In this document: positions 1 to 64,000 of the stretch, piece after piece | How positions within the stretch are numbered: position 1 is the stretch's first letter | How the letters are laid out: each line of letters starts with the position of its first letter | Assembly (NCBI GenBank): GCA_005223185.1 | Contig: NJBN01000001.1 | Coordinates: 62,001 to 126,000, forward strand | From: a candidate division LCP-89 bacterium B3_LCP | GTDB lineage: Bacteria; Electryoneota; B3-LCP | Direction of reading: 5' to 3' | DNA length: 64,000 nucleotides | Translations under genes and position numbers: made by a program | Notes under the pieces: generated by a model | Told to the model about the DNA's origin: nothing | The model's input: only the letters and a program-made list of their open reading frames with translations | Database searches by the model: none

Positions 1-534
1 TATGACGTCGCCCTTTTCAATTCTTTTACCCAGGATTAAATCATCTTCATCCGCCCAGCCAATGATAGTTCCCGCCAGATCAAACTCGTCATCCTGATAG
101 AATCCGGGCATCTCCGCGGTTTCCCCACCTAACAGAGCGATACCATTCGCTTTGCAGGCTCTGGTAAAACCGCTGATGACCTCTACCTGTACGTCAGGAT
201 TTAATCTACCGCAACCGTAATAATCAAGGAAGAAGAGCGGGTCAGCTCCGTTTGCTAACAGGTCATTCACGCAGTGGTTAACCAGATCCTTACCAACGGT
301 GTCGTACTTACCCGCCAGAAAAGCGACCTTCAGTTTGGTACCGACTCCATCAGTGCTGGCTAACAAGACGGGGTGTGATTTTTTCCCAATAGGCAGGCGA
401 AAGGCTCCGGCGAATAAACCAACATCACCGATAACTTGAGGTGTGCGGGTAGTTTTAACCAGCGATTTAATTCTCTTCAAGGCTTCATCAGCCGCTTTGA
501 GGTTCACTCCTGATGATTTATAATCAATAGGCAT
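1..534 (-). CDS. purM: Phosphoribosylformylglycinamidine cyclo-ligase (AIR synthetase), C-terminal part cut by window edge
   Basis: This is the first 178 codons of PurM, which makes aminoimidazole ribotide from FGAM with ATP in the fifth step of purine synthesis. Family features seen: the N-terminal MPIDYKSSGV start, the STDGVGTK nucleotide-binding stretch, the VNDLLANGADPLFFLDYY block and the GGETAEMPG signature. The usual length is about 340 residues, so roughly half lies beyond position 1. The start ATG (534-532) lies 8 nt downstream of the stop of the acyl-CoA ligase gene, so the two are probably cotranscribed. No strong ribosome binding site is visible before this ATG, which suggests translational coupling. 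Confidence 0.95.
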   Translation of the reverse strand, partial: MPIDYKSSGVNLKAADEALKRIKSLVKTTRTPQVIGDVGLFAGAFRLPIGKKSHPVLLASTDGVGTKLKVAFLAGKYDTVGKDLVNHCVNDLLANGADPLFFLDYYGCGRLNPDVQVEVISGFTRACKANGIALLGGETAEMPGFYQDDEFDLAGTIIGWADEDDLILGKRIEKGDVI

Positions 535-542
535 AGCTGGAT

Positions 543-2324
543 TCAACTGACCGCAGTTTTGTACATGCTGTTGATCTCTTTTTCGTAGCGTTCCATTACG
601 ACGTCGCGCCGCACCTTCAGGGTGGGGGTGAGTTCACCCGCTTCGATGGAAAAATCACGACGAAGGACCACGAATTTCTTCACCTGCTCAAATTCGGCTA
701 AGTCCACCGAAAGTTGGCGAATCTCAGCGCGAATCATTTTATTAATCTTGGGATCGTCAATTGATGCATCCTCATGAAGGCTGTAATCACTATGCCATAA
801 ACCCACGTCACTCAGTTTCTCAAAGTTGGGAATGGCCAGCGCAGTCAGGTATTGACGATTATCTCCTATGAGCATTATTTCGTTGATATAGGGGCTGGTT
901 TTTATCAGATTCTCTATAGGCGCCGGAGCTATATTTTTACCTTTTGACGTAACCATGATCTCTTTCTTGCGACCGGTGATGACCAGGTAGCCGCGTTCAT
1001 CAAAATGCCCGATATCACCAGTGCGGAAAAACCCCCTGTCAGTGAATACTGCTTTTGTGTCCTTAGGTAGGTTATAGTATCCCTGCATTATGTTGGGTCC
1101 CTTCGCCAGGATTTCCCCCCCGGGATCGATTCTGATATCGACCCCCGGCAAGGGAGGACCTACGGTGCCAGGGCGGTTGTCTTCGATGATATTGGCGCAA
1201 AGCACCGGACTTGTCTCCGTCAAACCGTAACCTTCGATCAGAGGCATCCCCGCCGATACGAAGAATTCGGCGACGTCCGGAGAGAGCGCAGCCCCACCGG
1301 ATACGAAAATGCGGATGCGTCCGCCGGTCTTGGCGCGTAATTTGGAGTAAACCAAACGATCCGCTAGAGCGCGTTTAACTGCCAGGGCAGGTTTTTTTCG
1401 CGATCCACCGTGCATGGATTGTCTGCCTACGCCTAAAGCCCAGTGAAAGATTTTCTGGCGAACTTTAGGGCTTTTCTCCACCGTGTCTAAGATCTTGGCG
1501 CGCATCATTTCATACAGACGGGGTACGGCTAACATGACTGTTGGCTGCACCTCGCCCAGGTTCTTTGACACGGTCGCTGGTGATTCCGCATAGGCGACAC
1601 TGGCGCCAGTGCAGAGAGGCAGGTAGTGCCCTGCCGTCCTTTCAAAGACGTGAGCTAACGGTAGCAGGGATAGAAAGACATCCTTGGGATTTATGTCTAA
1701 TACCCCTAATACCTGTTCCAGGTTCGCTAATATGTTGCCGTGAGTCAGCATGACGCCTTTGGGTTCACCGGTAGTTCCGGAAGTATAAATCAGAGTTGCA
1801 AGGTCATCCCGGGTAACTTTTTGTAAAGCGTGAAGAACCTGGTCGGTCTCTTTTGTGGAACTATGGAGCAGTTTACTAAAATTTTCGAACTCGGATGAGT
1901 TGTCTTCCGAATCATCAAACACCCATATTGACTCAAGCTGCCCCTTGATCCGTAATGCCTCCGCTTTCTTCGCCTGGGATGGATTTTCGGCAAAGAGGAT
2001 TTTCACACCGGCGTCTTTGAGGATATATTGTACTTGCGGCGCGGTGAGACTGGTGTAAACAGGGACTAAAACAGCGCCAATACTTTGCGCCGCGAAGTCC
2101 ACATAGGGCCATTCCGGCCGACTGCCGCTGATTAACCCTATTTTGTCACCTGGATTGATGCCGAGATGGAGAAATTGAGCAGCTAAAGCCAGTACCCTTT
2201 CTCCAAACTCCTGATATGTGATGCTCTGATAGCCGCTGCCCGCCTTGTGCATTAAAGCAGCTTTCTTCCCGAATTTCGCGCATATTTCCTGATGGACTGC
2301 GCCGATAGAATCTGGAAACTTCAT
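543..2324 (-). CDS. fadD: Long-chain acyl-CoA synthetase (AMP-forming)
   Basis: A 593-residue adenylate-forming enzyme that activates fatty acids to acyl-CoA through an acyl-AMP intermediate. The P-loop-like motif LIYTSGTTGEPKGVML lies near residue 182, followed by the EGYGLTETSPV motif and the hinge region FRTGDIGHFDERGYLVITGR. Length and the C-terminal end match bacterial FadD15-type long-chain ligases. The ATG at 2324-2322 is followed directly by the family N-terminus. It is the first gene of a unit with purM downstream. Whether it serves fatty acid degradation or lipid recycling cannot be told from the context. The symbol fadD is used in the broad sense. Confidence 0.88.
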   Translation of the reverse strand: MKFPDSIGAVHQEICAKFGKKAALMHKAGSGYQSITYQEFGERVLALAAQFLHLGINPGDKIGLISGSRPEWPYVDFAAQSIGAVLVPVYTSLTAPQVQYILKDAGVKILFAENPSQAKKAEALRIKGQLESIWVFDDSEDNSSEFENFSKLLHSSTKETDQVLHALQKVTRDDLATLIYTSGTTGEPKGVMLTHGNILANLEQVLGVLDINPKDVFLSLLPLAHVFERTAGHYLPLCTGASVAYAESPATVSKNLGEVQPTVMLAVPRLYEMMRAKILDTVEKSPKVRQKIFHWALGVGRQSMHGGSRKKPALAVKRALADRLVYSKLRAKTGGRIRIFVSGGAALSPDVAEFFVSAGMPLIEGYGLTETSPVLCANIIEDNRPGTVGPPLPGVDIRIDPGGEILAKGPNIMQGYYNLPKDTKAVFTDRGFFRTGDIGHFDERGYLVITGRKKEIMVTSKGKNIAPAPIENLIKTSPYINEIMLIGDNRQYLTALAIPNFEKLSDVGLWHSDYSLHEDASIDDPKINKMIRAEIRQLSVDLAEFEQVKKFVVLRRDFSIEAGELTPTLKVRRDVVMERYEKEINSMYKTAVS

Positions 2325-2562
2325 GGTGGTAAGGGGATTTTTTTTGTAAATGTGGTATCTTCCTGAATTACGATACGCCTGAACAGCACCGATATTTTCA
2401 GGAGAATTTAATTCGACCTGTTATCAGATCAAGCGCTTTCATCGAATATACAGAAAGTATGACAAAAATGCAAGCGCTTTTTTCAGGGGAGGCGGAGATA
2501 ACGCGGGTTTAATAATGGGTCTGTGGGAAGATAGTGTACAAAACCAGGAAAGGCGTCGGTTC

Positions 2563-2847
2563 TTAATTCTCACCTTTATCATCGTGCTTCTTGATTCCAG
2601 CTCGCGGGATGCCTAACTTCTGGCTGATTTCGTCGATATTCTTCAGAGCTTCAATCTCTCTTTCCATCTGGATGGCAGCACTATCTAATTGCCTGGCAAT
2701 GAGTTCAAGGGCTTTCTCTATATGCTGGACCGCTTCAGGATCAGCACCGCCGTCCTGGAGCAGCCGGTTTGATTTGGCTACGGTCATCAGCGCCATGGAG
2801 AAGATTACGAATAGGCGGTTGTCGCGTAGCGTCTTTTCTAAAGACAT
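2563..2847 (-). CDS. Small alpha-helical hypothetical protein
   Basis: A 94-residue protein, not recognised. It is rich in Leu, Ala and Glu with long predicted helices: an N-terminal part (MALMTVAKSNRLL) that could be amphipathic, then a charged region resembling a coiled coil (residues 38-75), and a polar tail. There is no signal peptide and no cysteine. It stands between the acyl-CoA ligase gene (same strand, 238 nt away) and the divergent sensor kinase. The opposite strand also carries an open frame of similar size, but the minus frame has the more normal protein-like composition. Confidence 0.55.
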   Translation of the reverse strand: MSLEKTLRDNRLFVIFSMALMTVAKSNRLLQDGGADPEAVQHIEKALELIARQLDSAAIQMEREIEALKNIDEISQKLGIPRAGIKKHDDKGEN

Positions 2848-3035
2848 TTTAAATCCTGGTAATATTCATTGTTAAAGCACCAGCTATAATATACACATAC
2901 CTACCTCTTTTTCCGGTGATATACGTCACTTATCCATCTCCCCTAAAAATCGGTTCAATACGCTTGATTTAACTCCAGTTGGTGAATACATTGTATCCTG
3001 CTTCTCAAACTACCATTACAAACAATTTACGAAAA

Positions 3036-4181
3036 ATGCAGTCAAAGCACACTCCAACTGTTCTGCTGGTTGATGACAATAAAGAATTTCTCGATGTAAC
3101 GGAGAAAATCTTGAGGGAAATAACCGGTTATAACGTTCTAACACTCGCAGATGGCAGAGAGACGATACAGGTGGCAACTACCCAGAAACCGGACGTTATC
3201 GTCCTGGATGTTTACATGCCCGGGAGGGATGGTCCTGATATCTGCCGCCAGCTTAAGGGGACACAAGAGTTAGATAACATTCCCGTGCTGCTGTTGACAG
3301 GTGGGGGAAATGATGCTCAGTTTCGGGCGCGCTGCCTCGAAGATGGCGCAGATGATTTCCTGATGAAACCGGCAGACAGTGATGAATTAATCGCCAGGGT
3401 GAACGTCCTTCTGCGCATAAAAGCCCTGCAAGATGAACTGAGGCGCGAGAGAGATGAATTAGAGGAAAAAGTGCAGGCGCGAGCTCGTGAATTAGAGAAG
3501 ACGGAGACTTTGGCAGCCATCGGAAAGATGGTTGCTGGCGTGGCTCACGAAATTCGTAATCCCCTGGGCGCTATCTCTAATTCGGCGGCGGTGCTATCAC
3601 GCGATTTGATCTTGGAAGGTGAAGATCATAAGTTGATGGACATCATTGTGCAGGAATCCAATCGCCTGCGGGATACTATCACTGATTTCTTAACCTTTGC
3701 GCATCCACCTCCGTACAATTTTACCCTGGTTAATCTGCGTGAACTGGTAGAGGACGTAATCCTTCTTGCAGGGCAGGACACCTTGTGCGGTGATGAAGTG
3801 GTTTTTCAGGCGGATATTGAAGATTATCTACCGGAAATAGAGATCGATCGTGACCGTATCCATCAGGTTTTATGGAATTTAATCAGAAATGCGCTGGAAG
3901 CCACCGGTGAGAGAGGCGAGATAGCAATTAGAGTATTCACTCAGTTACTGAATCGTAAAAATGGGGTGGTAATACAGATCGTTGATGATGGTTCCGGTAT
4001 ACCGGATGAGGACGTCGAACATATTTTCGCTCCCTTCTTTACCAGGAAAGCAAAGGGCAGCGGACTTGGTCTGTCCATGGTGCAAAGCGCAGTCAAAGCA
4101 CACTGTGGTACAGTGAGAGTACAGAACGATGATACTGGCGGTGCAGTTTTTAAGGTATGGCTGCCCGTGAGACAGGGATGA
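3036..4181 (+). CDS. Receiver domain fused to sensor histidine kinase
   Basis: A soluble two-component protein. The frame is open from a TTG at 2979, but ATG 3036 (MQSKHTPTVLLVDDN) fits better because the receiver domain begins 7 residues later. Order of domains: REC (about 8-125, acidic pocket DD and phospho-Asp in VIVLDVYMPG), a coiled-coil linker (about 128-155), HisKA with the H-box AGVAHEIRNPLG (His near 171), and HATPase with N-box NLIRNALEAT and G-boxes DDGSGIPDED and GSGLGLSMV. There is no membrane segment, so the signal arrives through phosphorylation of the receiver. It ends 1 nt before the NtrC-type gene, so the pair is an operon and the likely cognate system. Confidence 0.9.
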   Translation: MQSKHTPTVLLVDDNKEFLDVTEKILREITGYNVLTLADGRETIQVATTQKPDVIVLDVYMPGRDGPDICRQLKGTQELDNIPVLLLTGGGNDAQFRARCLEDGADDFLMKPADSDELIARVNVLLRIKALQDELRRERDELEEKVQARARELEKTETLAAIGKMVAGVAHEIRNPLGAISNSAAVLSRDLILEGEDHKLMDIIVQESNRLRDTITDFLTFAHPPPYNFTLVNLRELVEDVILLAGQDTLCGDEVVFQADIEDYLPEIEIDRDRIHQVLWNLIRNALEATGERGEIAIRVFTQLLNRKNGVVIQIVDDGSGIPDEDVEHIFAPFFTRKAKGSGLGLSMVQSAVKAHCGTVRVQNDDTGGAVFKVWLPVRQG

Positions 4182-4182
4182 T

Positions 4183-5571
4183 ATGAACGCTATGGATGAT
4201 TCGATGGTGAGAATTCTAGTTGTTGATGACGAAGTAAACCAGACTGATTCTCTGGTGATTCTGCTCAGGCGGGAAGGATTCAAAGCAGAAGGTGTATATG
4301 ATGCAGGGCAGGCTATGTCTTTCTTACGACAGCAGGATATAGACCTGGTAATAACCGATCTTAAGATGGCTGGACACGATGGCATCTGGTTGACGGAACA
4401 GATCAGGAGGAATTATCCGGAAGTTGTAGTTCTGGTGCTAACTGCATACGGAACAATCGAGACGGCGGTCAGAGCCGTAAAAAGCGGCGCGTTTGACTAT
4501 ATCTTAAAACCAATTCAACCTGAGCAATTGCGCATCGCTCTGGAACGATCCCTGAAATGGGGAAAGATGAAGAGAAAAGTACGCCAGCTTGAAGATCAAC
4601 TGCAGGAAAGGCATTCTACGCACAAATTCTTGGGGAATACCCCGGCGATATTGCGGGTATTACATCTGGTGGATCGTATTGCCGGTTCTGATTCAACCGT
4701 ATTAATAAGCGGTGAATCGGGTACAGGCAAGGAACTGATAGCTGAAATGATCCATTCCAAGTCCTTGCGTAGGGAGCTTCCTTTGGTTATAGTCAATTGC
4801 GGCGCACTACCGGAAACACTACAGGAAAGCGAGTTGTTCGGTCACGTAAAGGGTTCTTTTACAGGGGCGTTGAGGGATAAGAAGGGCTTGCTGACAGAAG
4901 CTGACGGAGGATCTCTTTTCTTGGATGAAGTGGGGGAGCTCTCACTGGCAGCACAAGTCAAATTGCTGCGGTTCCTCGAAAACGGTGAATGCCGCATGGT
5001 GGGGAGCACCATCATGGAAACTCTGGATGTGCGGGTTATAGCTGCTACTAACCGCGACCTGGAGAAATCAGTACGGGAGGGTAAGTTCAGAGAGGATCTG
5101 TTCTACCGGTTAAATGTGATACCCATTTCAGTCCCACCCCTGCGAGAGATAAGAGACGATATACCTTTGATTGCACTTTCTTTTCTGGATGAATTCTCAA
5201 ATAAGATGAACAAAAAAACGCCTCGCATTTCAGAGGGCTGTTTAAAGTTGCTGCACGAACACAACTGGCCCGGTAATGTGCGTGAACTGCGCAATCTCAT
5301 GGAGCGAGCGGTTGTCGTAGATCAGGATGGAGTCATCAAATTAGGCGATTTCCCCGAACAGATGCATTCTTTAGGCGGGGAAATCGTGGAAAGCGGCATC
5401 AAAAAAAGACTGTCATTGAGAAAGCTGGAAAAGATGTACATCCTGTCCACTCTGGAAGAGTGTGGCGGCAGCCGCAAGAAAACTGGGCAGATTCTGGGAA
5501 TCACCAAAGCCACCTTATGGCGAAAACTAAATATTTATGCGACAGAAGAACTTGACCACAAAACAATCTAA
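4183..5571 (+). CDS. Sigma-54-dependent response regulator, NtrC family
   Basis: A 462-residue transcription activator. REC domain at about 9-125 (DLVITDLKMAGHDG with the phospho-Asp). AAA+ domain at about 147-385 with Walker A GESGTGKE, the sigma-54 contact loop GSFTGA, Walker B-like GGSLFLDEVGEL and the arginine-finger region FREDLFYRLNVI. The C-terminal Fis-type helix-turn-helix lies at about 415-455 (GGSRKKTGQILGITKATLWR). GSFTGA instead of the usual GAFTGA is a common conservative variant. A perfect -24/-12 promoter lies 69 nt downstream of the stop, making the stand-alone receiver gene at 5695 a direct candidate target. ATG 4183 was chosen; ATGs at 4192 and 4204 are alternatives. Confidence 0.93.
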   Translation: MNAMDDSMVRILVVDDEVNQTDSLVILLRREGFKAEGVYDAGQAMSFLRQQDIDLVITDLKMAGHDGIWLTEQIRRNYPEVVVLVLTAYGTIETAVRAVKSGAFDYILKPIQPEQLRIALERSLKWGKMKRKVRQLEDQLQERHSTHKFLGNTPAILRVLHLVDRIAGSDSTVLISGESGTGKELIAEMIHSKSLRRELPLVIVNCGALPETLQESELFGHVKGSFTGALRDKKGLLTEADGGSLFLDEVGELSLAAQVKLLRFLENGECRMVGSTIMETLDVRVIAATNRDLEKSVREGKFREDLFYRLNVIPISVPPLREIRDDIPLIALSFLDEFSNKMNKKTPRISEGCLKLLHEHNWPGNVRELRNLMERAVVVDQDGVIKLGDFPEQMHSLGGEIVESGIKKRLSLRKLEKMYILSTLEECGGSRKKTGQILGITKATLWRKLNIYATEELDHKTI

Positions 5572-5639
5572 AAGGTTTCATATATAAACCAATTCCCTCC
5601 TTTTTCGCTGTTTCCGTGCAGAAACCTAAGGTATAATAC

Positions 5640-5655
5640 TGGCACAGATTCTGCA
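5640..5655 (+). promoter_or_regulatory. Sigma-54 (-24/-12) promoter
   Basis: TGGCACAGATTCTGCA matches the sigma-54 consensus, with GG and GC separated by exactly 10 nt. It lies 39 nt before the start of the receiver gene at 5695 and directly after the gene for an NtrC-family activator. No competing sigma-70 hexamers with good spacing were seen in the 120-nt gap. Confidence 0.8.
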
Positions 5656-5694
5656 AAATTACCCCTTAAATATTTCAATTTAGGGGGAATGAAC

Positions 5695-6060
5695 ATGGCA
5701 AGCGTCTTGATTGCTGACGATGATTCCGGATTCCTGGTTTCTCTTTCAATAGCGCTCCGTAGAGAAGGTTATGAAGTTTGGGCTGCAGAAAATTCCGAAG
5801 AAGCCTTGAATCTATTAGATGCGCATAGCTTCGATTTCATGATGATAGACATAAGATTAGGACCCCTGCTGGGGGTTGAATTGGCTGAATGGGCGCTGCT
5901 CAGGAAACCGCAGCTTCCGGTGATCTTTATGTCTGCTTACCCCTATGGAGAACTGGAAGGAAGAATGCGAAGGGTAACACCGCTGCCCGTCCTGGAAAAA
6001 CCATTTGATGTGGGCCAGGTAAACACGGTCATGACGAATCCAGTTGAAAGCAGACACTGA
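5695..6060 (+). CDS. Stand-alone response regulator receiver protein
   Basis: A single receiver domain of 121 residues with no output domain. Acidic pocket residues are seen in IADDDSG, the phospho-acceptor Asp in FMMIDIRLG, and the conserved Lys in VLEKPFD. Two in-frame ATGs exist, 5689 and 5695; the second is chosen because the AGGGGG ribosome binding site (5682-5687) is 7 nt from it but only 1 nt from the first. It is preceded by a sigma-54 promoter and followed by a strong terminator, so it forms its own unit. It may act as a phosphate sink or as a protein-interaction switch for the kinase upstream; this is inference. Confidence 0.88.
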   Translation: MASVLIADDDSGFLVSLSIALRREGYEVWAAENSEEALNLLDAHSFDFMMIDIRLGPLLGVELAEWALLRKPQLPVIFMSAYPYGELEGRMRRVTPLPVLEKPFDVGQVNTVMTNPVESRH

Positions 6061-6089
6061 ACCTGGCCAATGAGTTAATAAATGAAATA

Positions 6090-6111
6090 GGGCTTGCAAA
6101 AGCCCTTTTTT
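6090..6111 (+). terminator. Rho-independent terminator after the receiver gene
   Basis: The 6-bp stem GGGCTT/AAGCCC with a GCAA loop is followed by a run of six T. It separates the receiver gene from the arsenic operon. Confidence 0.85.
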
Positions 6112-6125
6112 ATTATATATTTATT

Positions 6126-6145
6126 GCATTATTGCGCAATAATGC
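6126..6145. promoter_or_regulatory. Palindromic ArsR operator upstream of arsR
   Basis: GCATTATTGCGCAATAATGC is a perfect 20-bp palindrome 11 nt before the arsR start codon. Its core ATTGCGCAAT recurs at 6506-6515 before the arsP-like gene, which supports a shared ArsR site and autoregulation. Confidence 0.75.
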
Positions 6146-6156
6146 AGGGAAGAATT

Positions 6157-6480
6157 ATGAGTAGAAATAACAGGGTTGAACTGGAAGCGGATCTATTGAC
6201 ATTATTGGCTCAGCCAACCAGGTTGAAGATCCTCTACTATCTGAAGGGCGGTGAAAGATGTGCTTGTCATATAAATCCGCAAATGCAAGAAGATCCATCT
6301 GTCATCAGCCGTCATCTGGTAAAGATGCGGGAGGCTGGGCTATTGGAAAGCCGCAAAGAGGGTGTGTCGGTCTATTACAAGATCAAGGAACCACGTGTTT
6401 TTAATTTACTTGAAATGGTGGACAACATCATACATACCATAGCTAAAGAGAGAGCTGATGAGATTTTAAGAGTATTTTAA
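6157..6480 (+). CDS. arsR: ArsR/SmtB-family metalloregulator
   Basis: A 107-residue winged-helix repressor. The frame extends up to 6094, but that part overlaps the terminator and operator, so ATG 6157 (after GGGAAGAA) is chosen. The helix-turn-helix spans about residues 30-65 (AQPTRLKILYYLKGGERCACH, then SVISRHLVKMREAGLLESR), with the wing at VSVYYKIKEP. Cysteines in the ERCACH motif at the start of the DNA-binding helices resemble the metal site of classical arsenic sensors, although the exact spacing differs. In the absence of As(III) it would hold the two palindromes at 6126 and 6503. First gene of the arsenic cluster. Confidence 0.9.
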   Translation: MSRNNRVELEADLLTLLAQPTRLKILYYLKGGERCACHINPQMQEDPSVISRHLVKMREAGLLESRKEGVSVYYKIKEPRVFNLLEMVDNIIHTIAKERADEILRVF

Positions 6481-6502
6481 AATTTTTTAAGTACTTTATT
6501 GT

Positions 6503-6517
6503 ATTATTGCGCAATAT
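6503..6517. promoter_or_regulatory. Second ArsR-type operator, upstream of the permease gene
   Basis: ATTATTGCGCAATAT contains the same 10-bp core as the palindrome before arsR. It lies 21 nt before the permease start. Its presence suggests an internal, separately repressed promoter for the transport and redox genes. Confidence 0.68.
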
Positions 6518-6538
6518 CACAATCAATAGAAAATATAA

Positions 6539-7633
6539 ATGAACCTGATTTACAGTGGACTTGAAGCCCTATCTGAATATTTGTCAGCTCATGTCCTCAC
6601 TTGCTTGATACCAGCTTTTTTCATCGCCGGAGCTATCGCTGTTTTCGTCAGTAAATCAGAGGTGATGAAATACTTTGGCTCTAAAGCGAATAAAGCTCGC
6701 GCATATAGCGTAGCATCGGTCTCTGGCGCTATTTTGGCGGTTTGCTCTTGCACCATTTTGCCCCTTTTTGCCAGCATCCGACAACGAGGAGCAGGTTTGG
6801 GCCCCGCCGTTGCGTTCTTATACTCAGGTCCTGCCATCAATGTTTTAGCAATTGTCTATTCCGCCAAATTATTAGGAATGAATCTGGGAGTTGCACGAGC
6901 AGTCGGCGCTATCGTGTTTTCAGTTGTGATCGGCTTGATTATGGCAGCCTTGTTTAAGAAACAAGAAGAAGCATTACACAACGGTACTGCTGAATGGATA
7001 TCGCCCGATGATGATAAGAAATACCCACTCTGGAAAATATCAACATATTTTGCCGCGATGGTTGTTTTCCTTGTTGCCGCTTCTTCCATCGGGTTAGTCA
7101 TTGGCCTTGAAACCATAGAACCCGGAAAGGCGTTGATGAAACTATCAGGCAATATCACACCGGCTCTCATCGCTCTCGTCTTCTTTATCTTATCAATATG
7201 GTTCTCGTTTAAGTGGTATACGGGTGAAGAAAGAGAAAATTGGATGAAAGAAACCTGGAGCCTCGCCTGGAAAATCGTCCCTATCCTCCTGGCAGGGGTT
7301 TTCATTGCGGGAATCATTAAAGAATTGCTTCCAGAACCTTTGGTACAGCGCTGGGTTGGCGGAAACTCCTTGGGAAACAATTTACTGGCGTCAGTGTTCG
7401 GAGCACTGATGTATTTTTCGACATTGACAGAAGTTCCCATCGTTAAAGCGCTGATGGATCTGGGGATGGGCAAGGGACCGGCGTTGACATTGCTGTTGGC
7501 GGGGCCCTCATTATCGCTGCCCAACATGATCGTCATAGGAAAAGTGATGGGAATTAAAAGGACCGCTGCTTATGTTCTGATAGTAATAATAATGTCAACT
7601 TTCACTGGAATGTTATTTGGTAAAGTAATCTAA
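6539..7633 (+). CDS. arsP: ArsP-like permease (DUF318/PF03773 family)
   Basis: A 364-residue polytopic membrane protein with about 8-10 hydrophobic segments in two similar halves and a charged central loop (about residues 142-165). Each half carries a family signature: GAILAVCSCTILPLF (about 62-76) followed by GPAVAFLYSGPAINV, and in the second half YFSTLTEVPIVKAL followed by LLLAGPSLSLPNM. ArsP members export trivalent organoarsenicals; other DUF318 members handle different metals, so the substrate is inferred from context between arsR and acr3. The ATG lacks a clear ribosome binding site. The paired Cys-Ser-Cys could bind a thiophilic metalloid. A small redox protein is encoded next, a common partner. 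Confidence 0.82.
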   Translation: MNLIYSGLEALSEYLSAHVLTCLIPAFFIAGAIAVFVSKSEVMKYFGSKANKARAYSVASVSGAILAVCSCTILPLFASIRQRGAGLGPAVAFLYSGPAINVLAIVYSAKLLGMNLGVARAVGAIVFSVVIGLIMAALFKKQEEALHNGTAEWISPDDDKKYPLWKISTYFAAMVVFLVAASSIGLVIGLETIEPGKALMKLSGNITPALIALVFFILSIWFSFKWYTGEERENWMKETWSLAWKIVPILLAGVFIAGIIKELLPEPLVQRWVGGNSLGNNLLASVFGALMYFSTLTEVPIVKALMDLGMGKGPALTLLLAGPSLSLPNMIVIGKVMGIKRTAAYVLIVIIMSTFTGMLFGKVI

Positions 7634-7745
7634 TTTAAGCACACTGATATGAAGATTACCCCTAACTTCAGGGCTTCAGCAAAGGAAACGAGCGCCAATT
7701 GGATGACATAATCTCATCATTAGTTGATAATAAAGGAGATGAATA

Positions 7746-7994
7746 ATGAGAAAGATCGAAGTCTTAGGACCAGGGTGTGCTCGCTGTAAGAAAACCGAAC
7801 GAGTAGTCAAGCAGACTTTGGACGAATTAGGCTGGCAAGAGGGTCAGGAATACTCTTTGGAAAAGATAGAAAATCCGAATGATATAGCTGGTCGCGGCAT
7901 TTTAATGACACCCGGAGTGATCATCGATGGTCAAATCTTCTGCGTGGGTAAGGTACCAACGCAAAAGGAAATATCTGAATTTTTAACCAAGTGA
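7746..7994 (+). CDS. Small thioredoxin-family redox-active disulfide protein
   Basis: An 82-residue protein of the glutaredoxin/thioredoxin_3 type. The active site is GPGCARCKKT (Cys at 11 and 14), and the cis-Pro follows in LMTPGVIIDG. Such proteins are found beside DUF318 permeases and arsenic genes and probably reduce the permease or carry the metalloid; that role is inference. AAAGGAGATGAATA precedes the ATG at a good distance. The next gene starts 7 nt downstream. Confidence 0.85.
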   Translation: MRKIEVLGPGCARCKKTERVVKQTLDELGWQEGQEYSLEKIENPNDIAGRGILMTPGVIIDGQIFCVGKVPTQKEISEFLTK

Positions 7995-8001
7995 GGTTGC
8001 G

Positions 8002-8487
8002 ATGAAATCCTGGCTTCGCTGGACCATTTTAACTGCCGTTGTTTTTACAGTATTTACCATAATTATCGCTAAAAGAAGTGGCGAAACAGGCAGCATTGTC
8101 GAAGAGACGCCATCCCTGACAACTACCGATACTATCCTTGACGATATTCCCTGCTGCTCGGAAGAAGAATGGGCGGAGGCTGTAGGTTCGCAAGAACAGA
8201 AATCCGCCGTGCTACCTCGCCTGCTCGAATTGGGTAGTGTCGGCTGCCGCTCCTGCGACATGATGGCTCCTATTATTGACGAGCTTAAGGAGGAATATGC
8301 CGGGCGTTTATCTGTCGAGTTTTACGATGTGAGGAAAGACCCAACACTTGCACGACAATATCGTATCAGGATAATCCCGACCCAAATATTTCTGGAAACT
8401 GATGGAAAAGAGTTCTTCCGTCATGAGGGATTCCTACCCAAAGATGAAATTCTTACAATTTTGGATCAGATGGGAGTCAGTCAATGA
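8002..8487 (+). CDS. Membrane-anchored thioredoxin-like protein
   Basis: 161 residues. An N-terminal hydrophobic segment (about 5-22) acts as signal anchor, then a linker, then a thioredoxin fold from about 70. The active site is GCRSCDMM (CxxC near residues 86-89), with the cis-Pro in RIIPTQIFLE. The polar linker holds an extra Cys pair (DIPCCSEEE) that could be a second disulfide or metal site. It faces the periplasm and would receive electrons from the CcdA-like protein, whose gene overlaps its 3' end by 4 nt (ATGA). The role in keeping arsenic transport or arsenic-modified proteins reduced is inference. Confidence 0.83.
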   Translation: MKSWLRWTILTAVVFTVFTIIIAKRSGETGSIVEETPSLTTTDTILDDIPCCSEEEWAEAVGSQEQKSAVLPRLLELGSVGCRSCDMMAPIIDELKEEYAGRLSVEFYDVRKDPTLARQYRIRIIPTQIFLETDGKEFFRHEGFLPKDEILTILDQMGVSQ

Positions 8488-9164
8488 TGGAAGGAATCGA
8501 ACATTACGTTCGGGGAAATCCTCTTGCAGCAGTAGTTGCAGTCTTTGTTGGAGGCTTACTGTCAGCTTCATCACCATGCGTGCTGGCTATCATGCCGATG
8601 GTCATTGGTTACGTGGGCGGGCACAGTCAAGGTGATCGAAAAAAGGCGCTGATCTATTCGCTTCTTTTTGCGCTGGGATTAGCAATTACCTTCACCATCC
8701 TCGGCGCTATGGCGGCCCTGTTTGGGCAACTGATGGGTGACGTCGGAAAACTCTGGTACTGGATAGTGGCTGCGATCGCCGTTTTCGTGGGACTTTCCCT
8801 TATGGGTGTGTTCGAGATCCGCATTCCCTTCGCTTCCAAGATGCAGACGAAACGGCGTGGAGCTCAGGGAGCTTTTCTGTTGGGATTGCTCTTCGGAGTT
8901 GTTTCCTCACCTTGCGCCACACCCGTTCTGGTCTTGATCCTAACCTTCGTGGCGACGCAGGGGCAGGTTGTCTACGGCACTTTATTGCTGTTCGTCTATG
9001 CCATCGGTCACTGCGCTTTGATTATTTTGGCGGGAGTCGTTACCGGTTTTGTGGAATCATTCGTAGAAGCCAAAGGAGTCGCTAATTTCTCAATCTGGGC
9101 AAAACGGGTATCCGGCGCGCTAGTTACGCTGGCAGGACTGTATATCTTATACTTGAACGTATAA
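8484..9164 (+). CDS. ccdA: CcdA/DsbD-type transmembrane electron carrier
   Basis: A 226-residue membrane protein with six predicted helices. The two conserved Cys lie in SASSPCVLAIMPMV (about residue 32) and VVSSPCATPVLVLI (about residue 138), the redox pair of the CcdA/DsbD beta family. It moves electrons from cytosolic thioredoxin to periplasmic thiol proteins. Translationally coupled to the anchored thioredoxin just upstream, so these two probably work as a pair. In cytochrome c biogenesis clusters the same protein serves CcsX; no such genes are seen here, so the arsenic operon is the more likely context. Confidence 0.88.
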   Translation: MMEGIEHYVRGNPLAAVVAVFVGGLLSASSPCVLAIMPMVIGYVGGHSQGDRKKALIYSLLFALGLAITFTILGAMAALFGQLMGDVGKLWYWIVAAIAVFVGLSLMGVFEIRIPFASKMQTKRRGAQGAFLLGLLFGVVSSPCATPVLVLILTFVATQGQVVYGTLLLFVYAIGHCALIILAGVVTGFVESFVEAKGVANFSIWAKRVSGALVTLAGLYILYLNV

Positions 9165-9184
9165 TTTGATTTATCAATGAAGAA

Positions 9185-10228
9185 ATGAACGCAAAAACCA
9201 AAAAAAAACTATCCTTCCTGGATAGATTTCTTACGATATGGATATTTTTGGCGATGGGTCTGGGTATCGGGCTGGGATTTTTAGCTCCAGTAGTAACGGA
9301 TGCGATCACTCATCTCTCCGTCGGCACCACATCGATCCCTATAGCGGCGGGATTAATTTTGATGATGTATCCACCTCTGGCAAAGGTGCGCTATGAACAG
9401 TTGGGGGAAGTGTTCAGGAACTGGCGGGTCTTAAGTCTGTCCCTGATTCTCAACTGGGTTGTAGGTCCTATACTTATGTTTTTCTTGGCGATTATCTTCC
9501 TCCCTTCCTACCCTCATTATATGACCGGACTGATAATAATAGGATTAGCGCGCTGCATAGCTATGGTCATAGTTTGGAACGATCTGGCGGGAGGCGACCC
9601 GGAATATGCCGCCGGATTAGTGGCATTTAATTCCATCTTTCAGGTACTCTTCTTTTCGCTTTATGCCTATGTTTTCGTAACTATTCTGCCTACCTGGTTC
9701 GGGTTTAGCAGTTACATCGTGGATATCACCATCGGTCAGATTGCTGAAAGTGTCTTCATCTACTTGGGCATACCCTTCATCGCCGGGTTTCTGACCAGGT
9801 TTATCCTCATCCGGGTTAAGGACAAGACCTGGTACCACACCAAATTCATCCCCAAGATCAGTCCAATTACCCTGATTGCCCTGTTATTCACAATAGTGGT
9901 TATGTTTTCGCTGAAAGGGGATAAGATCATCGAGCTGCCGTTAGATGTGGTGCGCATTGCCATCCCGCTGCTGCTGTATTTCCTGATTATGTTCCTGATC
10001 TCATTCCTGTTCAGCAAGAAAGTCGGTGCGGATTATCCCAAATCAGCATCTCTTTCCTTCACTGCCGCTTCGAATAATTTTGAATTGGCGATTGCGGTGG
10101 CGGTGGCAGTTTTCGGCATTCATTCGGGAGAGGCGTTTGCAGCAGTAATCGGCCCGTTGGTGGAGGTGCCCGTACTGATAAGTCTGGTAACTGTGGCTGT
10201 ATGGTTTAAGAAGAGATACTTTATTTGA
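9185..10228 (+). CDS. acr3: Arsenite efflux transporter, Acr3 family
   Basis: A 347-residue protein with ten predicted membrane helices. The family marker [20 protein letters not shown] carries the essential cysteine (Cys124 here), and the second conserved region [20 protein letters not shown] is intact. Acr3 exports As(OH)3, usually driven by proton motive force. It closes the operon and is followed by a bidirectional hairpin terminator. No arsenate reductase (arsC) gene is seen in the operon, so arsenate reduction would have to come from elsewhere or from the thioredoxin-like proteins. Confidence 0.94.
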
Positions 10229-10371
10229 TTATGTTCAAATCCCGCAATTTTAGTGAAATGTGTTAGATTCCAGACAAGTTCGTAAGAGTCCTTTGTGGCT
10301 GGAATGACACATTTCTTCACTTTTGTGTCAGATCATGTCCCGCTCCGGCGAGAAGACCAGAAATAAAATGT

Positions 10372-10410
10372 AAAAGGGGCATTGCAGCAAAGCGAAAATG
10401 CCCCCTTATT
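10372..10410. terminator. Bidirectional terminator between acr3 and the beta-helix gene
   Basis: AAGGGGCATT pairs with AATGCCCCCTT with one bulged base across a loop of about 14 nt. T-rich sequence follows on both strands. The flanking genes converge. Confidence 0.7.
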
Positions 10411-10430
10411 TATACTTCATCCTTTAGACT

Positions 10431-12731
10431 TTACTTCAACAACACCATCTTACCTGATGCATTGAAGTCTCCAGCCTGCATACAGTAGATGTATAACCCA
10501 GACGTCAAACCGGAAGCATCAAAGGTAACTTCATGCACCCCAGCATCCCGCCATCCGTTCACCAATTCTGCAACCTTCCGTCCCGAGAGATCATACACCA
10601 CCAAGTTTACGAAACTTGCATCTTGCAACTTGAAGCTGAGAACTGTTGTGGGGTTGAAAGGATTGGGGTAATTCTGACACAGCGTATAATCTTCCGGCTG
10701 TGCGTTCTCTAAGGTAGTAAATGCGATCGGTCCCTCGAACGGATCACCGTAATTCTCCCACCCTGACAGGGCATCTCCTACCGTAGATCCTAACTTGGCG
10801 AAGCGGAAACTTCTCTTGGAAGTATCCGTTCCCACTACCGCATAAGCGTTATAGTAGTAAATCCCCGGTGGCGCTGCCGGGGGAACGTTCTGCGTCCTTA
10901 AGCGGCTGATGTTGCTATTGGCAGAAGAGGTGACAGCGATGGGACCTATAACCGGACCATACACAAATCCGCTGGGCAGGGTTATATCACACCAGATATT
11001 GGTTGCCTGTGGATTTGCCGTGTTATTGGATAGAGTCAGCAGGAAATTGAAACTGCTCCCTGCTTCCGGGATTACTATGGGTGCATCATAAGGCGTCGCC
11101 AGCATGCGCACCGGTTTGGACTGATCGAAGTAACAAGCTCCCATGTCTGATACGGTATTATCCGGGTCCAGGTATATCGGATCAGGATTGCCAGTGTCTA
11201 TACACGGCGATCCCCACAATATATCTGAGTACGCTTGCGCCTCAGTTGCGAACATGGGATCAGCATCTATATTACCGGTACCTGGCCAGCCGCCTTCAAT
11301 GTTGGAATAGGTAATGGTGGGGCTTGTGCCGGTGATCTGGAAAGGCGTGTTGCCGCGGACGATGAGATTGGTAATGGTGAGCGATGAATGTTCGATATTT
11401 AATCCTCCACCAGTACTACTGGTATTGTCTCGAATCGTATTGTTGGAGAAAGTTCCATCCGAATTATAGACGTAGATGCCCCCGCACAGTCCTTCGGCAG
11501 TATTAGATACGAAGGAGTTTCCCCTGATATCGAGAGGAAAGCCATTCCATATATAAATGCCTCCGTAATCTGCAGCAGAATTATAACCGATTATGTTGTC
11601 GGTAATGACGTGAAATGAACCTATTATTTCCATGCCACCACCGATACCCCCTCCAGTAACCGTATTGCTAGTAATAAAGTTGTTATTTATAACGCAGCCT
11701 GAACCATTGCACCTGATACCACCGCCGCCCATGGAAGTGTTATTGCTGATGATATTATTGCTGATAATAGCACTCACATCATAGCAATATATCCCACCTC
11801 CTAATGATGATGTATTATTGATGATAATATTGTCGGAGATAGTTGGCGCAAGGGGCCCTTCACATTTGATACCACCACCATAATTAACGGCAGAATTATT
11901 ACTAATTATGTTACCAGTTATGGAGCTACCTGAATCAAATACAAGAATCCCTCCGCTAGAACCGCTCGCCGAATTATATTCGATCACGTTATCTTGAATG
12001 ATATCGTAGGAATAACATGACACGATAGCGCCGCCGTAATCTCCTGATGAATTACCACTCAAAGTATTGCCTATCAGGTCAGCAAAGGACCAGAAAGTAA
12101 AAATAGCCCCACCGTCGTCGCCCGCGGAATTGTTGGAAATCGTACAATTCGCGATAACAGGGTTGCACTCATCAAAAATCATGGCACCTCCGTCATCGCC
12201 AGCGTAGTTATTGGTTACCGTGCAATTGTCGAATGTCACATTTGAGTAGCCACCATAGATTGCTCCACCATCATTATTAGCTTTACAACTATCGATGATG
12301 CAGTGCGTTATGATGGGGCTGCAACTCTGGAATTTTAGGGCCCCACCGCTATTATCCGCCCCAGATGCCCAACCGCGTTTCAGAGTGCAGCGTTCCAAAC
12401 GTGAAGAATCCTGCGCTGACAGGAAGCGTATGCCATGCCAGAAAGTCCCTGCGTTCAACGCATCGAAACGAATCGGATCCATTTCCGTTCCCACCGCCCA
12501 GAGAGTGGCGTTTGTCTGCACAAAGAGCTTGCAATTGACGATGAATAGCACCTCCACGCCCGGCATAATGGTAAGTGAAGAATCCTGAGGAACGTAAAGC
12601 TCACCCTGCACCAGCACCGTGTCCGCATCCCATACTCCGTAAACGTTTCCGCTAACCAGGATAGTCTCAGCGGAACAGAGAGCATAGCTCAACAGCATGA
12701 GACTGACAAAAACCAGAATTAACCGTTTCAT
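10431..12731 (-). CDS. Secreted right-handed parallel beta-helix protein with T9SS sorting tail
   Basis: 766 residues. A signal peptide is clear (MKRLILVFVSLMLLSYALCS, cleavage near 21). Residues about 100-470 are more than 15 short repeats of the form NNTAxxxGGGIxxxxS, typical of PbH1/Omp-like parallel beta-helices. A middle Ig-like domain follows (about 535-650). The last 80 residues are a sorting tail: NYPNPFNPTTVLSFKL, then VYDLSGRKVAELV, ending in SGKMVLLK. Proteins of this build are exported to the cell surface by type IX secretion in FCB bacteria; binding partner or substrate is unknown. The tail is nearly the same, also in DNA, as that of the FG-GAP protein at 35624. Confidence 0.85.
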   Translation of the reverse strand: MKRLILVFVSLMLLSYALCSAETILVSGNVYGVWDADTVLVQGELYVPQDSSLTIMPGVEVLFIVNCKLFVQTNATLWAVGTEMDPIRFDALNAGTFWHGIRFLSAQDSSRLERCTLKRGWASGADNSGGALKFQSCSPIITHCIIDSCKANNDGGAIYGGYSNVTFDNCTVTNNYAGDDGGAMIFDECNPVIANCTISNNSAGDDGGAIFTFWSFADLIGNTLSGNSSGDYGGAIVSCYSYDIIQDNVIEYNSASGSSGGILVFDSGSSITGNIISNNSAVNYGGGIKCEGPLAPTISDNIIINNTSSLGGGIYCYDVSAIISNNIISNNTSMGGGGIRCNGSGCVINNNFITSNTVTGGGIGGGMEIIGSFHVITDNIIGYNSAADYGGIYIWNGFPLDIRGNSFVSNTAEGLCGGIYVYNSDGTFSNNTIRDNTSSTGGGLNIEHSSLTITNLIVRGNTPFQITGTSPTITYSNIEGGWPGTGNIDADPMFATEAQAYSDILWGSPCIDTGNPDPIYLDPDNTVSDMGACYFDQSKPVRMLATPYDAPIVIPEAGSSFNFLLTLSNNTANPQATNIWCDITLPSGFVYGPVIGPIAVTSSANSNISRLRTQNVPPAAPPGIYYYNAYAVVGTDTSKRSFRFAKLGSTVGDALSGWENYGDPFEGPIAFTTLENAQPEDYTLCQNYPNPFNPTTVLSFKLQDASFVNLVVYDLSGRKVAELVNGWRDAGVHEVTFDASGLTSGLYIYCMQAGDFNASGKMVLLK

Positions 12732-12760
12732 TTTAACCTCCGTTAAGAATGAACAAATAT

Positions 12761-12789
12761 AATGTACAATAAAAAATGCACAAACTCAA
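12761..12789 (-). promoter_or_regulatory. Sigma-70-like promoter for the beta-helix gene
   Basis: On the minus strand TTGAGT (12789-12784) and TACATT (12766-12761) are 17 nt apart, ahead of a GGAGG ribosome binding site (12741-12737). Confidence 0.5.
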
Positions 12790-12881
12790 GGCATTTTTTT
12801 TATGCAGGTGAGATTTTCTAAATTGCTAAGAAACGTGGGGTTAATGAGTGGTTGGGGCTTTTGGTGAGTTTCTATGTGGTT

Positions 12882-15320
12882 TTAATCGGAAATTTCAGTT
12901 TCTTCACGTGCGGTTTGGGTGGTCATAACATCATTTATAGTGCTGAACAACGTCTGGGCTTGAATGGGTTTTGGGAGGTACTCATCCATTCCCGAATCCA
13001 AGCACATCTCTCTGTCCCCTTTCATGGCATGAGCAGTCATGGCGATTATAGGAATGTGATCGCCCGTTATTAACTCCTTCTCTCTGATCTCTCTGGTGGC
13101 GGTAAGCCCATCCATTTGGGGCATCTGCACGTCCATGAGGATAAAATCGAATTGTGGCGTCTTTGCATCAAAGAGCAGTTCGATTGCCTCTTTTCCGTTC
13201 TCAGCCACTGTTACGTTGTGGCCCCGCTTGGAAAGCATATTTACAGCCACCTTCTGATTTACCAGATTGTCTTCTGCTAAGAGAATATTGTATTTTTTAG
13301 CTTCTTCTCGCAGTGAATGGATCGTGGTCAAATTCCACTGTGTGTCCTCCTGTGATTTTATGCCCAATACCCTGCTTATCGTATTCATCAGCACGGACTG
13401 TTTTACAGGTTTGGTCAGATAGCCTTTAATACCGATTTGCTCACAACGAACGGCGTCACCTCTTTTACCACCGGAAGTCAGCATGATCAATTCAGTGGAA
13501 TCATATCCCCGGGTTTTCCTGATCTGCTGCGCTAATTCAAATCCATCCATTTTCGGCATGTGCCCGTCAATTATTGCAAACGTAAATGGAATGTCTGATT
13601 TTCCGGCATCATGCAGAGCGGAAAGAGCGTTCTCCCCGTTCTCGGCTGCCGTAGGTATCATACCAACGTTCTCCAGAACTTTTTGCAATAAAGATCTGGC
13701 GGTTTCATTATCATCGACGATTAAAGCGCGCCTTCCCCTGAGTTCTTTAAGACTTTGGTGAGGTTTTTTGCCAAGACTCTTTTCCTGACTACTGAAAACA
13801 GCCGTAAAGACGAATTTGCTCCCCTCATCTACGCGGCTTTCGACGCTGATTTCTCCGCCCATCATGGTTACTAACTGTTTGCTGATGGTCAAACCCAAGC
13901 CGGTGCCGCCGTGCTTCCGGGTAGTGGAACCATCTGCTTGTGTAAAGCTGTCGAAGATTGCTTCCACGCGGTGTTCAGGAATACCGATGCCGGTGTCTTT
14001 GATCTCGAATTCGAATACTAAAGTATCTTTGTCAGTTTCTTCTTTCTGTCTGGCAAAGAGCGATATTTCACCGCTGTTGGTAAACTTTACGGCATTCCCC
14101 ATGAGGTTGATTATCACCTGACGGAGTCTGCCCGGATCGCCGACAAGGGCTGTGGGCGTTTCCGGATCCATGAAGCAATGCAGTTCGATGCCTTTCTCAT
14201 CTGTTTTATAAGTCAGGATATCCCCGATTTCCTCGATAATAGTCAACAGGTCGAAGTCTATGGCTTCCAGTTCCAATTTACCGGCTTCTATCTTGGAAAA
14301 GTCTAAAATGTCGTTGATGATCCCCAGCAGGGCTGAACCACTGTTACTTATGGTTTCAACGTATTCACGCTGTTCCTTACTCAGGTCTCTTTCTTCAGTT
14401 AGAAGTTGCGTGAATCCCAAGATTCCATTGAGCGGAGTGCGTATTTCGTGGCTCATGTTGGCTAAAAACTCGCTCTTGGCGCGACTGGATTCTTCAGCCT
14501 GTTCTTTGGCTGCTTTTAGCTCTTCTTCAGCCTGTTTGCGTTCGATGATTTCCTGCTGCAATTCATCGGTTCTTTCATGAACCACATTTTCCAGATTTTT
14601 ATTATACTCTTCAATCTCCCCCCTTGAAGTCTTCAGGCTTTTTATCATAGCTTTGAATGATTTACCTAAAACACCGATCTCGTCACTGGATTCAATATCC
14701 AGCTCGACATTAAGATTGCCTTGAGACATCTCCCGGGCTGCATCTCGTAACTTTTTTATGGGTGCTGTCAATTTACTCGAAAGAAGGCCGCCAACTATCA
14801 ATCCCAGGAGAATGACTAGAAGACTGACTAATAAGGTTACGTGCCTATTGTGGGTAACCTCAGCATTTAGGTTGTCCAACGAAAGACCCAACGCTAATGC
14901 TCCTATCAGTTTACCGGAAGAATAAATGGGCGCTACCACATTGAGTAAATCATATCGAATAAAACTCCGGGGCTCAGGGATGAAACGCAACTCTATAGGT
15001 ACGTCTATCGAGTCTTTGGAAAAGTTTGCCAAATATTCATCTTCCCAGCGAAGAACTTTTACATAAATAACCTCTCCATCCTGCTCCACACTCGCCCAAT
15101 TTTCAAATAACGATTCATCATCATGGTGTGCCAGAGCAGCGCTGACGCTGTAAGCTAACATCTCAGCTACACTGGTTCCCTTTGATTTGAGTGCATAGAA
15201 TGCCTGTTGCTCCTGCCGTGCGGGGAAGAACAAAATAATGAAGACGGCGATTATCAGTGCAACCGCAACAATGGCTGAAGTTATCTTCTTATTGATTGAC
15301 AGGTTGGCGAAGAATCTCAT
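12882..15320 (-). CDS. Membrane hybrid sensor histidine kinase with two receiver domains
   Basis: 812 residues. TM1 about 13-33, a periplasmic sensor region of about 125 residues with His and Asp rich parts (HHDDESL near 65), TM2 about 160-182, HAMP about 183-237, coiled coil about 238-280, HisKA with [15 protein letters not shown] (His291), HATPase about 395-510 with [16 protein letters not shown]1 about 530-645 and REC2 about 675-795 ([12 protein letters not shown]). The kinase core with two receivers is very similar to that of the 1438-residue kinase at 53894. No output gene is adjacent, so the partner is unknown. The sensor region is of the double-dCache/sCache-like size, a guess only. 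Confidence 0.9.
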
Positions 15321-15572
15321 TATATTCTACCTGAATATCCCAGGAACCTTCACAGAATGGTTCGTTGATATAACGTAGCAATTCAAAGTATCAGACGGAT
15401 TGTTTTTTTACAAATAAAAAAATTGAAATTCGAAGCCTCAGAGAAGTATTGACCTTAAAGTAGGAAAAGGGTATCAGGGTCTTCTAAATGAACGCTTGAG
15501 TTTGAAAGGAATTGTTGCTGGAATTGGCCGAACAAGTTAGAAAATAAATTATAAAAATTTCTAACAAATCTC
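15321..15572. other. Divergent intergenic region, no feature seen
   Basis: AT-rich spacer between the divergent hybrid kinase and perR-like genes. No gene, hairpin or clear promoter was found before the elements listed at 15573 and 15608. Confidence 0.4.
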
Positions 15573-15601
15573 TTGACTTAAGCGTATTATATGTGTAAAT
15601 T
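15573..15601 (+). promoter_or_regulatory. Promoter of the perR-like gene
   Basis: TTGACT (15573-15578) and TAAATT (15596-15601) with a 17-nt spacer. The same -10 hexamer occurs at 35584 with a perfect TTGACA. The inverted repeat at 15608 begins just downstream of the -10. Confidence 0.55.
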
Positions 15602-15607
15602 AACAGT

Positions 15608-15623
15608 AATAATTCTCATTATT
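15608..15623. promoter_or_regulatory. PerR/Fur-type box (inverted repeat)
   Basis: AATAAT-TCTC-ATTATT is a perfect 6-bp inverted repeat of the AT-rich kind bound by PerR and Fur proteins. It overlaps the expected transcription start and would give autoregulation. Confidence 0.6.
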
Positions 15624-15626
15624 GAT

Positions 15627-15640
15627 AAGGAGGGGCTATC
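15627..15640 (+). promoter_or_regulatory. Strong ribosome binding site followed by an ATC codon
   Basis: AAGGAGGGG (15627-15635) is the best Shine-Dalgarno in this region, yet the first ATG (15662) is 26 nt away. The frame is open back to 15629, and an ATC codon at 15638 lies close behind the site. The added residues (NTSPKSR before MTRQRR) look like a normal Fur-family N-terminus, so initiation at a non-standard codon is possible. Confidence 0.4.
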
Positions 15641-15661
15641 AATACTTCACCGAAAAGCAGA

Positions 15662-16039
15662 ATGACCAGGCAGCGCAGAGTAATTTTGGAAGAACTGCGC
15701 AAAGTCAGAAGCCACCCGACGGCAGATGAAATTTATCAAATGGCACGCAAGCATCTGCCCCGCATCAGCCTGGGTACTGTTTACCGCAACCTTGAAGTTC
15801 TTTCAGACCAGGGCCTGATAAAGAAACTCGATGTGAGTGGGGATCGCAGTCGCTTTGATGGTGATCTCACCGAACACGTTCACATACGTTGCATCGTCTG
15901 CGGTCGAGTGGATGACTTTCCCGTTCGCCCAGCAGTGACCTTGCCTGAGATCAATAATGATTGTGGATATGAGATCGGGGGTTTCGTTCTGGAATTTTCC
16001 GGGCAATGTCCGCAATGTAAAAAGGCGGAGGTCTGTTGA
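15662..16039 (+). CDS. perR: Fur-family regulator, PerR-like
   Basis: A 125-residue Fur-fold repressor. DNA-binding winged helix at about 1-65 (TRQRRVILEELR, LPRISLGTVYRNLEVLSDQG). The dimer/metal part holds EHVHIRCIVCGRVDDF and ends with CPQCKKAEVC: two Cys-x2-Cys pairs forming a structural zinc site. The His cluster usual in Fur (HHHH) is reduced to HVH, as in PerR-type members. Position ahead of a peroxiredoxin gene and a PerR-like box argues for a peroxide sensor, but iron Fur cannot be excluded. The start is doubtful: ATG 15662 is far from the ribosome binding site, and the true N-terminus may include about eight more residues. Confidence 0.85.
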   Translation: MTRQRRVILEELRKVRSHPTADEIYQMARKHLPRISLGTVYRNLEVLSDQGLIKKLDVSGDRSRFDGDLTEHVHIRCIVCGRVDDFPVRPAVTLPEINNDCGYEIGGFVLEFSGQCPQCKKAEVC

Positions 16040-16121
16040 TAATGGGATTTTACGAGCGATGAGTTTGATTAAACTGAGAAAAACGAATAAAAGCAATTAA
16101 AACGAACCAAGGAGAAGAAAA

Positions 16122-16712
16122 ATGTCATCATTAGTAACAAAAGAGGCGCCTGATTTTACAGCTCAGGCGGTAATGGCGGATAATTCATTTGAAGAGTTGA
16201 AACTTTCTTCATATCGAGGAAAATACGTGGTACTCTTCTTCTATCCGTTGGATTTCACCTTCGTGTGCCCGTCTGAAATCATCGCTTTTAACAAAGCGCT
16301 GGAGAAGTTCAGATCGAAGAACGCCGAAGTTATCGGTGTTTCCATAGATTCGCACTTCTCGCACTGGGCTTGGAAGAACACCAAAGTAGAAGATGGCGGT
16401 ATAGGTCAGATTCAGTACCCGCTTGTGGCTGATTTGAACAAGAATATCAGCCGTGATTACGGAGTACTCTTCGATGAATCCGTGGCTCTACGCGGACTGT
16501 TTCTGATTGACAAAAAAGGCATCATTCGCCATTCCGTCATAAATGATCTTTCGCTGGGTCGCAGCACCGATGAGGCGCTGAGGATGTTGGATGCCTTGCA
16601 GTTCAGCGAAGAACACGGCGAAGTCTGCCCGGCTAACTGGCGGGAAGGCGAAGAAGCCATGAAGCCAACTGCTGAAGGCGTTGCCGATTACTTAGCCAAA
16701 CACGCACAGTAA
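16122..16712 (+). CDS. ahpC: Typical 2-Cys peroxiredoxin (AhpC/TSA family)
   Basis: 196 residues, usual length for the AhpC-Prx1 class. The peroxidatic Cys49 is in YPLDFTFVCPSEI and the resolving Cys169 in HGEVCPANW. It reduces hydrogen peroxide and organic peroxides using a thiol donor; no ahpF lies nearby, so thioredoxin or a rubredoxin-type donor is likely. It starts 82 nt after the Fur-family gene with an AAGGAGAAG ribosome binding site, and is followed by a stable hairpin (16736-16765) in the gap before the ferritin-like gene. Confidence 0.95.
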   Translation: MSSLVTKEAPDFTAQAVMADNSFEELKLSSYRGKYVVLFFYPLDFTFVCPSEIIAFNKALEKFRSKNAEVIGVSIDSHFSHWAWKNTKVEDGGIGQIQYPLVADLNKNISRDYGVLFDESVALRGLFLIDKKGIIRHSVINDLSLGRSTDEALRMLDALQFSEEHGEVCPANWREGEEAMKPTAEGVADYLAKHAQ

Positions 16713-16735
16713 TGCTGTAGTGTCTGAATTAAGAA

Positions 16736-16765
16736 CGATCCGGGATGTGTGTGCATTCCGGATCG
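16736..16765 (+). other. Stable intercistronic hairpin without T-tract
   Basis: CGATCCGGGATG and CATTCCGGATCG pair over 12 bp (one G-T) around a TGTGTG loop. No T-run follows, so it is more likely a transcript-stabilising or processing element than a full terminator. Confidence 0.6.
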
Positions 16766-16865
16766 GAAAGTACCAAAATAGGGAGAAACAGGTATTCTTA
16801 GCTTTCGTTGGAATAGAAATAACTATGCAGAGTAAGGTAATAACTCAATAAGGGGAGATTTAATT

Positions 16866-17303
16866 ATGAGTACAAAGGAGATACAAGAGAACTTAGCCAC
16901 TGATATGGATCACTGGATGCAAATTGAGGATGCCGCAGTGGCGTCAACTGGTGCAATTATTGAGAAGACCGGTAACCCTGTCGTTCGCCTGGTAATGGAA
17001 ATCATTCAGCGTGATTCGCTGATGCATCATCGTATTCAGGAGTTCATCAAGGATACCATAACCAGAGAACCGGTTTCTTTGACGCCGGATGAATTGGCGG
17101 ACGTGTGGACGATGGTTGAAAAGCACATTGAGATCGAGAAGAAAACAGTGGAAACGGCAGAGAATGCCATTGATTCAATTAAAGACAAGAAGATGGTTGT
17201 TCAGGAGTATTTGTTGAATTATCTTCTTATTGACGAGAAGAAACATGATTCTCTGCTGGCAACGCTGGAAACTATAAAGAAGGGAATGTACCCTTACGGT
17301 TAA
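16866..17303 (+). CDS. Ferritin-like four-helix protein of unknown function
   Basis: 145 residues, all alpha. Candidate metal ligands sit with the periodicity of ferritin-like di-iron proteins: Glu in MQIEDAAVAS, His in DSLMHHRIQEF, Glu in MVEKHIEIEKKTVE and His in DEKKHDSLLATLE. It is not a canonical ferritin, Dps or rubrerythrin and has no rubredoxin domain. The ribosome binding site GGGGAG lies 10 nt before the ATG. The next gene, superoxide reductase, starts 17 nt downstream, so a role in iron or peroxide handling is a fair guess. Confidence 0.72.
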   Translation: MSTKEIQENLATDMDHWMQIEDAAVASTGAIIEKTGNPVVRLVMEIIQRDSLMHHRIQEFIKDTITREPVSLTPDELADVWTMVEKHIEIEKKTVETAENAIDSIKDKKMVVQEYLLNYLLIDEKKHDSLLATLETIKKGMYPYG

Positions 17304-17320
17304 AATCAGGGAGGTAAATA

Positions 17321-17695
17321 ATGGCTGATAGATTTCAAATCTATAAGTGCGAAAAGTGCGGAAATATCGTTTCTGTCATGCATGGTGCAGGCGGTACTTT
17401 AGAATGCTGCCATGAAACGATGAAACTCTTGGAAGAAAACACCACGGACGCTGCTCTGGAGAAGCACGTTCCGGTATTGGAAAAGACCGGAAGCGCCTGG
17501 AAAGTCAGTGTGGGCAGCGTAGCTCATCCTATGGGCGATGACCATTACATTGAGTGGATCGAATTGCTTTATGGAGACAAAAGCTGCGCAGTTTTCTTGA
17601 AGCCAGGAGATACGCCGGAAGCTCTGTTTCAGGTCCAAGCGGATAATGTGACCGCCAGGGCATACTGCAACCTGCACGGTTTGTGGAAATCGTAA
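17321..17695 (+). CDS. dfx: Superoxide reductase (desulfoferrodoxin)
   Basis: 124 residues. Both centres of the 2Fe type are present: centre I with Cys10, Cys13, Cys29 and Cys30 (desulforedoxin fold), and centre II with His49, His69, His75, Cys116 and His119 (motifs EKHVPVLE, HPMGDDHYIEWI and CNLHGLW). It reduces superoxide to hydrogen peroxide without making oxygen, as usual in anaerobes; the peroxide would be removed by the peroxiredoxin and rubrerythrins of the same island. GGGAGG precedes the ATG. Confidence 0.96.
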   Translation: MADRFQIYKCEKCGNIVSVMHGAGGTLECCHETMKLLEENTTDAALEKHVPVLEKTGSAWKVSVGSVAHPMGDDHYIEWIELLYGDKSCAVFLKPGDTPEALFQVQADNVTARAYCNLHGLWKS

Positions 17696-17701
17696 TCATT
17701 T

Positions 17702-17733
17702 CAGGTCGCCAGGATGTATATTCTGGCGACCTG
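17702..17733 (+). other. Perfect 11-bp intercistronic hairpin between dfx and cydA
   Basis: CAGGTCGCCAG pairs exactly with CTGGCGACCTG around a 10-nt loop. Only weak T content follows, so termination would be partial at best; it may set the expression ratio of the stress genes and the oxidase genes. Confidence 0.6.
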
Positions 17734-17765
17734 TTGGCTACCATTATAAACAGGGGATCAAATCA

Positions 17766-19103
17766 GTGGATGTACTTATACTATCGAGACTGCAGTTTGC
17801 CGTTGCATCGATGTTCCATTTCCTCTTCGTGCCGCTGACGTTAGGATTGTCTATCTTGCTGGCAATCATGGAATGGAAATACGTTCGCACTGGAGATGAA
17901 GAATATAAGCGGATGGTGAAGTTTTGGGGAAGGCTCTTTGTCATAAACTTCGTCATAGGCGTGCTGACCGGTATAACTCTGGAATTCCAGTTTGGAACCA
18001 ACTGGTCTAAGTACTCCGAATATGTCGGAGATATCTTCGGATCGCTTTTAGCAATAGAATCTACCTTAGCGTTCTTTCTCGAATCTAGTTTCTTGGCAGT
18101 ATGGATCTTTGGTTGGGATAGGGTATCGAAGAGACTGCACGCATGGAGCATTACGATTGTAGCCATTGCTTCAAATGTATCGGCTTTCTGGATCTTAGCT
18201 GCCAACGCCTGGATGCAGAATCCGGTGGGTTACACGATCAGGAACGGAAGAGCTGAGCTGACAGATTTCTTCGCGGTTATCACCCAGAAACTTGTCTTTC
18301 TTGAATTCCTGCACGTGGTTTCCGGTGCCTATATCTTAGGCGGATTCTTCGTGATGGGGATCAGCGCGTATCATCTGCTAAAAAAACAGAATATCGACTT
18401 CTTCACCCGATCATTTCGCATGGCGCTGGCATTCAGTATGGTTTTCTCAATTTTAGAAGTGGTCAACGGTCACTTCTCCGGCAACTACGTTGCCGAACAT
18501 CAGCCCGCCAAGTTAGCCGCCATGGAATCTCACTGGGAGACACAGACTTACGCACCTATGGCACTGCTGACCATCCCTGATGAGGAGAATGAAAGAAACC
18601 TGGTTGAGCTTATAAAAATCCCGGGGATATTGAGCTTTTTAGCTTTTAACAATCTCGCCGCTGAAGTTACTGGTTTGAAGGATATTCCTAAAGATGAAAG
18701 ACCCCCTGTGGCTTTGACATTCTACCCGTTCAGGATAATGGTTCTGCTGGGCTGCCTCTTCCCCCTTCTCTCGATTTTCGGCTGGATTTGGCGCAAGAAG
18801 CTCATCGATCATACCAGGTTCCTGCGTATCATGCTTTATGCGATACCGTTGCCCTATCTGGCGATAGAGATGGGCTGGATGGTAGCGGAAGTTGGAAGAC
18901 AGCCGTGGATTGTGTACGGAATCATGAAAACTTCCGATGCAGTGTCGCCCATTGCTGGATCGCAGGTGATGGTGACGTTGATCGCATTCACTGTTTTATA
19001 CTCATTACTTGGTATCGTAGATTTTCTTCTTTTAGCGAGAATAGCGAGGAAAGGGCCGCAAGGAATTGAGGCGGCTTCAACAGGGAAGGAGGTGCGGATA
19101 TAA
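17766..19103 (+). CDS. cydA: Cytochrome bd-type quinol oxidase subunit I (short Q-loop)
   Basis: 445 residues, starting at GTG 17766. Haem-ligand region SRLQFAVASMFHFLFVPLTL carries the first His, LHVVSGAYILGGFF the second, and the quinol-side motif EVGRQPWIVYGIMKTSDA is present. Nine membrane helices are expected. The length fits the short Q-loop subclass rather than the longer E. coli form. The oxidase uses O2 with high affinity and helps anaerobes clear oxygen. Overlaps cydB by one base (TAATG). Confidence 0.96.
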   Translation: MDVLILSRLQFAVASMFHFLFVPLTLGLSILLAIMEWKYVRTGDEEYKRMVKFWGRLFVINFVIGVLTGITLEFQFGTNWSKYSEYVGDIFGSLLAIESTLAFFLESSFLAVWIFGWDRVSKRLHAWSITIVAIASNVSAFWILAANAWMQNPVGYTIRNGRAELTDFFAVITQKLVFLEFLHVVSGAYILGGFFVMGISAYHLLKKQNIDFFTRSFRMALAFSMVFSILEVVNGHFSGNYVAEHQPAKLAAMESHWETQTYAPMALLTIPDEENERNLVELIKIPGILSFLAFNNLAAEVTGLKDIPKDERPPVALTFYPFRIMVLLGCLFPLLSIFGWIWRKKLIDHTRFLRIMLYAIPLPYLAIEMGWMVAEVGRQPWIVYGIMKTSDAVSPIAGSQVMVTLIAFTVLYSLLGIVDFLLLARIARKGPQGIEAASTGKEVRI

Positions 19104-20125
19104 TGGAAACTGTATGGTTCATTTTATGGGGCGTTCTGTGGGGAGTTTATTTCCTGTTGGATGGATACGATCTGGGCGCCGGAGCGCTGATGCCGGTAAT
19201 GGCTAAATCGGAAGAAGATCGAAAGAAGATTTACAATTCCATCGGTCCGTTCTGGGATGGTAATGAAGTATGGCTGATAACTGCAGGTGGGGTTACTTTT
19301 GCAGCTTTCCCGGGAACGTATGCGACCATGTTCAGTGCGCTCTATTCAGCATTAATGCTGGTGCTGTTCGCTTTGATTCTGAGAGGCGCTGGTCTGGCAA
19401 TGCGTGAAGAGACGGCGAATCCTCGGGCGAGGAGATTCTGGGACGTTCTCTTCTACGTCGGTAGTTTTTTAGCAGCGTTACTCTTCGGTGTGTTCTTCGC
19501 TAATATCTTCAAAGGAGTTCCCATCGATGGTGAAGGCGTTTTCCACGGGAACCTCTTTACACTGCTGAATCCCTACGGTTTAATGGGTGGTCTGCTTTTC
19601 CTGGTGTTTTTCTTCACACATGGATCAATCTGGCTGGCATTGAAAACGGACGGGGATTTACAGGAACGCGCTACAAGAAGCGCATTGAGATTCTGGAGAG
19701 TGTTACTGGTGATATCAGTCCTCTTCCTGGTCTTTTCTGGTATCTTAACGAGTCTGTATGATAATTACCTGGCTAATCCGGTGCTGTTCATTATTCCCGT
19801 GATTACGGTGGTATCGTTGGTCCTAACCGGGATTTTCGTAATGAAGCGGGATTGGTATAAATCGTGGTGGACGTCGAGCATTTACATCTTGAGCGCCACG
19901 CTGTTCGGTGTAATAGGGATCTACCCGAGTCTGATGCCATCCAGCATTGATCCCGCATTCAGCAGAACGATCCATAATACTGCTTCCAGTCCGTTGACGT
20001 TGAAGATAATGCTGGGAGTAGTGGTAGTTTTTGTTCCGATTGTTATCGCCTACCAGGCGTGGATACACAAACTCTTTGGCGGCAAAGTCAAAGGTGATCG
20101 ATCTGCCTATCACGAAGGGTATTGA
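19103..20125 (+). CDS. cydB: Cytochrome bd-type quinol oxidase subunit II
   Basis: 340 residues with eight expected helices. N-terminal WFILWGVLWGVYFLLDGYDL and IGPFWDGNEVWLITAGG are the family signatures. The start overlaps the cydA stop, a standard coupling. No cydX-like small ORF or cydDC genes follow; the next gene is a metal permease 74 nt away. Confidence 0.96.
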   Translation: METVWFILWGVLWGVYFLLDGYDLGAGALMPVMAKSEEDRKKIYNSIGPFWDGNEVWLITAGGVTFAAFPGTYATMFSALYSALMLVLFALILRGAGLAMREETANPRARRFWDVLFYVGSFLAALLFGVFFANIFKGVPIDGEGVFHGNLFTLLNPYGLMGGLLFLVFFFTHGSIWLALKTDGDLQERATRSALRFWRVLLVISVLFLVFSGILTSLYDNYLANPVLFIIPVITVVSLVLTGIFVMKRDWYKSWWTSSIYILSATLFGVIGIYPSLMPSSIDPAFSRTIHNTASSPLTLKIMLGVVVVFVPIVIAYQAWIHKLFGGKVKGDRSAYHEGY

Positions 20126-20199
20126 AACCACCCTTAACTCAGATGGAAAGCGTACTGCCTTCTATCTGGCAATGTGGAACTCACGAATAAATAAGACAA

Positions 20200-21441
20200 A
20201 TGGACAAATTACAGCAATTAGTTGGAGAATTCTGGGGAATCTTAGCTGAAATGGCACCCTATCTCCTGTTTGGATTTATAATTGCAGGATTCCTGTCCGT
20301 ATTCATTTCGCCAAAATTGGTTGAACGGAATTTGGGTGGACATGGTATCTGGCCAATCATTAAAGCCTCACTTTTTGGAGTGCCGCTGCCGATATGTTCT
20401 TGTGGCGTTCTCCCCGTTGCAGCGTCTTTGCGCAACCACGGAGCCAGCCCCAGTGCCACAACTTCTTTCCTATTATCCACACCCCAGACGGGGATTGACA
20501 GCATATTGGTGACGTACAGCCTATTGGGTCCTATTATCGCTATCTTCCGTCCAGTAGCGGCATTTGTTACGGGAATTATTGGTGGAGGTCTGGTGGAAGT
20601 ATCCACCAGAAATGATCTTGGGAATGAATCAATGCCGCAGAAATGCGAGGCGGAATGCTGTAATACCCAAAGCGGTCAAAACAAACTGGTAAAAGCGCTG
20701 CACTATGGTTTGGTCACGCTTCCTGAGGACATCGGTAGAGCTATTTTGATAGGTTTAGTAATAGCTGCTGCGGTCTCTCTGGCTCTTCCGGATGATTTCT
20801 TCGCCGGGAAGTTGGGAGATGGAATCTGGACCATGCTGGTCATGCTGGTTGCTGGAATTCCGGTTTACGTTTGTGCGACGGCTTCGGTTCCCTTAGCGGC
20901 AGCTTTGATGACTAAAGGAATATCTGCAGGCGCGGCGCTGGTGTTTCTGATTGCCGGACCGGCGACAAATGCAGCGGCTATCGCCATGATATGGAAGATA
21001 TTAGGTCGCAAAACCGCTTTAATATACTTAGCAACAGTGGCAGGTGGTGCATTGGTAGCTGGCTTGCTGTTGGATTATATATTTACTATCGAAGGCATTT
21101 CCGTTTCAGAACATTTGCACAAAGGAGGACAGAGCTACGTTGAAAATATCAGTGCTATCATATTGATTATTGTACTTGGCAACGCCTTGATAAGTCCTTA
21201 TTTTAAGAAGAAAGATGATGAGATTACGGAGACAGGAATGGCTATAACAATTCTTCAGATCAAAGGAATGACTTGCAGCCACTGTGTTGCTAATGTTACC
21301 AGGGCACTTCAGGAAGTTGAGGGCGTCAATTCGGTTTCAGTGAACTTGAAAACAGGCGAGACGAAAGTTAACGGTGCAGGTTTTACCGTTGATGATTTAG
21401 AGCAGGCGGTGGTAAAAGCGGGATATAAAGTTATAAATTAG
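20200..21441 (+). CDS. Cu/Zn efflux-type DUF318 permease with fused C-terminal HMA domain
   Basis: 413 residues. Membrane part about 1-335 with two repeats: PICSCGVLPVAASLRNHGAS plus LLSTPQTGIDSI in the first and PVYVCATASVPLAAALMTKG plus LIAGPATNAAA in the second; this is the pattern of SO_0444-type Cu/Zn exporters. A Cys-rich loop (CEAECC, about residue 148) lies between. The C-terminus (about 346-413) is a heavy-metal-associated domain with the MTCSHC metal-binding motif. Related to the arsP-like protein at 6539 but of a different branch. It would export soft metals from the cytoplasm. Placement after cydAB and before iron-binding proteins suggests a metal homeostasis role in the same island. 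Confidence 0.86.
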   Translation: MDKLQQLVGEFWGILAEMAPYLLFGFIIAGFLSVFISPKLVERNLGGHGIWPIIKASLFGVPLPICSCGVLPVAASLRNHGASPSATTSFLLSTPQTGIDSILVTYSLLGPIIAIFRPVAAFVTGIIGGGLVEVSTRNDLGNESMPQKCEAECCNTQSGQNKLVKALHYGLVTLPEDIGRAILIGLVIAAAVSLALPDDFFAGKLGDGIWTMLVMLVAGIPVYVCATASVPLAAALMTKGISAGAALVFLIAGPATNAAAIAMIWKILGRKTALIYLATVAGGALVAGLLLDYIFTIEGISVSEHLHKGGQSYVENISAIILIIVLGNALISPYFKKKDDEITETGMAITILQIKGMTCSHCVANVTRALQEVEGVNSVSVNLKTGETKVNGAGFTVDDLEQAVVKAGYKVIN

Positions 21442-21452
21442 GTATGTTTACC

Positions 21453-21497
21453 GTCATTGCGAGGAATCCCGCAGTAGCGGGATGACGAAGCAATCTC
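21453..21497 (+). repeat. Dispersed palindromic repeat, copy 1
   Basis: Begins GTCATTGCGAGGAATCCCGC and ends GACGAAGCAATCTC; the centre ATCCCGC-AGTA-GCGGGAT is a hairpin. Related copies lie at 31680 and, inverted, at 41527. Confidence 0.75.
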
Positions 21498-21543
21498 AAA
21501 TTAGAATATGAAAAAACTAAATTAACATAAACAGAGGTGGAGA

Positions 21544-22533
21544 ATGCACGAGAAGGTTAATCACATTGCCCCGGAGGGGCACCCCATACACACCCTAATG
21601 ACCGAACACGCTGAGTTATTAGGATTCGCGGATGAATTAGTCCAGAAAGCTGCTGCATTGAAAAGCTACGATGGATACAGTGAAGCTTCTGATGTGATCG
21701 AAGAGATAAAATCGCTTATCGCGAAGTTTAAAGATTCGGAGAAGCACTATCTGCGGGAGGAGAACGTCCTGTTCCCTTATATCGATAAACACGGCATTAG
21801 TGGTCCTACGCAGGTAATGTGGACGGAACATGACCAGATCAGGGACCTAAAAAAGGGCTTTTTCCCGCTGGTGGAAGACCCCGCTGATTGCGTTTATACG
21901 GATTTTGTATCGCAAGCTGGATCTTTTAGTAGAGCGTTAAAGGAGTTGCTAACCAATCATTTCCACAAGGAGAACAACATCCTCTTCACTATGGCTATGG
22001 ATGTCATCACTGGTGAGGAGTGGAAGGAGATATCCAGCCAGTTTGCAGAAATTGGCTACTGTTCATTTTCACCGATTGCTGACGTTAGCGAAGCGGAATC
22101 GGGTGGCAGAACTATTTCAAGCAATGGTGAGATGACCTTTGCAACAGGCAGTGTGCCATCCAACGTGATGGAAGCCATGCTGAACACTCTTCCTGTGGAA
22201 ATCACCTACATTGACGATGAAGATACCGTGAAGTATTTCAGTCAATCAAAAGAAATGATCTTCACCCGCACTAAAGCAATCCTGGGTAATAAGGTTCAAA
22301 ATTGTCATCCTCAGAAAAGTGTGCACCTGGTCAATAAGATAGTGGAAGCATTTCGTGATGGGTCTAAAGACGTCGCTGAATTCTGGATTGATTTGGGCGA
22401 CAAGAAGGCGTATATCAGGTACTTCGCCGTCCGCGATGAGAACGGAAAATACCTGGGCTGTATGGAAGTAACACAGGATATAGCTCCAATCCAGAAAATT
22501 GAAGGTCAGAGAAGACTGCTGGATTGGTCATAA
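21544..22533 (+). CDS. Hemerythrin-like (HHE) and PAS domain protein (DUF438-related)
   Basis: 329 residues, soluble. N-terminal helical hemerythrin-like region (about 10-165) with ligand-like HTLMTEHAEL, EKHYLREENVLFPYIDKHG, MWTEHDQIR and LTNHFHKENNILF, suggesting a non-haem di-iron O2 or NO sensing site. The C-terminal half (about 215-320) is a PAS fold: VEITYIDDEDTVKYFSQS and YIRYFAVRDENGKYLGCMEV. No output domain, so it may signal by protein contact or serve as redox protein. The ribosome binding site AGAGGTGGAG is strong. It lies between the Cu/Zn permease and the rubrerythrin-like gene. Confidence 0.85.
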   Translation: MHEKVNHIAPEGHPIHTLMTEHAELLGFADELVQKAAALKSYDGYSEASDVIEEIKSLIAKFKDSEKHYLREENVLFPYIDKHGISGPTQVMWTEHDQIRDLKKGFFPLVEDPADCVYTDFVSQAGSFSRALKELLTNHFHKENNILFTMAMDVITGEEWKEISSQFAEIGYCSFSPIADVSEAESGGRTISSNGEMTFATGSVPSNVMEAMLNTLPVEITYIDDEDTVKYFSQSKEMIFTRTKAILGNKVQNCHPQKSVHLVNKIVEAFRDGSKDVAEFWIDLGDKKAYIRYFAVRDENGKYLGCMEVTQDIAPIQKIEGQRRLLDWS

Positions 22534-22575
22534 ACGCAATGGTATTGCGTTAAGAGTAATAGCTTGGAGAATAAA

Positions 22576-23028
22576 ATGATATCTGAAAAAGTGAATGAGA
22601 TTCTGGACTTCGCCATCAAGAATGAGGAAGAGGCGTACCAGTTCTACAGCGATTTAGCTGCTAAGATGGATAAAAAGCACATGAAGACCATCTTTGAAGA
22701 TTTTGCCAAGGAAGAACATAAACACAAGATGAAGCTTGAGGGAATCAAGAAGGGACACGAATTCAAGCATACTGACAAACAAATTCTGGATCTCAAGATC
22801 GGTGACTACATGGTGGATGTTGACGTTGAGGGCGATCTGGATTATCAGCAGGCGCTGACTCTGGCTATGCAGAAGGAGAAATCCGCGTTCAGGCTTTATA
22901 CGGATATGGCGGAAGCGACAACAGACGAGAACCTCAAGGACGTCTTCAAAGCGTTAGCACAGGAAGAAGCCAAACACAAATTGCGCTTTGAAATCGAATA
23001 CGACGACGTTTTTTTCCAAGAAAACTAA
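22576..23028 (+). CDS. Rubrerythrin-like ferritin-family protein without rubredoxin domain
   Basis: 150 residues counted from ATG 22576; a TTG 12 nt upstream also opens the frame, but GGAG lies inside that stretch at the right distance to serve this ATG. Di-iron ligand motifs: KNEEEAYQFY, FAKEEHKHKMKLE, MQKEKSAFRLY and LAQEEAKHKLRFE, the ExxH pairs of the erythrin group. It lacks the C-terminal rubredoxin, so an external electron donor would be needed. Probable peroxide reductase or iron-handling protein. Ferritin gene follows after 19 nt. Confidence 0.86.
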   Translation: MISEKVNEILDFAIKNEEEAYQFYSDLAAKMDKKHMKTIFEDFAKEEHKHKMKLEGIKKGHEFKHTDKQILDLKIGDYMVDVDVEGDLDYQQALTLAMQKEKSAFRLYTDMAEATTDENLKDVFKALAQEEAKHKLRFEIEYDDVFFQEN

Positions 23029-23047
23029 ACTTAACAGGAGATGACCC

Positions 23048-23563
23048 GTGTTAAAGAAGAAAATCGAAAATGCGCTGAACAAACATTTAAACGCAGAACT
23101 ATATTCTTCCTACCTTTACCTTTCCATGGCTGCCTATTTTCATAGTCAGAACTTAAACGGATTTGCCAATTGGATGCAGGTGCAGGCGCAGGAAGAGATG
23201 ATTCACGTGATGAAGTTCTACAGTTACATCAATGATCGGGGTGGTCAGATTAAGATGATGCCTATAGAAGGTCCCCCCACCCAATGGAAATCATCCCTCG
23301 ATGTCTTTGAGGGAGTATATAAACATGAACAGCTTGTAACCAGTCTGATTCACAAGTTAGTTGATCTGGCAGTCGCCGAGAAAGATCGAGCGCTGCAAAG
23401 TTTTCTGCAATGGTTCGTGGATGAACAGGTCGAAGAGGAAGCATCTGCTGATGACGTAGTCCAACAATTGAAATTAGCCGGGACTACCGGCCCCGGTTTG
23501 TTCATGTTAGATAGAGAATTAAAGCAGAGAGCTTTCACGCCACCCGCAGATACAACGGAATAG
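23048..23563 (+). CDS. ftnA: Ferritin (non-haem, FtnA type)
   Basis: 171 residues from GTG 23048, with AGGAG 8 nt upstream. Ferroxidase residues are visible in LNAELYSSYLYLSMAAYF, QAQEEMIHVMKFY, AVAEKDRALQSFLQWFVDEQ and QVEEEASADD. It stores iron as ferric mineral in a 24-mer shell. Last gene of the iron and oxygen island; a strong terminator follows. Confidence 0.95.
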   Translation: MLKKKIENALNKHLNAELYSSYLYLSMAAYFHSQNLNGFANWMQVQAQEEMIHVMKFYSYINDRGGQIKMMPIEGPPTQWKSSLDVFEGVYKHEQLVTSLIHKLVDLAVAEKDRALQSFLQWFVDEQVEEEASADDVVQQLKLAGTTGPGLFMLDRELKQRAFTPPADTTE

Positions 23564-23570
23564 TGACACA

Positions 23571-23596
23571 ACGGCGGCGATATAGCCGCCGTTTTT
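23571..23596 (+). terminator. Terminator after ferritin gene
   Basis: ACGGCGGC and GCCGCCGT pair around a short AT loop and are followed by TTTT. Confidence 0.85.
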
Positions 23597-23639
23597 CAGA
23601 TTAGAGAACCTGCACATATCATAAGTTGTGTTGTAAACT

Positions 23640-25064
23640 ATGACAAAGAGAATCCAGAGAGATACCTTAGGTGAGATAGAGATACCTACCGATGCATATT
23701 GGGGACCTCAGACCCAGCGGGCGGTGGAAAATTTCGGTGGAATCAGTGGGTATAAACCACAGCGCGGATTCATCTGGGCAACTGCCTCTGTGAAGATGGC
23801 AGCTGCCATGGTTCATCGCGAATTAAAGCTGCTGACTCAGGAAAAAGCCGACGCTATAATTCAGGCGGCTACGGAAATCAAATCGGGCGAACTGGACGAT
23901 CATTTTGTAGTGGATGCCTTTCAGGCTGGCGCCGGCACTAGCCACAACATGAACGCCAATGAGGTTATCGCCAACAGAGCTCTGGAAATACTAAAAAAGG
24001 AACGGGGCGATTACGATGTAATCCACCCCAACAATGACGTCAACATGGCCCAGTCCACCAACGACGTCATTCCCACCGCTTTGCGGCTCTTTATTCTGCA
24101 CGATAGCCTCCCACTTCTGAAAGTTCTGCAGCACACCGAAGATCAATTCAGAAAAAAAGCTAAAGAATTCTCTCAAGTTTTAAAATCCGGGCGGACTCAC
24201 CTCCAGGATGCCGTGCCTGTCAGCCTGGGACAGGAATTCGGAGCCTATACAGAAGCGGTGAAAAGAGGGATGGACAATATCTCCGAAGCGCGCGAAAAAC
24301 TGTATGAAATAGGACTGGGTGGAAGCGCCACAGGAACGGGTCTGAATGTTCATCCTGAATATCGTGAACGGGTCGCTAAAAAGCTGGCGGATATAACAGG
24401 TTTTAAGGAGATAAAAACCACTAATAACTATTTCTGGGCAATGCAGTCCCTGGGACCTGTGTTGGATTTCAGTACTGCTCTATCCAATTTGGCGGTGGAA
24501 ATTTCCAGAATTATGAACGACCTGCGTCTACTGGCCTCAGGCCCGACCACCGGATTGAACGAAATCGTTCTGCCTGCAGTTCAGCCGGGTTCATCGATTA
24601 TGCCGGGTAAAGTAAATCCGGTTATGGCTGAAATGCTGAACATGGCTTGCTTCAGTGTAATCGGTCACCACCATTCCGTTGCTTGGGCAGCCGCTGCCGG
24701 ACAGCTCGAACTGAACGTAATGATGCCTCTGATGGTATATTCGATCGGCGAACAGATGAAGGTGTTCAAAGGCGCTCTGGCTGCTTTTCACGATAAGGCA
24801 CTTAAAGGGATAAAAGCAAACCCCGCCTCCTGCACCCGTTTTTTCGAAAATAGCTACGGGTTGGTAACCGTACTTAATACCGTTATCGGATATGAAAAAG
24901 CCGCTGAGATAGTCAAGGAAGCCCAAAGTGCAGGCTGTTCTATAAAAGACGCAATATTGAGTAAAGGTGTCTTGACTGAGGAAGAGATCGAACAAATTCT
25001 CGATCCGAAGTTGTTGACTGAACCCGGTATACCGGATATAACCAGGCCAGAAGATAAATCTTAA
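23640..25064 (+). CDS. aspA: Aspartate ammonia-lyase (aspartase/fumarase superfamily)
   Basis: 474 residues. The superfamily signature GSSIMPGKVNP is at about 317-327, with the active-site loop before it. Several blocks favour aspartase over class II fumarase: QAGAGTSHNMNANEVIANRA (fumarases have GSGTQ), GLNEIVLPAVQPGSS, and AGQLELNVMMPL after the signature. It would convert aspartate to fumarate and ammonia, feeding the reductive or oxidative TCA arm. IHPNNDVN in place of the usual HPNDHVN is unusual. A fumarase role cannot be ruled out. It is 19 nt upstream of pdhA, so probably cotranscribed. Confidence 0.82.
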   Translation: MTKRIQRDTLGEIEIPTDAYWGPQTQRAVENFGGISGYKPQRGFIWATASVKMAAAMVHRELKLLTQEKADAIIQAATEIKSGELDDHFVVDAFQAGAGTSHNMNANEVIANRALEILKKERGDYDVIHPNNDVNMAQSTNDVIPTALRLFILHDSLPLLKVLQHTEDQFRKKAKEFSQVLKSGRTHLQDAVPVSLGQEFGAYTEAVKRGMDNISEAREKLYEIGLGGSATGTGLNVHPEYRERVAKKLADITGFKEIKTTNNYFWAMQSLGPVLDFSTALSNLAVEISRIMNDLRLLASGPTTGLNEIVLPAVQPGSSIMPGKVNPVMAEMLNMACFSVIGHHHSVAWAAAAGQLELNVMMPLMVYSIGEQMKVFKGALAAFHDKALKGIKANPASCTRFFENSYGLVTVLNTVIGYEKAAEIVKEAQSAGCSIKDAILSKGVLTEEEIEQILDPKLLTEPGIPDITRPEDKS

Positions 25065-25083
25065 AATAACTATAGAGTAAACT

Positions 25084-26175
25084 ATGCCCAAGAAAGAGAT
25101 AGGAAAGTTCTCAGTTTCCTACATGCAGATCCTCGATGAAACCGGTAAGGTGGATACTAAGCTGGAGCCGAAGATCAACAATAAGGATCTGCTGGCGATG
25201 TATCGCTGGATGGTCTTAAGCCGTGAAGCTGACCAGCGCATGATTAACATGCAGAGGCAGGGTCGTATAGGCACTATGGGACCCAGTACAGGTCAGGAAG
25301 CGGCACACGTCATACCGGCATATCTGATGAATGAAAAGGATTGGTTTGTGGGAGCTTTCCGCGAAGCGGGAGCCCGCCTGGTTCGTGGAGAAACTATAGC
25401 GCAGGCTCTTCTCTTCTACAACGGTTTTGAAGAGGGCAATAAAAAACCCAAAGAATATCGCACATTACCGGTCTCAATTATAGTCGGCGCCCAGACGCTG
25501 CACGCTGTGGGAATCGGATATGCGGTTAAGTATCGCGGCGAAAAAGATACAGCGGTAGTAACCTTCATGGGAGATGGCGCCACTTCGGAAGGAGACTTCC
25601 ACGAGGCGCTCAATTTCGCTGGTGTCTGGCAAGCGCCTGTCGTATTCATCTGTCAGAACAACCAGTGGGCGATTTCCCTGCCGCGGCATAAGCAGACTAA
25701 AGCCGAAACTATCGCTCAGAAAGCCATCGCTTACGGAATCCCCGGCATCCAGGTGGACGGCAATGATCCTCTGGCAATGTATGTTGCCTCGAAAGAGGCA
25801 TTAGATAGAGCCCGTTCCGGCGGCGGTCCCACATTCATCGAAGCGGTAACCTACCGTCTGATGATGCACACCACCGCTGATGATCCTAAAAAATACCGCA
25901 CAGAAGAGGAAGTGGATGAGTGGAAGCAAAAAGACCCACTACCCCGTTTCCAAAAGTATCTAGAGGGCAAAGGGATCTGGGATGCGAAAAAGGAAGAAGC
26001 TCTAGTAAATGAGATCAAGAGCGAAGTTGACGCTGCCGTGAAGGAATTTGAAGACTTGAAGGAACTGCCAGCAGAAGCGTGTTTCGACCACGTTTTTGGA
26101 ACCAAACATGTAGATATTGAAGAGCAGAGAATGGAATTTTTAGATGATCAAAAAAGGGGAACCGACAATGCCTAA
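25084..26175 (+). CDS. pdhA: Pyruvate/2-oxoacid dehydrogenase E1 component, alpha subunit
   Basis: 363 residues. The thiamine diphosphate motif starts GDGATSEGDFHEALNFA and continues to the Asn of CQNNQWAIS (about 160-195). The opening FSVSYMQILDETGKV and the following QRMINMQRQGRIGTMGPSTG resemble the Gram-positive type PdhA. A branched-chain 2-oxoacid enzyme is the main alternative. It forms an alpha2-beta2 heterotetramer with the next gene product and decarboxylates the 2-oxoacid onto lipoamide. Order pdhA-pdhB-pdhC-lpd-lplA is complete. Confidence 0.9.
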   Translation: MPKKEIGKFSVSYMQILDETGKVDTKLEPKINNKDLLAMYRWMVLSREADQRMINMQRQGRIGTMGPSTGQEAAHVIPAYLMNEKDWFVGAFREAGARLVRGETIAQALLFYNGFEEGNKKPKEYRTLPVSIIVGAQTLHAVGIGYAVKYRGEKDTAVVTFMGDGATSEGDFHEALNFAGVWQAPVVFICQNNQWAISLPRHKQTKAETIAQKAIAYGIPGIQVDGNDPLAMYVASKEALDRARSGGGPTFIEAVTYRLMMHTTADDPKKYRTEEEVDEWKQKDPLPRFQKYLEGKGIWDAKKEEALVNEIKSEVDAAVKEFEDLKELPAEACFDHVFGTKHVDIEEQRMEFLDDQKRGTDNA

Positions 26176-27148
26176 GATGAACATGGTTCAGGCGATAAAC
26201 CTTGGTCTGTTTCAGGAGATGAGCAAAGACGACAGCGTTGTTGTACTGGGTGAAGACGTCGGCGTTGACGAAGGGGTTTTTCGGGTCACTGCCGGTTTGT
26301 TGGAGAAGTACGGCGAAGATCGCGTAATAGATACGCCGCTGGCGGAATCGGGAATCTTCGGGACTTCTATAGGTATGGCATTAGCCGGACTTAAACCCGT
26401 CTGCGAGATGCAATTTTCCGGCTTCTCCTATCTGATAACTCACCAGTTGGAAGGACATGCATCCAGGTTTCGGTCTCGTTCGCAGGGCGATTGGACGGTA
26501 CCTTTGGTTGTCAGAATGCCGTACGGCGGCGGAGTGAGAGCTATGGAACATCATAGCGAAAGCAGAGAAGCTCTCTACGCTACTATCCCCGGTGTGAAGG
26601 TTGTAATACCATCTACGCCGCGCAACGCCCGGGCGCTAATAGTGGCGGCGGTCAGGGATCCGGATCCGGTGATATTCATGGAACCCAAGCGTTCTTACCG
26701 AGCCTTTAGAGAAGAAGTGCCGGAAGAGGAAGAGGTGATGGAGATCGGTAAGGCGCAGGTTGTCCATGAGGGGGATGACATCACCGTTATTTCCTGGGGA
26801 GCGATGATGCGACCGACCATTCAAACAGTGGATAAAATTGGGGAAAAACTGGGTAAGAAGGTTGAACTCATCGACCTGCTAACTGTCAGCCCGATGGACA
26901 GTATAACCATCACCGAATCGGTTAAGAAGACAGGCAGATGCGTAATCGTCCAGGAAGCGCCCAAGAACATGGGGGTTGCTTCAGAGATCATCGCCAGGAT
27001 AAATGACAAGGTGTTGATGTATCTGGAAGCTCCGGTGAAGCGAGTGACCAATTACGACGTCGTTACTCCCTACTTTGGCAGAGAGACTAACTATTTCCCC
27101 ACGCCTGATAGGATATACCGGGCTATCGAAGAGACCCTTAACTTTTAG
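26168..27148 (+). CDS. pdhB: Pyruvate/2-oxoacid dehydrogenase E1 component, beta subunit
   Basis: 326 residues. ATG 26168 is chosen over the in-frame 26144 since AAAGGGGA stands 8-9 nt before it; the gene then overlaps the pdhA stop by 8 nt, indicating coupling. Family blocks: VVVLGEDVGVDEGVFRVTAG, DTPLAESGIFGTSIGMALAG, and PYGGGVRAMEHHSES. The protein completes the thiamine diphosphate site with the alpha subunit. Confidence 0.92.
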   Translation: MPKMNMVQAINLGLFQEMSKDDSVVVLGEDVGVDEGVFRVTAGLLEKYGEDRVIDTPLAESGIFGTSIGMALAGLKPVCEMQFSGFSYLITHQLEGHASRFRSRSQGDWTVPLVVRMPYGGGVRAMEHHSESREALYATIPGVKVVIPSTPRNARALIVAAVRDPDPVIFMEPKRSYRAFREEVPEEEEVMEIGKAQVVHEGDDITVISWGAMMRPTIQTVDKIGEKLGKKVELIDLLTVSPMDSITITESVKKTGRCVIVQEAPKNMGVASEIIARINDKVLMYLEAPVKRVTNYDVVTPYFGRETNYFPTPDRIYRAIEETLNF

Positions 27149-27157
27149 GAGTGCACC

Positions 27158-28492
27158 ATGTTTGAATTTAAACTCCCAGACTTGGGCGAAGGCATCCACG
27201 AAGGTGAAATCCTGAAATGGTATGTCGAAGTCGGTGATGAAATAAAAGAGAACGACAACTTAGTTGACGTTGAAACTGACAAAGCGGCGGTTACCATAAC
27301 TTCACCGAAGGGCGGTAAAATAAGTGCGTTGAACGCCAAAATCGGCGATATCGTCAACGTCGGCGATGTGGTTGCGGTTATCGATGACGGTACTGGTGAA
27401 GCGGTTGCGCCAGCCCCTAAGGAGGAGAAAGTTGAGGCAGCTCCTGAACCTGTCGTGGTGGAACCTACAACTGAAGCTCCGACGCCTCCTGTCCCTATGG
27501 AGAGAGTCGGTCCAGTGGCAGCCGCCCCCGCTACACGTCGTCTGGCGCGGGAGTTGGGTGTTGATATCAATCAGGTGTCAGGAACAGGACCTGCTGGTAG
27601 AGTTATGGCTGATGACGTGAAGCAATTTGCCGAAAGAGGCGTTCCTGCACCTAAGGAAGTGCCCGTCTGCCCGGTTCCTCAGCCCGTAGAAGTTGAAGAG
27701 ACGAAAGCCCACGCTGAATTTGCCGCTCGCGCGGCTTCGACCATCCCCTTCCTGGACCTTGATCCTCTGCCGGATTTCACCCAGTGGGGACCTGTAGAGA
27801 TTGAGCCGCTTCGTTCCATCCGCAGAAAAGTAGCCCACCGGATGACCACTTCCTTCGTTCTGGTTCCGCATGTGTCTCACATGGACGAAGCGGACGTTAC
27901 CGATCTCGAAATTTTCAGAAAGCGTGAAAGAGAACGCCGTAAGGATAAACCAGGCGGACACCTCACACTGCTCGCCTTTGTGATCAAGGCGGTGACAGCA
28001 GGTATAAAAGCAACGCCTTCGTTCAATGCGAGTTTAGATCCCTTTAAAGAAGAAATAGTTTATAAGAAATTCTATAATATAGGAATTGCTGTAGATACAG
28101 GTAAAGGTTTGATGGTTCCCGTGATTCGTAACACCGACCGAATGAGCATCATGGAAATTTCCGCTGAGATTGAGAGGTTGGCGGCACAAGCTCGTGATGG
28201 CAACATCGACGTCAAAGACCTTCAGGGCGGAACCTTTACCATCACTAATATCGGACCCCTGGGTGGAACGGCGCTTCTGCCGACCATAAATTACCCCGAA
28301 GTCGGGATCCTGGCGATGGGTGCGGTACAGGAAAAACCGGTCGTTCGTAATGGTGAAATAGTAATCCGTAAGATTCTGCCGGTTACGCTGGCTTTCGATC
28401 ACCGCATCGCCGATGGAGCCGATGCAGCCAGGTTTGTGACGGAGATGGTGCGTGAACTGTCCGATCCAAATCTACTATTGTTAGAGACTTAA
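27158..28492 (+). CDS. pdhC: Dihydrolipoamide acyltransferase (E2) component
   Basis: 444 residues. Lipoyl domain 1-77 with lipoyl-Lys42 in VETDKAAVTI; an Ala/Pro/Glu-rich linker; peripheral subunit-binding domain about 124-157 (RRLARELGVDINQVSGTGPA); a second flexible stretch; catalytic domain about 210-444 with the active-site motif FDHRIADGADAARF. There is a single lipoyl domain, as in Bacillus PdhC. It forms the core of the complex and transfers the acyl group to CoA. Ten nt after pdhB. Confidence 0.94.
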   Translation: MFEFKLPDLGEGIHEGEILKWYVEVGDEIKENDNLVDVETDKAAVTITSPKGGKISALNAKIGDIVNVGDVVAVIDDGTGEAVAPAPKEEKVEAAPEPVVVEPTTEAPTPPVPMERVGPVAAAPATRRLARELGVDINQVSGTGPAGRVMADDVKQFAERGVPAPKEVPVCPVPQPVEVEETKAHAEFAARAASTIPFLDLDPLPDFTQWGPVEIEPLRSIRRKVAHRMTTSFVLVPHVSHMDEADVTDLEIFRKRERERRKDKPGGHLTLLAFVIKAVTAGIKATPSFNASLDPFKEEIVYKKFYNIGIAVDTGKGLMVPVIRNTDRMSIMEISAEIERLAAQARDGNIDVKDLQGGTFTITNIGPLGGTALLPTINYPEVGILAMGAVQEKPVVRNGEIVIRKILPVTLAFDHRIADGADAARFVTEMVRELSDPNLLLLET

Positions 28493-28515
28493 GAATCCAC
28501 TACTGGAGATAAATC

Positions 28516-29934
28516 ATGGTTATGGGGAGCCTTAAAGAAGAAGCCGAAGTTGCAGTAATCGGCGGCGGTCCCGGCGGATATGTAGCTGCCATACGCGCGG
28601 CTGATCTGGGTAAGGAAGTTGTCCTTGTCGATGAACGTGAAAAGTTAGGCGGCACCTGCTTAATTGAGGGCTGTATACCTTCGAAAGTACTGATCAATGC
28701 TGTGGAAATTGCCCAAACCGCCCGCGAAGCAGACAAAATCGGGCTATCCTTCAAGGACGTCCAATTTGACCTGGACAAACTGCGCGGCTGGACCAATTCC
28801 GTTGTGGATAAATTGACTGGAGGCATTGATGGATTGTTGAAACGCAGGGGCGTGGAGGTGATCCACGGAAGGGCGCGTTTCGAGAGCAATAAATCGCTGG
28901 CGATTGAGGGCGGTGAGGTCGCAGGAATAGACTTCAAACACTGCATAATCGCCACAGGATCGCGCGTGAATCGCATTCCTGCAGCAGAAGGATTGGACGT
29001 CTGGACCTCCCGGGAAGCGCTGCAACTCCCGGAACTTCCTGAGCGGCTGTTGGTAGTCGGAGGGGGTTACATCGGGTTGGAATTAGGGTTGGTGTATGCT
29101 GGATTGGGGTCAAAGGTGACAGTCGTGGAATTCTCACCCGGGCTGCTTCCTGGCGCAGACCACGACTTGGTTCGAGTTATGGTCAAGCACTGCGAAAAAC
29201 GCTTCGATAAGATAATGTATGAATCGAAGGTGGTGGGTATCGAGCAGGTTTCCGGTGGCTTTGCTGTGAGTGTTGAGCATGGGGGAGAGGTCAGTAAGTT
29301 AGAAACTGATCGGGTGATGACTGCTGTAGGCAGGCGACCGAATACGGACAATATAAGCATTGACAAAACCGATGTGAAGGTTAACGATCACGGCTTCATC
29401 GAGGTAGATGCAGAGGGAAGAACGGCAGTTTCAAATATTTACGCCATCGGTGATGTAGTTCCCGGACCTATGCTGGCGCATAAAGCCAGCAGGGAAGCTC
29501 ACGTCGTAGCTGAAGTTATAGCACAGAAGAAATCAGCTTTTGACAATCGCGCCATCCCAGCGGTCGTCTTCACCAATCCGGAGATTGCCTGGTCAGGATT
29601 AACCGAACGCGAGGCTAAAGAGAAGGGGATAGAAATCAAAGTGGGACGTTTTCCCTTGCAGGCACTGGGACGCGCTCAGACTTTAGGTCGCACCGATGGG
29701 CTGGTAAAGGTAATTTCCCATCCTGATACAGGACTTGTTCTGGGTGTCGGCATGGTCGGGCCGCATGCTTCAGAGCTTATCTCCGAAGGAACGCTGGCGA
29801 TTGAGATGGGTGCTACTTTGGAAGATATCATCGTCACCATTCACCCGCACCCCACCTTGTCGGAAGCGATCATGGAAGCGGCTGAAGTTGCGGCAGGCGA
29901 ACCGGTGCATATCAATCCGCCGCTTAAACGGTGA
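28516..29934 (+). CDS. lpdA: Dihydrolipoamide dehydrogenase (E3)
   Basis: 472 residues. FAD-binding GGGPGGYVAAIRAADLG at about 17-33, redox-active disulfide in GGTCLIEGCIPSK (Cys48 and Cys53), NAD-binding GGGYIGLELGLVYAGLG, FAD motif NIYAIGDV, and the C-terminal catalytic His-Glu pair in HPHPTLSEA. It reoxidises dihydrolipoamide using NAD+. The short N-terminal extension before EVAVIGGG allows an alternative start at the second Met (28522). It overlaps the lipoate ligase gene by 4 nt. Confidence 0.95.
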   Translation: MVMGSLKEEAEVAVIGGGPGGYVAAIRAADLGKEVVLVDEREKLGGTCLIEGCIPSKVLINAVEIAQTAREADKIGLSFKDVQFDLDKLRGWTNSVVDKLTGGIDGLLKRRGVEVIHGRARFESNKSLAIEGGEVAGIDFKHCIIATGSRVNRIPAAEGLDVWTSREALQLPELPERLLVVGGGYIGLELGLVYAGLGSKVTVVEFSPGLLPGADHDLVRVMVKHCEKRFDKIMYESKVVGIEQVSGGFAVSVEHGGEVSKLETDRVMTAVGRRPNTDNISIDKTDVKVNDHGFIEVDAEGRTAVSNIYAIGDVVPGPMLAHKASREAHVVAEVIAQKKSAFDNRAIPAVVFTNPEIAWSGLTEREAKEKGIEIKVGRFPLQALGRAQTLGRTDGLVKVISHPDTGLVLGVGMVGPHASELISEGTLAIEMGATLEDIIVTIHPHPTLSEAIMEAAEVAAGEPVHINPPLKR

Positions 29935-30593
29935 TCAGATTGATCGAAATAGCTGAAAGTCAAGTAATTGAGGATTACGAAGTTGACCTTGACATAATCA
30001 ACATCTGCCGAATCAAGCGCCAACCGCAGTGCAAAGTGTACGTGCCCAAAGAAACGGCAGTTGTGGTAGGACGGGGTGGCAAAGCTCACCTTGAGGTTAA
30101 TCTGGAAGCCTGCCAGTCGGATAGCGTCCCGGTCGTACGCCGACCTGGTGGCGGCTGCGCGGTAGTCATCGATCCCGGGAACGTCATCATATCTGTAGTT
30201 CTGCCCACGGAGGGAATAGAGGGTAACAAACAGTACTTTGACAGGTTGTCGCAGTGGGTGATCGACAGACTTGCCGAAGCGGGTATTACCAACGTTTACC
30301 AGGATGGAATATCAGACTTAGTCATTGACGACCACAAAATCGGCGGTTCCAGCATCTACCGCAATCAGGATTACCTGTACTATTCCACCACGATTCTGGC
30401 TAATCCACAATTGCACCTGATAGACCGGTATTTGCAGCACCCGCCCAAAGAACCCCCATACAGGCGCAATCGATCGCACCGGGAGTTCCTGGGGACGTTA
30501 TCGGTAAAGTTTGGTGAAGATTATTCTGCTCAATTGCTGGCAGATTCCCTGAAGAAATCCATTTCCAGTGAACAGTTGATATCGCTGATTTAA
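29931..30593 (+). CDS. lplA: Lipoate-protein ligase-like protein (biotin/lipoate A/B ligase family)
   Basis: 220 residues from GTG 29931, which overlaps the lpdA stop. Family motifs: VVRRPGGGCAVVIDPGNVIIS and the catalytic-Lys region DDHKIGGSSIYRNQDYLYYS. At 220 residues it lacks the C-terminal accessory domain of E. coli LplA, resembling the large domain alone or a LipM-like octanoyltransferase. In this operon it would attach lipoate to Lys42 of the E2. It may need a partner for lipoate activation; which of the two reactions it performs is not settled by sequence. Confidence 0.82.
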   Translation: MIRLIEIAESQVIEDYEVDLDIINICRIKRQPQCKVYVPKETAVVVGRGGKAHLEVNLEACQSDSVPVVRRPGGGCAVVIDPGNVIISVVLPTEGIEGNKQYFDRLSQWVIDRLAEAGITNVYQDGISDLVIDDHKIGGSSIYRNQDYLYYSTTILANPQLHLIDRYLQHPPKEPPYRRNRSHREFLGTLSVKFGEDYSAQLLADSLKKSISSEQLISLI

Positions 30594-30613
30594 TCATCCT
30601 TCTTGAGCGTTTC

Positions 30614-31426
30614 ATGTTGGAGTTTTTAGAACAATTCAACCCTATCGTCCAGACGCTTTTCGGGACGGGATTCACCTGGTTCATGACGGCTGCTGGAGCG
30701 GCTGTTGTCTTCCTGGCGAAGAACCTGAATAGACGCCTCAATGATGGCATGCTGGGATTCGCTGCCGGAGTGATGATAGCGGCGAGTTACTGGTCGTTAT
30801 TAGCCCCCGCCATCGAGATGTCGGAAGGAGGGGTTTTACCAGCCTATATGCCTGCCGTCATCGGCTTTTTGCTGGGCGGTATATTCTTGCGGGGAATAGA
30901 CATGATCCTTCCGCATCTGCATTTGGGCGATCCCATAGAAAAGGCAGAAGGCGTTAAGACTAACTTTCAGAAAACCACTCTGCTGGTTCTGGCAATAACG
31001 CTGCATAATATCCCTGAAGGCTTGGCGGTTGGCGTAGCATTCGGAGCTGTCGCTGCCGGGTTGGATTCCGCCACCCTGCCCGCTGCCGTAGCGCTGGCGA
31101 TTGGAATAGGTATTCAGAACTTTCCTGAGGGGACGGCGGTTTCCATGCCGCTGCGCCGTGAAGGACTGTCCCGGCTGAAGAGTTTCTGGTATGGGCAGCT
31201 TTCCGGTATGCCGGAACCGATCGCTGGAATTATCGGTGCGCTGATTGTAATGTCTTCCCGCGCTATTCTGCCGTACGCTCTGGCATTCGCTGCGGGCGCC
31301 ATGATCTTCGTGGTGGCAGAAGAGGTTATCCCTGAAGCACAGCGAGATGGGAATCGGGACATCGCCACAGCGGGTGTGATGATCGGTTTCGCCGTGATGA
31401 TGACTCTGGACGTGGCGCTTGGTTAA
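30614..31426 (+). CDS. zupT: ZIP family divalent metal transporter
   Basis: 270 residues, eight expected helices. The metal pathway motifs are complete: ITLHNIPEGLAVGVAFGAV in helix IV and IGIQNFPEGTAVSMPLR in helix V, with GQLSGMPEPIAGIIGAL in helix VI. A His-rich loop (MILPHLHLGDP) lies between III and IV. It imports zinc or iron. It is 20 nt after the lipoate ligase gene, perhaps by chance of operon growth, and 39 nt before the small winged-helix gene. Confidence 0.9.
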   Translation: MLEFLEQFNPIVQTLFGTGFTWFMTAAGAAVVFLAKNLNRRLNDGMLGFAAGVMIAASYWSLLAPAIEMSEGGVLPAYMPAVIGFLLGGIFLRGIDMILPHLHLGDPIEKAEGVKTNFQKTTLLVLAITLHNIPEGLAVGVAFGAVAAGLDSATLPAAVALAIGIGIQNFPEGTAVSMPLRREGLSRLKSFWYGQLSGMPEPIAGIIGALIVMSSRAILPYALAFAAGAMIFVVAEEVIPEAQRDGNRDIATAGVMIGFAVMMTLDVALG

Positions 31427-31465
31427 AAGAAGTATAGAAGTAGAGAAGAAAAGAAGGGAAGAATT

Positions 31466-31672
31466 ATGATCGATGATGAAGGAAAGAAAGTACTTAAAGC
31501 GCTGGTAGGATTCACTGATCCAGCTTCAGGGAAGGACATCGCCAACGCTTCCGGTCTGGATGCCAAAGTTGTGTCCAATAAGATCAAAACCCTTAAGACC
31601 AAAGGCTTGGTGGACAGCCCGGCCCGCTGTAAATACGCCGTTACGGCAGCAGGCAAGGATGAATTGTCGTAA
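31466..31672 (+). CDS. Small winged-helix DNA-binding protein
   Basis: 68 residues: a single helix-turn-helix with wing. Helices SGKDIANASGLDAKVVSNKIKTL and the wing segment ARCKYAVTAAG resemble MarR/ArsR-like minimal wHTH domains of FCB and archaeal genomes. One Cys lies at the wing. AAGGGAAG precedes the ATG. Target unknown; the ZIP transporter gene directly upstream is a candidate. The repeat region starts 7 nt after the stop. Confidence 0.75.
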   Translation: MIDDEGKKVLKALVGFTDPASGKDIANASGLDAKVVSNKIKTLKTKGLVDSPARCKYAVTAAGKDELS

Positions 31673-31679
31673 TTCACCC

Positions 31680-31735
31680 GTCATTGCCCCATAGGGGTCC
31701 CTACGGGACGAGGAACGAAGAGACGAAGCAATCTC
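31680..31735 (+). repeat. Dispersed palindromic repeat, copy 2
   Basis: Starts GTCATTGCCCC and ends GACGAAGCAATCTC like the copy at 21453; the middle holds CCCCATAGGGG and GTCCCTACGGGAC, each a small palindrome. It lies at the convergent end of two units. Confidence 0.7.
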
Positions 31736-31780
31736 ATTATCTGTGGCGTCAGAAGCCCTCGTCTGACGCAATTCAACGAC

Positions 31781-31820
31781 AAAAAGCGTCATTCTGGCTT
31801 GTCCAGAATCTGACGCTTTT
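31781..31820. repeat. Two-copy hairpin element, copy 1
   Basis: AAGCGTCA and TGACGCTT enclose a second stem TTCTGG/CCAGAA. The T-rich end also makes it a possible bidirectional terminator. The same sequence is found at 37514-37552, in both cases between convergent genes. Confidence 0.75.
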
Positions 31821-31839
31821 CTCTATAGGCTGACAAATG

Positions 31840-32131
31840 AGCCTCCTTCAGGGGGCTTTTACTATCCGTAGGCCAGTGCTTTAGCGCTGGACGTTCCTTA
31901 CACCACCCGGAAATAAATTTCCGGGCTAATTTTATGCTGTCCCCTTAAGGGGACGCTCTTCATCGCCATAGGATTAAAATCCTATGCCCTGATTTAAGGT
32001 AAATTGGTTAAAACCAATAGTGATGATAGTAATCTCACCAGTCGCTTCAGCGACTTGACCCTAAGTCTGGGCGTACGAATTTATTCGTGCGGTCCCCGGG
32101 AAATGGTGGACTGCGCTGTGCATAGCCCACC
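31840..32131. repeat. Train of nine different hairpins with regular pitch
   Basis: Hairpins at 31840-31857, 31873-31890, 31906-31925, 31939-31954, 31967-31986, 32003-32018, 32040-32055, 32073-32090 and 32105-32131. Stem sequences differ, but centre-to-centre spacing is 30-37 nt throughout and the first eight have four-base loops of the form TNNA (TTCA, TTTA, TAAA, TTAA, TAAA, TAAA, TTCA, TTTA). Stems are 5-8 bp with G-T pairs in some, for example CCAGTGC-TTTA-GCGCTGG. The region codes for nothing plausible. It resembles REP-like palindromes mobilised by Y1 (RAYT) transposases, but no transposase gene is in the window. Confidence 0.75.
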
Positions 32132-32181
32132 CTACAAAACTGGTTATGTAGGATGGACTAAACTAAGTGCGTTGGAGACGC

Positions 32182-32997
32182 TCATTCGGAACTATCCACC
32201 GCTTTCTGTTCGAGTTGGATTTCAGTATTTTTTACTTCATCGAAAGACTCAATCCACTGCTTTAGACGATTAGCATGGTCAGGCGTTAATTCATCGAAAT
32301 CGTTAACGTGGAGGTGAATCACTATAGATATATTGCTATTTCTTGATTGTTCAGGTAGTTTTTGTCCTTCCACCTCATTCTCCATGATAGGGCTACTATC
32401 CCCATTAGTCAGTATACCAAGCCCTGCCTGTTTCTCAATACCGTCGAGATTCCCCCGTGTCAGTACACCGCTCTCATCAACTACTATAAGGTCGGTGTAA
32501 ACAATAAAATCAATCAGAAAATCCAACGCATTAGAGTCCCCTTCGGGTGCACCACATTTAAGGGCTAACGATTTTCTTAGATCACTTTTTCTTAGACTTG
32601 AACGCAAGGCGAGATTCTGAATAGCCACCTGCCCGTACCAACAGCCAACAACAATCCTTCGAAGATGAGATTTGGCGCCATTCTCATCCCAAGCAGATTC
32701 GCGTGCAAACCGAATTGCGCTCTCGCTCGGCACATAATAGCCATACTTTGGCATTATTAAAATCCCCGACTCTTCCAGGAAGCGGTTATTGCTACTAACC
32801 GTTGTTGGGTTAATTCCTGCTGCGCCCGCAACATCCTTAAATTTAACCTCGGCCTCACCCCCATTCGAAGCGACAGCGTAGCCCTTGATGATCCTAACTA
32901 ACGTCTCTACGCTGGATCTCGGTAGTGCTTTCTCAGCAGCCAATTTGGCTGAACGAGCTTTTGCCTCAACTTCTTTTATAGTTTCATTCTCACTCAT
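32182..32997 (-). CDS. Winged-helix protein, partner of the P-loop ATPase (function unknown)
   Basis: 271 residues, not recognised. After a charged helical N-terminus, residues about 22-95 look like a winged helix (FKDVAGAAGINPTTVSSNNR, then ESGILIMPKYGYYVPS). A second helical domain follows (about 100-185), possibly another winged helix ending in VYTDLIVVDESGVLTRG. The tail holds a beta strand SISIVIHLHV-like segment (NISIVIHLHVNDFDELTPDH) and an acidic end. Its ATG lies inside the 3' end of the ATPase gene (8-nt overlap), so the two are translated together. It could be a DNA-binding or adaptor subunit controlled by the ATPase. Confidence 0.75.
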   Translation of the reverse strand: MSENETIKEVEAKARSAKLAAEKALPRSSVETLVRIIKGYAVASNGGEAEVKFKDVAGAAGINPTTVSSNNRFLEESGILIMPKYGYYVPSESAIRFARESAWDENGAKSHLRRIVVGCWYGQVAIQNLALRSSLRKSDLRKSLALKCGAPEGDSNALDFLIDFIVYTDLIVVDESGVLTRGNLDGIEKQAGLGILTNGDSSPIMENEVEGQKLPEQSRNSNISIVIHLHVNDFDELTPDHANRLKQWIESFDEVKNTEIQLEQKAVDSSE

Positions 32998-34372
32998 CGC
33001 CTTCTCCTATTTCCAATGCTAGGCTATATAGAAATGGGATTTCAAAACTATCAGATAGGTTTACAGCCCTTCTATCTTTGATTGCTATAGCCCCTACTCG
33101 TACGAGATCTGCTATTACTATATTTGCATCTAGCGAATCTTCTCTACCCAACGCCTTACTCAACTCTGAACGACTGAAGCAACGCGACGCGCTGCCCTTA
33201 AGTTGGTCATAAGTATCCTTATAGTTCTGAAATACTTGGAGAAAATCATTAAGCTTGGATGCGGCCGTGCGCTCCACTGCTTCGTGGATGGCCTGCCATG
33301 AGACCAGCTTTCCATTCGTAGGCGTATTGATATCCTGATTATTGAAGTTTTGTTGCGTCCTTTGTGCTGCGATGCAGAAGTTGATCAGGTCGCGTGGTAA
33401 AACATTACCATTTCCATCTTTGAGTAATTCATAAAGCTGATCAAAACTGTTAGGTATTTTTCCCTTCTTCCAATCGAAGATTTCGTTAATCCATTCTAAA
33501 CTTGTTGGAAAGGTTAGTAGATTGTCATGTGAAGGATGAAGCGGCCGAATTCGGTGAGCCAGTAATATTGCTAAATCTTCTCGGGACCACTCCAGATCCA
33601 GTTTTAAAGCGCTAAAATGGTCTTTGTTGACGTAAGTCAGCGAATGGTAAACATCGCTCCGAAAGAAGAGTTTAAATCGTATACGCTTTAGACGTAGTAA
33701 TTCCGCAACAGCCCTCATCAAATTGCTGAGTAGATCCTCAACATTATCATGATCGTGGCCGTTAATCGACACTTCATCGAGACTATCCAAGCAAATCCAG
33801 AGATCAGCACCTGATTCCTCAAACCATTGGTCCGCGGAATAGATTACATAGTCGATTTCAGTTGCTGCCAACGCTTTTTTAGGAGGAATTTCAGTCTTAA
33901 TGTGGTCACCTAATCCAACTGTAATTTTTATGGAACGCATTGATTGCCAGGCTGTAGGCACCTCATTCACCAAACCCCATCGAACCAGAAAACGCTCAAA
34001 GGCACTTCTTAATTCGCTTGGAAAATTAGGTTGTTCTAAGCATAAATTTGCTATAAGGCTTGCTATGTAGAAACGCCAGAGAATAACTTGTGAAGAAATA
34101 CCCAGTGGTTGTAGAGTGGCCCAATGATCTCGCAGTTTGGGCTCATCACTTATCCAAAGATTTGGTGGCGCAAAAATTGGGATTTCTGACTCCAGCTCAC
34201 TGAACATCTGAAATATCGCGCTCTTTCCTGCCCCCTTGGCACCCAAAATTATATAGGTTTTATCGGAGCAGGCAAGTGCGAATGACCCAGACCGATAAAA
34301 ATAATTTCTGAGTTGCCGTCGTTCCTGTTGGGCAGCACCCAATCCAAAATCTATTTTATCTAACATTTTCAC
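32990..34372 (-). CDS. P-loop ATPase, Sll1717-like family
   Basis: 460 residues. Walker A GAKGAGKS at 44-51, Walker B-like LWICLDSLDE at 191-200, and a helical C-terminal half with a possible winged helix at about 395-450 (CFSRSELSKALGREDSLDANIV). The order and spacing match STAND/KAP-like NTPases, in particular the Sll1717 group, whose function is not established; members are often in defence or accessory islands. No effector domain such as a nuclease, TIR or transmembrane segment is visible, so the downstream winged-helix protein or the ATPase itself must provide the output. First gene of the two-gene unit. Confidence 0.82.
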   Translation of the reverse strand: MKMLDKIDFGLGAAQQERRQLRNYFYRSGSFALACSDKTYIILGAKGAGKSAIFQMFSELESEIPIFAPPNLWISDEPKLRDHWATLQPLGISSQVILWRFYIASLIANLCLEQPNFPSELRSAFERFLVRWGLVNEVPTAWQSMRSIKITVGLGDHIKTEIPPKKALAATEIDYVIYSADQWFEESGADLWICLDSLDEVSINGHDHDNVEDLLSNLMRAVAELLRLKRIRFKLFFRSDVYHSLTYVNKDHFSALKLDLEWSREDLAILLAHRIRPLHPSHDNLLTFPTSLEWINEIFDWKKGKIPNSFDQLYELLKDGNGNVLPRDLINFCIAAQRTQQNFNNQDINTPTNGKLVSWQAIHEAVERTAASKLNDFLQVFQNYKDTYDQLKGSASRCFSRSELSKALGREDSLDANIVIADLVRVGAIAIKDRRAVNLSDSFEIPFLYSLALEIGEGDE

Positions 34373-34672
34373 ATGCTCGATCTATTAAGCTTGTTGTGAT
34401 TCACCGTACCTTTGGTTTATTCAAATATACAGAGTGGTAAATAGAAAATCAAGGGTTTTTCCTACAATAAGTATTCTATAATTAATTTGAAAATGACTTC
34501 TTAACACGATTAATTTAGATCCCGGCTTGCTTGCCAATCCGGGTTTGTCTCAAAGATTCTTTCCCCCTGTTTCCCCCAAAAACATAATTCAAAATCCTCA
34601 CTATGTCAACCATTATTTTCACCAATACCCCATAAATCCCGCCTCACCACCCCACATCCACCCATTCTCCTC
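34373..34672. other. AT-rich divergent intergenic region
   Basis: Gap between the ATPase cassette and the rubrerythrin gene. It contains one small inverted repeat (CCCGG...CCGGG near 34522-34543) and pyrimidine-rich plus-strand sequence. An ORF on the plus strand (34527-34850) has a composition unlike a protein and is not accepted. Confidence 0.4.
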
Positions 34673-34701
34673 TTGCTTTTTGGGGAGTTTTTTGTTATAT
34701 T
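34673..34701 (+). promoter_or_regulatory. Possible extended -10 promoter for rubrerythrin gene
   Basis: TTGCTT and TATATT are 17 nt apart, with TG one base before the -10 (TGTTATATT). The leader to the start codon would be about 170 nt. Confidence 0.35.
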
Positions 34702-34827
34702 GCATATATAGGCATATTTACATCCCGTGCCACCTCAACATCCCGCAACCTTTTCAACTTACCCCGACTTGCGTTAATTCTGTCCATCTGCTCATGTTTT
34801 CATACTTAAATTCACCGTCAATACTGT

Positions 34828-34847
34828 CCGACACTACATTCTGTCGG
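34828..34847. promoter_or_regulatory. Inverted repeat upstream of rubrerythrin gene
   Basis: CCGACA and TGTCGG, 8 nt apart, end 30 nt before the start codon. It differs from the PerR-like box at 15608, so another regulator or an RNA hairpin in the leader is possible. Confidence 0.4.
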
Positions 34848-34877
34848 TAAAATATGTCACTAAAAGGGGATTCAATC

Positions 34878-35453
34878 ATGGCACAGTTGCAAGGATCGAA
34901 AACGGAGAAAAACATCCTCACCGCTTTTGCCGGAGAATCGCAGGCGCGCAACCGCTACACGTTCTTCGCCAGCAAAGCCAAGAAGGATGGTTACGTTCAG
35001 ATCAGCCATATCTTTGAAGAGACTGCCAATCAGGAAAAGGAGCACGCCAAAAGGCTGTTCAAGTTCCTGCAGGGCGGAGAGGTCGAAATCACCGGTGCGT
35101 TTCCGGCTGGCGTTATCGGCAGTACCTACGATAACCTGATGGCTTCCGCTGCCGGAGAGAACTACGAACATACTCAAATGTATCCTGAGTTCGCGAAAAT
35201 CGCGCGCGAAGAGGGTTTCGATAACATCGCTATAATCTTCGAAAAGATCGCCGTTGCCGAAAAACAACACGAGAAGCAATACAAGGAACTGGCGGCGAAC
35301 ATCCAGGCTGGCAGAGTCTTCAAGCGCGATGGCGTGGTAGTCTGGCGCTGCCGCAACTGCGGATACCTGCACGAAGGAACGGAAGCTCCAAAGCAGTGTC
35401 CGGCTTGCGCGCACCCACAGGCGCATTTCGAGCTGTTGGGAGAGAACTGGTAA
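34878..35453 (+). CDS. rbr: Rubrerythrin
   Basis: 191 residues from ATG 34878; AAGGGGA 7 nt upstream supports this start over the in-frame ATG at 34854. The N-terminal ferritin-like domain has TAFAGESQARNRYTFFASKA, FEETANQEKEHAKRLFKF and IFEKIAVAEKQHEKQYKEL as di-iron ligands. The C-terminal rubredoxin-like domain has CRNCGYLHEG and CPACAHPQAHF (two Cys-x2-Cys). It reduces hydrogen peroxide to water with electrons from NADH via rubredoxin-type donors. It stands alone, away from the oxidative-stress island. Confidence 0.96.
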   Translation: MAQLQGSKTEKNILTAFAGESQARNRYTFFASKAKKDGYVQISHIFEETANQEKEHAKRLFKFLQGGEVEITGAFPAGVIGSTYDNLMASAAGENYEHTQMYPEFAKIAREEGFDNIAIIFEKIAVAEKQHEKQYKELAANIQAGRVFKRDGVVVWRCRNCGYLHEGTEAPKQCPACAHPQAHFELLGENW

Positions 35454-35506
35454 GCATTGACATAGCTACTTACCTGCGTAGATTCGACCACAAATTAAAA
35501 CTATGG

Positions 35507-35530
35507 GGCGGCGTGAATGCCGCCTTTTCT
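35507..35530 (+). terminator. Terminator after rubrerythrin gene
   Basis: GGCGGC-GTGAAT-GCCGCC followed by TTTTCTTCT. Confidence 0.8.
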
Positions 35531-35560
35531 TCTCACTTTTCCCCCACAAAATAAAATACC

Positions 35561-35589
35561 TTGACAATACCATTATTTTTTATTAAATT
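35561..35589 (+). promoter_or_regulatory. Promoter of the FG-GAP/T9SS gene
   Basis: TTGACA (35561-35566), 17-nt spacer, TAAATT (35584-35589). It lies 35 nt before the start codon, showing that the in-frame upstream codons are not translated. Confidence 0.65.
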
Positions 35590-35623
35590 GTTGTATGTAG
35601 AATTTAATGAACGGAGGTGCCTC

Positions 35624-37384
35624 ATGAAATGCTGCAAATTCTTAATTCCACTGTGTATATGCCTTTCTGTTGCAGGTATAAGTTTAGCGCAGATTCCCAC
35701 ATTCGAGGATGTTGCTCTTTCAGCGGGAGTGGCTGAAGACGATTTAGGTCTGGGCGCCGCGATGATCGACGTCAACAACGACGGATTCGATGACATCCAC
35801 TTAATAAATGACAGCCAGCCTGGAAACCGGGATTTCCTCTACCTCAACCAGGGTGATCTGACCTTCCTGGACATCACCTATTCCGCTCATGCCTGGATGC
35901 CGCCGTTCTCCAATACCGTGCGCATTTTCGATGTGGATAACGATGGCTGGCAGGATATGTTCGTTTCAACCTATAGCTCATCTGAGGGACACAGGATTTA
36001 CCGCAACAACGGCGATAACACATTCACCGACTGGTTCCCTCAGAGTGGGCTGCGCAATCATGCGCTAAGCACCGTTGACTTAGTGGATATAGATAACGAT
36101 GGCTGGGTGGACGTCTATTACGCTACGCACGACTGGTTTCCTTTTGGCGTGCTCTGGCGAGCCACCGGTCCCGGAACTTATACTTTTTCACGGCAGACGC
36201 CTGAGCAACTCTGGTATATCTGCGAAGCCGTGTTCTGCGATTTCGATAACGATGGTGATATGGACCTGTTTGAAGGGAACCTGTATGCCTATAATCTGCT
36301 CTATGAAAACAACTTTCCCAACTTCACTCAAATCGGAAGCTCAGCGGGTATTTCAGGAAGCCATAACGACTTTAAGTACCCCATAGTCGGAGATTACAAC
36401 AATGACGGGCTCTTCGATATATATTGCATATATTACACAGAATGGGGCAATTCTCCCGACTGCCTCTACCGCCAGGATACACCCATGCAGTTTATTGATA
36501 CTCTGCCAGCGACGGGGATTACCGTTATGGAGGAGACCTACTGCGGCTGTTGGGCTGACTTGGATAACGACGGCTGGCTGGATCTGCTGACCTTTGATGC
36601 TACCCTCAGTAACGCCCATTTCTGGCATAACCAGGGTGACGGCACTTTCGTTGACGTTACCCAGCAGGCGGGCTTAACTCAGTCCACTACCCAAGCTTTT
36701 GCTCCCGTAACAGGTGACGTCAACGCTGATGGATTCCTGGATTTTTACCTGGTCAGGTATGGCCCGGCTAACTGTCTCTACGTAAATAGCGGAAATGACA
36801 ATCACTGGTTGCAGGTAGCGCTTGAAGGTACCCAATCCAATCGTTTGGGAATCGGAGCGCGGGTGAAGGCGGTGTCCGGGGATTTGGTACAGTGGCGTGA
36901 TCCGGGTGGTGGGCGGTTTGCGGGAAGTTCCAACGCACCCTACGTTCACCTTGGTTTGGGTGATCACAGCGTGGTGGACAGCCTCTACGTCAACTGGCCC
37001 TCCGGGCAGGTGGATCTCTTGTTAGACGTTCCCGCTGACCAGCGCATAACTGTGGTGGAAGGGTCGTTTGATGTATCTTCAAAGGAGCTTGAAGCTACAG
37101 ATTTTGATCATGATCTCCAGGTTGCCGTAAACCCCAACCCGTTCAATCCGACCACAGTTCTAAAGTACAAGTTGCAAGATGCAAGTTTTGTAAACTTTAG
37201 AGTTTACGATATTTCCGGACATTTAGTTGCCGAGTTGGTGAACGGCTGGCGGGATGCGGGTGTGCATGAGGTGGTGTTTGATCCCACAGGGGCAGGTGCT
37301 TTGCATCTGGCGTCGGGAATTTACCTCTACCGATTGGAAGCCGATGTTTTCAGTGCCTGTGGTAAGATGGTATTGGTGAAGTAG
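35624..37384 (+). CDS. Secreted FG-GAP/VCBS repeat protein with ASPIC/UnbV domain and T9SS tail
   Basis: 586 residues from ATG 35624, preceded by GGAGGTG. Signal peptide with Cys pair (MKCCKFLIPLCICLSVAGIS); the mature part starts QIPTFEDVALSAGV, the usual opening of CRTAC-type proteins. Residues about 35-410 carry repeats with calcium-loop-like DxDNDGxxD (DVNNDGFDDIH, DVDNDGWQDMF, DIDNDGWVDVY, DFDNDGDMDLF), forming an integrin-like beta-propeller. The ASPIC/UnbV part is about 415-470 (WRDPGGGRFAGSS, HLGLGDHSVVDSLYVNWPSG). The sorting tail begins at NPNPFNPTTVLKYKLQ and ends SACGKMVLVK. A surface protein; ligand unknown. Confidence 0.87.
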   Translation: MKCCKFLIPLCICLSVAGISLAQIPTFEDVALSAGVAEDDLGLGAAMIDVNNDGFDDIHLINDSQPGNRDFLYLNQGDLTFLDITYSAHAWMPPFSNTVRIFDVDNDGWQDMFVSTYSSSEGHRIYRNNGDNTFTDWFPQSGLRNHALSTVDLVDIDNDGWVDVYYATHDWFPFGVLWRATGPGTYTFSRQTPEQLWYICEAVFCDFDNDGDMDLFEGNLYAYNLLYENNFPNFTQIGSSAGISGSHNDFKYPIVGDYNNDGLFDIYCIYYTEWGNSPDCLYRQDTPMQFIDTLPATGITVMEETYCGCWADLDNDGWLDLLTFDATLSNAHFWHNQGDGTFVDVTQQAGLTQSTTQAFAPVTGDVNADGFLDFYLVRYGPANCLYVNSGNDNHWLQVALEGTQSNRLGIGARVKAVSGDLVQWRDPGGGRFAGSSNAPYVHLGLGDHSVVDSLYVNWPSGQVDLLLDVPADQRITVVEGSFDVSSKELEATDFDHDLQVAVNPNPFNPTTVLKYKLQDASFVNFRVYDISGHLVAELVNGWRDAGVHEVVFDPTGAGALHLASGIYLYRLEADVFSACGKMVLVK

Positions 37385-37513
37385 TTGTTAGGGTTTAGGG
37401 ATTAGTTAAATATAATACCAAACCTTAGAAAAGGTAAAGGGGGGAGGAGAGGTGGAAAAGCGGTGGGTGGCATGCTTCTGGATCGCCGTAGGCGAGACGA
37501 AGCATGTAAACAG

Positions 37514-37552
37514 AAAAAGCGTCATTCTGGCTTGTCCAGAATCTGACGCTTC
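37514..37552. repeat. Two-copy hairpin element, copy 2
   Basis: Same nested stems (AAGCGTCA/TGACGCTT and TTCTGG/CCAGAA) as at 31781. Lies between convergent T9SS genes and may end transcription on both strands. Confidence 0.75.
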
Positions 37553-37556
37553 TCTC

Positions 37557-37640
37557 GTCTGAACCGCTGATGCACACGGATGTCACGGATTGCACGGATA
37601 TTTATCTGCGTAATCTGCGTAATCAGCGTAAATCTGTGAT
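37557..37640. repeat. Low-complexity CACGGAT / TCTGCGTAA repeat tract
   Basis: Short direct repeats: ACGGATGTCACGGAT then GCACGGATA, followed by TCTGCGTAA twice and CAGCGTAAATC. Such tracts occur dispersed in many genomes of environmental bacteria. No coding potential. Confidence 0.5.
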
Positions 37641-37648
37641 TCAGACAA

Positions 37649-39508
37649 TTATTTCATCAATACCATCTTCCCCGACGCACTGAACTCTCCAGCAGTCAGA
37701 CGGTAAATATAAATACCGGACGCCAAGCCCGAACCATCAAAGGTGATCTGTTGCTGCCCAGCCACCATCCAACCCTCGCGTAGGGGTCGGTCTTGCGCCG
37801 ACCCGACCTCTCGCCCACGAATATCAAAAACCTCCAACCTGACCAGACCGGGTTCGGGCAGCGTAAACGAAATGGTGGTCGTGGGATTGAAAGGGTTAGG
37901 AAAGACGCCTAATAATGCAAATTCCTCTGGTAGGTCGAATTCCCCGAATCCGACGGTCTCAACTGATTCATCCCAGCCGGAAAGATTCCAGTTATCAATT
38001 GCTTCTCCACTTCCACCCTGGTCGTATCCTACCTTGGTGAAAGCAAAGGCATCTTCATCCCATATTTCCTGTAGCGCAAAATCTCCAATTTGCCCTTGAT
38101 TAATGTATCTTCCTTCCGGTGCTCCTGCTGGAACCTCCTGGATCATTAACCGCGAAAGGTGAGATGAAGGCTGTAGAGTGATATCCTCTCGTAACAGTAC
38201 CGGACCATAGAGGCTTGTGTCAGGAAGCAAAATATCAATCCAAAGATCGAGTGTTCTTTGTTCTGGGGAAAGGTTCGTTAGATTGATATAATAACCTACT
38301 TCTCCGCCCCAAGGCAAAATATATATAGGCTCGTAGAGTGGCTCGAAAGTTATTTCGATTGGAATATACTGATTCTCAGCATCAACACGAACCAAATACA
38401 AATCTTCTGAACCGCTTCCATATGAACTGGTACCACCCGTGACTATATAACCTCCATCAGTGGTTTGCACAACACTGTAACCATTTTCATGCTCTTCTGC
38501 TCCAACTGGTTGGTTCCATTCTTCATTACCTAAAGAATCGGTTTTTATCAACCACAGATCATTTTCCCCGGCTCCCCAAGAGTCTGTAATACCGGTTATA
38601 ATATAGCCCCCATCGGTTGTCTGTTGGACACATTCTCCTTGATCACCGTCGCTTCCACCGAAAGTTCTTGTCCAAATCGTATCTCCTGCAGAGTCAGTTT
38701 TTACCAACCACACATCTTTCTGACCCGAACCGAAAGAGTGAGTATTTCCTGCCATTATATATCCATCATCATCGGTGTTCTGTACGCTGAATACGCGATC
38801 AGCACTCGTTCCACCATAGATTTGAGTCCATTGCTCGTTCCCGTTTATATCTGTCTTCACTAAAAACGCGTCTTCATCCTCACCATACTCTTGTGTGTAC
38901 CCTGTCAGAATATATCCTCCATCGCCAGTTTGGTCAAGATCAGTCCCTGTCGCATTCCCAATCACTCCAAAGACGCGATTCCATTCTTCAGCCCCATTAG
39001 CATCAGTTTTAATCATCCAGGGTGCTCCTTTAGTTCCCCCTATTATATATCCCCCATCAGGAGTTAGTTGGACACTACTTCCATATTCATTACCAGCTTC
39101 CCCAAATGTGTAATCCCACTCTTCGAATCCGTAGGAATCTGTTTTTATCAGCCAAACATCATGACCACCTGCTCCAAACGATGCTGTGTTTCCGACTATA
39201 ATGTAACCACCATCTGGTGTCTGCTGTACATCGCTTGCATGTTCGTGATCGCTTCCCCCAAAAGTTCTGTGCCATATAATAGTTCCCCATGTGTCTGTTT
39301 TTACTAACCAGGCATCGTAATAACCGGCACCATAAGAAAGCGTGAAACCTGCAATTATAAAACCATCATCAGCGGTTTGGCGGACTGATGATCCTTGATC
39401 CTGATAGTCACCGCCGAAATACTGAGTCCAAAGAGTATCAGGTGGTTGGGCATACGATACAAACATAATTCCAACCACACCCATTAGTATAAATGTTCTA
39501 CGAAACAT
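37649..39508 (-). CDS. Secreted repeat protein (beta-propeller-like) with T9SS tail
   Basis: 619 residues. Signal peptide MFRRTFILMGVVGIMFVSYA. Residues about 24-385 contain seven copies of an approximately 50-residue repeat with the core TFGGSDxDxGxxVQQTxDGGYIIxGxT followed by WLVKTDxxGxxxW, likely one blade each of a seven-bladed beta-propeller. An Ig-like domain (about 390-480) and the sorting tail (FPNPFNPTTTISFTLPEPG ... SGKMVLMK) follow. The blade number of seven supports a closed propeller. Partner or substrate unknown. The tail belongs to a different subtype from that at 10431 and 35624. Confidence 0.84.
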   Translation of the reverse strand: MFRRTFILMGVVGIMFVSYAQPPDTLWTQYFGGDYQDQGSSVRQTADDGFIIAGFTLSYGAGYYDAWLVKTDTWGTIIWHRTFGGSDHEHASDVQQTPDGGYIIVGNTASFGAGGHDVWLIKTDSYGFEEWDYTFGEAGNEYGSSVQLTPDGGYIIGGTKGAPWMIKTDANGAEEWNRVFGVIGNATGTDLDQTGDGGYILTGYTQEYGEDEDAFLVKTDINGNEQWTQIYGGTSADRVFSVQNTDDDGYIMAGNTHSFGSGQKDVWLVKTDSAGDTIWTRTFGGSDGDQGECVQQTTDGGYIITGITDSWGAGENDLWLIKTDSLGNEEWNQPVGAEEHENGYSVVQTTDGGYIVTGGTSSYGSGSEDLYLVRVDAENQYIPIEITFEPLYEPIYILPWGGEVGYYINLTNLSPEQRTLDLWIDILLPDTSLYGPVLLREDITLQPSSHLSRLMIQEVPAGAPEGRYINQGQIGDFALQEIWDEDAFAFTKVGYDQGGSGEAIDNWNLSGWDESVETVGFGEFDLPEEFALLGVFPNPFNPTTTISFTLPEPGLVRLEVFDIRGREVGSAQDRPLREGWMVAGQQQITFDGSGLASGIYIYRLTAGEFSASGKMVLMK

Positions 39509-39637
39509 TACAATCCTCTCTTAAAATTCTTTACTGCCAGATCTCCACACCTGATACGCACGTCAGTTTGCTTGAAAAGTTTATGATACCATTAAGTTGT
39601 TTGAAAACACGATTAGCATATGGGTTATAAACTCTTT

Positions 39638-40156
39638 TCAAGGAGCCTTGTTGGCTTCATTTGCAGATTTTCTTTTTAGTACCATTATTTCATCTATTAT
39701 TGGCTTTAATTTGTACTTGTCGCCCCTGAAAGTGAGGGCATAATTAGTTGTATCGAAGTTACGCAGATAGTCTTCAGGTTCTATTCCTGAAATCCCTCCC
39801 GAACAGTAAACATTCGCATCTACGAAGTTTTTTCGCTTGGAAGATGCAGCCCAGCCCTCAAGTCGTTCATCAAAATGTTCGAAATGATTTCTAAACTTCC
39901 TCGGCTCTAATGGCGAGTTATAGTTCACGCCCAGCGAATTCCTCAATTGTTCAGCTCGATCAGGAATTTTAGCATTAGGTGGCCAAAGCAATTTTGACAC
40001 ATTCCCGGCTGAAACTAGAAACGACTGAATAGAATACCAGATTCTGTCCTTATCATGAGATGGTAACGCTTTTTCTAGGTCTTGGAATGCCATAATTGTA
40101 AACATACACTGTCTCTCTGTCTCGCGAAGAAAAATACGCAGAATCTTTTTATCCAT
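39638..40156 (-). CDS. Hypothetical protein
   Basis: 172 residues counted from the ATG at 40156 (MDKKILRIFL); the frame is open to 40291, but the upstream residues have an unlike composition and overlap a repeat-rich region. A mainly helical protein with aromatic residues (DKDRIWYSIQSFLVSAGNVS, RKFRNHFEHFDERLEGW). It resembles small stand-alone proteins with HEPN-like charge patterns (RNHFEHFDER contains an R-x4-H-type stretch), but the match is weak. No signal peptide. It is flanked by hairpin repeats, so it may be a recently acquired gene. Confidence 0.6.
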   Translation of the reverse strand: MDKKILRIFLRETERQCMFTIMAFQDLEKALPSHDKDRIWYSIQSFLVSAGNVSKLLWPPNAKIPDRAEQLRNSLGVNYNSPLEPRKFRNHFEHFDERLEGWAASSKRKNFVDANVYCSGGISGIEPEDYLRNFDTTNYALTFRGDKYKLKPIIDEIMVLKRKSANEANKAP

Positions 40157-40349
40157 TAGAAATCTCTTTTTTGTTATCGTGCAATCAAACGCCCCCGTCT
40201 TACTGGTCTCAGACGTCACACGAGGGCATGCGACGGCACGCTTATAGATGAATCTAAAAACTAATATACAAAATAGAATTGTGTTTGTCAAGGGATATTT
40301 TGGTAGGAGAGTAGATATTTTTTCATTGTCGGCGGAAATGTCGGGGTCA

Positions 40350-40488
40350 GGAACGACCCCGACTACGGTGTCTCTGGTGCCGCCGAGTCCCTGTACTCGG
40401 CGGGTGAGTGGTATTTGGGGGTAAGCCCACTTAAGGGTCGACGCAAGGTCGACCCCTACGCGCGTAGGGATCGATTTTACATCGACCC
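40350..40488. repeat. Second hairpin train
   Basis: Four hairpins: 40350-40373 (GTCGGGGTC/GACCCCGAC, loop 6), 40381-40402 (CGCCGAGT/ACTCGGCG, loop 6), 40435-40455 (GGGTCGAC/GTCGACCC, loop GCAAG) and 40467-40488 (one bulge, loop TTTAC). The first two centres are 30 nt apart and the last two 33 nt. Loops are of 5-6 nt, unlike the TNNA train at 31840. CCTACGCGCGTAGG between the last two is a palindrome too. Confidence 0.65.
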
Positions 40489-40528
40489 GATTCTCATAGA
40501 CTCCAGATCATCTATGCAGCAATGTACA

Positions 40529-40622
40529 ACATGCCCCGTCTCTGCGAGCCAGAGGCATGCCATCCCGGTAGGGTGGCCGGGACAGCTTCCCCATAGGGGC
40601 TGACGAAGTCAGGATGTCCCGG
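40529..40622. repeat. Further inverted repeats before the LiaF-like gene end
   Basis: CATGCC...GGCATG with an inner TCTCTG/CCAGAG stem (about 40530-40559), then CCGGGACA (about 40578) pairing with TGTCCCGG (about 40615), with CCCCATAGGGG inside. The latter shares its core with the dispersed repeat at 31680. No coding potential. Confidence 0.5.
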
Positions 40623-40636
40623 CTGGGACTGGCAAC

Positions 40637-41494
40637 TCAATCCACGATCTCCACCTCAATGCTGCCCAGACCGACTTCGGCGTCGATGGTGAGGCGGTGA
40701 GGGGCGCTGTCCCAGTTGCCGTTACGGTAGAGACCGTCGCGCACTTCTATGATAGAGCGATCCAGATCGACTTCTGAGAGGAAGTTACTCTGGCTGTAAA
40801 CTTCCACGCCTAAGTCTTCAGGAATTTTCACCGTGGCGCTGCCCAGACCGACTTCCAGGTTCAGTTCCGCTTCGTCCACTTTCCATTTGCCGTCCAGTTC
40901 CAGCGTTGCCGATCCCAGCCCGCATTCTAAGTTCAATTTCCCGAAATTAGCGTTACCCAGACCGATAGCGGTAAAATTACCCAGACCGATCTCCAGATTG
41001 ATTTCATCAAGGCGTTCCTGGTTGGGTTCATCGAAGGTCAGTTCGATGTTGGAGAGACCGCCAGCGATCTCCAGATCGGTGAGTTTTAAAGCGGTCATGT
41101 CCAGTTGACCTTCAACCAAGCCAATATCTATTTGCAGATTAAGCGGTATTTTTGTGGTAAAGAGCAGTTCCCAGCGTTCATCCTCGGTATTTAATTCACC
41201 GTCTTTATCACTACGCGATTCTATGATCAGGTAGCCGGTCTTGCCCGACTTGCGAAAGCTGATTTTGGGTTCATCGTAGTCGGTATCGTACCTAACGTTA
41301 GCTTCCAGCAGGTTATTCCCCTCGACCTGCCCGATGGTCAGCTCGGCGATCCCTATTTCGATCTCTATTTCCAGGTTTTCGAGGTCCTCGTAGGGGATGG
41401 TTTTCTGAAAGTTTTCGAAATCGCTTCTGGCAAATGTCAAAACGGGGAGAATGAGCAGCAAGCTGATAATTGTCAGCAATTTTCGTTTAAGCAT
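40637..41494 (-). CDS. Exported beta-strand repeat protein (LiaF/DUF4097 toast-rack like)
   Basis: 285 residues from ATG 41494 (AAAGGAA upstream); the open frame to 41542 would run into a repeat element. Signal peptide MLKRKLLTIISLLLILPVLTFA. The rest is built from strand repeats with alternating LxIExGLGxxxxxxxGxA, notably NLEIGLGNFTAIGLGNANFG and NLEVGLGSATVKIPEDLGVE, typical of the LiaF C-terminal / DUF4097 'toast-rack' fold. Last gene of the sigma-factor operon. Likely a periplasmic or envelope protein acting in the same stress response; mechanism unknown. Confidence 0.78.
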   Translation of the reverse strand: MLKRKLLTIISLLLILPVLTFARSDFENFQKTIPYEDLENLEIEIEIGIAELTIGQVEGNNLLEANVRYDTDYDEPKISFRKSGKTGYLIIESRSDKDGELNTEDERWELLFTTKIPLNLQIDIGLVEGQLDMTALKLTDLEIAGGLSNIELTFDEPNQERLDEINLEIGLGNFTAIGLGNANFGKLNLECGLGSATLELDGKWKVDEAELNLEVGLGSATVKIPEDLGVEVYSQSNFLSEVDLDRSIIEVRDGLYRNGNWDSAPHRLTIDAEVGLGSIEVEIVD

Positions 41495-41526
41495 GGTATT
41501 TCCTTTATTCAGTATAATGTGAATTC

Positions 41527-41593
41527 GAGATTGCTTCGTCATCCCGCCGTAGCGGGATTCCTCGTCCCGAAGGGACCCCTACGGGGCAATGAC
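41527..41593 (-). repeat. Dispersed palindromic repeat, copy 3 (inverted)
   Basis: Read on the minus strand it starts GTCATTGCCCCGTAGGGGTC and ends GACGAAGCAATCTC, joining features of copies 1 and 2. It sits between two operon genes. Confidence 0.75.
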
Positions 41594-41605
41594 GGTGTGG
41601 GATGG

Positions 41606-42949
41606 TTAGTATCGCTCTTCGATGAAGATATCGCCATCCACGGTCTTAAGATAGATCAAGGGTCCACCACCGTTGACGTCACCTGTAGCGGTGATGCGTC
41701 TGTAGGAGCGATCCCAACGCTTGTCACCCTTCTTGCCGTTGTCTTCGGATATTTTCAACATGAACTCGCTGTGTATGTTGTAATCGGAATAATGGTCGGA
41801 GATCTCAATTTCCGCTTCGACGGTAGCTTTGACGTCCCTGGGAAGCTGCAAAGAGATCTTTCCGCCGCTGGTGGAAAGGCTGATCGGTTCTTTAAGCATA
41901 CCTTTGCCAGTGATGCGAGCTTGCACGTTTCCACCGGACGTCTTCCCCATGAGTCTCCCCATGACTTTGTCGAATTCGAGGCATCCACCGGCGGTTGACA
42001 CGTCCACATCTTCGCTGACGTCGTCTATTTCAATGTCTCCGCCGGAAGTTCTGCCGTAAACGCTACCCGCAATCAGCGTGGCTCGAACGTCGCCGCCGGA
42101 TGTGCGTAGATCTATGTCCCCGACGACGTTTTCTGCTTCAACGTCGCCTCCTGAAGTTTCCGCGGAATGCGATGATCCCTTCACTTCCCGCAAGGATATT
42201 TCACCGCCGGAAGTGGATAAGTCAAGGTCTCCAGTAACCTGAAAAGCTTCGACATCTCCTCCGGAAGTCCCGGCATCAACGTTGCCCTCGATCGATCTGA
42301 GGACGATATCACCACCTGCGGTTTTCAACTTGAAATGACCGCCTCGAGCGTCCCATAGCTCAACGTCGCCTCCTGCAGTTTCGGCTCTAACCTCACCGGC
42401 AACGCCCCTAACCTTGATTTCTCCGCCAGCAGTTTCCACATCCAGATCGCCAGTAACGTCGGAAACTTCCACGTCACCACCCATGGTTTCCAACACCGCC
42501 TGTCCTTCCAGAACTTCCAGGCGAATCTCGCCACCCATGGTTTCTACTTCCAGATTGAATTTGGTGGGCAGCTTAACGTGATAGGAAGAATGGACATATC
42601 GGCGTCGCTTCTGATTGCCGAATACTTCGATACCGTTGCCGGTCTGGGTAATGCGAGCACGGTAGCGCTGCAGTGCGGATTCGGCTTCCTTTTCGATATC
42701 GACGTCGAAGAAGAAGTCTTCGATTATCTCCACCTGATTTTTATTTCCACCTGAAATTGTTATGTCACCGATCAGGTTCTGCATATCCAGGTCGCCGCCC
42801 GGGGAAACCTCAAACTGCGTGGTTATGGTAGCGCTGTAACCACCATGTTCGGCTTTTATTTCGATTCTGGGATCGTCCTTTCCAACTGCAATGCCGGATA
42901 TCATAAGAAGGCTTAAAGCGGATATCCAGAGCCTCTTATTTGATTTCAT
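41606..42949 (-). CDS. Exported DUF4097-type beta-helix repeat protein
   Basis: 447 residues. Signal peptide (MKSNKRLWISALSLLMISGIAVG). Residues about 130-345 hold at least ten turns of about 20-22 residues with the conserved T(S/A/M)GG(D/E) corner, for example VETMGGEI, LETMGGDV, VETAGGEI, AETAGGDV, STSGGEIS and RTSGGDVRA: a single-stranded solenoid. The protein ends in FIEERY. It is common in FCB and Acidobacteria genomes next to ECF sigma/anti-sigma pairs, but the molecular role is unknown. 20 nt downstream of the anti-sigma gene. Confidence 0.85.
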   Translation of the reverse strand: MKSNKRLWISALSLLMISGIAVGKDDPRIEIKAEHGGYSATITTQFEVSPGGDLDMQNLIGDITISGGNKNQVEIIEDFFFDVDIEKEAESALQRYRARITQTGNGIEVFGNQKRRRYVHSSYHVKLPTKFNLEVETMGGEIRLEVLEGQAVLETMGGDVEVSDVTGDLDVETAGGEIKVRGVAGEVRAETAGGDVELWDARGGHFKLKTAGGDIVLRSIEGNVDAGTSGGDVEAFQVTGDLDLSTSGGEISLREVKGSSHSAETSGGDVEAENVVGDIDLRTSGGDVRATLIAGSVYGRTSGGDIEIDDVSEDVDVSTAGGCLEFDKVMGRLMGKTSGGNVQARITGKGMLKEPISLSTSGGKISLQLPRDVKATVEAEIEISDHYSDYNIHSEFMLKISEDNGKKGDKRWDRSYRRITATGDVNGGGPLIYLKTVDGDIFIEERY

Positions 42950-42969
42950 CGTATTTCTCCATGACAGAT

Positions 42970-43971
42970 TTATTGGTGTAATTGGATTAATTTCATATTA
43001 AAATTGGATTGTTTGATTGCCTGCCGGGCTCTCATTTTCACGTATGCATTGGAATCTGCTTCTGCTGCCTGCAGGTAAATCGGCGTGGATTTAAAGCCAT
43101 TATCTCCTGCTAATAACATGTCAATAGCGCGAATGCGTATGGCGGGGTTGGAATCTTTAAGCAGCGCCTTAACGAAAGCCTGTTCGGTTATCTCATCCCG
43201 GGAGATTTCACTTAAGGCTTCCAAGGCTTTCAGGCGCACTCCATCATTACTGTCGTTAATCAGGGCGTACGTCAGAACTTCGCGAGCAACAGCGCTGACT
43301 TCGGAATTGCGAGCCAGTTCCTGTACTGAATTCAGGCGGGCACCTAAGTTGCTTTCGTTTTTGACTGCCCAGGTCAGAAGGACGTTGATCAAGTCATCAG
43401 AAGAGCTACCTTCGATCTGGTAGTCCTGAGTAGCGCGGAAATTGACCTGCAGGAGTCCGCTTTCGGGTGCTAGTGAAGCGACTCGCACATCCTGTATCTG
43501 GCTGCCTCCGTTTACAATATTTTCGGTAATGAAGTGCCTTTCTAAAGCAGCAGAATTCACCGGTGCAACCAAAGGCATACCAGCAGAAGTATCGGGCGAG
43601 GAGACCAGAACATACCTGCCGATGATCAGACCTAACAGGAGACTTCCCAGCACCAGAGCAGGCTGTGTTAACGGTTGCGGGAAAGGCGTGAACCATTCCC
43701 TGATGCGATCCCTGATGTTCCAGGCAGAACGGCTGCCTTCGTCAGCTCTCAATCTCACCACCAAGTGTTCTCTTGCGGACTTAAGCATTTCCGGCTCAGG
43801 TTGGGCTGGAACGCGAGCTGTTAAGAGAGCCTGAAAGTGGTCAAGTTCTCGCTGGCGTGCCTGGCAGTTGGGGCAGCTTTCCAGGTGTTCCTGAAAGGCA
43901 TCTTCTCCGATTGAGATTGGTTCGCCGTAGACTTTCTGCCAGTAGTAGCCATCGAAGTCTTTGCAATTCAT
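42970..43971 (-). CDS. Anti-sigma factor with zinc-finger and HEAT repeats
   Basis: 333 residues. N-terminal zinc-binding anti-sigma domain: Cys3 and the HLESCPNCQARQRELDHF motif (His-x3-Cys-x2-Cys, about 30-37). One membrane helix (LVLGSLLLGLIIGRYVLVS, about 106-124). The extracytoplasmic part (about 200-325) comprises HEAT-like repeats (GARLNSVQELARNSEVSAVA, GVRLKALEALSEISRDEITE, AIRIRAIDMLLAGDNGF). The HEAT module presumably senses an envelope signal and releases the sigma factor. It overlaps the sigma gene by 4 nt (ATGA). Confidence 0.85.
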   Translation of the reverse strand: MNCKDFDGYYWQKVYGEPISIGEDAFQEHLESCPNCQARQRELDHFQALLTARVPAQPEPEMLKSAREHLVVRLRADEGSRSAWNIRDRIREWFTPFPQPLTQPALVLGSLLLGLIIGRYVLVSSPDTSAGMPLVAPVNSAALERHFITENIVNGGSQIQDVRVASLAPESGLLQVNFRATQDYQIEGSSSDDLINVLLTWAVKNESNLGARLNSVQELARNSEVSAVAREVLTYALINDSNDGVRLKALEALSEISRDEITEQAFVKALLKDSNPAIRIRAIDMLLAGDNGFKSTPIYLQAAEADSNAYVKMRARQAIKQSNFNMKLIQLHQ

Positions 43972-44564
43972 GATATTATATCTGTAGTTTGGCTTTCTGT
44001 ACGATAGTACGGTTCCAGAATTACTCTCAGCTTTGCTAACGCTCGGAACAGGTAGGCTTTAACGGCTCCTTCACTGATCTTCAGAACGCTTGCTATCTCC
44101 TTCAATTTCATGCCTTGATCGTGTTTCATGACGAAGACGGTACGCTGTCTTAAGGGCAGTTCGTCCAGTGCTCTATCGATCTGTTCCAGCACCTCCCGCC
44201 GCAATTGTAAGTTTTCAGGATTGTCTTCGGGGTTGGCTGGCGCTGATGCGAAGAAGTCGTCGCTGTTGTCCATGAGCTGTTCTCTCTTTTGTCTGCGGCT
44301 CAAGCTCCTCTTATGACTGATTGCCACGTTTACGGCAATACGGTGCAGCCAGGTGGAAAATTGCGATTCAAAGCGGAAGGAACCTAAAGAACGGTGCACC
44401 TTCAGGAAGATCTCCTGGTAAACTTCATCGGCGTCGAAGCCTCTGCCCAATACGGACCAGACCAGGGACATTATCCTGCTGTCGTGCATGGCAACCAGTT
44501 GGGAGAAGGCGTTATCGTCTCCGTTTCTGGCGTTTATAATTAGCTGGTGTTCTTCCTCATTCAT
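43968..44564 (-). CDS. ECF-type RNA polymerase sigma factor
   Basis: 198 residues. Region 2 at about 20-90 (DADEVYQEIFLKVHRSLGSF, FSTWLHRIAVNVAISHKR) and region 4 at about 130-185 (LPLRQRTVFVMKHDQGMKLK, EIASVLKISEGAVKAYLFRA). Regions 1.1 and 3 are absent, as expected. First gene of a four-gene operon with its anti-sigma factor and two exported beta-strand proteins; probably autoregulated. A -35/-10 pair for this family was not identified upstream. Confidence 0.93.
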   Translation of the reverse strand: MNEEEHQLIINARNGDDNAFSQLVAMHDSRIMSLVWSVLGRGFDADEVYQEIFLKVHRSLGSFRFESQFSTWLHRIAVNVAISHKRSLSRRQKREQLMDNSDDFFASAPANPEDNPENLQLRREVLEQIDRALDELPLRQRTVFVMKHDQGMKLKEIASVLKISEGAVKAYLFRALAKLRVILEPYYRTESQTTDIIS

Positions 44565-44668
44565 AATTCATAAAAATAAGAAACCCGGGCTGGTCCTTTC
44601 ACTACTTTGGACGATGAGATGAGAGAAAAGGTTGCTCTATAAAAATTTGCCTGAAAAGAAAAAAGTAC

Positions 44669-44697
44669 TTGACATGAATGATAATCCTTTGTATATT
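44669..44697 (+). promoter_or_regulatory. Sigma-70-like promoter for the first CARDB/T9SS gene
   Basis: A perfect TTGACA and TATATT separated by 17 nt, 45 nt before the start codon. Confidence 0.75.
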
Positions 44698-44741
44698 AAA
44701 ACACAAGCATATAAAATATTTATTTCGCAAGGAGATATTTC

Positions 44742-47117
44742 ATGCGTATATTGATTGGTGTCTCTTTGATTTTGTGCTTCATTGTTATACCCGCTTCAGG
44801 TCAGGAATCCTGGATTCTTCTGGAGGAGTACACTTCACCAGGGAATTACGCTATGGGCTTATATTATGCAGGAAAATATCTCTGGCATGTCGACTGGGAT
44901 ACGTCGTCGAATGATGCCACGATTTACAAATTGAATCCATATAATATGGCGGTGATAGACAGTATACCGTCACCGATTGAACATCCCTGGGGGATAACCG
45001 CTGATGCCAACAGTTTCTGGTTAACGACCCACGGCGACTGGGGGGGTTCACCGGTAAGCACATTAGCAAAAATACGTACCGATACATTCATGGTTAGTGC
45101 TATTTACTCCTTTCCAGACTTTTATTTTTACGGTATAACCTGTGACAGTACAACTAACCATCTCTGGATTGCCTGCCAGACCTCAAGCTGGGATCACTAT
45201 CTAATGGAGTTCAATCCTGATTCTGGTGAAGTGGTGGAATGGCATCCCTGGGAATCGGAATGGGACATAGGTATTCAGTATTGGGGTGGAGAGCTCTGGG
45301 TCAATACAACCGATTATTTTTACCCTGATTACACCTACGTCGCAGATATAGACAGTAGCCTAGCCATTACTAATACTCTGCGCGTTCCCTATGCAAATCC
45401 ATGCGGAATCGCTACCAATGGAGTGATCTGGTGGATCGCCTACTACCGTTTTGACAACTTTATAATCTGTAAGCTCATTCCTCCCGGCACGACCTATCAC
45501 GACATAGCGGCTCATTCGCCCGTAATTCCCCAGTCAGGCATACTTGAGATAGCCTCATTCGAGCCGCAATTCCGTTTCATCAACTACGGATCGGTGCCGG
45601 AAATCGATGTTCCCTTCGTGTGTGAGATCGAGAATGACTCAACAGGAGCTGTTATATATCATGGTGAAGATATCTACGGAGATGAAATCGCACCGGAGGA
45701 GATAGTCACGATCACATATCCTACAGTCAGTGGTTTATTGCTGGAACCGGAAACCGATTATACCTTCACATTTTACAGCGATCTTTTAACGGATCAGATC
45801 CGCGATAATGACACTATGCGCGTTCACGTGTGTACTGAAGGAGTTCATGATCTAGCTATATTGTCCGTTATTGATCCGGATACTACAGAGCCTCAGGCGA
45901 CCATTATACCTTCAATAAGTGTGCAGAACCAGGGTTCACATTTCGAGCCTGTCGCTCCTGTGCATTTACAGATTGAGCATCCAGATGGCAGCTTAAGTGA
46001 TTTTGATTCTCAGGTTCTGGATTTAGATCCGCTAGAGATTGATACAATTTACTTCAGCCCGTTTGATCCTACTGAGTCGGGAGAGTACGTTTTTGAATTC
46101 GATGGTATGCTTCCTGACGATTATAATCCAGAAAATGATTACATGATGATGATGTGTGCTATCGGCTTAGTACATGATGTGGCTCCCGCTGAAGTTGTAA
46201 GCCCGGAAGCATTCGAGCCCTTGCAACCAATTACACCTCGTGTGATCGTGGAAAATTTGGGGGATTATGATGAGCCTCTGTTTCCGGTCTCCTGCACGGT
46301 TGAAGATTCTGTTTCAACGGTTTATTCAGAGCAGGGCTACTGCCAGCCCCTGGAGCCCGGTGAACAATGGGAAGTAGTGTTTTATAATTTTTATCCTCAG
46401 TATCCAACCAATTATATCTTCAATTTCACCACACTGCTAACCGGTGATCAAGTGCCAGAGAATGATACACTATCTATTACTTCCGCAGTGGGATTAATCT
46501 ATGACGTTGCCCCTATTGACGTGATTGAACCAACGCAAATTATAGGTCCTGAACCGTTTACCCCATCGGTCATGGTAAAAAACGAAGGAAATGTATTTGC
46601 GGATGGTTTTTTTATCCACTGCCAGGTGGACAGTGAATCCGTCTCACTTTATAATATGCAAACCTGGCTTCCTGCGCTTAATCCCAACGAAACCGATACT
46701 GCATTTTTCGATATGATAACCTTGTCTAATTTGGGTGAGTACCGTTTTCTATTCATTTCAGATTGGCAACTGGATAATTATCCGGAAAATGACACGCTTG
46801 AGTTCTGGCCTGAGTATCTATCGGTAATCGATGGAAAAGACGCCTTGCATATATCAGATTTCCACGTCGAAGGCGCTTTTCCCAATCCTTTCAACTCACA
46901 GACTGTATTTGAAATAAGCTTACCAGAAGTCGCATCGATAGATGTTTCGCTATTTGACCTGAGCGGGTGTTGTGTTCATCAGATGAACTTTGATCCTTTA
47001 ACACCGGGTGTGCATCGCATCGAACTCAAAGTTTCTAACCTTCCCAGCGGAATGTACATAGCGCGAGTTTCTACAGAGAAGTGGGAGGAATCGATCAAGG
47101 TAGTCTTACTGAAATGA
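44742..47117 (+). CDS. Large secreted T9SS cargo protein, copy A
   Basis: 791 residues. Signal peptide MRILIGVSLILCFIVIPASG. Residues about 20-270 form a propeller-like domain with Trp-rich repeats (LWHVDWD, FWLTTHGDW, LWIACQTSSWD, LWVNTTDYFY). Three or four Ig-like CARDB-type modules follow (about 375-700, each starting with a segment like VHDVAPAEVVSP), then the sorting tail AFPNPFNSQTVFEISLPEVA ending in ESIKVVLLK. AAGGAGA precedes the ATG. From 46018 onward the DNA is nearly identical to copy B. Binding partner unknown. Confidence 0.85.
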   Translation: MRILIGVSLILCFIVIPASGQESWILLEEYTSPGNYAMGLYYAGKYLWHVDWDTSSNDATIYKLNPYNMAVIDSIPSPIEHPWGITADANSFWLTTHGDWGGSPVSTLAKIRTDTFMVSAIYSFPDFYFYGITCDSTTNHLWIACQTSSWDHYLMEFNPDSGEVVEWHPWESEWDIGIQYWGGELWVNTTDYFYPDYTYVADIDSSLAITNTLRVPYANPCGIATNGVIWWIAYYRFDNFIICKLIPPGTTYHDIAAHSPVIPQSGILEIASFEPQFRFINYGSVPEIDVPFVCEIENDSTGAVIYHGEDIYGDEIAPEEIVTITYPTVSGLLLEPETDYTFTFYSDLLTDQIRDNDTMRVHVCTEGVHDLAILSVIDPDTTEPQATIIPSISVQNQGSHFEPVAPVHLQIEHPDGSLSDFDSQVLDLDPLEIDTIYFSPFDPTESGEYVFEFDGMLPDDYNPENDYMMMMCAIGLVHDVAPAEVVSPEAFEPLQPITPRVIVENLGDYDEPLFPVSCTVEDSVSTVYSEQGYCQPLEPGEQWEVVFYNFYPQYPTNYIFNFTTLLTGDQVPENDTLSITSAVGLIYDVAPIDVIEPTQIIGPEPFTPSVMVKNEGNVFADGFFIHCQVDSESVSLYNMQTWLPALNPNETDTAFFDMITLSNLGEYRFLFISDWQLDNYPENDTLEFWPEYLSVIDGKDALHISDFHVEGAFPNPFNSQTVFEISLPEVASIDVSLFDLSGCCVHQMNFDPLTPGVHRIELKVSNLPSGMYIARVSTEKWEESIKVVLLK

Positions 47118-47131
47118 GGAATCAATTGCCT
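46018..47131 (+). repeat. 1.1-kb near-identical duplication, unit A
   Basis: Matches 48464-49577 at a constant offset of 2446 nt without gaps. I found only a handful of substitutions, all in the first ~150 nt, and identity in the rest. Covers the Ig-like modules, the T9SS tail and the first 18 nt of the following glycosyltransferase ORF. Confidence 0.85.
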
Positions 47132-47233
47132 GTTGATATATATATTCCATGCTATCAACCAGATGAATATCTGGACAGATGTATTCAATCTGTTTTGAAG
47201 TATACGAAGGGAGATATATCATGCGTAGTGTAA
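47114..47233 (+). pseudogene. 5' stub of a family 2 glycosyltransferase gene
   Basis: An ORF of 39 codons that starts on the stop of copy A (ATGA overlap), exactly as the full glycosyltransferase gene starts on the stop of copy B. It reads MRNQLPVDIYIPCYQPDEYL, then DRCIQSVLKYTKGD, a normal GT2 N-terminus, and runs into the ribosome binding site and start of the copy B gene, ending at a TAA inside it. The rest of the enzyme is missing. Confidence 0.65.
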
Positions 47234-49563
47234 TTGCTATCTCTTTGATTCTAAGTTTTTCTACTCCGATTGCACTAAGCCAGGAATCCTGGGTCATGCT
47301 CACGGAATACCCTTCACCTGGCGATGGTGCTAGAGGTCTTTACTATGCAGGGAAACTCCTCTGGAATGTCGATCATGAAGCTCAGACGGTATTTACCCTA
47401 AATCCTTATAACTTAGAAGTAATAGACATATATCCATCTCCCATAGATGATCCATGGGGCATCACTGTTGCCAATAACCGTTTTTGGATGACGAATTTTA
47501 GCAATAGTGTGAGTCAATTGGTTAAGTTGCGACCTGATACATTTGCAGTGGCGGCAACATTCGATTTCCCAGGATATTATTTTTACGGACTCACATGTGA
47601 CAGCACAAATCAGCATATGTGGATCTCAGCGATGGATCATTCTTATACAAAATATTTACTTGAATTTGATGCGATTACTGAGGAGGTAATCCAATGGCAT
47701 AGTTGGCCCTATATATGGAATCTTGGCATGCAGTATTGGGATCGTTGTCTGTGGGTGAATTCATCCGATTGGAATTATCCTGATTATACATATATTTTTG
47801 CCCTCGACTCGATGAATGTTGAAGAAATGCTTACTTGTCCGCTGGCCGTTCCAGAAGGGATTGCCACTAATGGAGTGGTCTGGTGGATTTCCCATTTCAG
47901 AGATAATGCTCCCTATATTTGGAAACTTATCCCACCCGGAGCTGAAGTACATGATATCGCTGGATATCAACAGGTATTTCCCAATACGGGAATTCTTGAA
48001 CAGCTGGAATTTGAGCCTCAGAGTCGGTTTATTAATTACGGATCTGTTTCAGAAACTGACGTCCCGTTTGTCTGCAGGATATGGGAAGATACTACAGCGC
48101 CAGTCATTTACTATGATAGTTTGATCTACAATGGTACAATTGCACCGGAAGAAATAGTGGATATCACCTTTGATACAGCTTATTTTGAACCGAATAGAGA
48201 TTATACTTTAAAACTTTATAGCAGCCTTCCCTGGGATCAACACCGAAACAATGATACCTTAAGGGTTTATGTACACACTGTTGGCGGAATCCACGATTTA
48301 GCCATATTATCAATACTCGAACCAGAAGAATCAGAACCTCTTGAACTTATTATTCCCACTATAGAAGTACAAAATCAGGGTGATTACTTTGAGGCTACTG
48401 CACCCGTTCATCTAGAAATTGTACACCCTGACAGCACAATCAGTGAATATGATAGTCAAGTTTTGGATTTAGATCCGCTAGAGATTGATACAATTTACTT
48501 CAGCCCGTTTGATCCTACTGAGTCGGGAGAGTACGTTTTTGAATTCGATGGAATGCTTCCTGACGATTATAATCCAGGAAATGATTACATAGTGATGATG
48601 TGTGCAATCGGCTTAGTACATGATGTGGCTCCCGCTGAAGTTGTAAGCCCGGAAGCATTCGAGCCCTTGCAACCAATTACACCTCGTGTGATCGTGGAAA
48701 ATTTGGGGGATTATGATGAGCCTCTGTTTCCGGTCTCCTGCACGGTTGAAGATTCTGTTTCAACGGTTTATTCAGAGCAGGGCTACTGCCAGCCCCTGGA
48801 GCCCGGTGAACAATGGGAAGTAGTGTTTTATAATTTTTATCCTCAGTATCCAACCAATTATATCTTCAATTTCACCACACTGCTAACCGGTGATCAAGTG
48901 CCAGAGAATGATACACTATCTATTACTTCCGCAGTGGGATTAATCTATGACGTTGCCCCTATTGACGTGATTGAACCAACGCAAATTATAGGTCCTGAAC
49001 CGTTTACCCCATCGGTCATGGTAAAAAACGAAGGAAATGTATTTGCGGATGGTTTTTTTATCCACTGCCAGGTGGACAGTGAATCCGTCTCACTTTATAA
49101 TATGCAAACCTGGCTTCCTGCGCTTAATCCCAACGAAACCGATACTGCATTTTTCGATATGATAACCTTGTCTAATTTGGGTGAGTACCGTTTTCTATTC
49201 ATTTCAGATTGGCAACTGGATAATTATCCGGAAAATGACACGCTTGAGTTCTGGCCTGAGTATCTATCGGTAATCGATGGAAAAGACGCCTTGCATATAT
49301 CAGATTTCCACGTCGAAGGCGCTTTTCCCAATCCTTTCAACTCACAGACTGTATTTGAAATAAGCTTACCAGAAGTCGCATCGATAGATGTTTCGCTATT
49401 TGACCTGAGCGGGTGTTGTGTTCATCAGATGAACTTTGATCCTTTAACACCGGGTGTGCATCGCATCGAACTCAAAGTTTCTAACCTTCCCAGCGGAATG
49501 TACATAGCGCGAGTTTCTACAGAGAAGTGGGAGGAATCGATCAAGGTAGTCTTACTGAAATGA
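47221..49563 (+). CDS. Large secreted T9SS cargo protein, copy B
   Basis: 780 residues from ATG 47221, with AAGGGAGA upstream; the in-frame ATG at 47179 would add residues from the glycosyltransferase stub. Signal peptide MRSVIAISLILSFSTPIALS. Same order of parts as copy A: Trp-rich propeller-like domain (LWNVDHE, FWMTNFS, MWISAMDHS, LWVNSSDWNYP), CARDB-like Ig modules and the identical tail. The N-terminal 420 residues are clearly diverged from copy A, the C-terminal 365 are almost the same. A role in ligand binding at the cell surface would be set by the variable N-terminus. Confidence 0.85.
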   Translation: MRSVIAISLILSFSTPIALSQESWVMLTEYPSPGDGARGLYYAGKLLWNVDHEAQTVFTLNPYNLEVIDIYPSPIDDPWGITVANNRFWMTNFSNSVSQLVKLRPDTFAVAATFDFPGYYFYGLTCDSTNQHMWISAMDHSYTKYLLEFDAITEEVIQWHSWPYIWNLGMQYWDRCLWVNSSDWNYPDYTYIFALDSMNVEEMLTCPLAVPEGIATNGVVWWISHFRDNAPYIWKLIPPGAEVHDIAGYQQVFPNTGILEQLEFEPQSRFINYGSVSETDVPFVCRIWEDTTAPVIYYDSLIYNGTIAPEEIVDITFDTAYFEPNRDYTLKLYSSLPWDQHRNNDTLRVYVHTVGGIHDLAILSILEPEESEPLELIIPTIEVQNQGDYFEATAPVHLEIVHPDSTISEYDSQVLDLDPLEIDTIYFSPFDPTESGEYVFEFDGMLPDDYNPGNDYIVMMCAIGLVHDVAPAEVVSPEAFEPLQPITPRVIVENLGDYDEPLFPVSCTVEDSVSTVYSEQGYCQPLEPGEQWEVVFYNFYPQYPTNYIFNFTTLLTGDQVPENDTLSITSAVGLIYDVAPIDVIEPTQIIGPEPFTPSVMVKNEGNVFADGFFIHCQVDSESVSLYNMQTWLPALNPNETDTAFFDMITLSNLGEYRFLFISDWQLDNYPENDTLEFWPEYLSVIDGKDALHISDFHVEGAFPNPFNSQTVFEISLPEVASIDVSLFDLSGCCVHQMNFDPLTPGVHRIELKVSNLPSGMYIARVSTEKWEESIKVVLLK

Positions 49564-49577
49564 GGAATCAATTGCCT
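48464..49577 (+). repeat. 1.1-kb near-identical duplication, unit B
   Basis: Partner of 46018-47131. Divergence resumes abruptly at 49578, 18 nt into the glycosyltransferase gene. Confidence 0.85.
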
Positions 49578-50222
49578 TCTGTTGACATCTATATTCCCAG
49601 CAGAGAGAAGGATGACTTTTACCGCTCTGCAGAAAATTCCATCAGGGAGAATACTAGATCACAATTTAATCTAATTGAGAGTATCGGTCAACGATCGATA
49701 GCGGGAAACCGTAATGCTGGATTACGAATGTCAAGTTCTGAATTTGTGGCTTCACTAGATTCGGACTGTGAACTTGTCCAGGGTGATTGGCTGGAGAATA
49801 TGATGGAAATTCTCCTGTCTGAGGATGATATCGGGCTGGTTGGTTGTAAGATTGTTATGTTTGACGGCAAGATATTTTCTGCTGGTACCGCTCCGAACTG
49901 GAGATCATATTGTTACGGTGAAGTTGATGAAGGACAGCGCGAGATAGTCGAAGATGTCGTGGGGGTATCAGCAAACTGTCTGCTTTATCGGAGAGGATTA
50001 TTAGAGTACGATGAGAGATTTGTTGGAGGTAATGGGCTCGAAGATTCTGACTTCTGTATTCGTTTGCGGAAAAAAGGATATAGAGTCTTCTATGACGGAA
50101 GAGTGAAGGTGGTACATAAGAAATATCCCAAAGAGAAAAATCCTCTTTTCTGGAATCACCTTTATTTTCATTTAAAACATCCCACAACTATTTTAGCTCA
50201 ATACAGGAAGGTAAGAGCTTAA
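49560..50222 (+). CDS. Family 2 glycosyltransferase
   Basis: 220 residues from ATG 49560, overlapping the stop of copy B (ATGA). GT-A features: IYIPSREKDDF at the start, AGNRNAGLRMSSSEFVASLDSDCELV with the DxD-like DSD (metal and UDP-sugar binding), GLVGCKIVMFDG, and GNGLEDSDFCIRLRKKGYRVF, the acceptor-side ED motif. The N-terminus before the IAGNRNAGL segment is shorter than usual, without the normal TYN start, and the enzyme is small; this suggests a rearranged but still functional enzyme. Linked in translation to a T9SS cargo, it may glycosylate surface proteins. Confidence 0.82.
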   Translation: MRNQLPSVDIYIPSREKDDFYRSAENSIRENTRSQFNLIESIGQRSIAGNRNAGLRMSSSEFVASLDSDCELVQGDWLENMMEILLSEDDIGLVGCKIVMFDGKIFSAGTAPNWRSYCYGEVDEGQREIVEDVVGVSANCLLYRRGLLEYDERFVGGNGLEDSDFCIRLRKKGYRVFYDGRVKVVHKKYPKEKNPLFWNHLYFHLKHPTTILAQYRKVRA

Positions 50223-50241
50223 TAAAAGAGCGGAGGTTATC

Positions 50242-51831
50242 ATGAAAAGGGTATTTTTCTTGAGTATTATACTGCTGCTTTACGCATCGTCACCACAAGC
50301 AATAACCATTTACGTACCTGATGATTACGCTACCATAGGTGATGCCATTCTGGCGGCATCAGATGGTGATTCGATTCTCGTGGGACCTGGCGAATACGAT
50401 CAAGTTCCATTTACAATAACAGGTCCAGACAACATAACCCTACTGGGAAATGGTTATACTGGAACAGATAGAACAGTTGTTATCGGCTACGGTATTGTTC
50501 CAGGGGCAAAATTTGAATTACTTAGTGTAGAGAATTGGGAAATAGGTCACTTTGAGTTGATGTCAAGCAATAAAGGTGTAACTCCAAGCGAGTGTGTAGA
50601 CTGCTATTTTCACGATCTCTATATTCACGATTTTAGCTGGTCGTATGCAGATGGTTTCGGAGTGAGTGATAATTCGGGGATATTGATAGAGCGGTGTGTG
50701 ATCGATGGAGCTCCTTTCGGTGGAATATATCTCTGGGTTACGGGCAATACCGGAATTACAATCAGGAATAATACAATAGTGAACTGTGCAAATGGTACTT
50801 TAGTAGGAGCTCCGGTACCCGATTTAGTGCTGGAAAACAATATAATCGCTTTTAATGGCGATGGTGTCGAATTCTTAAATTATTCTTGGACTGGTGGTGA
50901 ATTCCTCGATTACAATGACATGTTTAATCCCGGCAACAACTGGTCTGGTTGCACACCGGGACCTAATAACATATCCGCGGATCCCATGTTTATCGGTGGA
51001 ACGGAAGCCGAACAGTATATGCTCCTGCCCAATTCCCCTTGCATAGACGCGGGCAACCCGGCGTCACCTCCGGACCCGGATGGAACGGTTGCGGATATCG
51101 GCTGTTTCTACTTCGACCAGAACTTCGTCATGGGTAACCTGACCGTGTATGCCGAACCGGTCGAACCTCCGGTAGTAATTCCTCCGGAGGGCGGGACATT
51201 CGATTACACGGCATCAATAACCTGTGATACTACGAATTACGCTTTCTTCGACGCCTGGGTGGAATTCACGCTGCCTAACAGTGTAGTAGTAGGCCCAAAA
51301 TTCATGCGTTCTGACAACCTGCTGGCGCCGGGAGATTCGGTCGGCAGGGATTTAAGTCTGCACGTATCAGCGTTCGCCATGTCGGGAACCTATGAGTTGA
51401 CACTACTCACAGGCATGTATCCTGATACCATTTATGTTTCTGATTCGTTCACCTTTGAGAAGTCAGGTGTCGATGCTCTGTCTGGCGGGAATGAACCTGC
51501 TTACGCCGTGCTGTCGGGGTGGGACGAATCTGAGTACATAGAACTCCCTGTCAACAGCGTTAGCGTTGCGCAGGATATCAGCTTGGGATCACATCCCAAT
51601 CCCTTTAATCCACATACGTCTTTAAGCTTCACACTACCTGCTTCCGGCCGCACGTCGCTGAAGATATTCGATCTTGCAGGCAGGACGGTTGCTACGCTGC
51701 TGGATCGAGAGATGCAAGCAGGGTCACACAGTATGCAGTTCGATGGAAATCAATTAGCTTCGGGAGTGTATCTGGCCGTGATAGAAGTGGGGAATATGCG
51801 GGCAGTGGAACGGTTACTCTTACTCAAATGA
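50242..51831 (+). CDS. Secreted parallel beta-helix protein with T9SS tail, copy A
   Basis: 529 residues. Signal peptide MKRVFFLSIILLLYASSPQA. Mature start ITIYVPDDYATIGDAILAAS is the known opening of pectate-lyase-like beta-helix proteins; residues about 40-280 hold short parallel strands (ITIRNNTIVNCANG, LVLENNIIAFNGDG). Ig-like domain about 305-430, sorting tail from SHPNPFNPHTSLSFTLPASG to AVERLLLLK. GGAGG 8 nt before ATG. From 51154 to 51722 its DNA nearly equals that of the next gene. Polysaccharide binding or cleavage is possible, but no catalytic set is recognised. Confidence 0.85.
   Translation: MKRVFFLSIILLLYASSPQAITIYVPDDYATIGDAILAASDGDSILVGPGEYDQVPFTITGPDNITLLGNGYTGTDRTVVIGYGIVPGAKFELLSVENWEIGHFELMSSNKGVTPSECVDCYFHDLYIHDFSWSYADGFGVSDNSGILIERCVIDGAPFGGIYLWVTGNTGITIRNNTIVNCANGTLVGAPVPDLVLENNIIAFNGDGVEFLNYSWTGGEFLDYNDMFNPGNNWSGCTPGPNNISADPMFIGGTEAEQYMLLPNSPCIDAGNPASPPDPDGTVADIGCFYFDQNFVMGNLTVYAEPVEPPVVIPPEGGTFDYTASITCDTTNYAFFDAWVEFTLPNSVVVGPKFMRSDNLLAPGDSVGRDLSLHVSAFAMSGTYELTLLTGMYPDTIYVSDSFTFEKSGVDALSGGNEPAYAVLSGWDESEYIELPVNSVSVAQDISLGSHPNPFNPHTSLSFTLPASGRTSLKIFDLAGRTVATLLDREMQAGSHSMQFDGNQLASGVYLAVIEVGNMRAVERLLLLK
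51154..51722 (+). repeat. 0.57-kb near-identical tail segment, unit A
   Basis: Matches 52837-53405 (offset 1683 nt) with only a few silent or single substitutions. Encodes the Ig-like domain and most of the sorting tail. Confidence 0.85.
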
Positions 51832-51903
51832 TAGAAGTAAGTACACTACAAACCATGAAGATCAAATAACCAAAAAAAATATCAATTCTAATTGGAGGCT
51901 AAA

Positions 51904-53514
51904 ATGAATTGTAAACTGATTCTTGTGGTAACACTCATGGCGGTTTGCCTGACAGCAAACGCAGTTACACTCTACGTACCTGATGATTACAGCACAATAC
52001 AAGCCGCCATCGATGCAACAGTTGACGGTGATTCAGTTGTAATCGATCCAGGTGAATGGGAAGGATTTTACGTTGTAGGTGGCGCAAATGATCTCACCAT
52101 CTTAGGTTCCGGGGCTTTTACTGATGATCCGACAATTGTTCATGAATGCACACTGAACCCTATCGGCAGCGCAGTTTGGATTGAAAAAGTATCCGGCTGG
52201 GAATTAGCAGATTTCGCCGTTGACCAGGATAATCCCGCCAGTGCTTCTGGATTCGAACTCTGGGATACGCAGGATTTCTGGGTGCATCACATAGACGTGA
52301 TTGAAGTTGCCCACCCCGGCAGCCATGGGATCATCCTTGATGGAACGGACAATACACTCGTGGAAAAGTGCCTGGTTAGAGGCGCCAACTATGATGTGGT
52401 AACCTGCTGGTACGGCGGTAATTCCAATGTAACGTTCAGGAACCTGACAATTTCCGCCAACGGAAACGGCATAATTAATCGCGCCACGGTGAATAATTGG
52501 GAGATAAGCAACTGCCTGGTTTACGATTGCGGAGATACGGGTGTGGAGATCCATTACTGGTCTTCCAGTTATGATATCCAGTACAATAATTCCTGGGGAA
52601 ATTCTGGATCAGAGTACCAGGGATTCAGCCCAGACACGACGAATATTTCTGAGGATCCAGATCTCCTCAGCAGTGTGGGCGTAACCGGCTGGGAAGGATT
52701 CATGTTGCTGCTGAGCTCGCCATGCATTGATGCTGGCGATCCGGGATTACCTTTGGACCCAGATGGCACAATTTCTGATATAGGCTGTTTTTACTACGAT
52801 CAGAATAATCCCATGGGCAGCTTAACGGTAACCGTAGAACCGGTCGAACCTCCGGTAGTAATTCCTCCGGAGGGCGGGACATTCGATTACACGGCATCAA
52901 TAACCTGTGATACTACGAATTACGCTTTCTTCGACGCCTGGGTGGAATTCACGCTGCCTAACAGTGTAGTAGTAGGCCCAAAATTCATGCGTTCTGACAA
53001 CCTGCTGGCGCCGGGAGATTCGGTCGGCAGGGATTTAAGTCTGCACGTATCAGCGTTCGCCATGTCGGGAACCTATGAGTTGACACTACTCACAGGCATG
53101 TATCCTGATACCATTTATGTTTCTGATTCGTTCACCTTTGAGAAGTCAGGTGTCGATGCTCTGTCTGGCGGGAATGAACCTGCTTACGCCGTGCTGTCGG
53201 GCTGGGACGAATCTGAGTACATAGAACTCCCTGTCAACAGCGTTAGCGTTGCGCAGGATATCAGCTTGGGATCACATCCCAATCCGTTTAATCCACACAC
53301 GTCTTTAAGCTTCACACTACCTGCTTCCGGCCGCACGTCGCTGAAGATATTCGATCTTGCAGGCAGGACGGTTGCTACGCTGCTGGATCGAGAGATGCAA
53401 GCAGGATCGCACAGTGTGCAGTTCGATGGCAGCCAGTTGGCTTCAGGGGTGTATCTGGCGGTGCTTAATAATTCAAAAAGCACTGCTGTCCAGAGAATCC
53501 TGCTGATGAAGTGA
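51904..53514 (+). CDS. Secreted parallel beta-helix protein with T9SS tail, copy B
   Basis: 536 residues from ATG 51904 (TTGGAGG at 51892 is the ribosome binding site and not the start). Signal peptide MNCKLILVVTLMAVCLTANA; mature VTLYVPDDYSTIQAAIDATV again opens a pectate-lyase-like beta-helix (DNTLVEKCLVRGANYDVV, NVTFRNLTISANGNG). The C-terminal Ig module and sorting tail are shared with the preceding gene; the last 36 residues differ slightly (NSKSTAVQRILLMK). Adjacent tandem copies with separate N-terminal domains point to tail exchange. Ends with a strong terminator. Confidence 0.85.
   Translation: MNCKLILVVTLMAVCLTANAVTLYVPDDYSTIQAAIDATVDGDSVVIDPGEWEGFYVVGGANDLTILGSGAFTDDPTIVHECTLNPIGSAVWIEKVSGWELADFAVDQDNPASASGFELWDTQDFWVHHIDVIEVAHPGSHGIILDGTDNTLVEKCLVRGANYDVVTCWYGGNSNVTFRNLTISANGNGIINRATVNNWEISNCLVYDCGDTGVEIHYWSSSYDIQYNNSWGNSGSEYQGFSPDTTNISEDPDLLSSVGVTGWEGFMLLLSSPCIDAGDPGLPLDPDGTISDIGCFYYDQNNPMGSLTVTVEPVEPPVVIPPEGGTFDYTASITCDTTNYAFFDAWVEFTLPNSVVVGPKFMRSDNLLAPGDSVGRDLSLHVSAFAMSGTYELTLLTGMYPDTIYVSDSFTFEKSGVDALSGGNEPAYAVLSGWDESEYIELPVNSVSVAQDISLGSHPNPFNPHTSLSFTLPASGRTSLKIFDLAGRTVATLLDREMQAGSHSVQFDGSQLASGVYLAVLNNSKSTAVQRILLMK
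52837..53405 (+). repeat. 0.57-kb near-identical tail segment, unit B
   Basis: Partner of 51154-51722. The sharp loss of identity on both sides marks the recombination or conversion tract. Confidence 0.85.
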
Positions 53515-53538
53515 AGGCTGAATAAATGTAAACAGGCA

Positions 53539-53564
53539 AAGCCGGTCACCTGACCGGCTTTTTT
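53539..53564 (+). terminator. Terminator after the T9SS cargo cluster
   Basis: AAGCCGGTCA and TGACCGGCTT pair perfectly over 10 bp with a CC loop, followed by TTTT. Confidence 0.88.
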
Positions 53565-53893
53565 ATGCCTAACCCTCTAAAATCCCATTGATTTGCTTGC
53601 CTATAAATTGAATTTAATGTACTTTCAGAAGACTCTGGAGCATATCACAACGGCTTCTGAGATAGTGAGGACGCATCGTTGGAGAGGGCTGCTTTTGCAT
53701 TATTTATGCTGGTATATGGGGCAATAAAGCAGCAACGGATCCTAAGGACGAATACACCATGTCGTGATACCAGATGAATGAAATCCAGTATAGTTGCCTG
53801 GAAATTCACAACTAATTTAGACAAGAGACCAGACTTTAACAAAGTGAATATGGGTCGAATTGATATCTGGCTAAATTAAAGTTAGAGACGAGA
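53565..53893. other. Intergenic region, no gene recognised
   Basis: About 330 nt between the terminator and the large kinase gene. An open minus-strand frame (53645-53842) has no protein-like features. No hairpin or promoter pair could be singled out. Confidence 0.35.
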
Positions 53894-56800
53894 ATGGAAA
53901 AACAAGCCTGGTTAAAGACATCAAAAGTACGATACGCCATAATTGGGATTTTGTTTGGATTATGCTTTCCAATTATAGCGACTATCGTGGAGATTACCAC
54001 ACAACAACTACCGTGGGCTCTTGGCAGTATACTCTCAGCTCAGGCATCTACTTCACCACTATTATATATTATTGACACAGCTCCTTTTTTCCTGGGTTTA
54101 TTTGCTCTATTCGCTGGAATTCGGCAGGACGCGCTATCCAGAGAGAACGACGAACGTCAGCGCATTGAAAAGGAGTTGAGGAGCATAAGTGTAGAACTTG
54201 AAGATCGTTTTCGGAGGAAAACGGAAGAGCTATTAAAAACGAACACAACACTAAAAAGAGAAATTCCCGAGCGCAAGCGAGCGGAAGAGGAACTAAAAGT
54301 ACTTTTTGAGATAGGGAACTTAATCAATGAAACCGGTGATTTGGATGAATTGTTAGCCGGCATTCATCTTAGTGTTAAAAAAGTGATGTACGCGGAAAAC
54401 TTCTTCATCGCGCTGTATGATGCCGATACGGATTTGGTATCGTTCCCGTATTTTGCTGATCAGCACGATCCTACACCACCTCCAAAAGCCAGCGGAAGAG
54501 GATTCACCGAATATGTATTGCGCGCGGGCAAACCGTTATTGATGACGCCGGAAATATTTAATGAATTATTGGCCAGCAAGGAGGTCGAACTGATTGGGAC
54601 ACCTCCTCACTCATGGTTAGGTGTGCCTCTGTTCATACAGTCGGAGCCCATTGGCGTATTAGTGGTGCAGTCTTACGAGGAAGGTATAAAATACAGCTCG
54701 AGTGACAAAGATCTGCTTGTCGCCATGGCTAATCAAGCGGCAGTGGTCATTGAGCGCAAGCGCGCGGAAGAACATCTAAGAGAAACAGGAAAAAGACTTC
54801 AAGATATTGTTTTGAGCTCTGCCGATTGGATATGGGAAGTTGATAATAAGGGGAGATACACATTCGCATCTGAAAAGACAAAGCAAATATTGGGTTACGA
54901 TCCTGAAGAAATCATTGGGAAAACACCTTTTGATTTGATGCCGAAGGAAGAAGCGGAACGAATAGGTGTAATTTTCAATGAAATAGCTTCTAAAAAGATG
55001 CCAATTTATGATTTAGAGAACTGGAACTTAACAAAAGCAGGGAAAAAAGTTTGCCTCTTAACTAACGGTATGCCAATTATAAATGATGAAGGTGAGTTAA
55101 TCGGCTACCGTGGTGTGGATAAAGACATCACCGAACGCAAACTGACAGAGAGCCGCCTCGAACGCATCAATGATCTGAAAGAAGAATTACTCCGCCCGTG
55201 TGAAATCAATGAAAAACTGAAGAGCATCACTGATGGTATTGTAGAAATATTCGATGCAGATTTCGCTCGCATCTGGATAACGAAGCAGGGTGATTTGTGT
55301 GAAAAGGGGTGTTTCCATGCCGAAATTAAGAAAGGACCGCATGTCTGCCGGCAGAAGGACAAATGTCTCACATTGATGGCAAGTTCAGGGAGATATACAC
55401 ACATTGACGGTGAAATTCACCGGCGAGTTCCTTTCGGTTGTTATAAAATCGGCCGTGTAGCGGCAGGTGACGACACCCGATTCCTCACGAACGATGTAAT
55501 AAATGATCCGCGCGTGCACGACCATGAATGGGCAAAGGGCTTGGGTTTAGTCTCATTCGTCGGGTACAGGCTGCTGTCTGAAGCGGGTCAGCACATTGGC
55601 GTATTAGCTCTATTCAGTAAACATAAGATTTCTGCAGAAGAGGATGCGCTACTGGAAGATTTGGCGCACACGACATCTCGGGTGGTTCAAACTGCTGAAA
55701 TGCTACAATCCTTGCGTCAGAGCGAGGAAAGCAACCGTCAATTGATTGAGTCGATGAACGATGGGCTGGCTATTCAGGATACCCAAGGGGTAATAACTTA
55801 TGCCAATAAGGTTATCTGTAGAATCTTGGGTCGGTTCGAGAAGGAAATCGTGGGGCATCACTACAGCGATTTTTTAAATGAGGAAAATCAGCGAATAATC
55901 GAGGTAGAGACTGAGAAGCGGAAAAAGGGCGTTTTAGGGACATACGATCTATCCTGGACGAGAAAGGACGGAACCCAGGTTCCCACCTTAGTTTCTCCTG
56001 CGGCTCTCATGGATGCCGAGGGTAAATTCACCGGCAGTTTCGCCATCATCACTGATATTACCGAGAGAAAAGAGCTTGAGGACTCAATACAGGAGGCTAA
56101 TGAATTTAAAGAACAGATATTGGCAACGGCAGGAACAGCCATTTTCACAGTAAATACAGATATGCATATAACAAGTGTGAACGAAGAACTGTGTGAGATA
56201 ACCGGATTTGCTGAAGATGAACTTGTGGGAAAGCATTGTCATATTTTAAGGGGTGAACCCTGCATGCAGGAGTGCGGACTATTCAATCCTGACAGAAAAG
56301 ACCCAATCTTCAGGGTTCAGTGCACCATAAAAACCAAAGAAGGGGAAAAGCTTACTATACTTAAAAATGCATCGTTAATTCATGATGAGCGTGGGCGAGT
56401 TACGTTCGGGGTGGAGTCGCTTTTGGACGTCACGGAGATGATTAGATCCACCGAGGCTGTAGAGGAGGCAAACAGCGATCTATTAGAGACAAACGAACAA
56501 TTGGCCAATGCTATCGATTATGCCAAAGAGATGGCACTACAAGCTGAATTGTCCAGTGCTGCCAAGAGTGAGTTTTTAGCAAATATGAGTCATGAAATCC
56601 GCACGCCGTTAAACGGCATATTAGGATTTGCTCAACTTCTGCAGGAAGACGAATCCTTAAACAGCGAACAGTTGGATTACGTCAATACCGTTTACAACAG
56701 CGGCAGCGCTCTTTTAAGTCTCATCAATGACATCCTGGATTTCTCCAAGATAGAAGCGGGCAAGTTAGATCTTGAGATTATGGATTTCGATCTGCGGACA

Positions 56801-58210
56801 ACTATCGAGAGCGTAGGTGATCTGTTGTCTCCGAAAGCCTACGAGAAGGAGTTGGAGCTATACTGTTATGCAGAACCGGATGTGTCGACTTTACTGCAGG
56901 GCGATCCAGGAAGGCTACGGCAGGTATTTTTAAATATAATGGGCAATGCAATTAAATTTACCGAGACCGGGGAAGTCGTGTTGTTGGCGAAGCATGTCAG
57001 CAGTCAGGATGATGAGACAGTAATAATGTTTGAGATAAGTGACACTGGAATAGGCATTCCTGAGGATCGTATCAAGGCAATCTTTGAAAGTTTTACTCAG
57101 GCTGACGGTTCGACAACACGGAAGTTCGGCGGCACCGGTTTGGGTCTGACTATCAGCAGGAAACTGGTAGAAATGATGGGTGGCGAACTTAACGTCCAAA
57201 GCGAAGCAGGTAAAGGAAGCACATTCGCTTTTACTGCAAAGTTCAAACAACAGGAGGTTCAAGCGAAGGCGCCTCTATCCATCGAAACATCGAATCTGAA
57301 AGGGATTAAGACTTTAATAGTGGATGATAGTTCTACAAACCGCAGGTTCCTGAAACAGACGTTGACCAATTGGCAGATGAAACCTAACGTTGCCAATAGC
57401 AGTGAAAACGCCCTGTCGATGATCGAAAAAGCTTACGATACAGAGCAGCAGTTTGATCTATGCATAATTAACGGTTACATGCCCAGAATGGATGGTTTCG
57501 AGTTGGCGTCGCAGTTAAAAGGTGATGTCAAGCATTCAGGGGTTGACATAATAATGTTGACTTCGACAGGGCAACGCGGGGATGCGGCTCGTTGCAAAAA
57601 GTTAGGGATTGTGGGCTATCTCACGAAGCCGGTGAAATATTCGGATCTTCACGATGTGATATCGCTGGCGTACGGTGAATCGCACCAGGCGTCAAAGGAT
57701 TCTGCACTGTTAACCAGTCATTTAGTGCGTGAGAACCGCAAGCGCTACAATATACTGGTCGCTGAGGATAATCCTGTGAATCAGCGGCTGGCGATTCGAT
57801 TGCTTGAGAAACACGGCCATAGAGTAACAGTCGCCAATAATGGTAGGGAAGCTGTGGAGATGTTCAAAAAGCTGACTCCGGGTGGTATAGACGTTATATT
57901 AATGGACGTTCAGATGCCGGAGATGGATGGTTATGAAGCCACAATCTCCATTAGGAATTTAGAGAAAGAAACGGGTGCGCATATTCCCATAATTGCGCTG
58001 ACTGCTCATGCCATGAAGGGCGACCGTGAACGGTGTCTCCATGTTGGCATGGATAGCGTTATCACCAAGCCCATTAAGACTAAGGTGTTATACGAGGTAA
58101 TTGAGGACACAGCAAATTCATTACAAGATGATGGAGTGGGAGAGGTAATAGGTACAGAGGCAGGAAAGGAATCACTATTGGAAGAAGAAGTAGGGGAATT
58201 AGTAGTATAG
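53894..58210 (+). CDS. Multi-sensor hybrid histidine kinase (two TM, GAF, PAS, GAF, PAS, PAS, kinase, two receivers)
   Basis: 1438 residues. TM about 13-32 and 56-80; coiled coil 85-130; GAF1 about 140-290; PAS1 about 300-415 (WEVDNKGRYTFASEKTKQIL); GAF2 about 430-600 with a Cys cluster (LCEKGCFHAEIKKGPHVCRQ); PAS2 about 610-730; PAS3 about 740-860 with another Cys pair (HILRGEPCMQECGLF). His[21 protein letters not shown] (His900), HATPase with [21 protein letters not shown]1 about 1135-1255 (the phospho-Asp site reads LCIINGYMPRMDG, with Asn where Asp is expected), REC2 about 1285-1405 ([12 protein letters not shown]). Probably a redox or small-molecule sensor. 50 nt upstream of a response regulator gene. 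Confidence 0.9.
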   Translation: MEKQAWLKTSKVRYAIIGILFGLCFPIIATIVEITTQQLPWALGSILSAQASTSPLLYIIDTAPFFLGLFALFAGIRQDALSRENDERQRIEKELRSISVELEDRFRRKTEELLKTNTTLKREIPERKRAEEELKVLFEIGNLINETGDLDELLAGIHLSVKKVMYAENFFIALYDADTDLVSFPYFADQHDPTPPPKASGRGFTEYVLRAGKPLLMTPEIFNELLASKEVELIGTPPHSWLGVPLFIQSEPIGVLVVQSYEEGIKYSSSDKDLLVAMANQAAVVIERKRAEEHLRETGKRLQDIVLSSADWIWEVDNKGRYTFASEKTKQILGYDPEEIIGKTPFDLMPKEEAERIGVIFNEIASKKMPIYDLENWNLTKAGKKVCLLTNGMPIINDEGELIGYRGVDKDITERKLTESRLERINDLKEELLRPCEINEKLKSITDGIVEIFDADFARIWITKQGDLCEKGCFHAEIKKGPHVCRQKDKCLTLMASSGRYTHIDGEIHRRVPFGCYKIGRVAAGDDTRFLTNDVINDPRVHDHEWAKGLGLVSFVGYRLLSEAGQHIGVLALFSKHKISAEEDALLEDLAHTTSRVVQTAEMLQSLRQSEESNRQLIESMNDGLAIQDTQGVITYANKVICRILGRFEKEIVGHHYSDFLNEENQRIIEVETEKRKKGVLGTYDLSWTRKDGTQVPTLVSPAALMDAEGKFTGSFAIITDITERKELEDSIQEANEFKEQILATAGTAIFTVNTDMHITSVNEELCEITGFAEDELVGKHCHILRGEPCMQECGLFNPDRKDPIFRVQCTIKTKEGEKLTILKNASLIHDERGRVTFGVESLLDVTEMIRSTEAVEEANSDLLETNEQLANAIDYAKEMALQAELSSAAKSEFLANMSHEIRTPLNGILGFAQLLQEDESLNSEQLDYVNTVYNSGSALLSLINDILDFSKIEAGKLDLEIMDFDLRTTIESVGDLLSPKAYEKELELYCYAEPDVSTLLQGDPGRLRQVFLNIMGNAIKFTETGEVVLLAKHVSSQDDETVIMFEISDTGIGIPEDRIKAIFESFTQADGSTTRKFGGTGLGLTISRKLVEMMGGELNVQSEAGKGSTFAFTAKFKQQEVQAKAPLSIETSNLKGIKTLIVDDSSTNRRFLKQTLTNWQMKPNVANSSENALSMIEKAYDTEQQFDLCIINGYMPRMDGFELASQLKGDVKHSGVDIIMLTSTGQRGDAARCKKLGIVGYLTKPVKYSDLHDVISLAYGESHQASKDSALLTSHLVRENRKRYNILVAEDNPVNQRLAIRLLEKHGHRVTVANNGREAVEMFKKLTPGGIDVILMDVQMPEMDGYEATISIRNLEKETGAHIPIIALTAHAMKGDRERCLHVGMDSVITKPIKTKVLYEVIEDTANSLQDDGVGEVIGTEAGKESLLEEEVGELVV

Positions 58211-58260
58211 AAAAATAGCCATATTGAATTTTGTACAGTTTACATCATTGGAGAAGCAGT

Positions 58261-58896
58261 ATGAGAATTCTGATAGCAGAAGATGAGCGGGTTTCGAGGC
58301 GCTTGCTGGAAACAACTTTGAGAAAGTGGGGAAATGAGGTCATCGTTACCTGTGATGGCACCGAAGCACTGGAAGTTCTTCAGGGTGAAGACAGTCCCAA
58401 GCTCGCCATCATAGACTGGATGATGCCGGAGATGGATGGCGTCACCGTATGCAGGGAGGTGAGGCAACAGGTGAGCGTGGATCCAGTTTACATAATTCTC
58501 TTAACGGCTTTGGGCAAAAAAGAGGATATCGTAGAGGGATTTAAAGCAGGCGCGGATGATTACATTACCAAGCCTTTCAATCACCAGGAATTAAAAGCGC
58601 GGGTACAGGCAGGCGCAAGAATTGTTGAACTGCAATATAACTTATCAGAGAGAATTAAGGAGCTTGAAGCGGCTTTTAGACAGGTAACCCAGCTTGAAGG
58701 AATGTTGCCGATCTGTTCGTATTGTAAGAAAGTTCGTGGTGACGATAATTACTGGCAGCAAGTGGAACAATATGTCACAGATCGAACAGATGCAAAATTC
58801 AGCCATAGTGTCTGTCCGGATTGTGAGGAAAAATTTGTAAAACCTCAATTTGAGAAAGTTGCCAAAGAGTTAGCCGCAACTAAACAGGAAGACTGA
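58261..58896 (+). CDS. Response regulator with C-terminal cysteine motif
   Basis: 211 residues from ATG 58261 (GGAG 7 nt upstream; TTG 58231 is a weaker alternative). REC domain about 1-120 with LAIIDWMMPEMDGV and ADDYITKPFNHQEL. A short coiled linker leads to a C-terminal module (about 148-190) with CSYCKKVRGDDNYWQQVEQY and SVCPDCEEKF: four Cys in two Cys-x2-Cys pairs, a small zinc-ribbon-like unit seen at the end of various FCB and Deltaproteobacteria receivers and kinases, of unknown function. Likely the phosphate acceptor of the kinase just upstream. Confidence 0.85.
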   Translation: MRILIAEDERVSRRLLETTLRKWGNEVIVTCDGTEALEVLQGEDSPKLAIIDWMMPEMDGVTVCREVRQQVSVDPVYIILLTALGKKEDIVEGFKAGADDYITKPFNHQELKARVQAGARIVELQYNLSERIKELEAAFRQVTQLEGMLPICSYCKKVRGDDNYWQQVEQYVTDRTDAKFSHSVCPDCEEKFVKPQFEKVAKELAATKQED

Positions 58897-58935
58897 GCTT
58901 GTTGTATTGTTTGTGTAAAACAAGGAATTGGGGAT

Positions 58936-60771
58936 ATGGCAATCGATGAAGAGCAGGTAGTTATATCGAAGACCATCAAGAAGCAGGACATTGAGATTAC
59001 AGCAGAAAAAGAGAATCTCTGGTCTGTTCAGATAGCGTTTCCGTCCCTTTCGGTTACCGAAAAGGAGATGTTGGCGCGCACGCGCGATGCGAAGAGAATT
59101 ATCGCACGAAATTTCAACGTTCCTCTGGAACTGCTTGAACTCAGGGAGGTGATAGACAAGGCGCCGCGTCCGGAAGGACTATCAATTCATATATCTATTG
59201 GCAGAATAGAGATGGGGCGCGGCAAGCCGCGGGTCCGATTGATTCCTTTGGGAACAGCCAGCGGTAGCGTTTTTCCCGATATGATAGCCGAATTGGATTT
59301 TTACTATCTGGATGAGTCTGACACTCCCATTACCATGGATCGCCTGAGGACGGAACTGGTAAACAAGGGGGTGTCGTTGGAGATGTGTAATTACAGTGTC
59401 ATGCAACGCACCATCGAAACAGTTCACGAGCGGAAGAGCCTGGTGACGAAGTTGGAAGTAGCCAGAGGTTCACTTCCTGAAGAAGGGCGCGATGCCAGCT
59501 TAATCTATTCTTTCTGCACTGATTCGGGCGGTTTGGGAGTTTTGGAAGGTTTACGTGCTTTGAAAAAAGTGCGTGAGAAGAATGTACTGTGTGAAAAAGC
59601 TCCAGCCAGAAATGGTACGGTTGCTGGGCGGAACGTTTCAGGAGAAAATATACCCGCGCTACAGGGAATGGATTTTCAGTTGGTAGCGGGAAGCGGGGTT
59701 AAGTTATCAGATGATGGGAATACCCTTAGCGCATTGAGAACCGGGTTGGCAATCCTGAATCGCACTGTGGAAGAGGTGGATACGCCAGGTGGTAAGCGAA
59801 CAGTCACCACCAGTATAGAGGTGAGTGTTAAGCAACTTGTTAAAATGAATGCCGAAGAGATCGGAGATCTTGTATTAGATGATTCGGTTGATATCAATGG
59901 CACCTTGAAAGAAGGAAAAACCGTTTCTACACCCGGGGAAGTAATAGTTAACGGTGACGTAGAAGAGGGAGTGATTTTACATGCCGGCGCTGACATCACT
60001 ATTCATGGGCAGATCAAGGGTGGTGAAATAACCAGCGAATGTTCGGTATTCAGTAAAAGCGATGCCCAAAATAGTACCATTACCGCTGCCTCTGACGTGA
60101 ATATTAAGGGAGATGTGGTTAATTCTGCCATTTCAGGCCGCAAAGTCAAGATGGGGGATGTTAGCGGGAGCAATATCGAAGTAGGGTACAAAGTATGTTT
60201 TAACCGTATAAGCGATGATGAAGGTGGACAGAAAACCGAAATTTGCGTAGGCCGCGATTCATTTTACAACAAGAAACTTGAAGCGAATCAAGAATATATC
60301 GATAATATGAGCGCTAATTTGCAGCATATCGGTGAACTTTTCGGAGAAGATGTAACAGCTCGTTTCAACCCATCAAATATAAGAACGCTGCTGTTTGACC
60401 ATTTGAAGCGCTTGCGCAGGCGTGGTTTGGTCAACATGAACAATGAACTGGTAAAATCCTTTAAGAAACTTCTTGAAGCAATTAAGCCGATTAAAAACAG
60501 TATTGTAAATAGAGCAGAAGTGATTGATAATCTGCAGAAGGAAGCTTCAGCAGAAAGTTTAAACAGGCCGGTTATTGTGGCCAGGATGGGTGTGAAAGAT
60601 CCCTTTGAAATCAATATAAATGGGAAGAAAACCACTATAGAAGCTACCGATGATGGAACGGCTATTTCAATTAACGGTGATGGTGATATTATTATCCACA
60701 AACTGCGACCACCTTCACGACGCGAGGTAAACTTAGAGAGCGTTGATGCGGATCAGGAGAAACCCACTTGA
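58936..60771 (+). CDS. FapA/DUF342 family protein, copy 1
   Basis: 611 residues, soluble. N-terminal Jag/KhpB-like part (about 1-90), FapA N-terminal domain (about 120-320) with MAIDEEQVVISKT start and KAPARNGTVAGRNVSG, then a right-handed beta-solenoid (about 320-440: GTLKEGKTVSTPGEVIVNGD, DVEEGVILHAGADITIHGQI, GDVVNSAISGRKVKMGDVSG), and a C-terminal coiled-coil part (about 445-560). FapA proteins are linked to flagellum number or polymer-forming scaffolds; no flagellar gene is here. Follows the response regulator gene by 39 nt. Confidence 0.82.
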   Translation: MAIDEEQVVISKTIKKQDIEITAEKENLWSVQIAFPSLSVTEKEMLARTRDAKRIIARNFNVPLELLELREVIDKAPRPEGLSIHISIGRIEMGRGKPRVRLIPLGTASGSVFPDMIAELDFYYLDESDTPITMDRLRTELVNKGVSLEMCNYSVMQRTIETVHERKSLVTKLEVARGSLPEEGRDASLIYSFCTDSGGLGVLEGLRALKKVREKNVLCEKAPARNGTVAGRNVSGENIPALQGMDFQLVAGSGVKLSDDGNTLSALRTGLAILNRTVEEVDTPGGKRTVTTSIEVSVKQLVKMNAEEIGDLVLDDSVDINGTLKEGKTVSTPGEVIVNGDVEEGVILHAGADITIHGQIKGGEITSECSVFSKSDAQNSTITAASDVNIKGDVVNSAISGRKVKMGDVSGSNIEVGYKVCFNRISDDEGGQKTEICVGRDSFYNKKLEANQEYIDNMSANLQHIGELFGEDVTARFNPSNIRTLLFDHLKRLRRRGLVNMNNELVKSFKKLLEAIKPIKNSIVNRAEVIDNLQKEASAESLNRPVIVARMGVKDPFEININGKKTTIEATDDGTAISINGDGDIIIHKLRPPSRREVNLESVDADQEKPT

Positions 60772-60800
60772 TATTTATCAGCTATAAATGAATATAGGCT

Positions 60801-62645
60801 ATGGACCCGTTACGGCAACAAAATAATGTTCAACCCCATTTCGCGGGGGATCCTGAGATTGAGATCGAGCAGTTCGGGGAGGATTACTGGGCAGCGCGAA
60901 TTGTATTCCTCGACTTTGATTCTTCAGATCTGAATAAAGCGAGCCGCATCAGAGAAGCGAAGCGGATGATCTCGATGCAGTACGGGATTGCTGTAGAACT
61001 TTTAGAATTTAAGGAAGTCTTAGAAAAAGTCCCGGTTCCAGAAGGTGTTTATGCGCGAATCCTGATCGGTAAAATAGAGATAGGGCAGGGTCCGCCGGTC
61101 GTACGTTTGCGTCCGACACAAACGTCTCGCGGAGAACTGCTCCATGAAATGATAGCAGAGGTCGATTTTTACTATTTAGACGAATTTGAAGAACAGATTA
61201 CCGCAGATAGAATTGAGCTGGAATTGAACCGGGCGGGAGTAGATATCACCCTCTGTAATTTTGACGTTATAAATGAGGCGCTCAATACTGTAATTGAGAA
61301 TAGGAATTATGTAAAAAAGTTAGTAGTAGCCAGAGGGGAACTACCATCAATTGGCAGGGATGCTGAGATTGAATACACGTTTTATATAGATCCTTCTGGG
61401 TCAGATAGCATTTCTGACTATACCACAGGAAGGAAGGTAAAATCACAGGATATAATCTGTCAGAAAATACCCGCCCGCGATGGTCGGCGAAGAGGATGTA
61501 CAGTTAGAGGCGATCCAATTCTACCGATACAGGGATTGGACTTTGAATTGGCTACTGGAGAAGGTGCCAAGCTTTCGCTTGATGGGAACACCGTCACAGC
61601 CTTGCGAGAGGGGATAACCATAATTCTCCGCAAGAACCGCCGAATTTACACTCTGGCTGGTGAAAAGACGGTTACTGAAAAGCTTCAAGTATCGGTAAAA
61701 CCATTAGTAGAGTTTGATGCGAACGACATACTCAATATCGCTCTGGAGGAGTCCGTTGGAATTATAGGGGATCTTAAGGAAGGGAGTTCTATTAAGAGTG
61801 ATGGGGAGGTGTTTTTAGGTGGTGATCTGGAGCGGGGGACTAAAGTTTCTGCTGGTGATGACGTTTTCATAAGTGGTCAAATACTTGGTGGGGAAATTCA
61901 GACGAATGGTTCCATGTACAGTGAGGGGGACGCCGCCAATGTATCCATCTCAGCCACAAAGGATATCCACGTTAAAGGAAAGTTGAAGAACGCGAACGTA
62001 TCGGCAGACAGGATAAGGGTCAAGAAACTTGAAGGTTCAAATATTGAAGCTGGGCGAAAGCTAATAGTTGATGAAGTAGGCGACGATGCGATAGGGCGGA
62101 GGACTGCCGTCAAATTGGGCAGACAGGATTATTATCAACATAAATTGGGGGAAAACAGAGACGCTTTAGTTGATTTTAGGGAAAGCCTGGAACGGATTAA
62201 GAGTCTATTTGGGGTGGACCTGTTGGAGCAGCTTAATGGATCTAATCAACAACAATTGTTGGTGCGATACATCAAAAGATTGCGGCAATATGGTCAGAAC
62301 GAGCTGGAAGGAGAAACAATCGATTCTTTAAAGAGGCTTCTAGAGACAGTTCACCCCTTGCAGGAAGTAATTGAGGAAAAGAAGGATGAGATTTCAGTTC
62401 TGGAGAAAAAAGCTTCTGATGACAGAGAACACAGGCCGGTAATAGTGGTCAGGGAAAAGATAAGGGATGAGATTGATGTAACTATTGGAGACCGTACGGA
62501 GACCGTGGTCCCCGCTGAGTCGGGCACTGCCATAACAACTTCAGAAGATGGCGGGGTCAGGAAATACGAACTGAAAGCGCCATCAGGGAGAAAAGCCAAG
62601 AGGTTTTTTACATCGAAAGCCAGCCAAAAGAAGAAACATAACTGA
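60801..62645 (+). CDS. FapA/DUF342 family protein, copy 2
   Basis: 614 residues, same domain order as the preceding protein and clearly a paralogue: ARDGRRRGCTVRGDPILPIQ, solenoid about 325-445 (GDLKEGSSIKSDGEVFLGGD, LERGTKVSAGDDVFISGQIL, AKDIHVKGKLKNANVSADRI), C-terminal coiled coil about 450-560, basic tail (KAKRFFTSKASQKKKHN). 29 nt after copy 1. The pair may form hetero-polymers. They may be output elements of the kinase and regulator upstream; this rests only on gene order. Confidence 0.82.
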   Translation: MDPLRQQNNVQPHFAGDPEIEIEQFGEDYWAARIVFLDFDSSDLNKASRIREAKRMISMQYGIAVELLEFKEVLEKVPVPEGVYARILIGKIEIGQGPPVVRLRPTQTSRGELLHEMIAEVDFYYLDEFEEQITADRIELELNRAGVDITLCNFDVINEALNTVIENRNYVKKLVVARGELPSIGRDAEIEYTFYIDPSGSDSISDYTTGRKVKSQDIICQKIPARDGRRRGCTVRGDPILPIQGLDFELATGEGAKLSLDGNTVTALREGITIILRKNRRIYTLAGEKTVTEKLQVSVKPLVEFDANDILNIALEESVGIIGDLKEGSSIKSDGEVFLGGDLERGTKVSAGDDVFISGQILGGEIQTNGSMYSEGDAANVSISATKDIHVKGKLKNANVSADRIRVKKLEGSNIEAGRKLIVDEVGDDAIGRRTAVKLGRQDYYQHKLGENRDALVDFRESLERIKSLFGVDLLEQLNGSNQQQLLVRYIKRLRQYGQNELEGETIDSLKRLLETVHPLQEVIEEKKDEISVLEKKASDDREHRPVIVVREKIRDEIDVTIGDRTETVVPAESGTAITTSEDGGVRKYELKAPSGRKAKRFFTSKASQKKKHN

Positions 62646-62930
62646 CGCTGTATTTGATAAATACCAACAAATTTCGGATCATCTCGTAACAGATATTGAG
62701 ACCTGTTTTTTTTAAGGCAACTTTCCTTTTACTGAACAATTGATTTTGGTGGACTGCATCCCGCTTGGGCGGGACTTAGTCCACCCTACAGAGAATAAAC
62801 AATAGATGCGGGTTATCCAGTCAAATGGGGGGGTGAGGGCGCTTTCGTGATCCCCGGGGCGGGGTCCTCCACCTCCGCCGTCTAAGCGTTTCCCCCCCCG
62901 TCCAATAATAGATTTTGAGAATTTCCATTA
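62646..62930. other. Intergenic region with GTGGACT inverted repeat
   Basis: GGTGGACT at 62748-62755 and AGTCCACC at 62778-62785 pair around an inner CCCGC/GCGGG stem; CCACCCTACA follows as it does at 32127. The remainder is G- and C-tract rich (AATGGGGGGGTG, TCCCCCCCCG). No gene seen. Confidence 0.5.
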
Positions 62931-62954
62931 AAAAACCCGCCGCAGCGGGTTTTA
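62931..62954 (-). terminator. Terminator for the minus-strand gene at 62980
   Basis: AAAACCCGC-CGCA-GCGGGTTTT; on the minus strand the stem is followed by TTTTTTAAT. Confidence 0.75.
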
Positions 62955-62979
62955 AGACGCATAACTTCCCCAAACACAT

Positions 62980-63183
62980 CTACACAACCAATCCGAAGCG
63001 TCCTCCTTTATAGCAGACAACCAGTTGATCACCGATAGTTCGGCTGATGCGGAATCCAAGCTTGCGCAAGCGGTTCAGATCTACTTCATTCCTCTTCATG
63101 AGGGTAGCAATTCCATCCAGATTCGATTCGTGGAAGGGAATCCGGTTCTTTAACAGAAGTTGAATTGGTTCGCTTGTGAGCAT
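62980..63183 (-). CDS. Small conserved-looking hypothetical protein
   Basis: 67 residues with GAGG 6-7 nt before the ATG. Basic protein with a helical N-terminus (SEPIQLLLKNRIPF), a Leu/Arg-rich middle (NEVDLNRLRKLGFRISRTIG) and a beta C-terminus (DQLVVCYKGGRFGLVV). No known family recognised; size and charge resemble small nucleic acid-binding proteins, without proof. A good terminator follows, so it is a real transcription unit end. It lies 79 nt downstream of the next listed gene. Confidence 0.6.
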   Translation of the reverse strand: MLTSEPIQLLLKNRIPFHESNLDGIATLMKRNEVDLNRLRKLGFRISRTIGDQLVVCYKGGRFGLVV

Positions 63184-63262
63184 TTTAACCTCGTCTAATT
63201 TGGTTGTCCTATCTATTAGACGACCACCGAACCAGAAGGTTGCTCATTAGTTGATAAAAAAA

Positions 63263-64000
63263 TCAGATCGGCTTGCCGCTGCGGTGACCTTTAACGAACT
63301 GAGCCCATTGGATTGCCATTTCGACCTGAGGTGGTTTTCCACTGACTGTGAGGGTGACAGACCCTTGTGTATCTTCCCAGCCACCTGCTGCTACCATTGT
63401 CGCTCTCGCACCGGTTAACAGTTTAAAAGCCTGCAATTCAGTGATTATAGTAGCTCCCATAACTGGCATCAGTCCGGCTTTCTCACCGGTGGAAATGCCG
63501 ATTCTGTCAAGTCCCATGGTATATGTTGCTTCTGGAACGGAGGGGATTAGTTTTTCCAAGCCTATGGGCATTAGCAGAGTGGAACCACGGGCTCTTATAA
63601 TGCCCAGTGATTTCCCCATAGTTCCTCCGGAACGGGAAGCAAGAAGTACTCCCACGAGGCCATCCGAATCAACTGCGTTACCGCCCTTGATCAACACATC
63701 TTCGCGACCGAATTCCTCGATTATTTCATAGGGATCTGCCTTAATCCTCTCCCCGCGCTGTAGGATGACCGCTTCTAACCTGTCATCTTCGGCTGTTACG
63801 TCCAATTCACCTCTGCGAATAATCCCCGCAGAAAACTTCACCGGATCGACTTCTTCACCCAACAGGCGGGACGCTACAAATGAATTGGTAGTTCCTAAAC
63901 TAATAACTATAGTTCCCTCTTCGAGAGCTCTGCGCACGGCAGGATGCGTTGCCACAGCTTCCGCAATGAGCATTTTAGACTGGTTAGGTGTCAGAGTCAG
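63263..64000 (-). CDS. Conserved hypothetical protein, N-terminus beyond window
   Basis: At least 245 residues. An ATG at 63973 opens the listed frame, but the codons upstream are open to the window edge and read as natural protein (TLTPNQSK before MLIAEAVA), so the start probably lies beyond 64000. Notable stretches: TIVISLGTTNSFVASRLLGE, VLIKGGNAVDSDGLVGVLLA, RSGGTMGKSLGI and GLMPVMGATIITELQAFKLL. Gly-rich loops suggest a nucleotide- or substrate-binding alpha/beta protein. Similar unannotated proteins occur in archaea and Chloroflexota from memory; no function is assigned. Confidence 0.7.
   Translation of the reverse strand: MTLTPNQSKMLIAEAVATHPAVRRALEEGTIVISLGTTNSFVASRLLGEEVDPVKFSAGIIRRGELDVTAEDDRLEAVILQRGERIKADPYEIIEEFGREDVLIKGGNAVDSDGLVGVLLASRSGGTMGKSLGIIRARGSTLLMPIGLEKLIPSVPEATYTMGLDRIGISTGEKAGLMPVMGATIITELQAFKLLTGARATMVAAGGWEDTQGSVTLTVSGKPPQVEMAIQWAQFVKGHRSGKPI

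Follow-up and report, generated by a model that had tools for sequence, protein, structure and literature searches.

A hairpin train in a candidate division LCP-89 genome is very probably a pile-up of end repeats of small single-strand-DNA mobile elements

We analyzed a stretch of 64,000 nucleotides (the window) from the genome of a candidate division LCP-89 bacterium, in which an earlier note had described a train of hairpins at positions 31840-32131. The train is very probably a pile-up of four end-repeat copies, derived from small single-strand-DNA mobile elements of three related families. It sits in the convergent gap between a small MarR-like gene (31466-31672, plus strand) and a pair of ATPase genes (32182-34372, minus strand). 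The ATPase gene at 32990-34372 matches the PADLOC candidate defence protein PDC-M28C (8e-15) and has a sub-threshold ORC-CDC6-like match; its partner (32182-32997) had no match in any search made. Upstream of the train lies a long palindrome, aaaagcgtca...tgacgctttt, at 31785-31821, and 24 nt from position 31800 occur again at 37533 (37533-37556).

Eight hairpins with stems of 6-8 bp, all of them with TNNA loops, were found in the 31840-32131 stretch:

H1, 31839-31858, loop TTCA
H2, 31873-31890, loop TTTA
H3, 31906-31925, loop TAAA
H4, 31938-31955, loop TTAA
H5, 31967-31986, loop TAAA
H6, 32003-32018, loop TAAA
H7, 32040-32055, loop TTCA
H8, 32072-32091, loop TTTA

The centre-to-centre steps from H1 to H8 are 33, 34, 31, 30, 34, 37, and 34 nt. 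Dinucleotide shuffles of the stretch (n = 2000) contained a mean of 0.06 and a maximum of 2 TNNA hairpins, which bears out the claim that the train lies beyond chance, and the RNA fold of the stretch gave z = -7.07 relative to shuffles. Outside the train, TNNA loops occur in 16 of the approximately 196 four-loop hairpins of the 64-kb window, with no second cluster of TNNA hairpins anywhere in it. Nine such hairpins had been claimed; eight of them are as described, but the ninth (approximately 32104-32132) is imperfect, lacks a TNNA loop, and falls outside all of the repeat matches, which end by 32099.

When the train was compared with its own genome by BLAST, it matched 41 places, and the ends of the matches fall at the borders of units. 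Alignments resolve the train into four two-hairpin units of approximately 53 nt each, which represent three dispersed families:

Unit A (H1-H2), 31838..31891, minus strand (the common TRAA orientation), family A; covariance model R2, 79.1 bits
Unit B (H3-H4), 31905..31957, plus strand, family B, a local relative of Acido-Lenti-1; covariance model R1, 70.7 bits
Unit C (H5-H6), 31966..32019, plus strand, left half of the C/D doublet; covariance model R3, 68.8 bits
Unit D (H7-H8), 32039..32091, minus strand, right half of the C/D doublet, of the same family as C but inverted; covariance model R3, 72.8 bits on the minus strand
C/D doublet (REPIN-like), 31966..32091, no strand assigned, two inverted two-hairpin repeats with a 19-nt gap

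Because three repeat families are present, a single nine-hairpin array was ruled out. With A taken in its minus-strand orientation, the units have a common layout of a P1 hairpin, a conserved spacer of 13-19 nt, and a P2 hairpin, with TRAA-type loops that become TTYA on the opposite strand. An invariant ATCCGTAG box (read on the plus strand) separates the hairpins of unit A, and the spacer of unit B is CTAATTTTATGCT. Families A and B are related, since the A model matches, on its minus strand, both unit B and Acido-Lenti-1-type units in other phyla. The earlier note had read the spacing of the hairpins as a fixed pitch; the centres are indeed 30-37 nt apart, but this is not a property of one array, because the similar spacing arises from the P1-P2 distance of 31-34 nt within each unit together with inter-unit gaps that happen to be 13, 11, and 19 nt. 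Its statement that the stems share no sequence was also only partly right: H5-H6 and H7-H8 are one family inverted, and all four units have dozens of relatives. Most of the C/D doublet, for example, matches at least seven other places in the genome by BLAST at 72-83% identity.

The stems differ between copies by paired substitutions. The stem covariation score was 0.466 for C/D (0.130 +/- 0.021 in shuffles and slid controls) and 0.228 for B (0.112 +/- 0.012 in the corresponding controls). The foot beside the hairpin is an invariant GTAG in family A (14/14) and TTAG-like in B, and there is none in C/D. In some copies of B and C/D, a piece of approximately 20 nt made of two mini-hairpins (gtccgaaggactcctatggag) takes the place of the P1 loop (L040:1474-1500, L045:782-820, L009:1340-1380, L038:1545-1590, L006:1610-1640, and others). 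This piece may be another tiny element that aims at hairpin loops, and model matches of 70-77 nt, including those of family A, may reflect the same insertion. Two mini-hairpins at 31689-31714 of the window (ccccataggggtccctacgggac) resemble both the loop-inserted piece and GTCCCTACGGGAC hairpins near tnpA in other phyla.

Covariance model searches of the 3.79-Mb genome (E <= 0.01) returned at least 69 B, at least 35 A, and at least 71 C/D matches. Clear copies number about 60 for B, 32 for A, and 65 for C/D, approximately 157 units in total, and family B is also present in 5/5 other genomes of the taxonomic family at 12-61 copies each. The outcome that the earlier note had named as fatal to its idea, that no similar structures would exist elsewhere, is contradicted by these numbers.

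The 157 units form 113 clusters: 74 single, 36 double, 1 triple, and 2 quadruple. Where units of the same family are adjacent, they are inverted, (+)(-), in 39 of 40 cases (B 18/18, C/D 18/18, A 3/4), and nearly all of the gaps in these inverted pairs measure 6-20 nt; besides the doublet in the window, the genome contains 17 adjacent inverted C/D pairs. The doublet is a minority form, however, with single units making up 74 of the 113 clusters, and this counts against our explanation. The single units would probably be remnants of doublets, left after the loss of one end.

All three families occur together only in the window train, genome-wide. Mixed-family adjacencies number four in the genome, against 0.5 expected under uniform placement; besides the window train, mixed stacks are found at C12:243345-243553 and C15:91451-91735 and in a genome of a sister genus, G001 (L058 10791-10949). 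This excess could mean that mixed trains are built by a specific mechanism, with one family inserting into or beside another, and that their order and pitch are functional. Such an assembly would be compatible with the pile-up explanation, but we consider it unlikely: about five mixed adjacencies are expected if the units are confined to one tenth of the genome (the one-tenth being an assumption), and the mixed stacks differ from one another in order, orientation, and gaps. The train is also missing from the homologous locus. We compared the ZIP neighbourhood with G001 and G002, and found that the lplA-ZIP order beside the train is kept in G001, where ZIP is 89% identical; at the place after ZIP in G001 the train is absent and other genes are present, although G001 is too diverged to give an exact empty site. 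The mixed stack at L058, of C/D and B units, lies elsewhere on the G001 contig that carries lplA-ZIP. Neither excision nor insertion was observed, and no pair of empty and occupied alleles with exact junctions was found, which counts against the explanation of the train as a pile-up of mobile end repeats.

The repeats flank Y1 HUH transposase genes, with a separate clade of these genes for each repeat family. The genome has 10 Y1_Tnp matches, eight of which were classified, as four IS200-like proteins (NCBIfam) and four RAYTs. The IS200-like tnpA genes of the window's genome (G000) are flanked by B units at L009 and L010, by A units at L012, and by diverged C/D units at L011; in sister genera, B units flank tnpA at L141, L147, and L158, A units at L144, L145, and L149, and C/D units at L154. 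In a tree of the TnpA proteins, the A-linked (98/94), C/D-linked (94/91), and B-linked proteins of the sister genera fall into separate groups. For the high-scoring C/D copies, the assembly contains no exactly matching tnpA, which counts against our explanation; the C/D candidate tnpA in G000 (L011/L156) is accompanied by diverged units, and its frame is interrupted by one stop.

The cognate TnpAs scored 70-86 bits with NF033573 (cut-off 55) and 99 bits with PF01797, and in an alignment of the L010 TnpA with IS608 TnpA the HUH and Tyr motifs coincide. Among 80 TnpAs retrieved with the four tnpAs as queries (see below), the motif Y---Q--HH is present in 76/80 and WQ in 80/80, along with a DHVH-like motif. 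Judged by motifs rather than by a subclass profile, the proteins carry the signature of TnpAY1 subclass 1.2 (Y---Q--HH, DH[IV]H, WQ, and a short core).

The hairpins might instead be REPs of classical RAYTs (class 2 TnpAREP), in which case the train would be a BIME. The invariant GTAG beside the hairpin in 14/14 family A copies is in keeping with this, as are the inverted doublets and mosaic clusters, which resemble those of BIMEs and REPINs (PMC3116915), and the genome does contain RAYTs. However, the cognate transposases scored only 21-30 bits with the RAYT model NF047646 (cut-off 80), yet they exceed the IS200 cut-off, and their motif is Y---Q--HH rather than Y---NP. The four RAYTs (L013-L016) lie among different hairpins, such as gcgggggCAAGcccccgc at L013, and the units have two hairpins instead of one, with GTAG missing from B and C/D. 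A RAYT as the partner of the train repeats was ruled out by the protein models and motifs, and we regard the BIME interpretation as improbable. The gcgggggCAAGcccccgc hairpins, which flank the RAYT gene at L013:1339-2001, are another repeat family, and a similar hairpin is found at L009:1266.

These results also bear on the origins that had been proposed for the train. The suggestion of Y1/RAYT-type transposition was sound insofar as all of the train families flank Y1 HUH tnpA genes, but the enzymes are IS200-like and not RAYTs; the tnpA-REP genes that were to be looked for do exist (L013-L016), but not beside the train's repeat families. The train is not a landing site, because the units are themselves transposon-end repeats. 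An array built by a hairpin-recognizing enzyme is correct in spirit, except that there are three enzyme/repeat families and one pile-up.

Family B connects the train to Acido-Lenti-1 (RF01687), which is catalogued as an sRNA gene from Acidobacteria and Lentisphaerae (Weinberg et al. 2010, PMC2864571). Both have a two-hairpin layout with a nearly identical spacer (CUAauuUAUgC), and family B contains two hairpins and a CTAATTTATGC-like spacer in the RF01687 order (cmscan, model positions 1-46). They differ in that unit B scored 20.8 bits with the Rfam model and the best local B copy 27.2 bits, below the gathering score of 37. The other Rfam matches in the region (Phe_leader and STnc500) were both below their cut-offs.

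Using the four tnpAs as queries against genome contigs, we retrieved 80 loci from Acidobacteria, Planctomycetes, Verrucomicrobia, Thermodesulfobacteriota, and others. Acido-Lenti-1 adjoins, in many phyla, the same transposase clade as family B: it matched at or above its gathering score (37-60 bits) in 37/80 of the tnpA loci. The remaining 43/80 had no match above the gathering score, which counts against our explanation. With L069 and its long array left out, 61 of 72 matches lie within 250 bp of tnpA, and no match was found more than 1 kb from tnpA in the 256 kb of flank searched beyond that distance. The nearest match within 250 bp upstream of tnpA is on the minus strand in 20/23 loci, and the nearest within 250 bp downstream is on the plus strand in 27/28, so that the usual form at these loci is an inverted pair enclosing the gene. 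Searches of whole genomes gave 2-103 matches in 12/12 genomes with a tnpA locus (the L118 genome had 103) and none in any of 14 control genomes.

The units around tnpA do not all have one polarity: they are mostly arranged as (-) tnpA (+) in other phyla and mostly as (+) tnpA (-) in the window's taxonomic family, and this too counts against our explanation. In an acidobacterial genome (G067), 8/8 readable doublets are (-)(+), with 91-103 nt between the units, the same polarity as most tnpA flanks of that group; in the window's family, the arrangement is mostly (+) tnpA (-) (upstream 9/13, downstream 10/13), and the doublets are (+)(-) as well. In each lineage, then, the polarity of the doublets is the prevailing polarity of the ends at tnpA, which fits the doublets being gene-less versions of the element.

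Direct trains of units also occur. At L069:2382-5588 (Desulfococcaceae HSG8), approximately 38 direct tandem units with a period of approximately 69 nt lie on both sides of tnpA, and L072, L076, and L082 have shorter trains. CRISPR-like spacers were ruled out for the L069 array, in which the stretches between units are a few recurring sequence types and not unique.

Among related Acidobacteriaceae, tnpA is found in homologous flanks, which suggests that the gene is kept by descent while the adjoining region changes. RAYT genes are likewise kept by descent. The downstream unit is missing at L138, and inverted units at L115:3460-3960 and L136:3460-4080 enclose small open frames that differ between the two loci, with a syntenic tnpA adjoining; these frames look as if they were cargo genes carried by the ends.

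The alternative that the train, or the B/Acido-Lenti-1-type unit, is a structured non-coding RNA gene whose linkage to the transposase is secondary has to be weighed against these distributions. RF01687 is filed in Rfam as an sRNA, the stem changes are paired, and the RNA fold is strong. On the other hand, copies occur at dozens of unrelated sites per genome, the units flank tnpA on both sides and form inverted doublets, Acido-Lenti-1 matches are concentrated beside tnpA, and the homologous locus in the sister genus has no train; stem covariation is, moreover, also displayed by REPINs (PMC3116915). We therefore consider an RNA gene very improbable, slightly more so than the BIME interpretation. 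The structured non-coding RNA envisaged in the earlier note may arise as a side effect, but the family that gives the best Rfam match behaves like the ends of a transposon.

The elements that we propose resemble several known systems and differ from each of them. Members of TnpAY1 subclass 1.2 have been described as generally lacking terminal IS200 secondary structures, as low in copy number, and as occurring mostly in Cyanobacteria and Bacteroidetes (PMC6006769). The TnpAs analyzed here are similarly short and IS200-like, with DH[IV]H, WQ, and Y---Q--HH, but they are flanked by dispersed two-hairpin inverted repeats, and their hosts are Acidobacteria, Planctomycetes, Verrucomicrobia, Zixibacteria, Desulfobacteria, and others. 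REPINs consist of two inverted repeats a short spacer apart, have compensatory changes in their stems, occasionally cluster in tandem, and are associated with a dedicated Y1 gene; their single units are likely remnants (PMC3116915). Our units share with them the inverted doublets at high copy number (about 157 units), but they differ from REPIN/REP-RAYT systems in that each unit contains two hairpins and the enzyme is an IS200-like TnpA, not a RAYT. The TnpA is a Y1 HUH transposase, as in classical IS200/IS605 elements, which have one subterminal hairpin per end and no terminal inverted repeats, in contrast to the two-hairpin inverted repeats found here.

TIRtrons (TIRYT) are Y1 genes in inverted repeats, some of them doubly palindromic and some belonging to dispersed families, in Acidobacteria such as Koribacter (PMC3733652). 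They are similar to the present elements in that a Y1 gene is flanked by inverted repeats of a dispersed family. A later classification assigned most of the TIRYT proteins to TnpAY1 subclass 2.1 and the rest to 2.2 and 2.5, whereas the TnpAs here have the class 1.2 motif and fall below the RAYT cut-off. The text of PMC3733652 does not mention Acido-Lenti-1 or Rfam. TIRtrons are set apart here by their description and not by their Figure 9 sequences, and some, for example the Koribacter TIRs, may be the same element. TnpAY1 class 3 contains planctomycete and acidobacterial Y1 genes whose flanking secondary structures are atypical and present in high copy number, with about 600 of them in Solibacter (PMC6006769); Y1 genes flanked by high-copy structures are common to both, but the TnpAs here lack the class 3 Y motif (YV[VI]..EQ, which is accompanied by another W motif).

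From these comparisons, we propose that each unit would serve as an end recognized by a Y1 HUH transposase belonging to the IS200-like subclass 1.2. The autonomous element would be an inverted pair of ends enclosing tnpA, and the common gene-less form, an inverted pair with a short gap (a REPIN/MITE-like doublet), would be non-autonomous. One C/D doublet, a single A, and a single B would have settled side by side, by chance, between the convergent genes of the window. IS608 TnpA binds hairpins in single-stranded DNA, and cuts and joins beside them. By analogy with this and with REPINs, TnpA dimers may attach to the hairpins of two inverted units while the DNA is single-stranded, cleave it at a set distance from them, and join the ends elsewhere, and the units would move in this way. 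The train itself is ordinary and would have no role of its own, except that it might terminate transcripts or stabilize RNA; convergent hairpins could also end transcripts.

More broadly, Acido-Lenti-1 and its relatives are probably, although with less certainty than attaches to the pile-up in the window, the two-hairpin ends of subclass 1.2 transposases. They would form a REPIN-like system that arose from IS200-type TnpA, is separate from RAYTs, and is present in many phyla; in it, tnpA would often be kept in place while its ends spread, and the ends would sometimes enclose other genes (L115, L136). The general kind is already known from REPINs (PMC3116915), TIRtrons (PMC3733652), and IS200-like Y1 proteins (PMC6006769). 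A connection of Acido-Lenti-1 with orphan subclass 1.2 transposases seems to be new: in our search of openly available main texts, we found no literature that ties Acido-Lenti-1 to transposase ends, or such ends to subclass 1.2. We suggest that the annotation of Acido-Lenti-1, an Rfam sRNA family, be changed to mobile-element ends. The orphan subclass 1.2 Y1 transposases, which were described without IS-like ends, would thereby gain a likely DNA substrate, and a puzzling structure becomes a testable rule. They would also provide a second case, beside the RAYTs, of a single-strand transposase that is seemingly kept by its host while its hairpins spread.

Follow-up and report, generated by a model that had tools for sequence, protein, structure and literature searches.

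Interior gene conversion as the probable origin of a near-identical tract in two adjacent T9SS genes of a candidate division LCP-89 bacterium, and recurrent sharing of sorting tails between neighbouring genes in its phylum

How can two adjacent genes for surface proteins be almost identical in their 3' parts and strongly diverged in their 5' parts? This question is raised by genes A and B of the candidate division LCP-89 bacterium B3_LCP (Table 1), which lie in the 64,000-nucleotide stretch of DNA that was analysed here as a whole (the window). An earlier note on this DNA had described a gap-free and nearly identical duplication of 1.1 kb, and the base-by-base alignment that it had proposed confirmed the exact borders given in Table 1: at a spacing of 2446 the two copies run side by side for 1114 nt with no gap and five differences. 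These differences, at 46106, 46132, 46145, 46146 and 46160 of copy A, are indeed clustered towards the 5' end, as had been noticed, and give rise to three amino-acid changes (E/G, M/I and M/V) and two silent ones. They are preceded by 88 identical bases that open the tract, and the final 971 nt contain no difference at all, although this zero count could have been smoothed by assembly; two nested events or patchy copying may be behind the clustering. In the 50-nt blocks immediately upstream of the tract about 20 of 50 bases differ, and immediately on its 3' side the copies diverge at once. The claimed divergence of the N-terminal parts also held, with 55% residue identity upstream of the tract and agreement at 34 of 93 fourfold sites there, which means saturation, versus 40 of 40 in the tail. 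Aligned by codons (2337 nt with 519 differences), A and B have 954 nt as their longest identical run, while the longest in 2000 shuffles of the aligned sites was 54 nt. Silent sites are therefore homogenised inside the tract and not in its flanks, as expected of gene conversion. No third copy of the tract was found in the 3.79-Mb, 18-contig assembly. The tract had been taken for the C-terminal half of the two proteins, and it does cover the 3' part of both genes, but it runs 14 nt beyond the stop codon, into the first codons of a glycosyltransferase gene that overlaps this stop; six shared codons of that gene belong to the tract. Its 5' border lies in the middle of the second Ig-like domain and not at a domain border.

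Table 1. Features of the A/B locus and of the adjoining gene pair (positions in the window)
Feature	Position	Strand	Evidence or remark
ECF-type sigma factor gene	43968..44564	-	Pfam Sigma70_r2 and r4 over cut-off; divergent upstream neighbour of the unit
Gene A, 791 aa	44742..47117	+	CARDB and Por_Secre_tail over cut-off
A/B tract, copy in A	46018..47131	+	Base comparison, codon alignment
Class-I glycosyltransferase 5' remnant, 39 codons	47114..47233	+	Overlaps stop of A (ATGA), ends inside start of B
Gene B: propeller head of class II, stalk and tail as in A	47221..49563	+	
A/B tract, copy in B	48464..49577	+	Base comparison
Class-II glycosyltransferase (family 2)	49560..50222	+	Glycos_transf_2 over cut-off; start overlaps stop of B
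Gene C, beta-helix T9SS protein	50242..51831	+	Head like that of an orthologue, 50-52% identical to the lone gene in G004 and in G005
Second tract, copy in C	51154..51722	+	Ends 36 codons before stop
Gene D, beta-helix T9SS protein	51892..53514	+	31% identity to the head of C
Second tract, copy in D	52837..53405	+	Base comparison

The designation of A and B as T9SS proteins proved well founded. The T9SS type A sorting domain (TIGR04183, curated cut-off 23 bits) scores 33.9 bits in A, 34.5 in B, 29.0 in C and 34.8 in D, and the own genome has a match to the SprA family (TIGR04189) of 349.7 bits against a cut-off of 200, or 819.3 bits with the neighbouring matches in frame; a SprA-family translocon protein was found in all six genomes (the own genome and five relatives). 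Judged by sequence, the four proteins are predicted T9SS type A cargo. Gene A encodes a signal peptide (recognised by eye), a class-I beta-propeller head, four Ig-like CARDB-type domains and the sorting domain. The open reading frame of B is listed from 47179, and its likely start is the ATG at 47221, which is preceded by the ribosome-binding-like GGGAGATATATC. The AlphaFold model of A (mean pLDDT 78.7, pTM 0.39, from only six sequences) reads as an all-beta protein in which a propeller head is followed by four Ig-like domains, then a weak linker and finally a C-terminal sandwich, the domains being named by eye. Foldseek with the whole 770-residue model returned only long Ig-chain proteins with TM-scores of at most 0.24, and is therefore uninformative on the head; the sequence profile gave no match against solved structures at E 0.01 and none against PHROGs. 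A propeller head of this kind might bind something.

The short frame between A and B bears on the origin of the tract. Its ATG overlaps the stop codon of A, and after the first six codons it resembles the start of a class-I glycosyltransferase: among the 28 residues of its core, 21 match G005, 19 G004, 13 G003, 10 G001 and 9 the own class-II enzyme. The class-I enzyme is whole in two other genera (G004 and G005), and no intact one was found in the own genome, where the class-II query matched one place only at E 1e-15; the same query reaches about 1e-74 with the class-I enzymes of G004 and G005. Since the remnant is present and an intact enzyme was not found, the ancestral order would have been A, class-I glycosyltransferase, B, class-II glycosyltransferase, and the remnant dates the first unit back to the separation of class-I and class-II glycosyltransferases. 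Moreover, the tract is bounded on both sides by class-I sequence in A and by class-II sequence in B, which requires copying in the interior. The class-I genes of G004 and G005 begin differently from the six codons in the tract, which weakly suggests that B was the donor and A the recipient. A limit of homology as the cause of the 3' border was ruled out once the remnant had been recognised. By eye, the last codons of the remnant look fused to the ribosome-binding region of B via the shared word GGAGATAT, and a micro-homology deletion at this word is the likely cause of the truncation.

The comparison with sister strains that the earlier note had in mind was run at the level of genera: the own genus comprises one genome, family, order and class together comprise six genomes in six genera, and all of them are draft assemblies. 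A protein query with gene A over the contigs of the relatives gave no match, and an alignment query found four. Four of the five relatives (G001, G003, G004 and G005) carry one gene copy each in the same neighbourhood, with a head of either class I or class II; in G002 no head was found, and presence or absence cannot be told there because its glycosyltransferase match begins at a contig edge. A glycosyltransferase follows the gene in all four, the ECF sigma gene adjoins the unit in G001, G003 and G005 and not in G004, and a beta-helix T9SS gene comes next in G003, G004 and G005, the contig of G001 ending before that point. The own class-II glycosyltransferase is 75% identical to that of G003, 70% to that of G001 and 52% to that of G005. 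In public records the labels of the four relatives disagree (Zixiibacteriota, Calditrichaeota, bacterium and candidate division LCP-89). Upstream of the locus, the window has two secreted-looking repeat proteins (40637-41542 and 41606-42949) downstream of sigma and anti-sigma genes; both adjoin such genes in G003, and the former does so in G005 as well.

Trees were compared for the parts of the unit (bootstrap values from FastTree, 100 replicates). In the rpoB tree G001 and G005 are sisters (100/100) and the own genome groups with G002 and G003 (100/100). The propeller heads are in conflict with this tree, separating B, G003 and G001 from A, G004 and G005 (99/100), and the glycosyltransferases track the head class (G004 with G005, 100/100). 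The sigma factor and the first two CARDB domains (CARDB1-2) lean to the species order, with G001 and G005 together at 84 and 83, respectively, and A with B at 77 in the latter. The tails of A and B group together (100/100), closer to each other than to any orthologue, which is not so for the heads. Among preset topologies, the propeller rejects the species-like tree (dlnL 125) and the tail rejects the head tree (dlnL 94, AU 0.0018), the latter largely because the tails of A and B are identical, and the CARDB1-2 segment rejects neither (AU 0.148). Without A, stalk plus tail of G001 prefers G005, not significantly (AU of the rival 0.09), and CARDB4 alone and the sorting domain alone lean away from G001 with G005. 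The AU test rejected neither G003 nor G005 as partner of G001 in CARDB1, CARDB1-2, CARDB2, CARDB3, CARDB4, the sorting domain or the whole stalk plus tail; placing the tail of G001 fails because the tail segments of the relatives are too diverged.

Directly next to A and B lies a second pair of the same kind, which the earlier note had overlooked. Genes C and D share a tract of 569 nt with three differences, all silent, and are diverged on either side of it, with 67% residue identity beyond its 3' end. Thus, both pairs combine a near-identical tract with sharp borders and diverged homologous flanks on both sides.

Tail sharing between neighbours is also seen in a sample of the own genome made up of 20 T9SS-rich stretches and the window (355,492 bases, 95 T9SS genes); the stretches in this and three further genomes were picked for clustered T9SS genes, and the shuffles stay within the picked genes. 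Tails at least 78% identical occur in 19 of 4465 pairs, 15 of which are on the same strand within 5 kb, three on the same strand at 5-20 kb and one elsewhere. For the 111 same-strand pairs within 5 kb, the mean tail identity is 60.8% versus 53.7% after shuffling, and the agreement at fourfold sites is 47.9% versus 34.4%, each reached in 0/2000 shuffles, and the result is still 0/2000 without the four window genes (n = 105). Among them, 68 same-strand pairs without recognisably homologous heads have 41.2% versus 34.4% at fourfold sites (0/2000), their mean tail identity being reached in 6/2000 shuffles. The excess is small at 5-20 kb on the same strand (n = 100; mean reached in 94/2000, fourfold in 9/2000), and none was found in tail identity for 13 opposite-strand pairs within 5 kb, the opposite-strand comparisons being small throughout (13, 12 and 2 pairs). 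As a side observation within the window, the T9SS proteins at 10431-12731 and 35561-37384 have unrelated-looking heads and, by eye, very similar sorting tails (LQDASFVN...VAELVNGWRDAGVHEV). The own genome (3.8 Mb) has at least 150 places with a T9SS-type tail, which would amount to a large exported set.

The step in identity was followed in 21 own-genome pairs with tails at least 76% identical on the same strand within 14 kb, a set that was chosen by tail and in which pairs share genes. Identity mostly falls about 80 codons from the end. Heads are comparable in 17 of the 21 pairs, and the tail exceeds the head at fourfold sites (p < 0.05) in 15 of these 17; the two others are C/D (Fisher test, p 0.53), where significance is missed because the tract lies partly upstream of the tail cut, and C4_238240/C4_240166 (p 0.40). 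In unselected same-strand pairs with homologous heads (40 usable of 43) the tail has 56.4% versus 42.5% for the head and is higher in 29/40, and without the window genes the values are 54.2% versus 37.6% and 27/38. Part of this contrast is not conversion, since distant pairs with homologous heads also show it: controls from other contigs (121 usable of 150 sampled) have 35.2% in the tail versus 27.7% in the head at fourfold sites. Opposite-strand pairs with homologous heads (4 usable of 7) have 33.3% versus 32.5%.

Same-strand neighbours have tails that resemble each other more than by chance in each of the four genomes, and the step in identity is usually at the sorting domain. For G004, from another genus, the sample had 63 genes on 219,994 bases; its 50 same-strand pairs have 62.4% versus 53.6% shuffled (0/1000), and 12 opposite-strand pairs have no excess. 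Five different-contig pairs of G004 also reach 78% tail identity, and whole-gene relatives thus occur as well, because those listed stay alike well above the tail. Two genomes from other families gave similar results: in G019 (29 genes) 23 same-strand pairs have 66.2% versus 50.4% (0/1000; fourfold 0/1000), and in G028 (23 genes) 17 same-strand pairs have 60.6% versus 50.8% (0/1000; fourfold reached in 5/1000). One neighbour pair of G028 has identical tails and another is at 97%, and two different-contig pairs reach 79%. Some similar pairs in G004 (C2) and G019 (C4, C11) are alike upstream of the tail too and may be ordinary duplicates.

A separate feature of the window is a 38-nt intergenic repeat at 31781-31818 and 37514-37551, which folds into a strong hairpin (z -6.7 at -19.3 kcal/mol). 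Two more places among the examined stretches of the own genome have the core TTCTGGCTTGTCCAGAA of this repeat (C18 in L104, and C16 in L088, the same C16 place being covered by L020); the outer stem at C18 has another sequence and still pairs. It may represent a family of intergenic hairpins or terminators.

Considering these results, we hold it very probable that interior gene conversion between A and B is the most recent and most extreme instance of a local homogenisation of T9SS tails that recurs in this phylum, and the sharp borders, the class-specific flanks and the 954-nt identical run make gene conversion, one of the origins proposed earlier, the best explanation of the tract. Two old tandem units, each made up of a propeller protein and an overlapping glycosyltransferase, would have stood side by side (A with the class-I enzyme, B with the class-II enzyme), the class-I enzyme later being lost except for its first codons. 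Non-crossover homologous recombination between direct repeats would then have carried some 1.1 kb of stalk and sorting tail over from one gene to the other, probably from B to A, while the heads and right-hand flanks of the two genes stayed as they were. The earlier proposal that the tail is preserved and the head swapped finds no support in this form, as the heads stayed put and the recent event overwrote the tail between old units; that the exchange serves surface variation is conceivable. In the same manner, the sorting-tail DNA of same-strand neighbours would be homogenised repeatedly while the heads diverge. Conversion of the RecA type would be a fitting agent, because the tails of neighbours are direct repeats and are homogenised without loss of heads. 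Unequal crossover between tandem tails could also be limited to direct repeats, and the missing opposite-strand signal, from few pairs, could hint at it; the flanks of A and B are those of a non-crossover outcome. Selection at the protein level alone cannot account for the agreement at silent sites. A possible benefit may be that tails are kept fit for one export machine, or that tandem genes are kept able to recombine.

An unlikely alternative is replacement of heads or capture of tails: one crossover, perhaps with incoming DNA, would have joined a new head to an existing tail, and tails would be alike because they had been duplicated as such. In its favour, four of the 21 tail-similar neighbour pairs lack comparable heads and the head class disagrees with the species tree, but interior copying is needed both for A, with class-I sequence on either side of the tract, and for C/D, where the tract stops before the stop codon with diverged homologous sequence beyond. 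It is less probable still that reads from two diverged tails were merged in assembly or polishing. The assembly is a draft of 18 contigs, and all five A/B differences are found 89-143 nt from the unique 5' flank, where a short read anchored in that flank could still cover them. However, each copy has unique left and right junctions, the outer gene order is that of the relatives, one of the C/D differences is over 200 nt away from both tract edges, and merging cannot account for neighbouring tails that are 80-97% identical in four separate assemblies. If the whole gene had been duplicated in tandem recently and the heads had then diverged rapidly under diversifying selection, A and B should be adjacent, co-directional and homologous throughout, as they are, but we give this reading hardly any credence, as the fourfold sites of the heads are saturated, the head classes are common to other genera, and the remnant gives the first unit the age of the glycosyltransferase class split. 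A misassembled pair of alleles, with head I from one strain and head II from another, was rejected as the main reading, since the junction of A tail, glycosyltransferase remnant and B start would be in neither allele and the right-hand flanks are separate.

In pilin or vls antigenic variation, gene conversion takes place between paralogous genes for surface proteins. Gene conversion between A and B would resemble these systems in acting on paralogues for surface proteins, and differ from them in that the constant part is copied; silent donor cassettes were not found, there being two full-length frames only and the tract occurring nowhere else in the genome. In Porphyromonas gingivalis, according to the accessible part of the report, identical repeats occur within and between rgpA, kgp and hagA, and domain rearrangement and allelic exchange have been proposed as a source of diversity (PMC5266723). 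The gingipains and the haemagglutinin are likewise multi-domain surface proteins exported by the T9SS that share sequence between genes. There, as far as that text goes, it is adhesin domains of three large genes that are shared, and variation was compared among strains (PMC5266723), whereas here the sharing extends over stalk and sorting tail, or is confined to the latter, and is seen between neighbours, at many loci, in one genome per genus. Prokaryotic paralogues under long-lasting concerted evolution such as tuf, as described in the accessible part of another study, are closer to each other than to orthologues, silent sites included, which is attributed to gene conversion (PMC6053082). Paralogues of the same genome are likewise more alike than orthologues here, but the search in that study was for homogenisation along the full gene, and in our case one end is homogenised and the other diverged. 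No report on local homogenisation of sorting tails was among the matches listed from the open-licence literature, where the P. gingivalis work, in its accessible part, comes closest; PMC5808330 has no bearing on the question.

In T9SS-rich genomes like these, one type of export tail is common to well over 100 surface proteins. Should neighbouring tails evolve together and the heads diverge, phylogenies of T9SS proteins would be mosaics, tail similarity would be no proof of recent duplication, and short-read assemblies would be prone to break or blur at the tails. It is doubtful, though conceivable, that the sorting tail acts as a handle for recombination at the DNA level, where the tails of same-strand neighbours, continually re-homogenised and so kept able to recombine, let whole export-ready heads be exchanged, duplicated or lost between tandem genes and lineages with no damage to export, the head classes found across genera being a product of this. 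Co-evolving tails would in any case offer a possible route by which surface heads may be renewed with the export signal still working.
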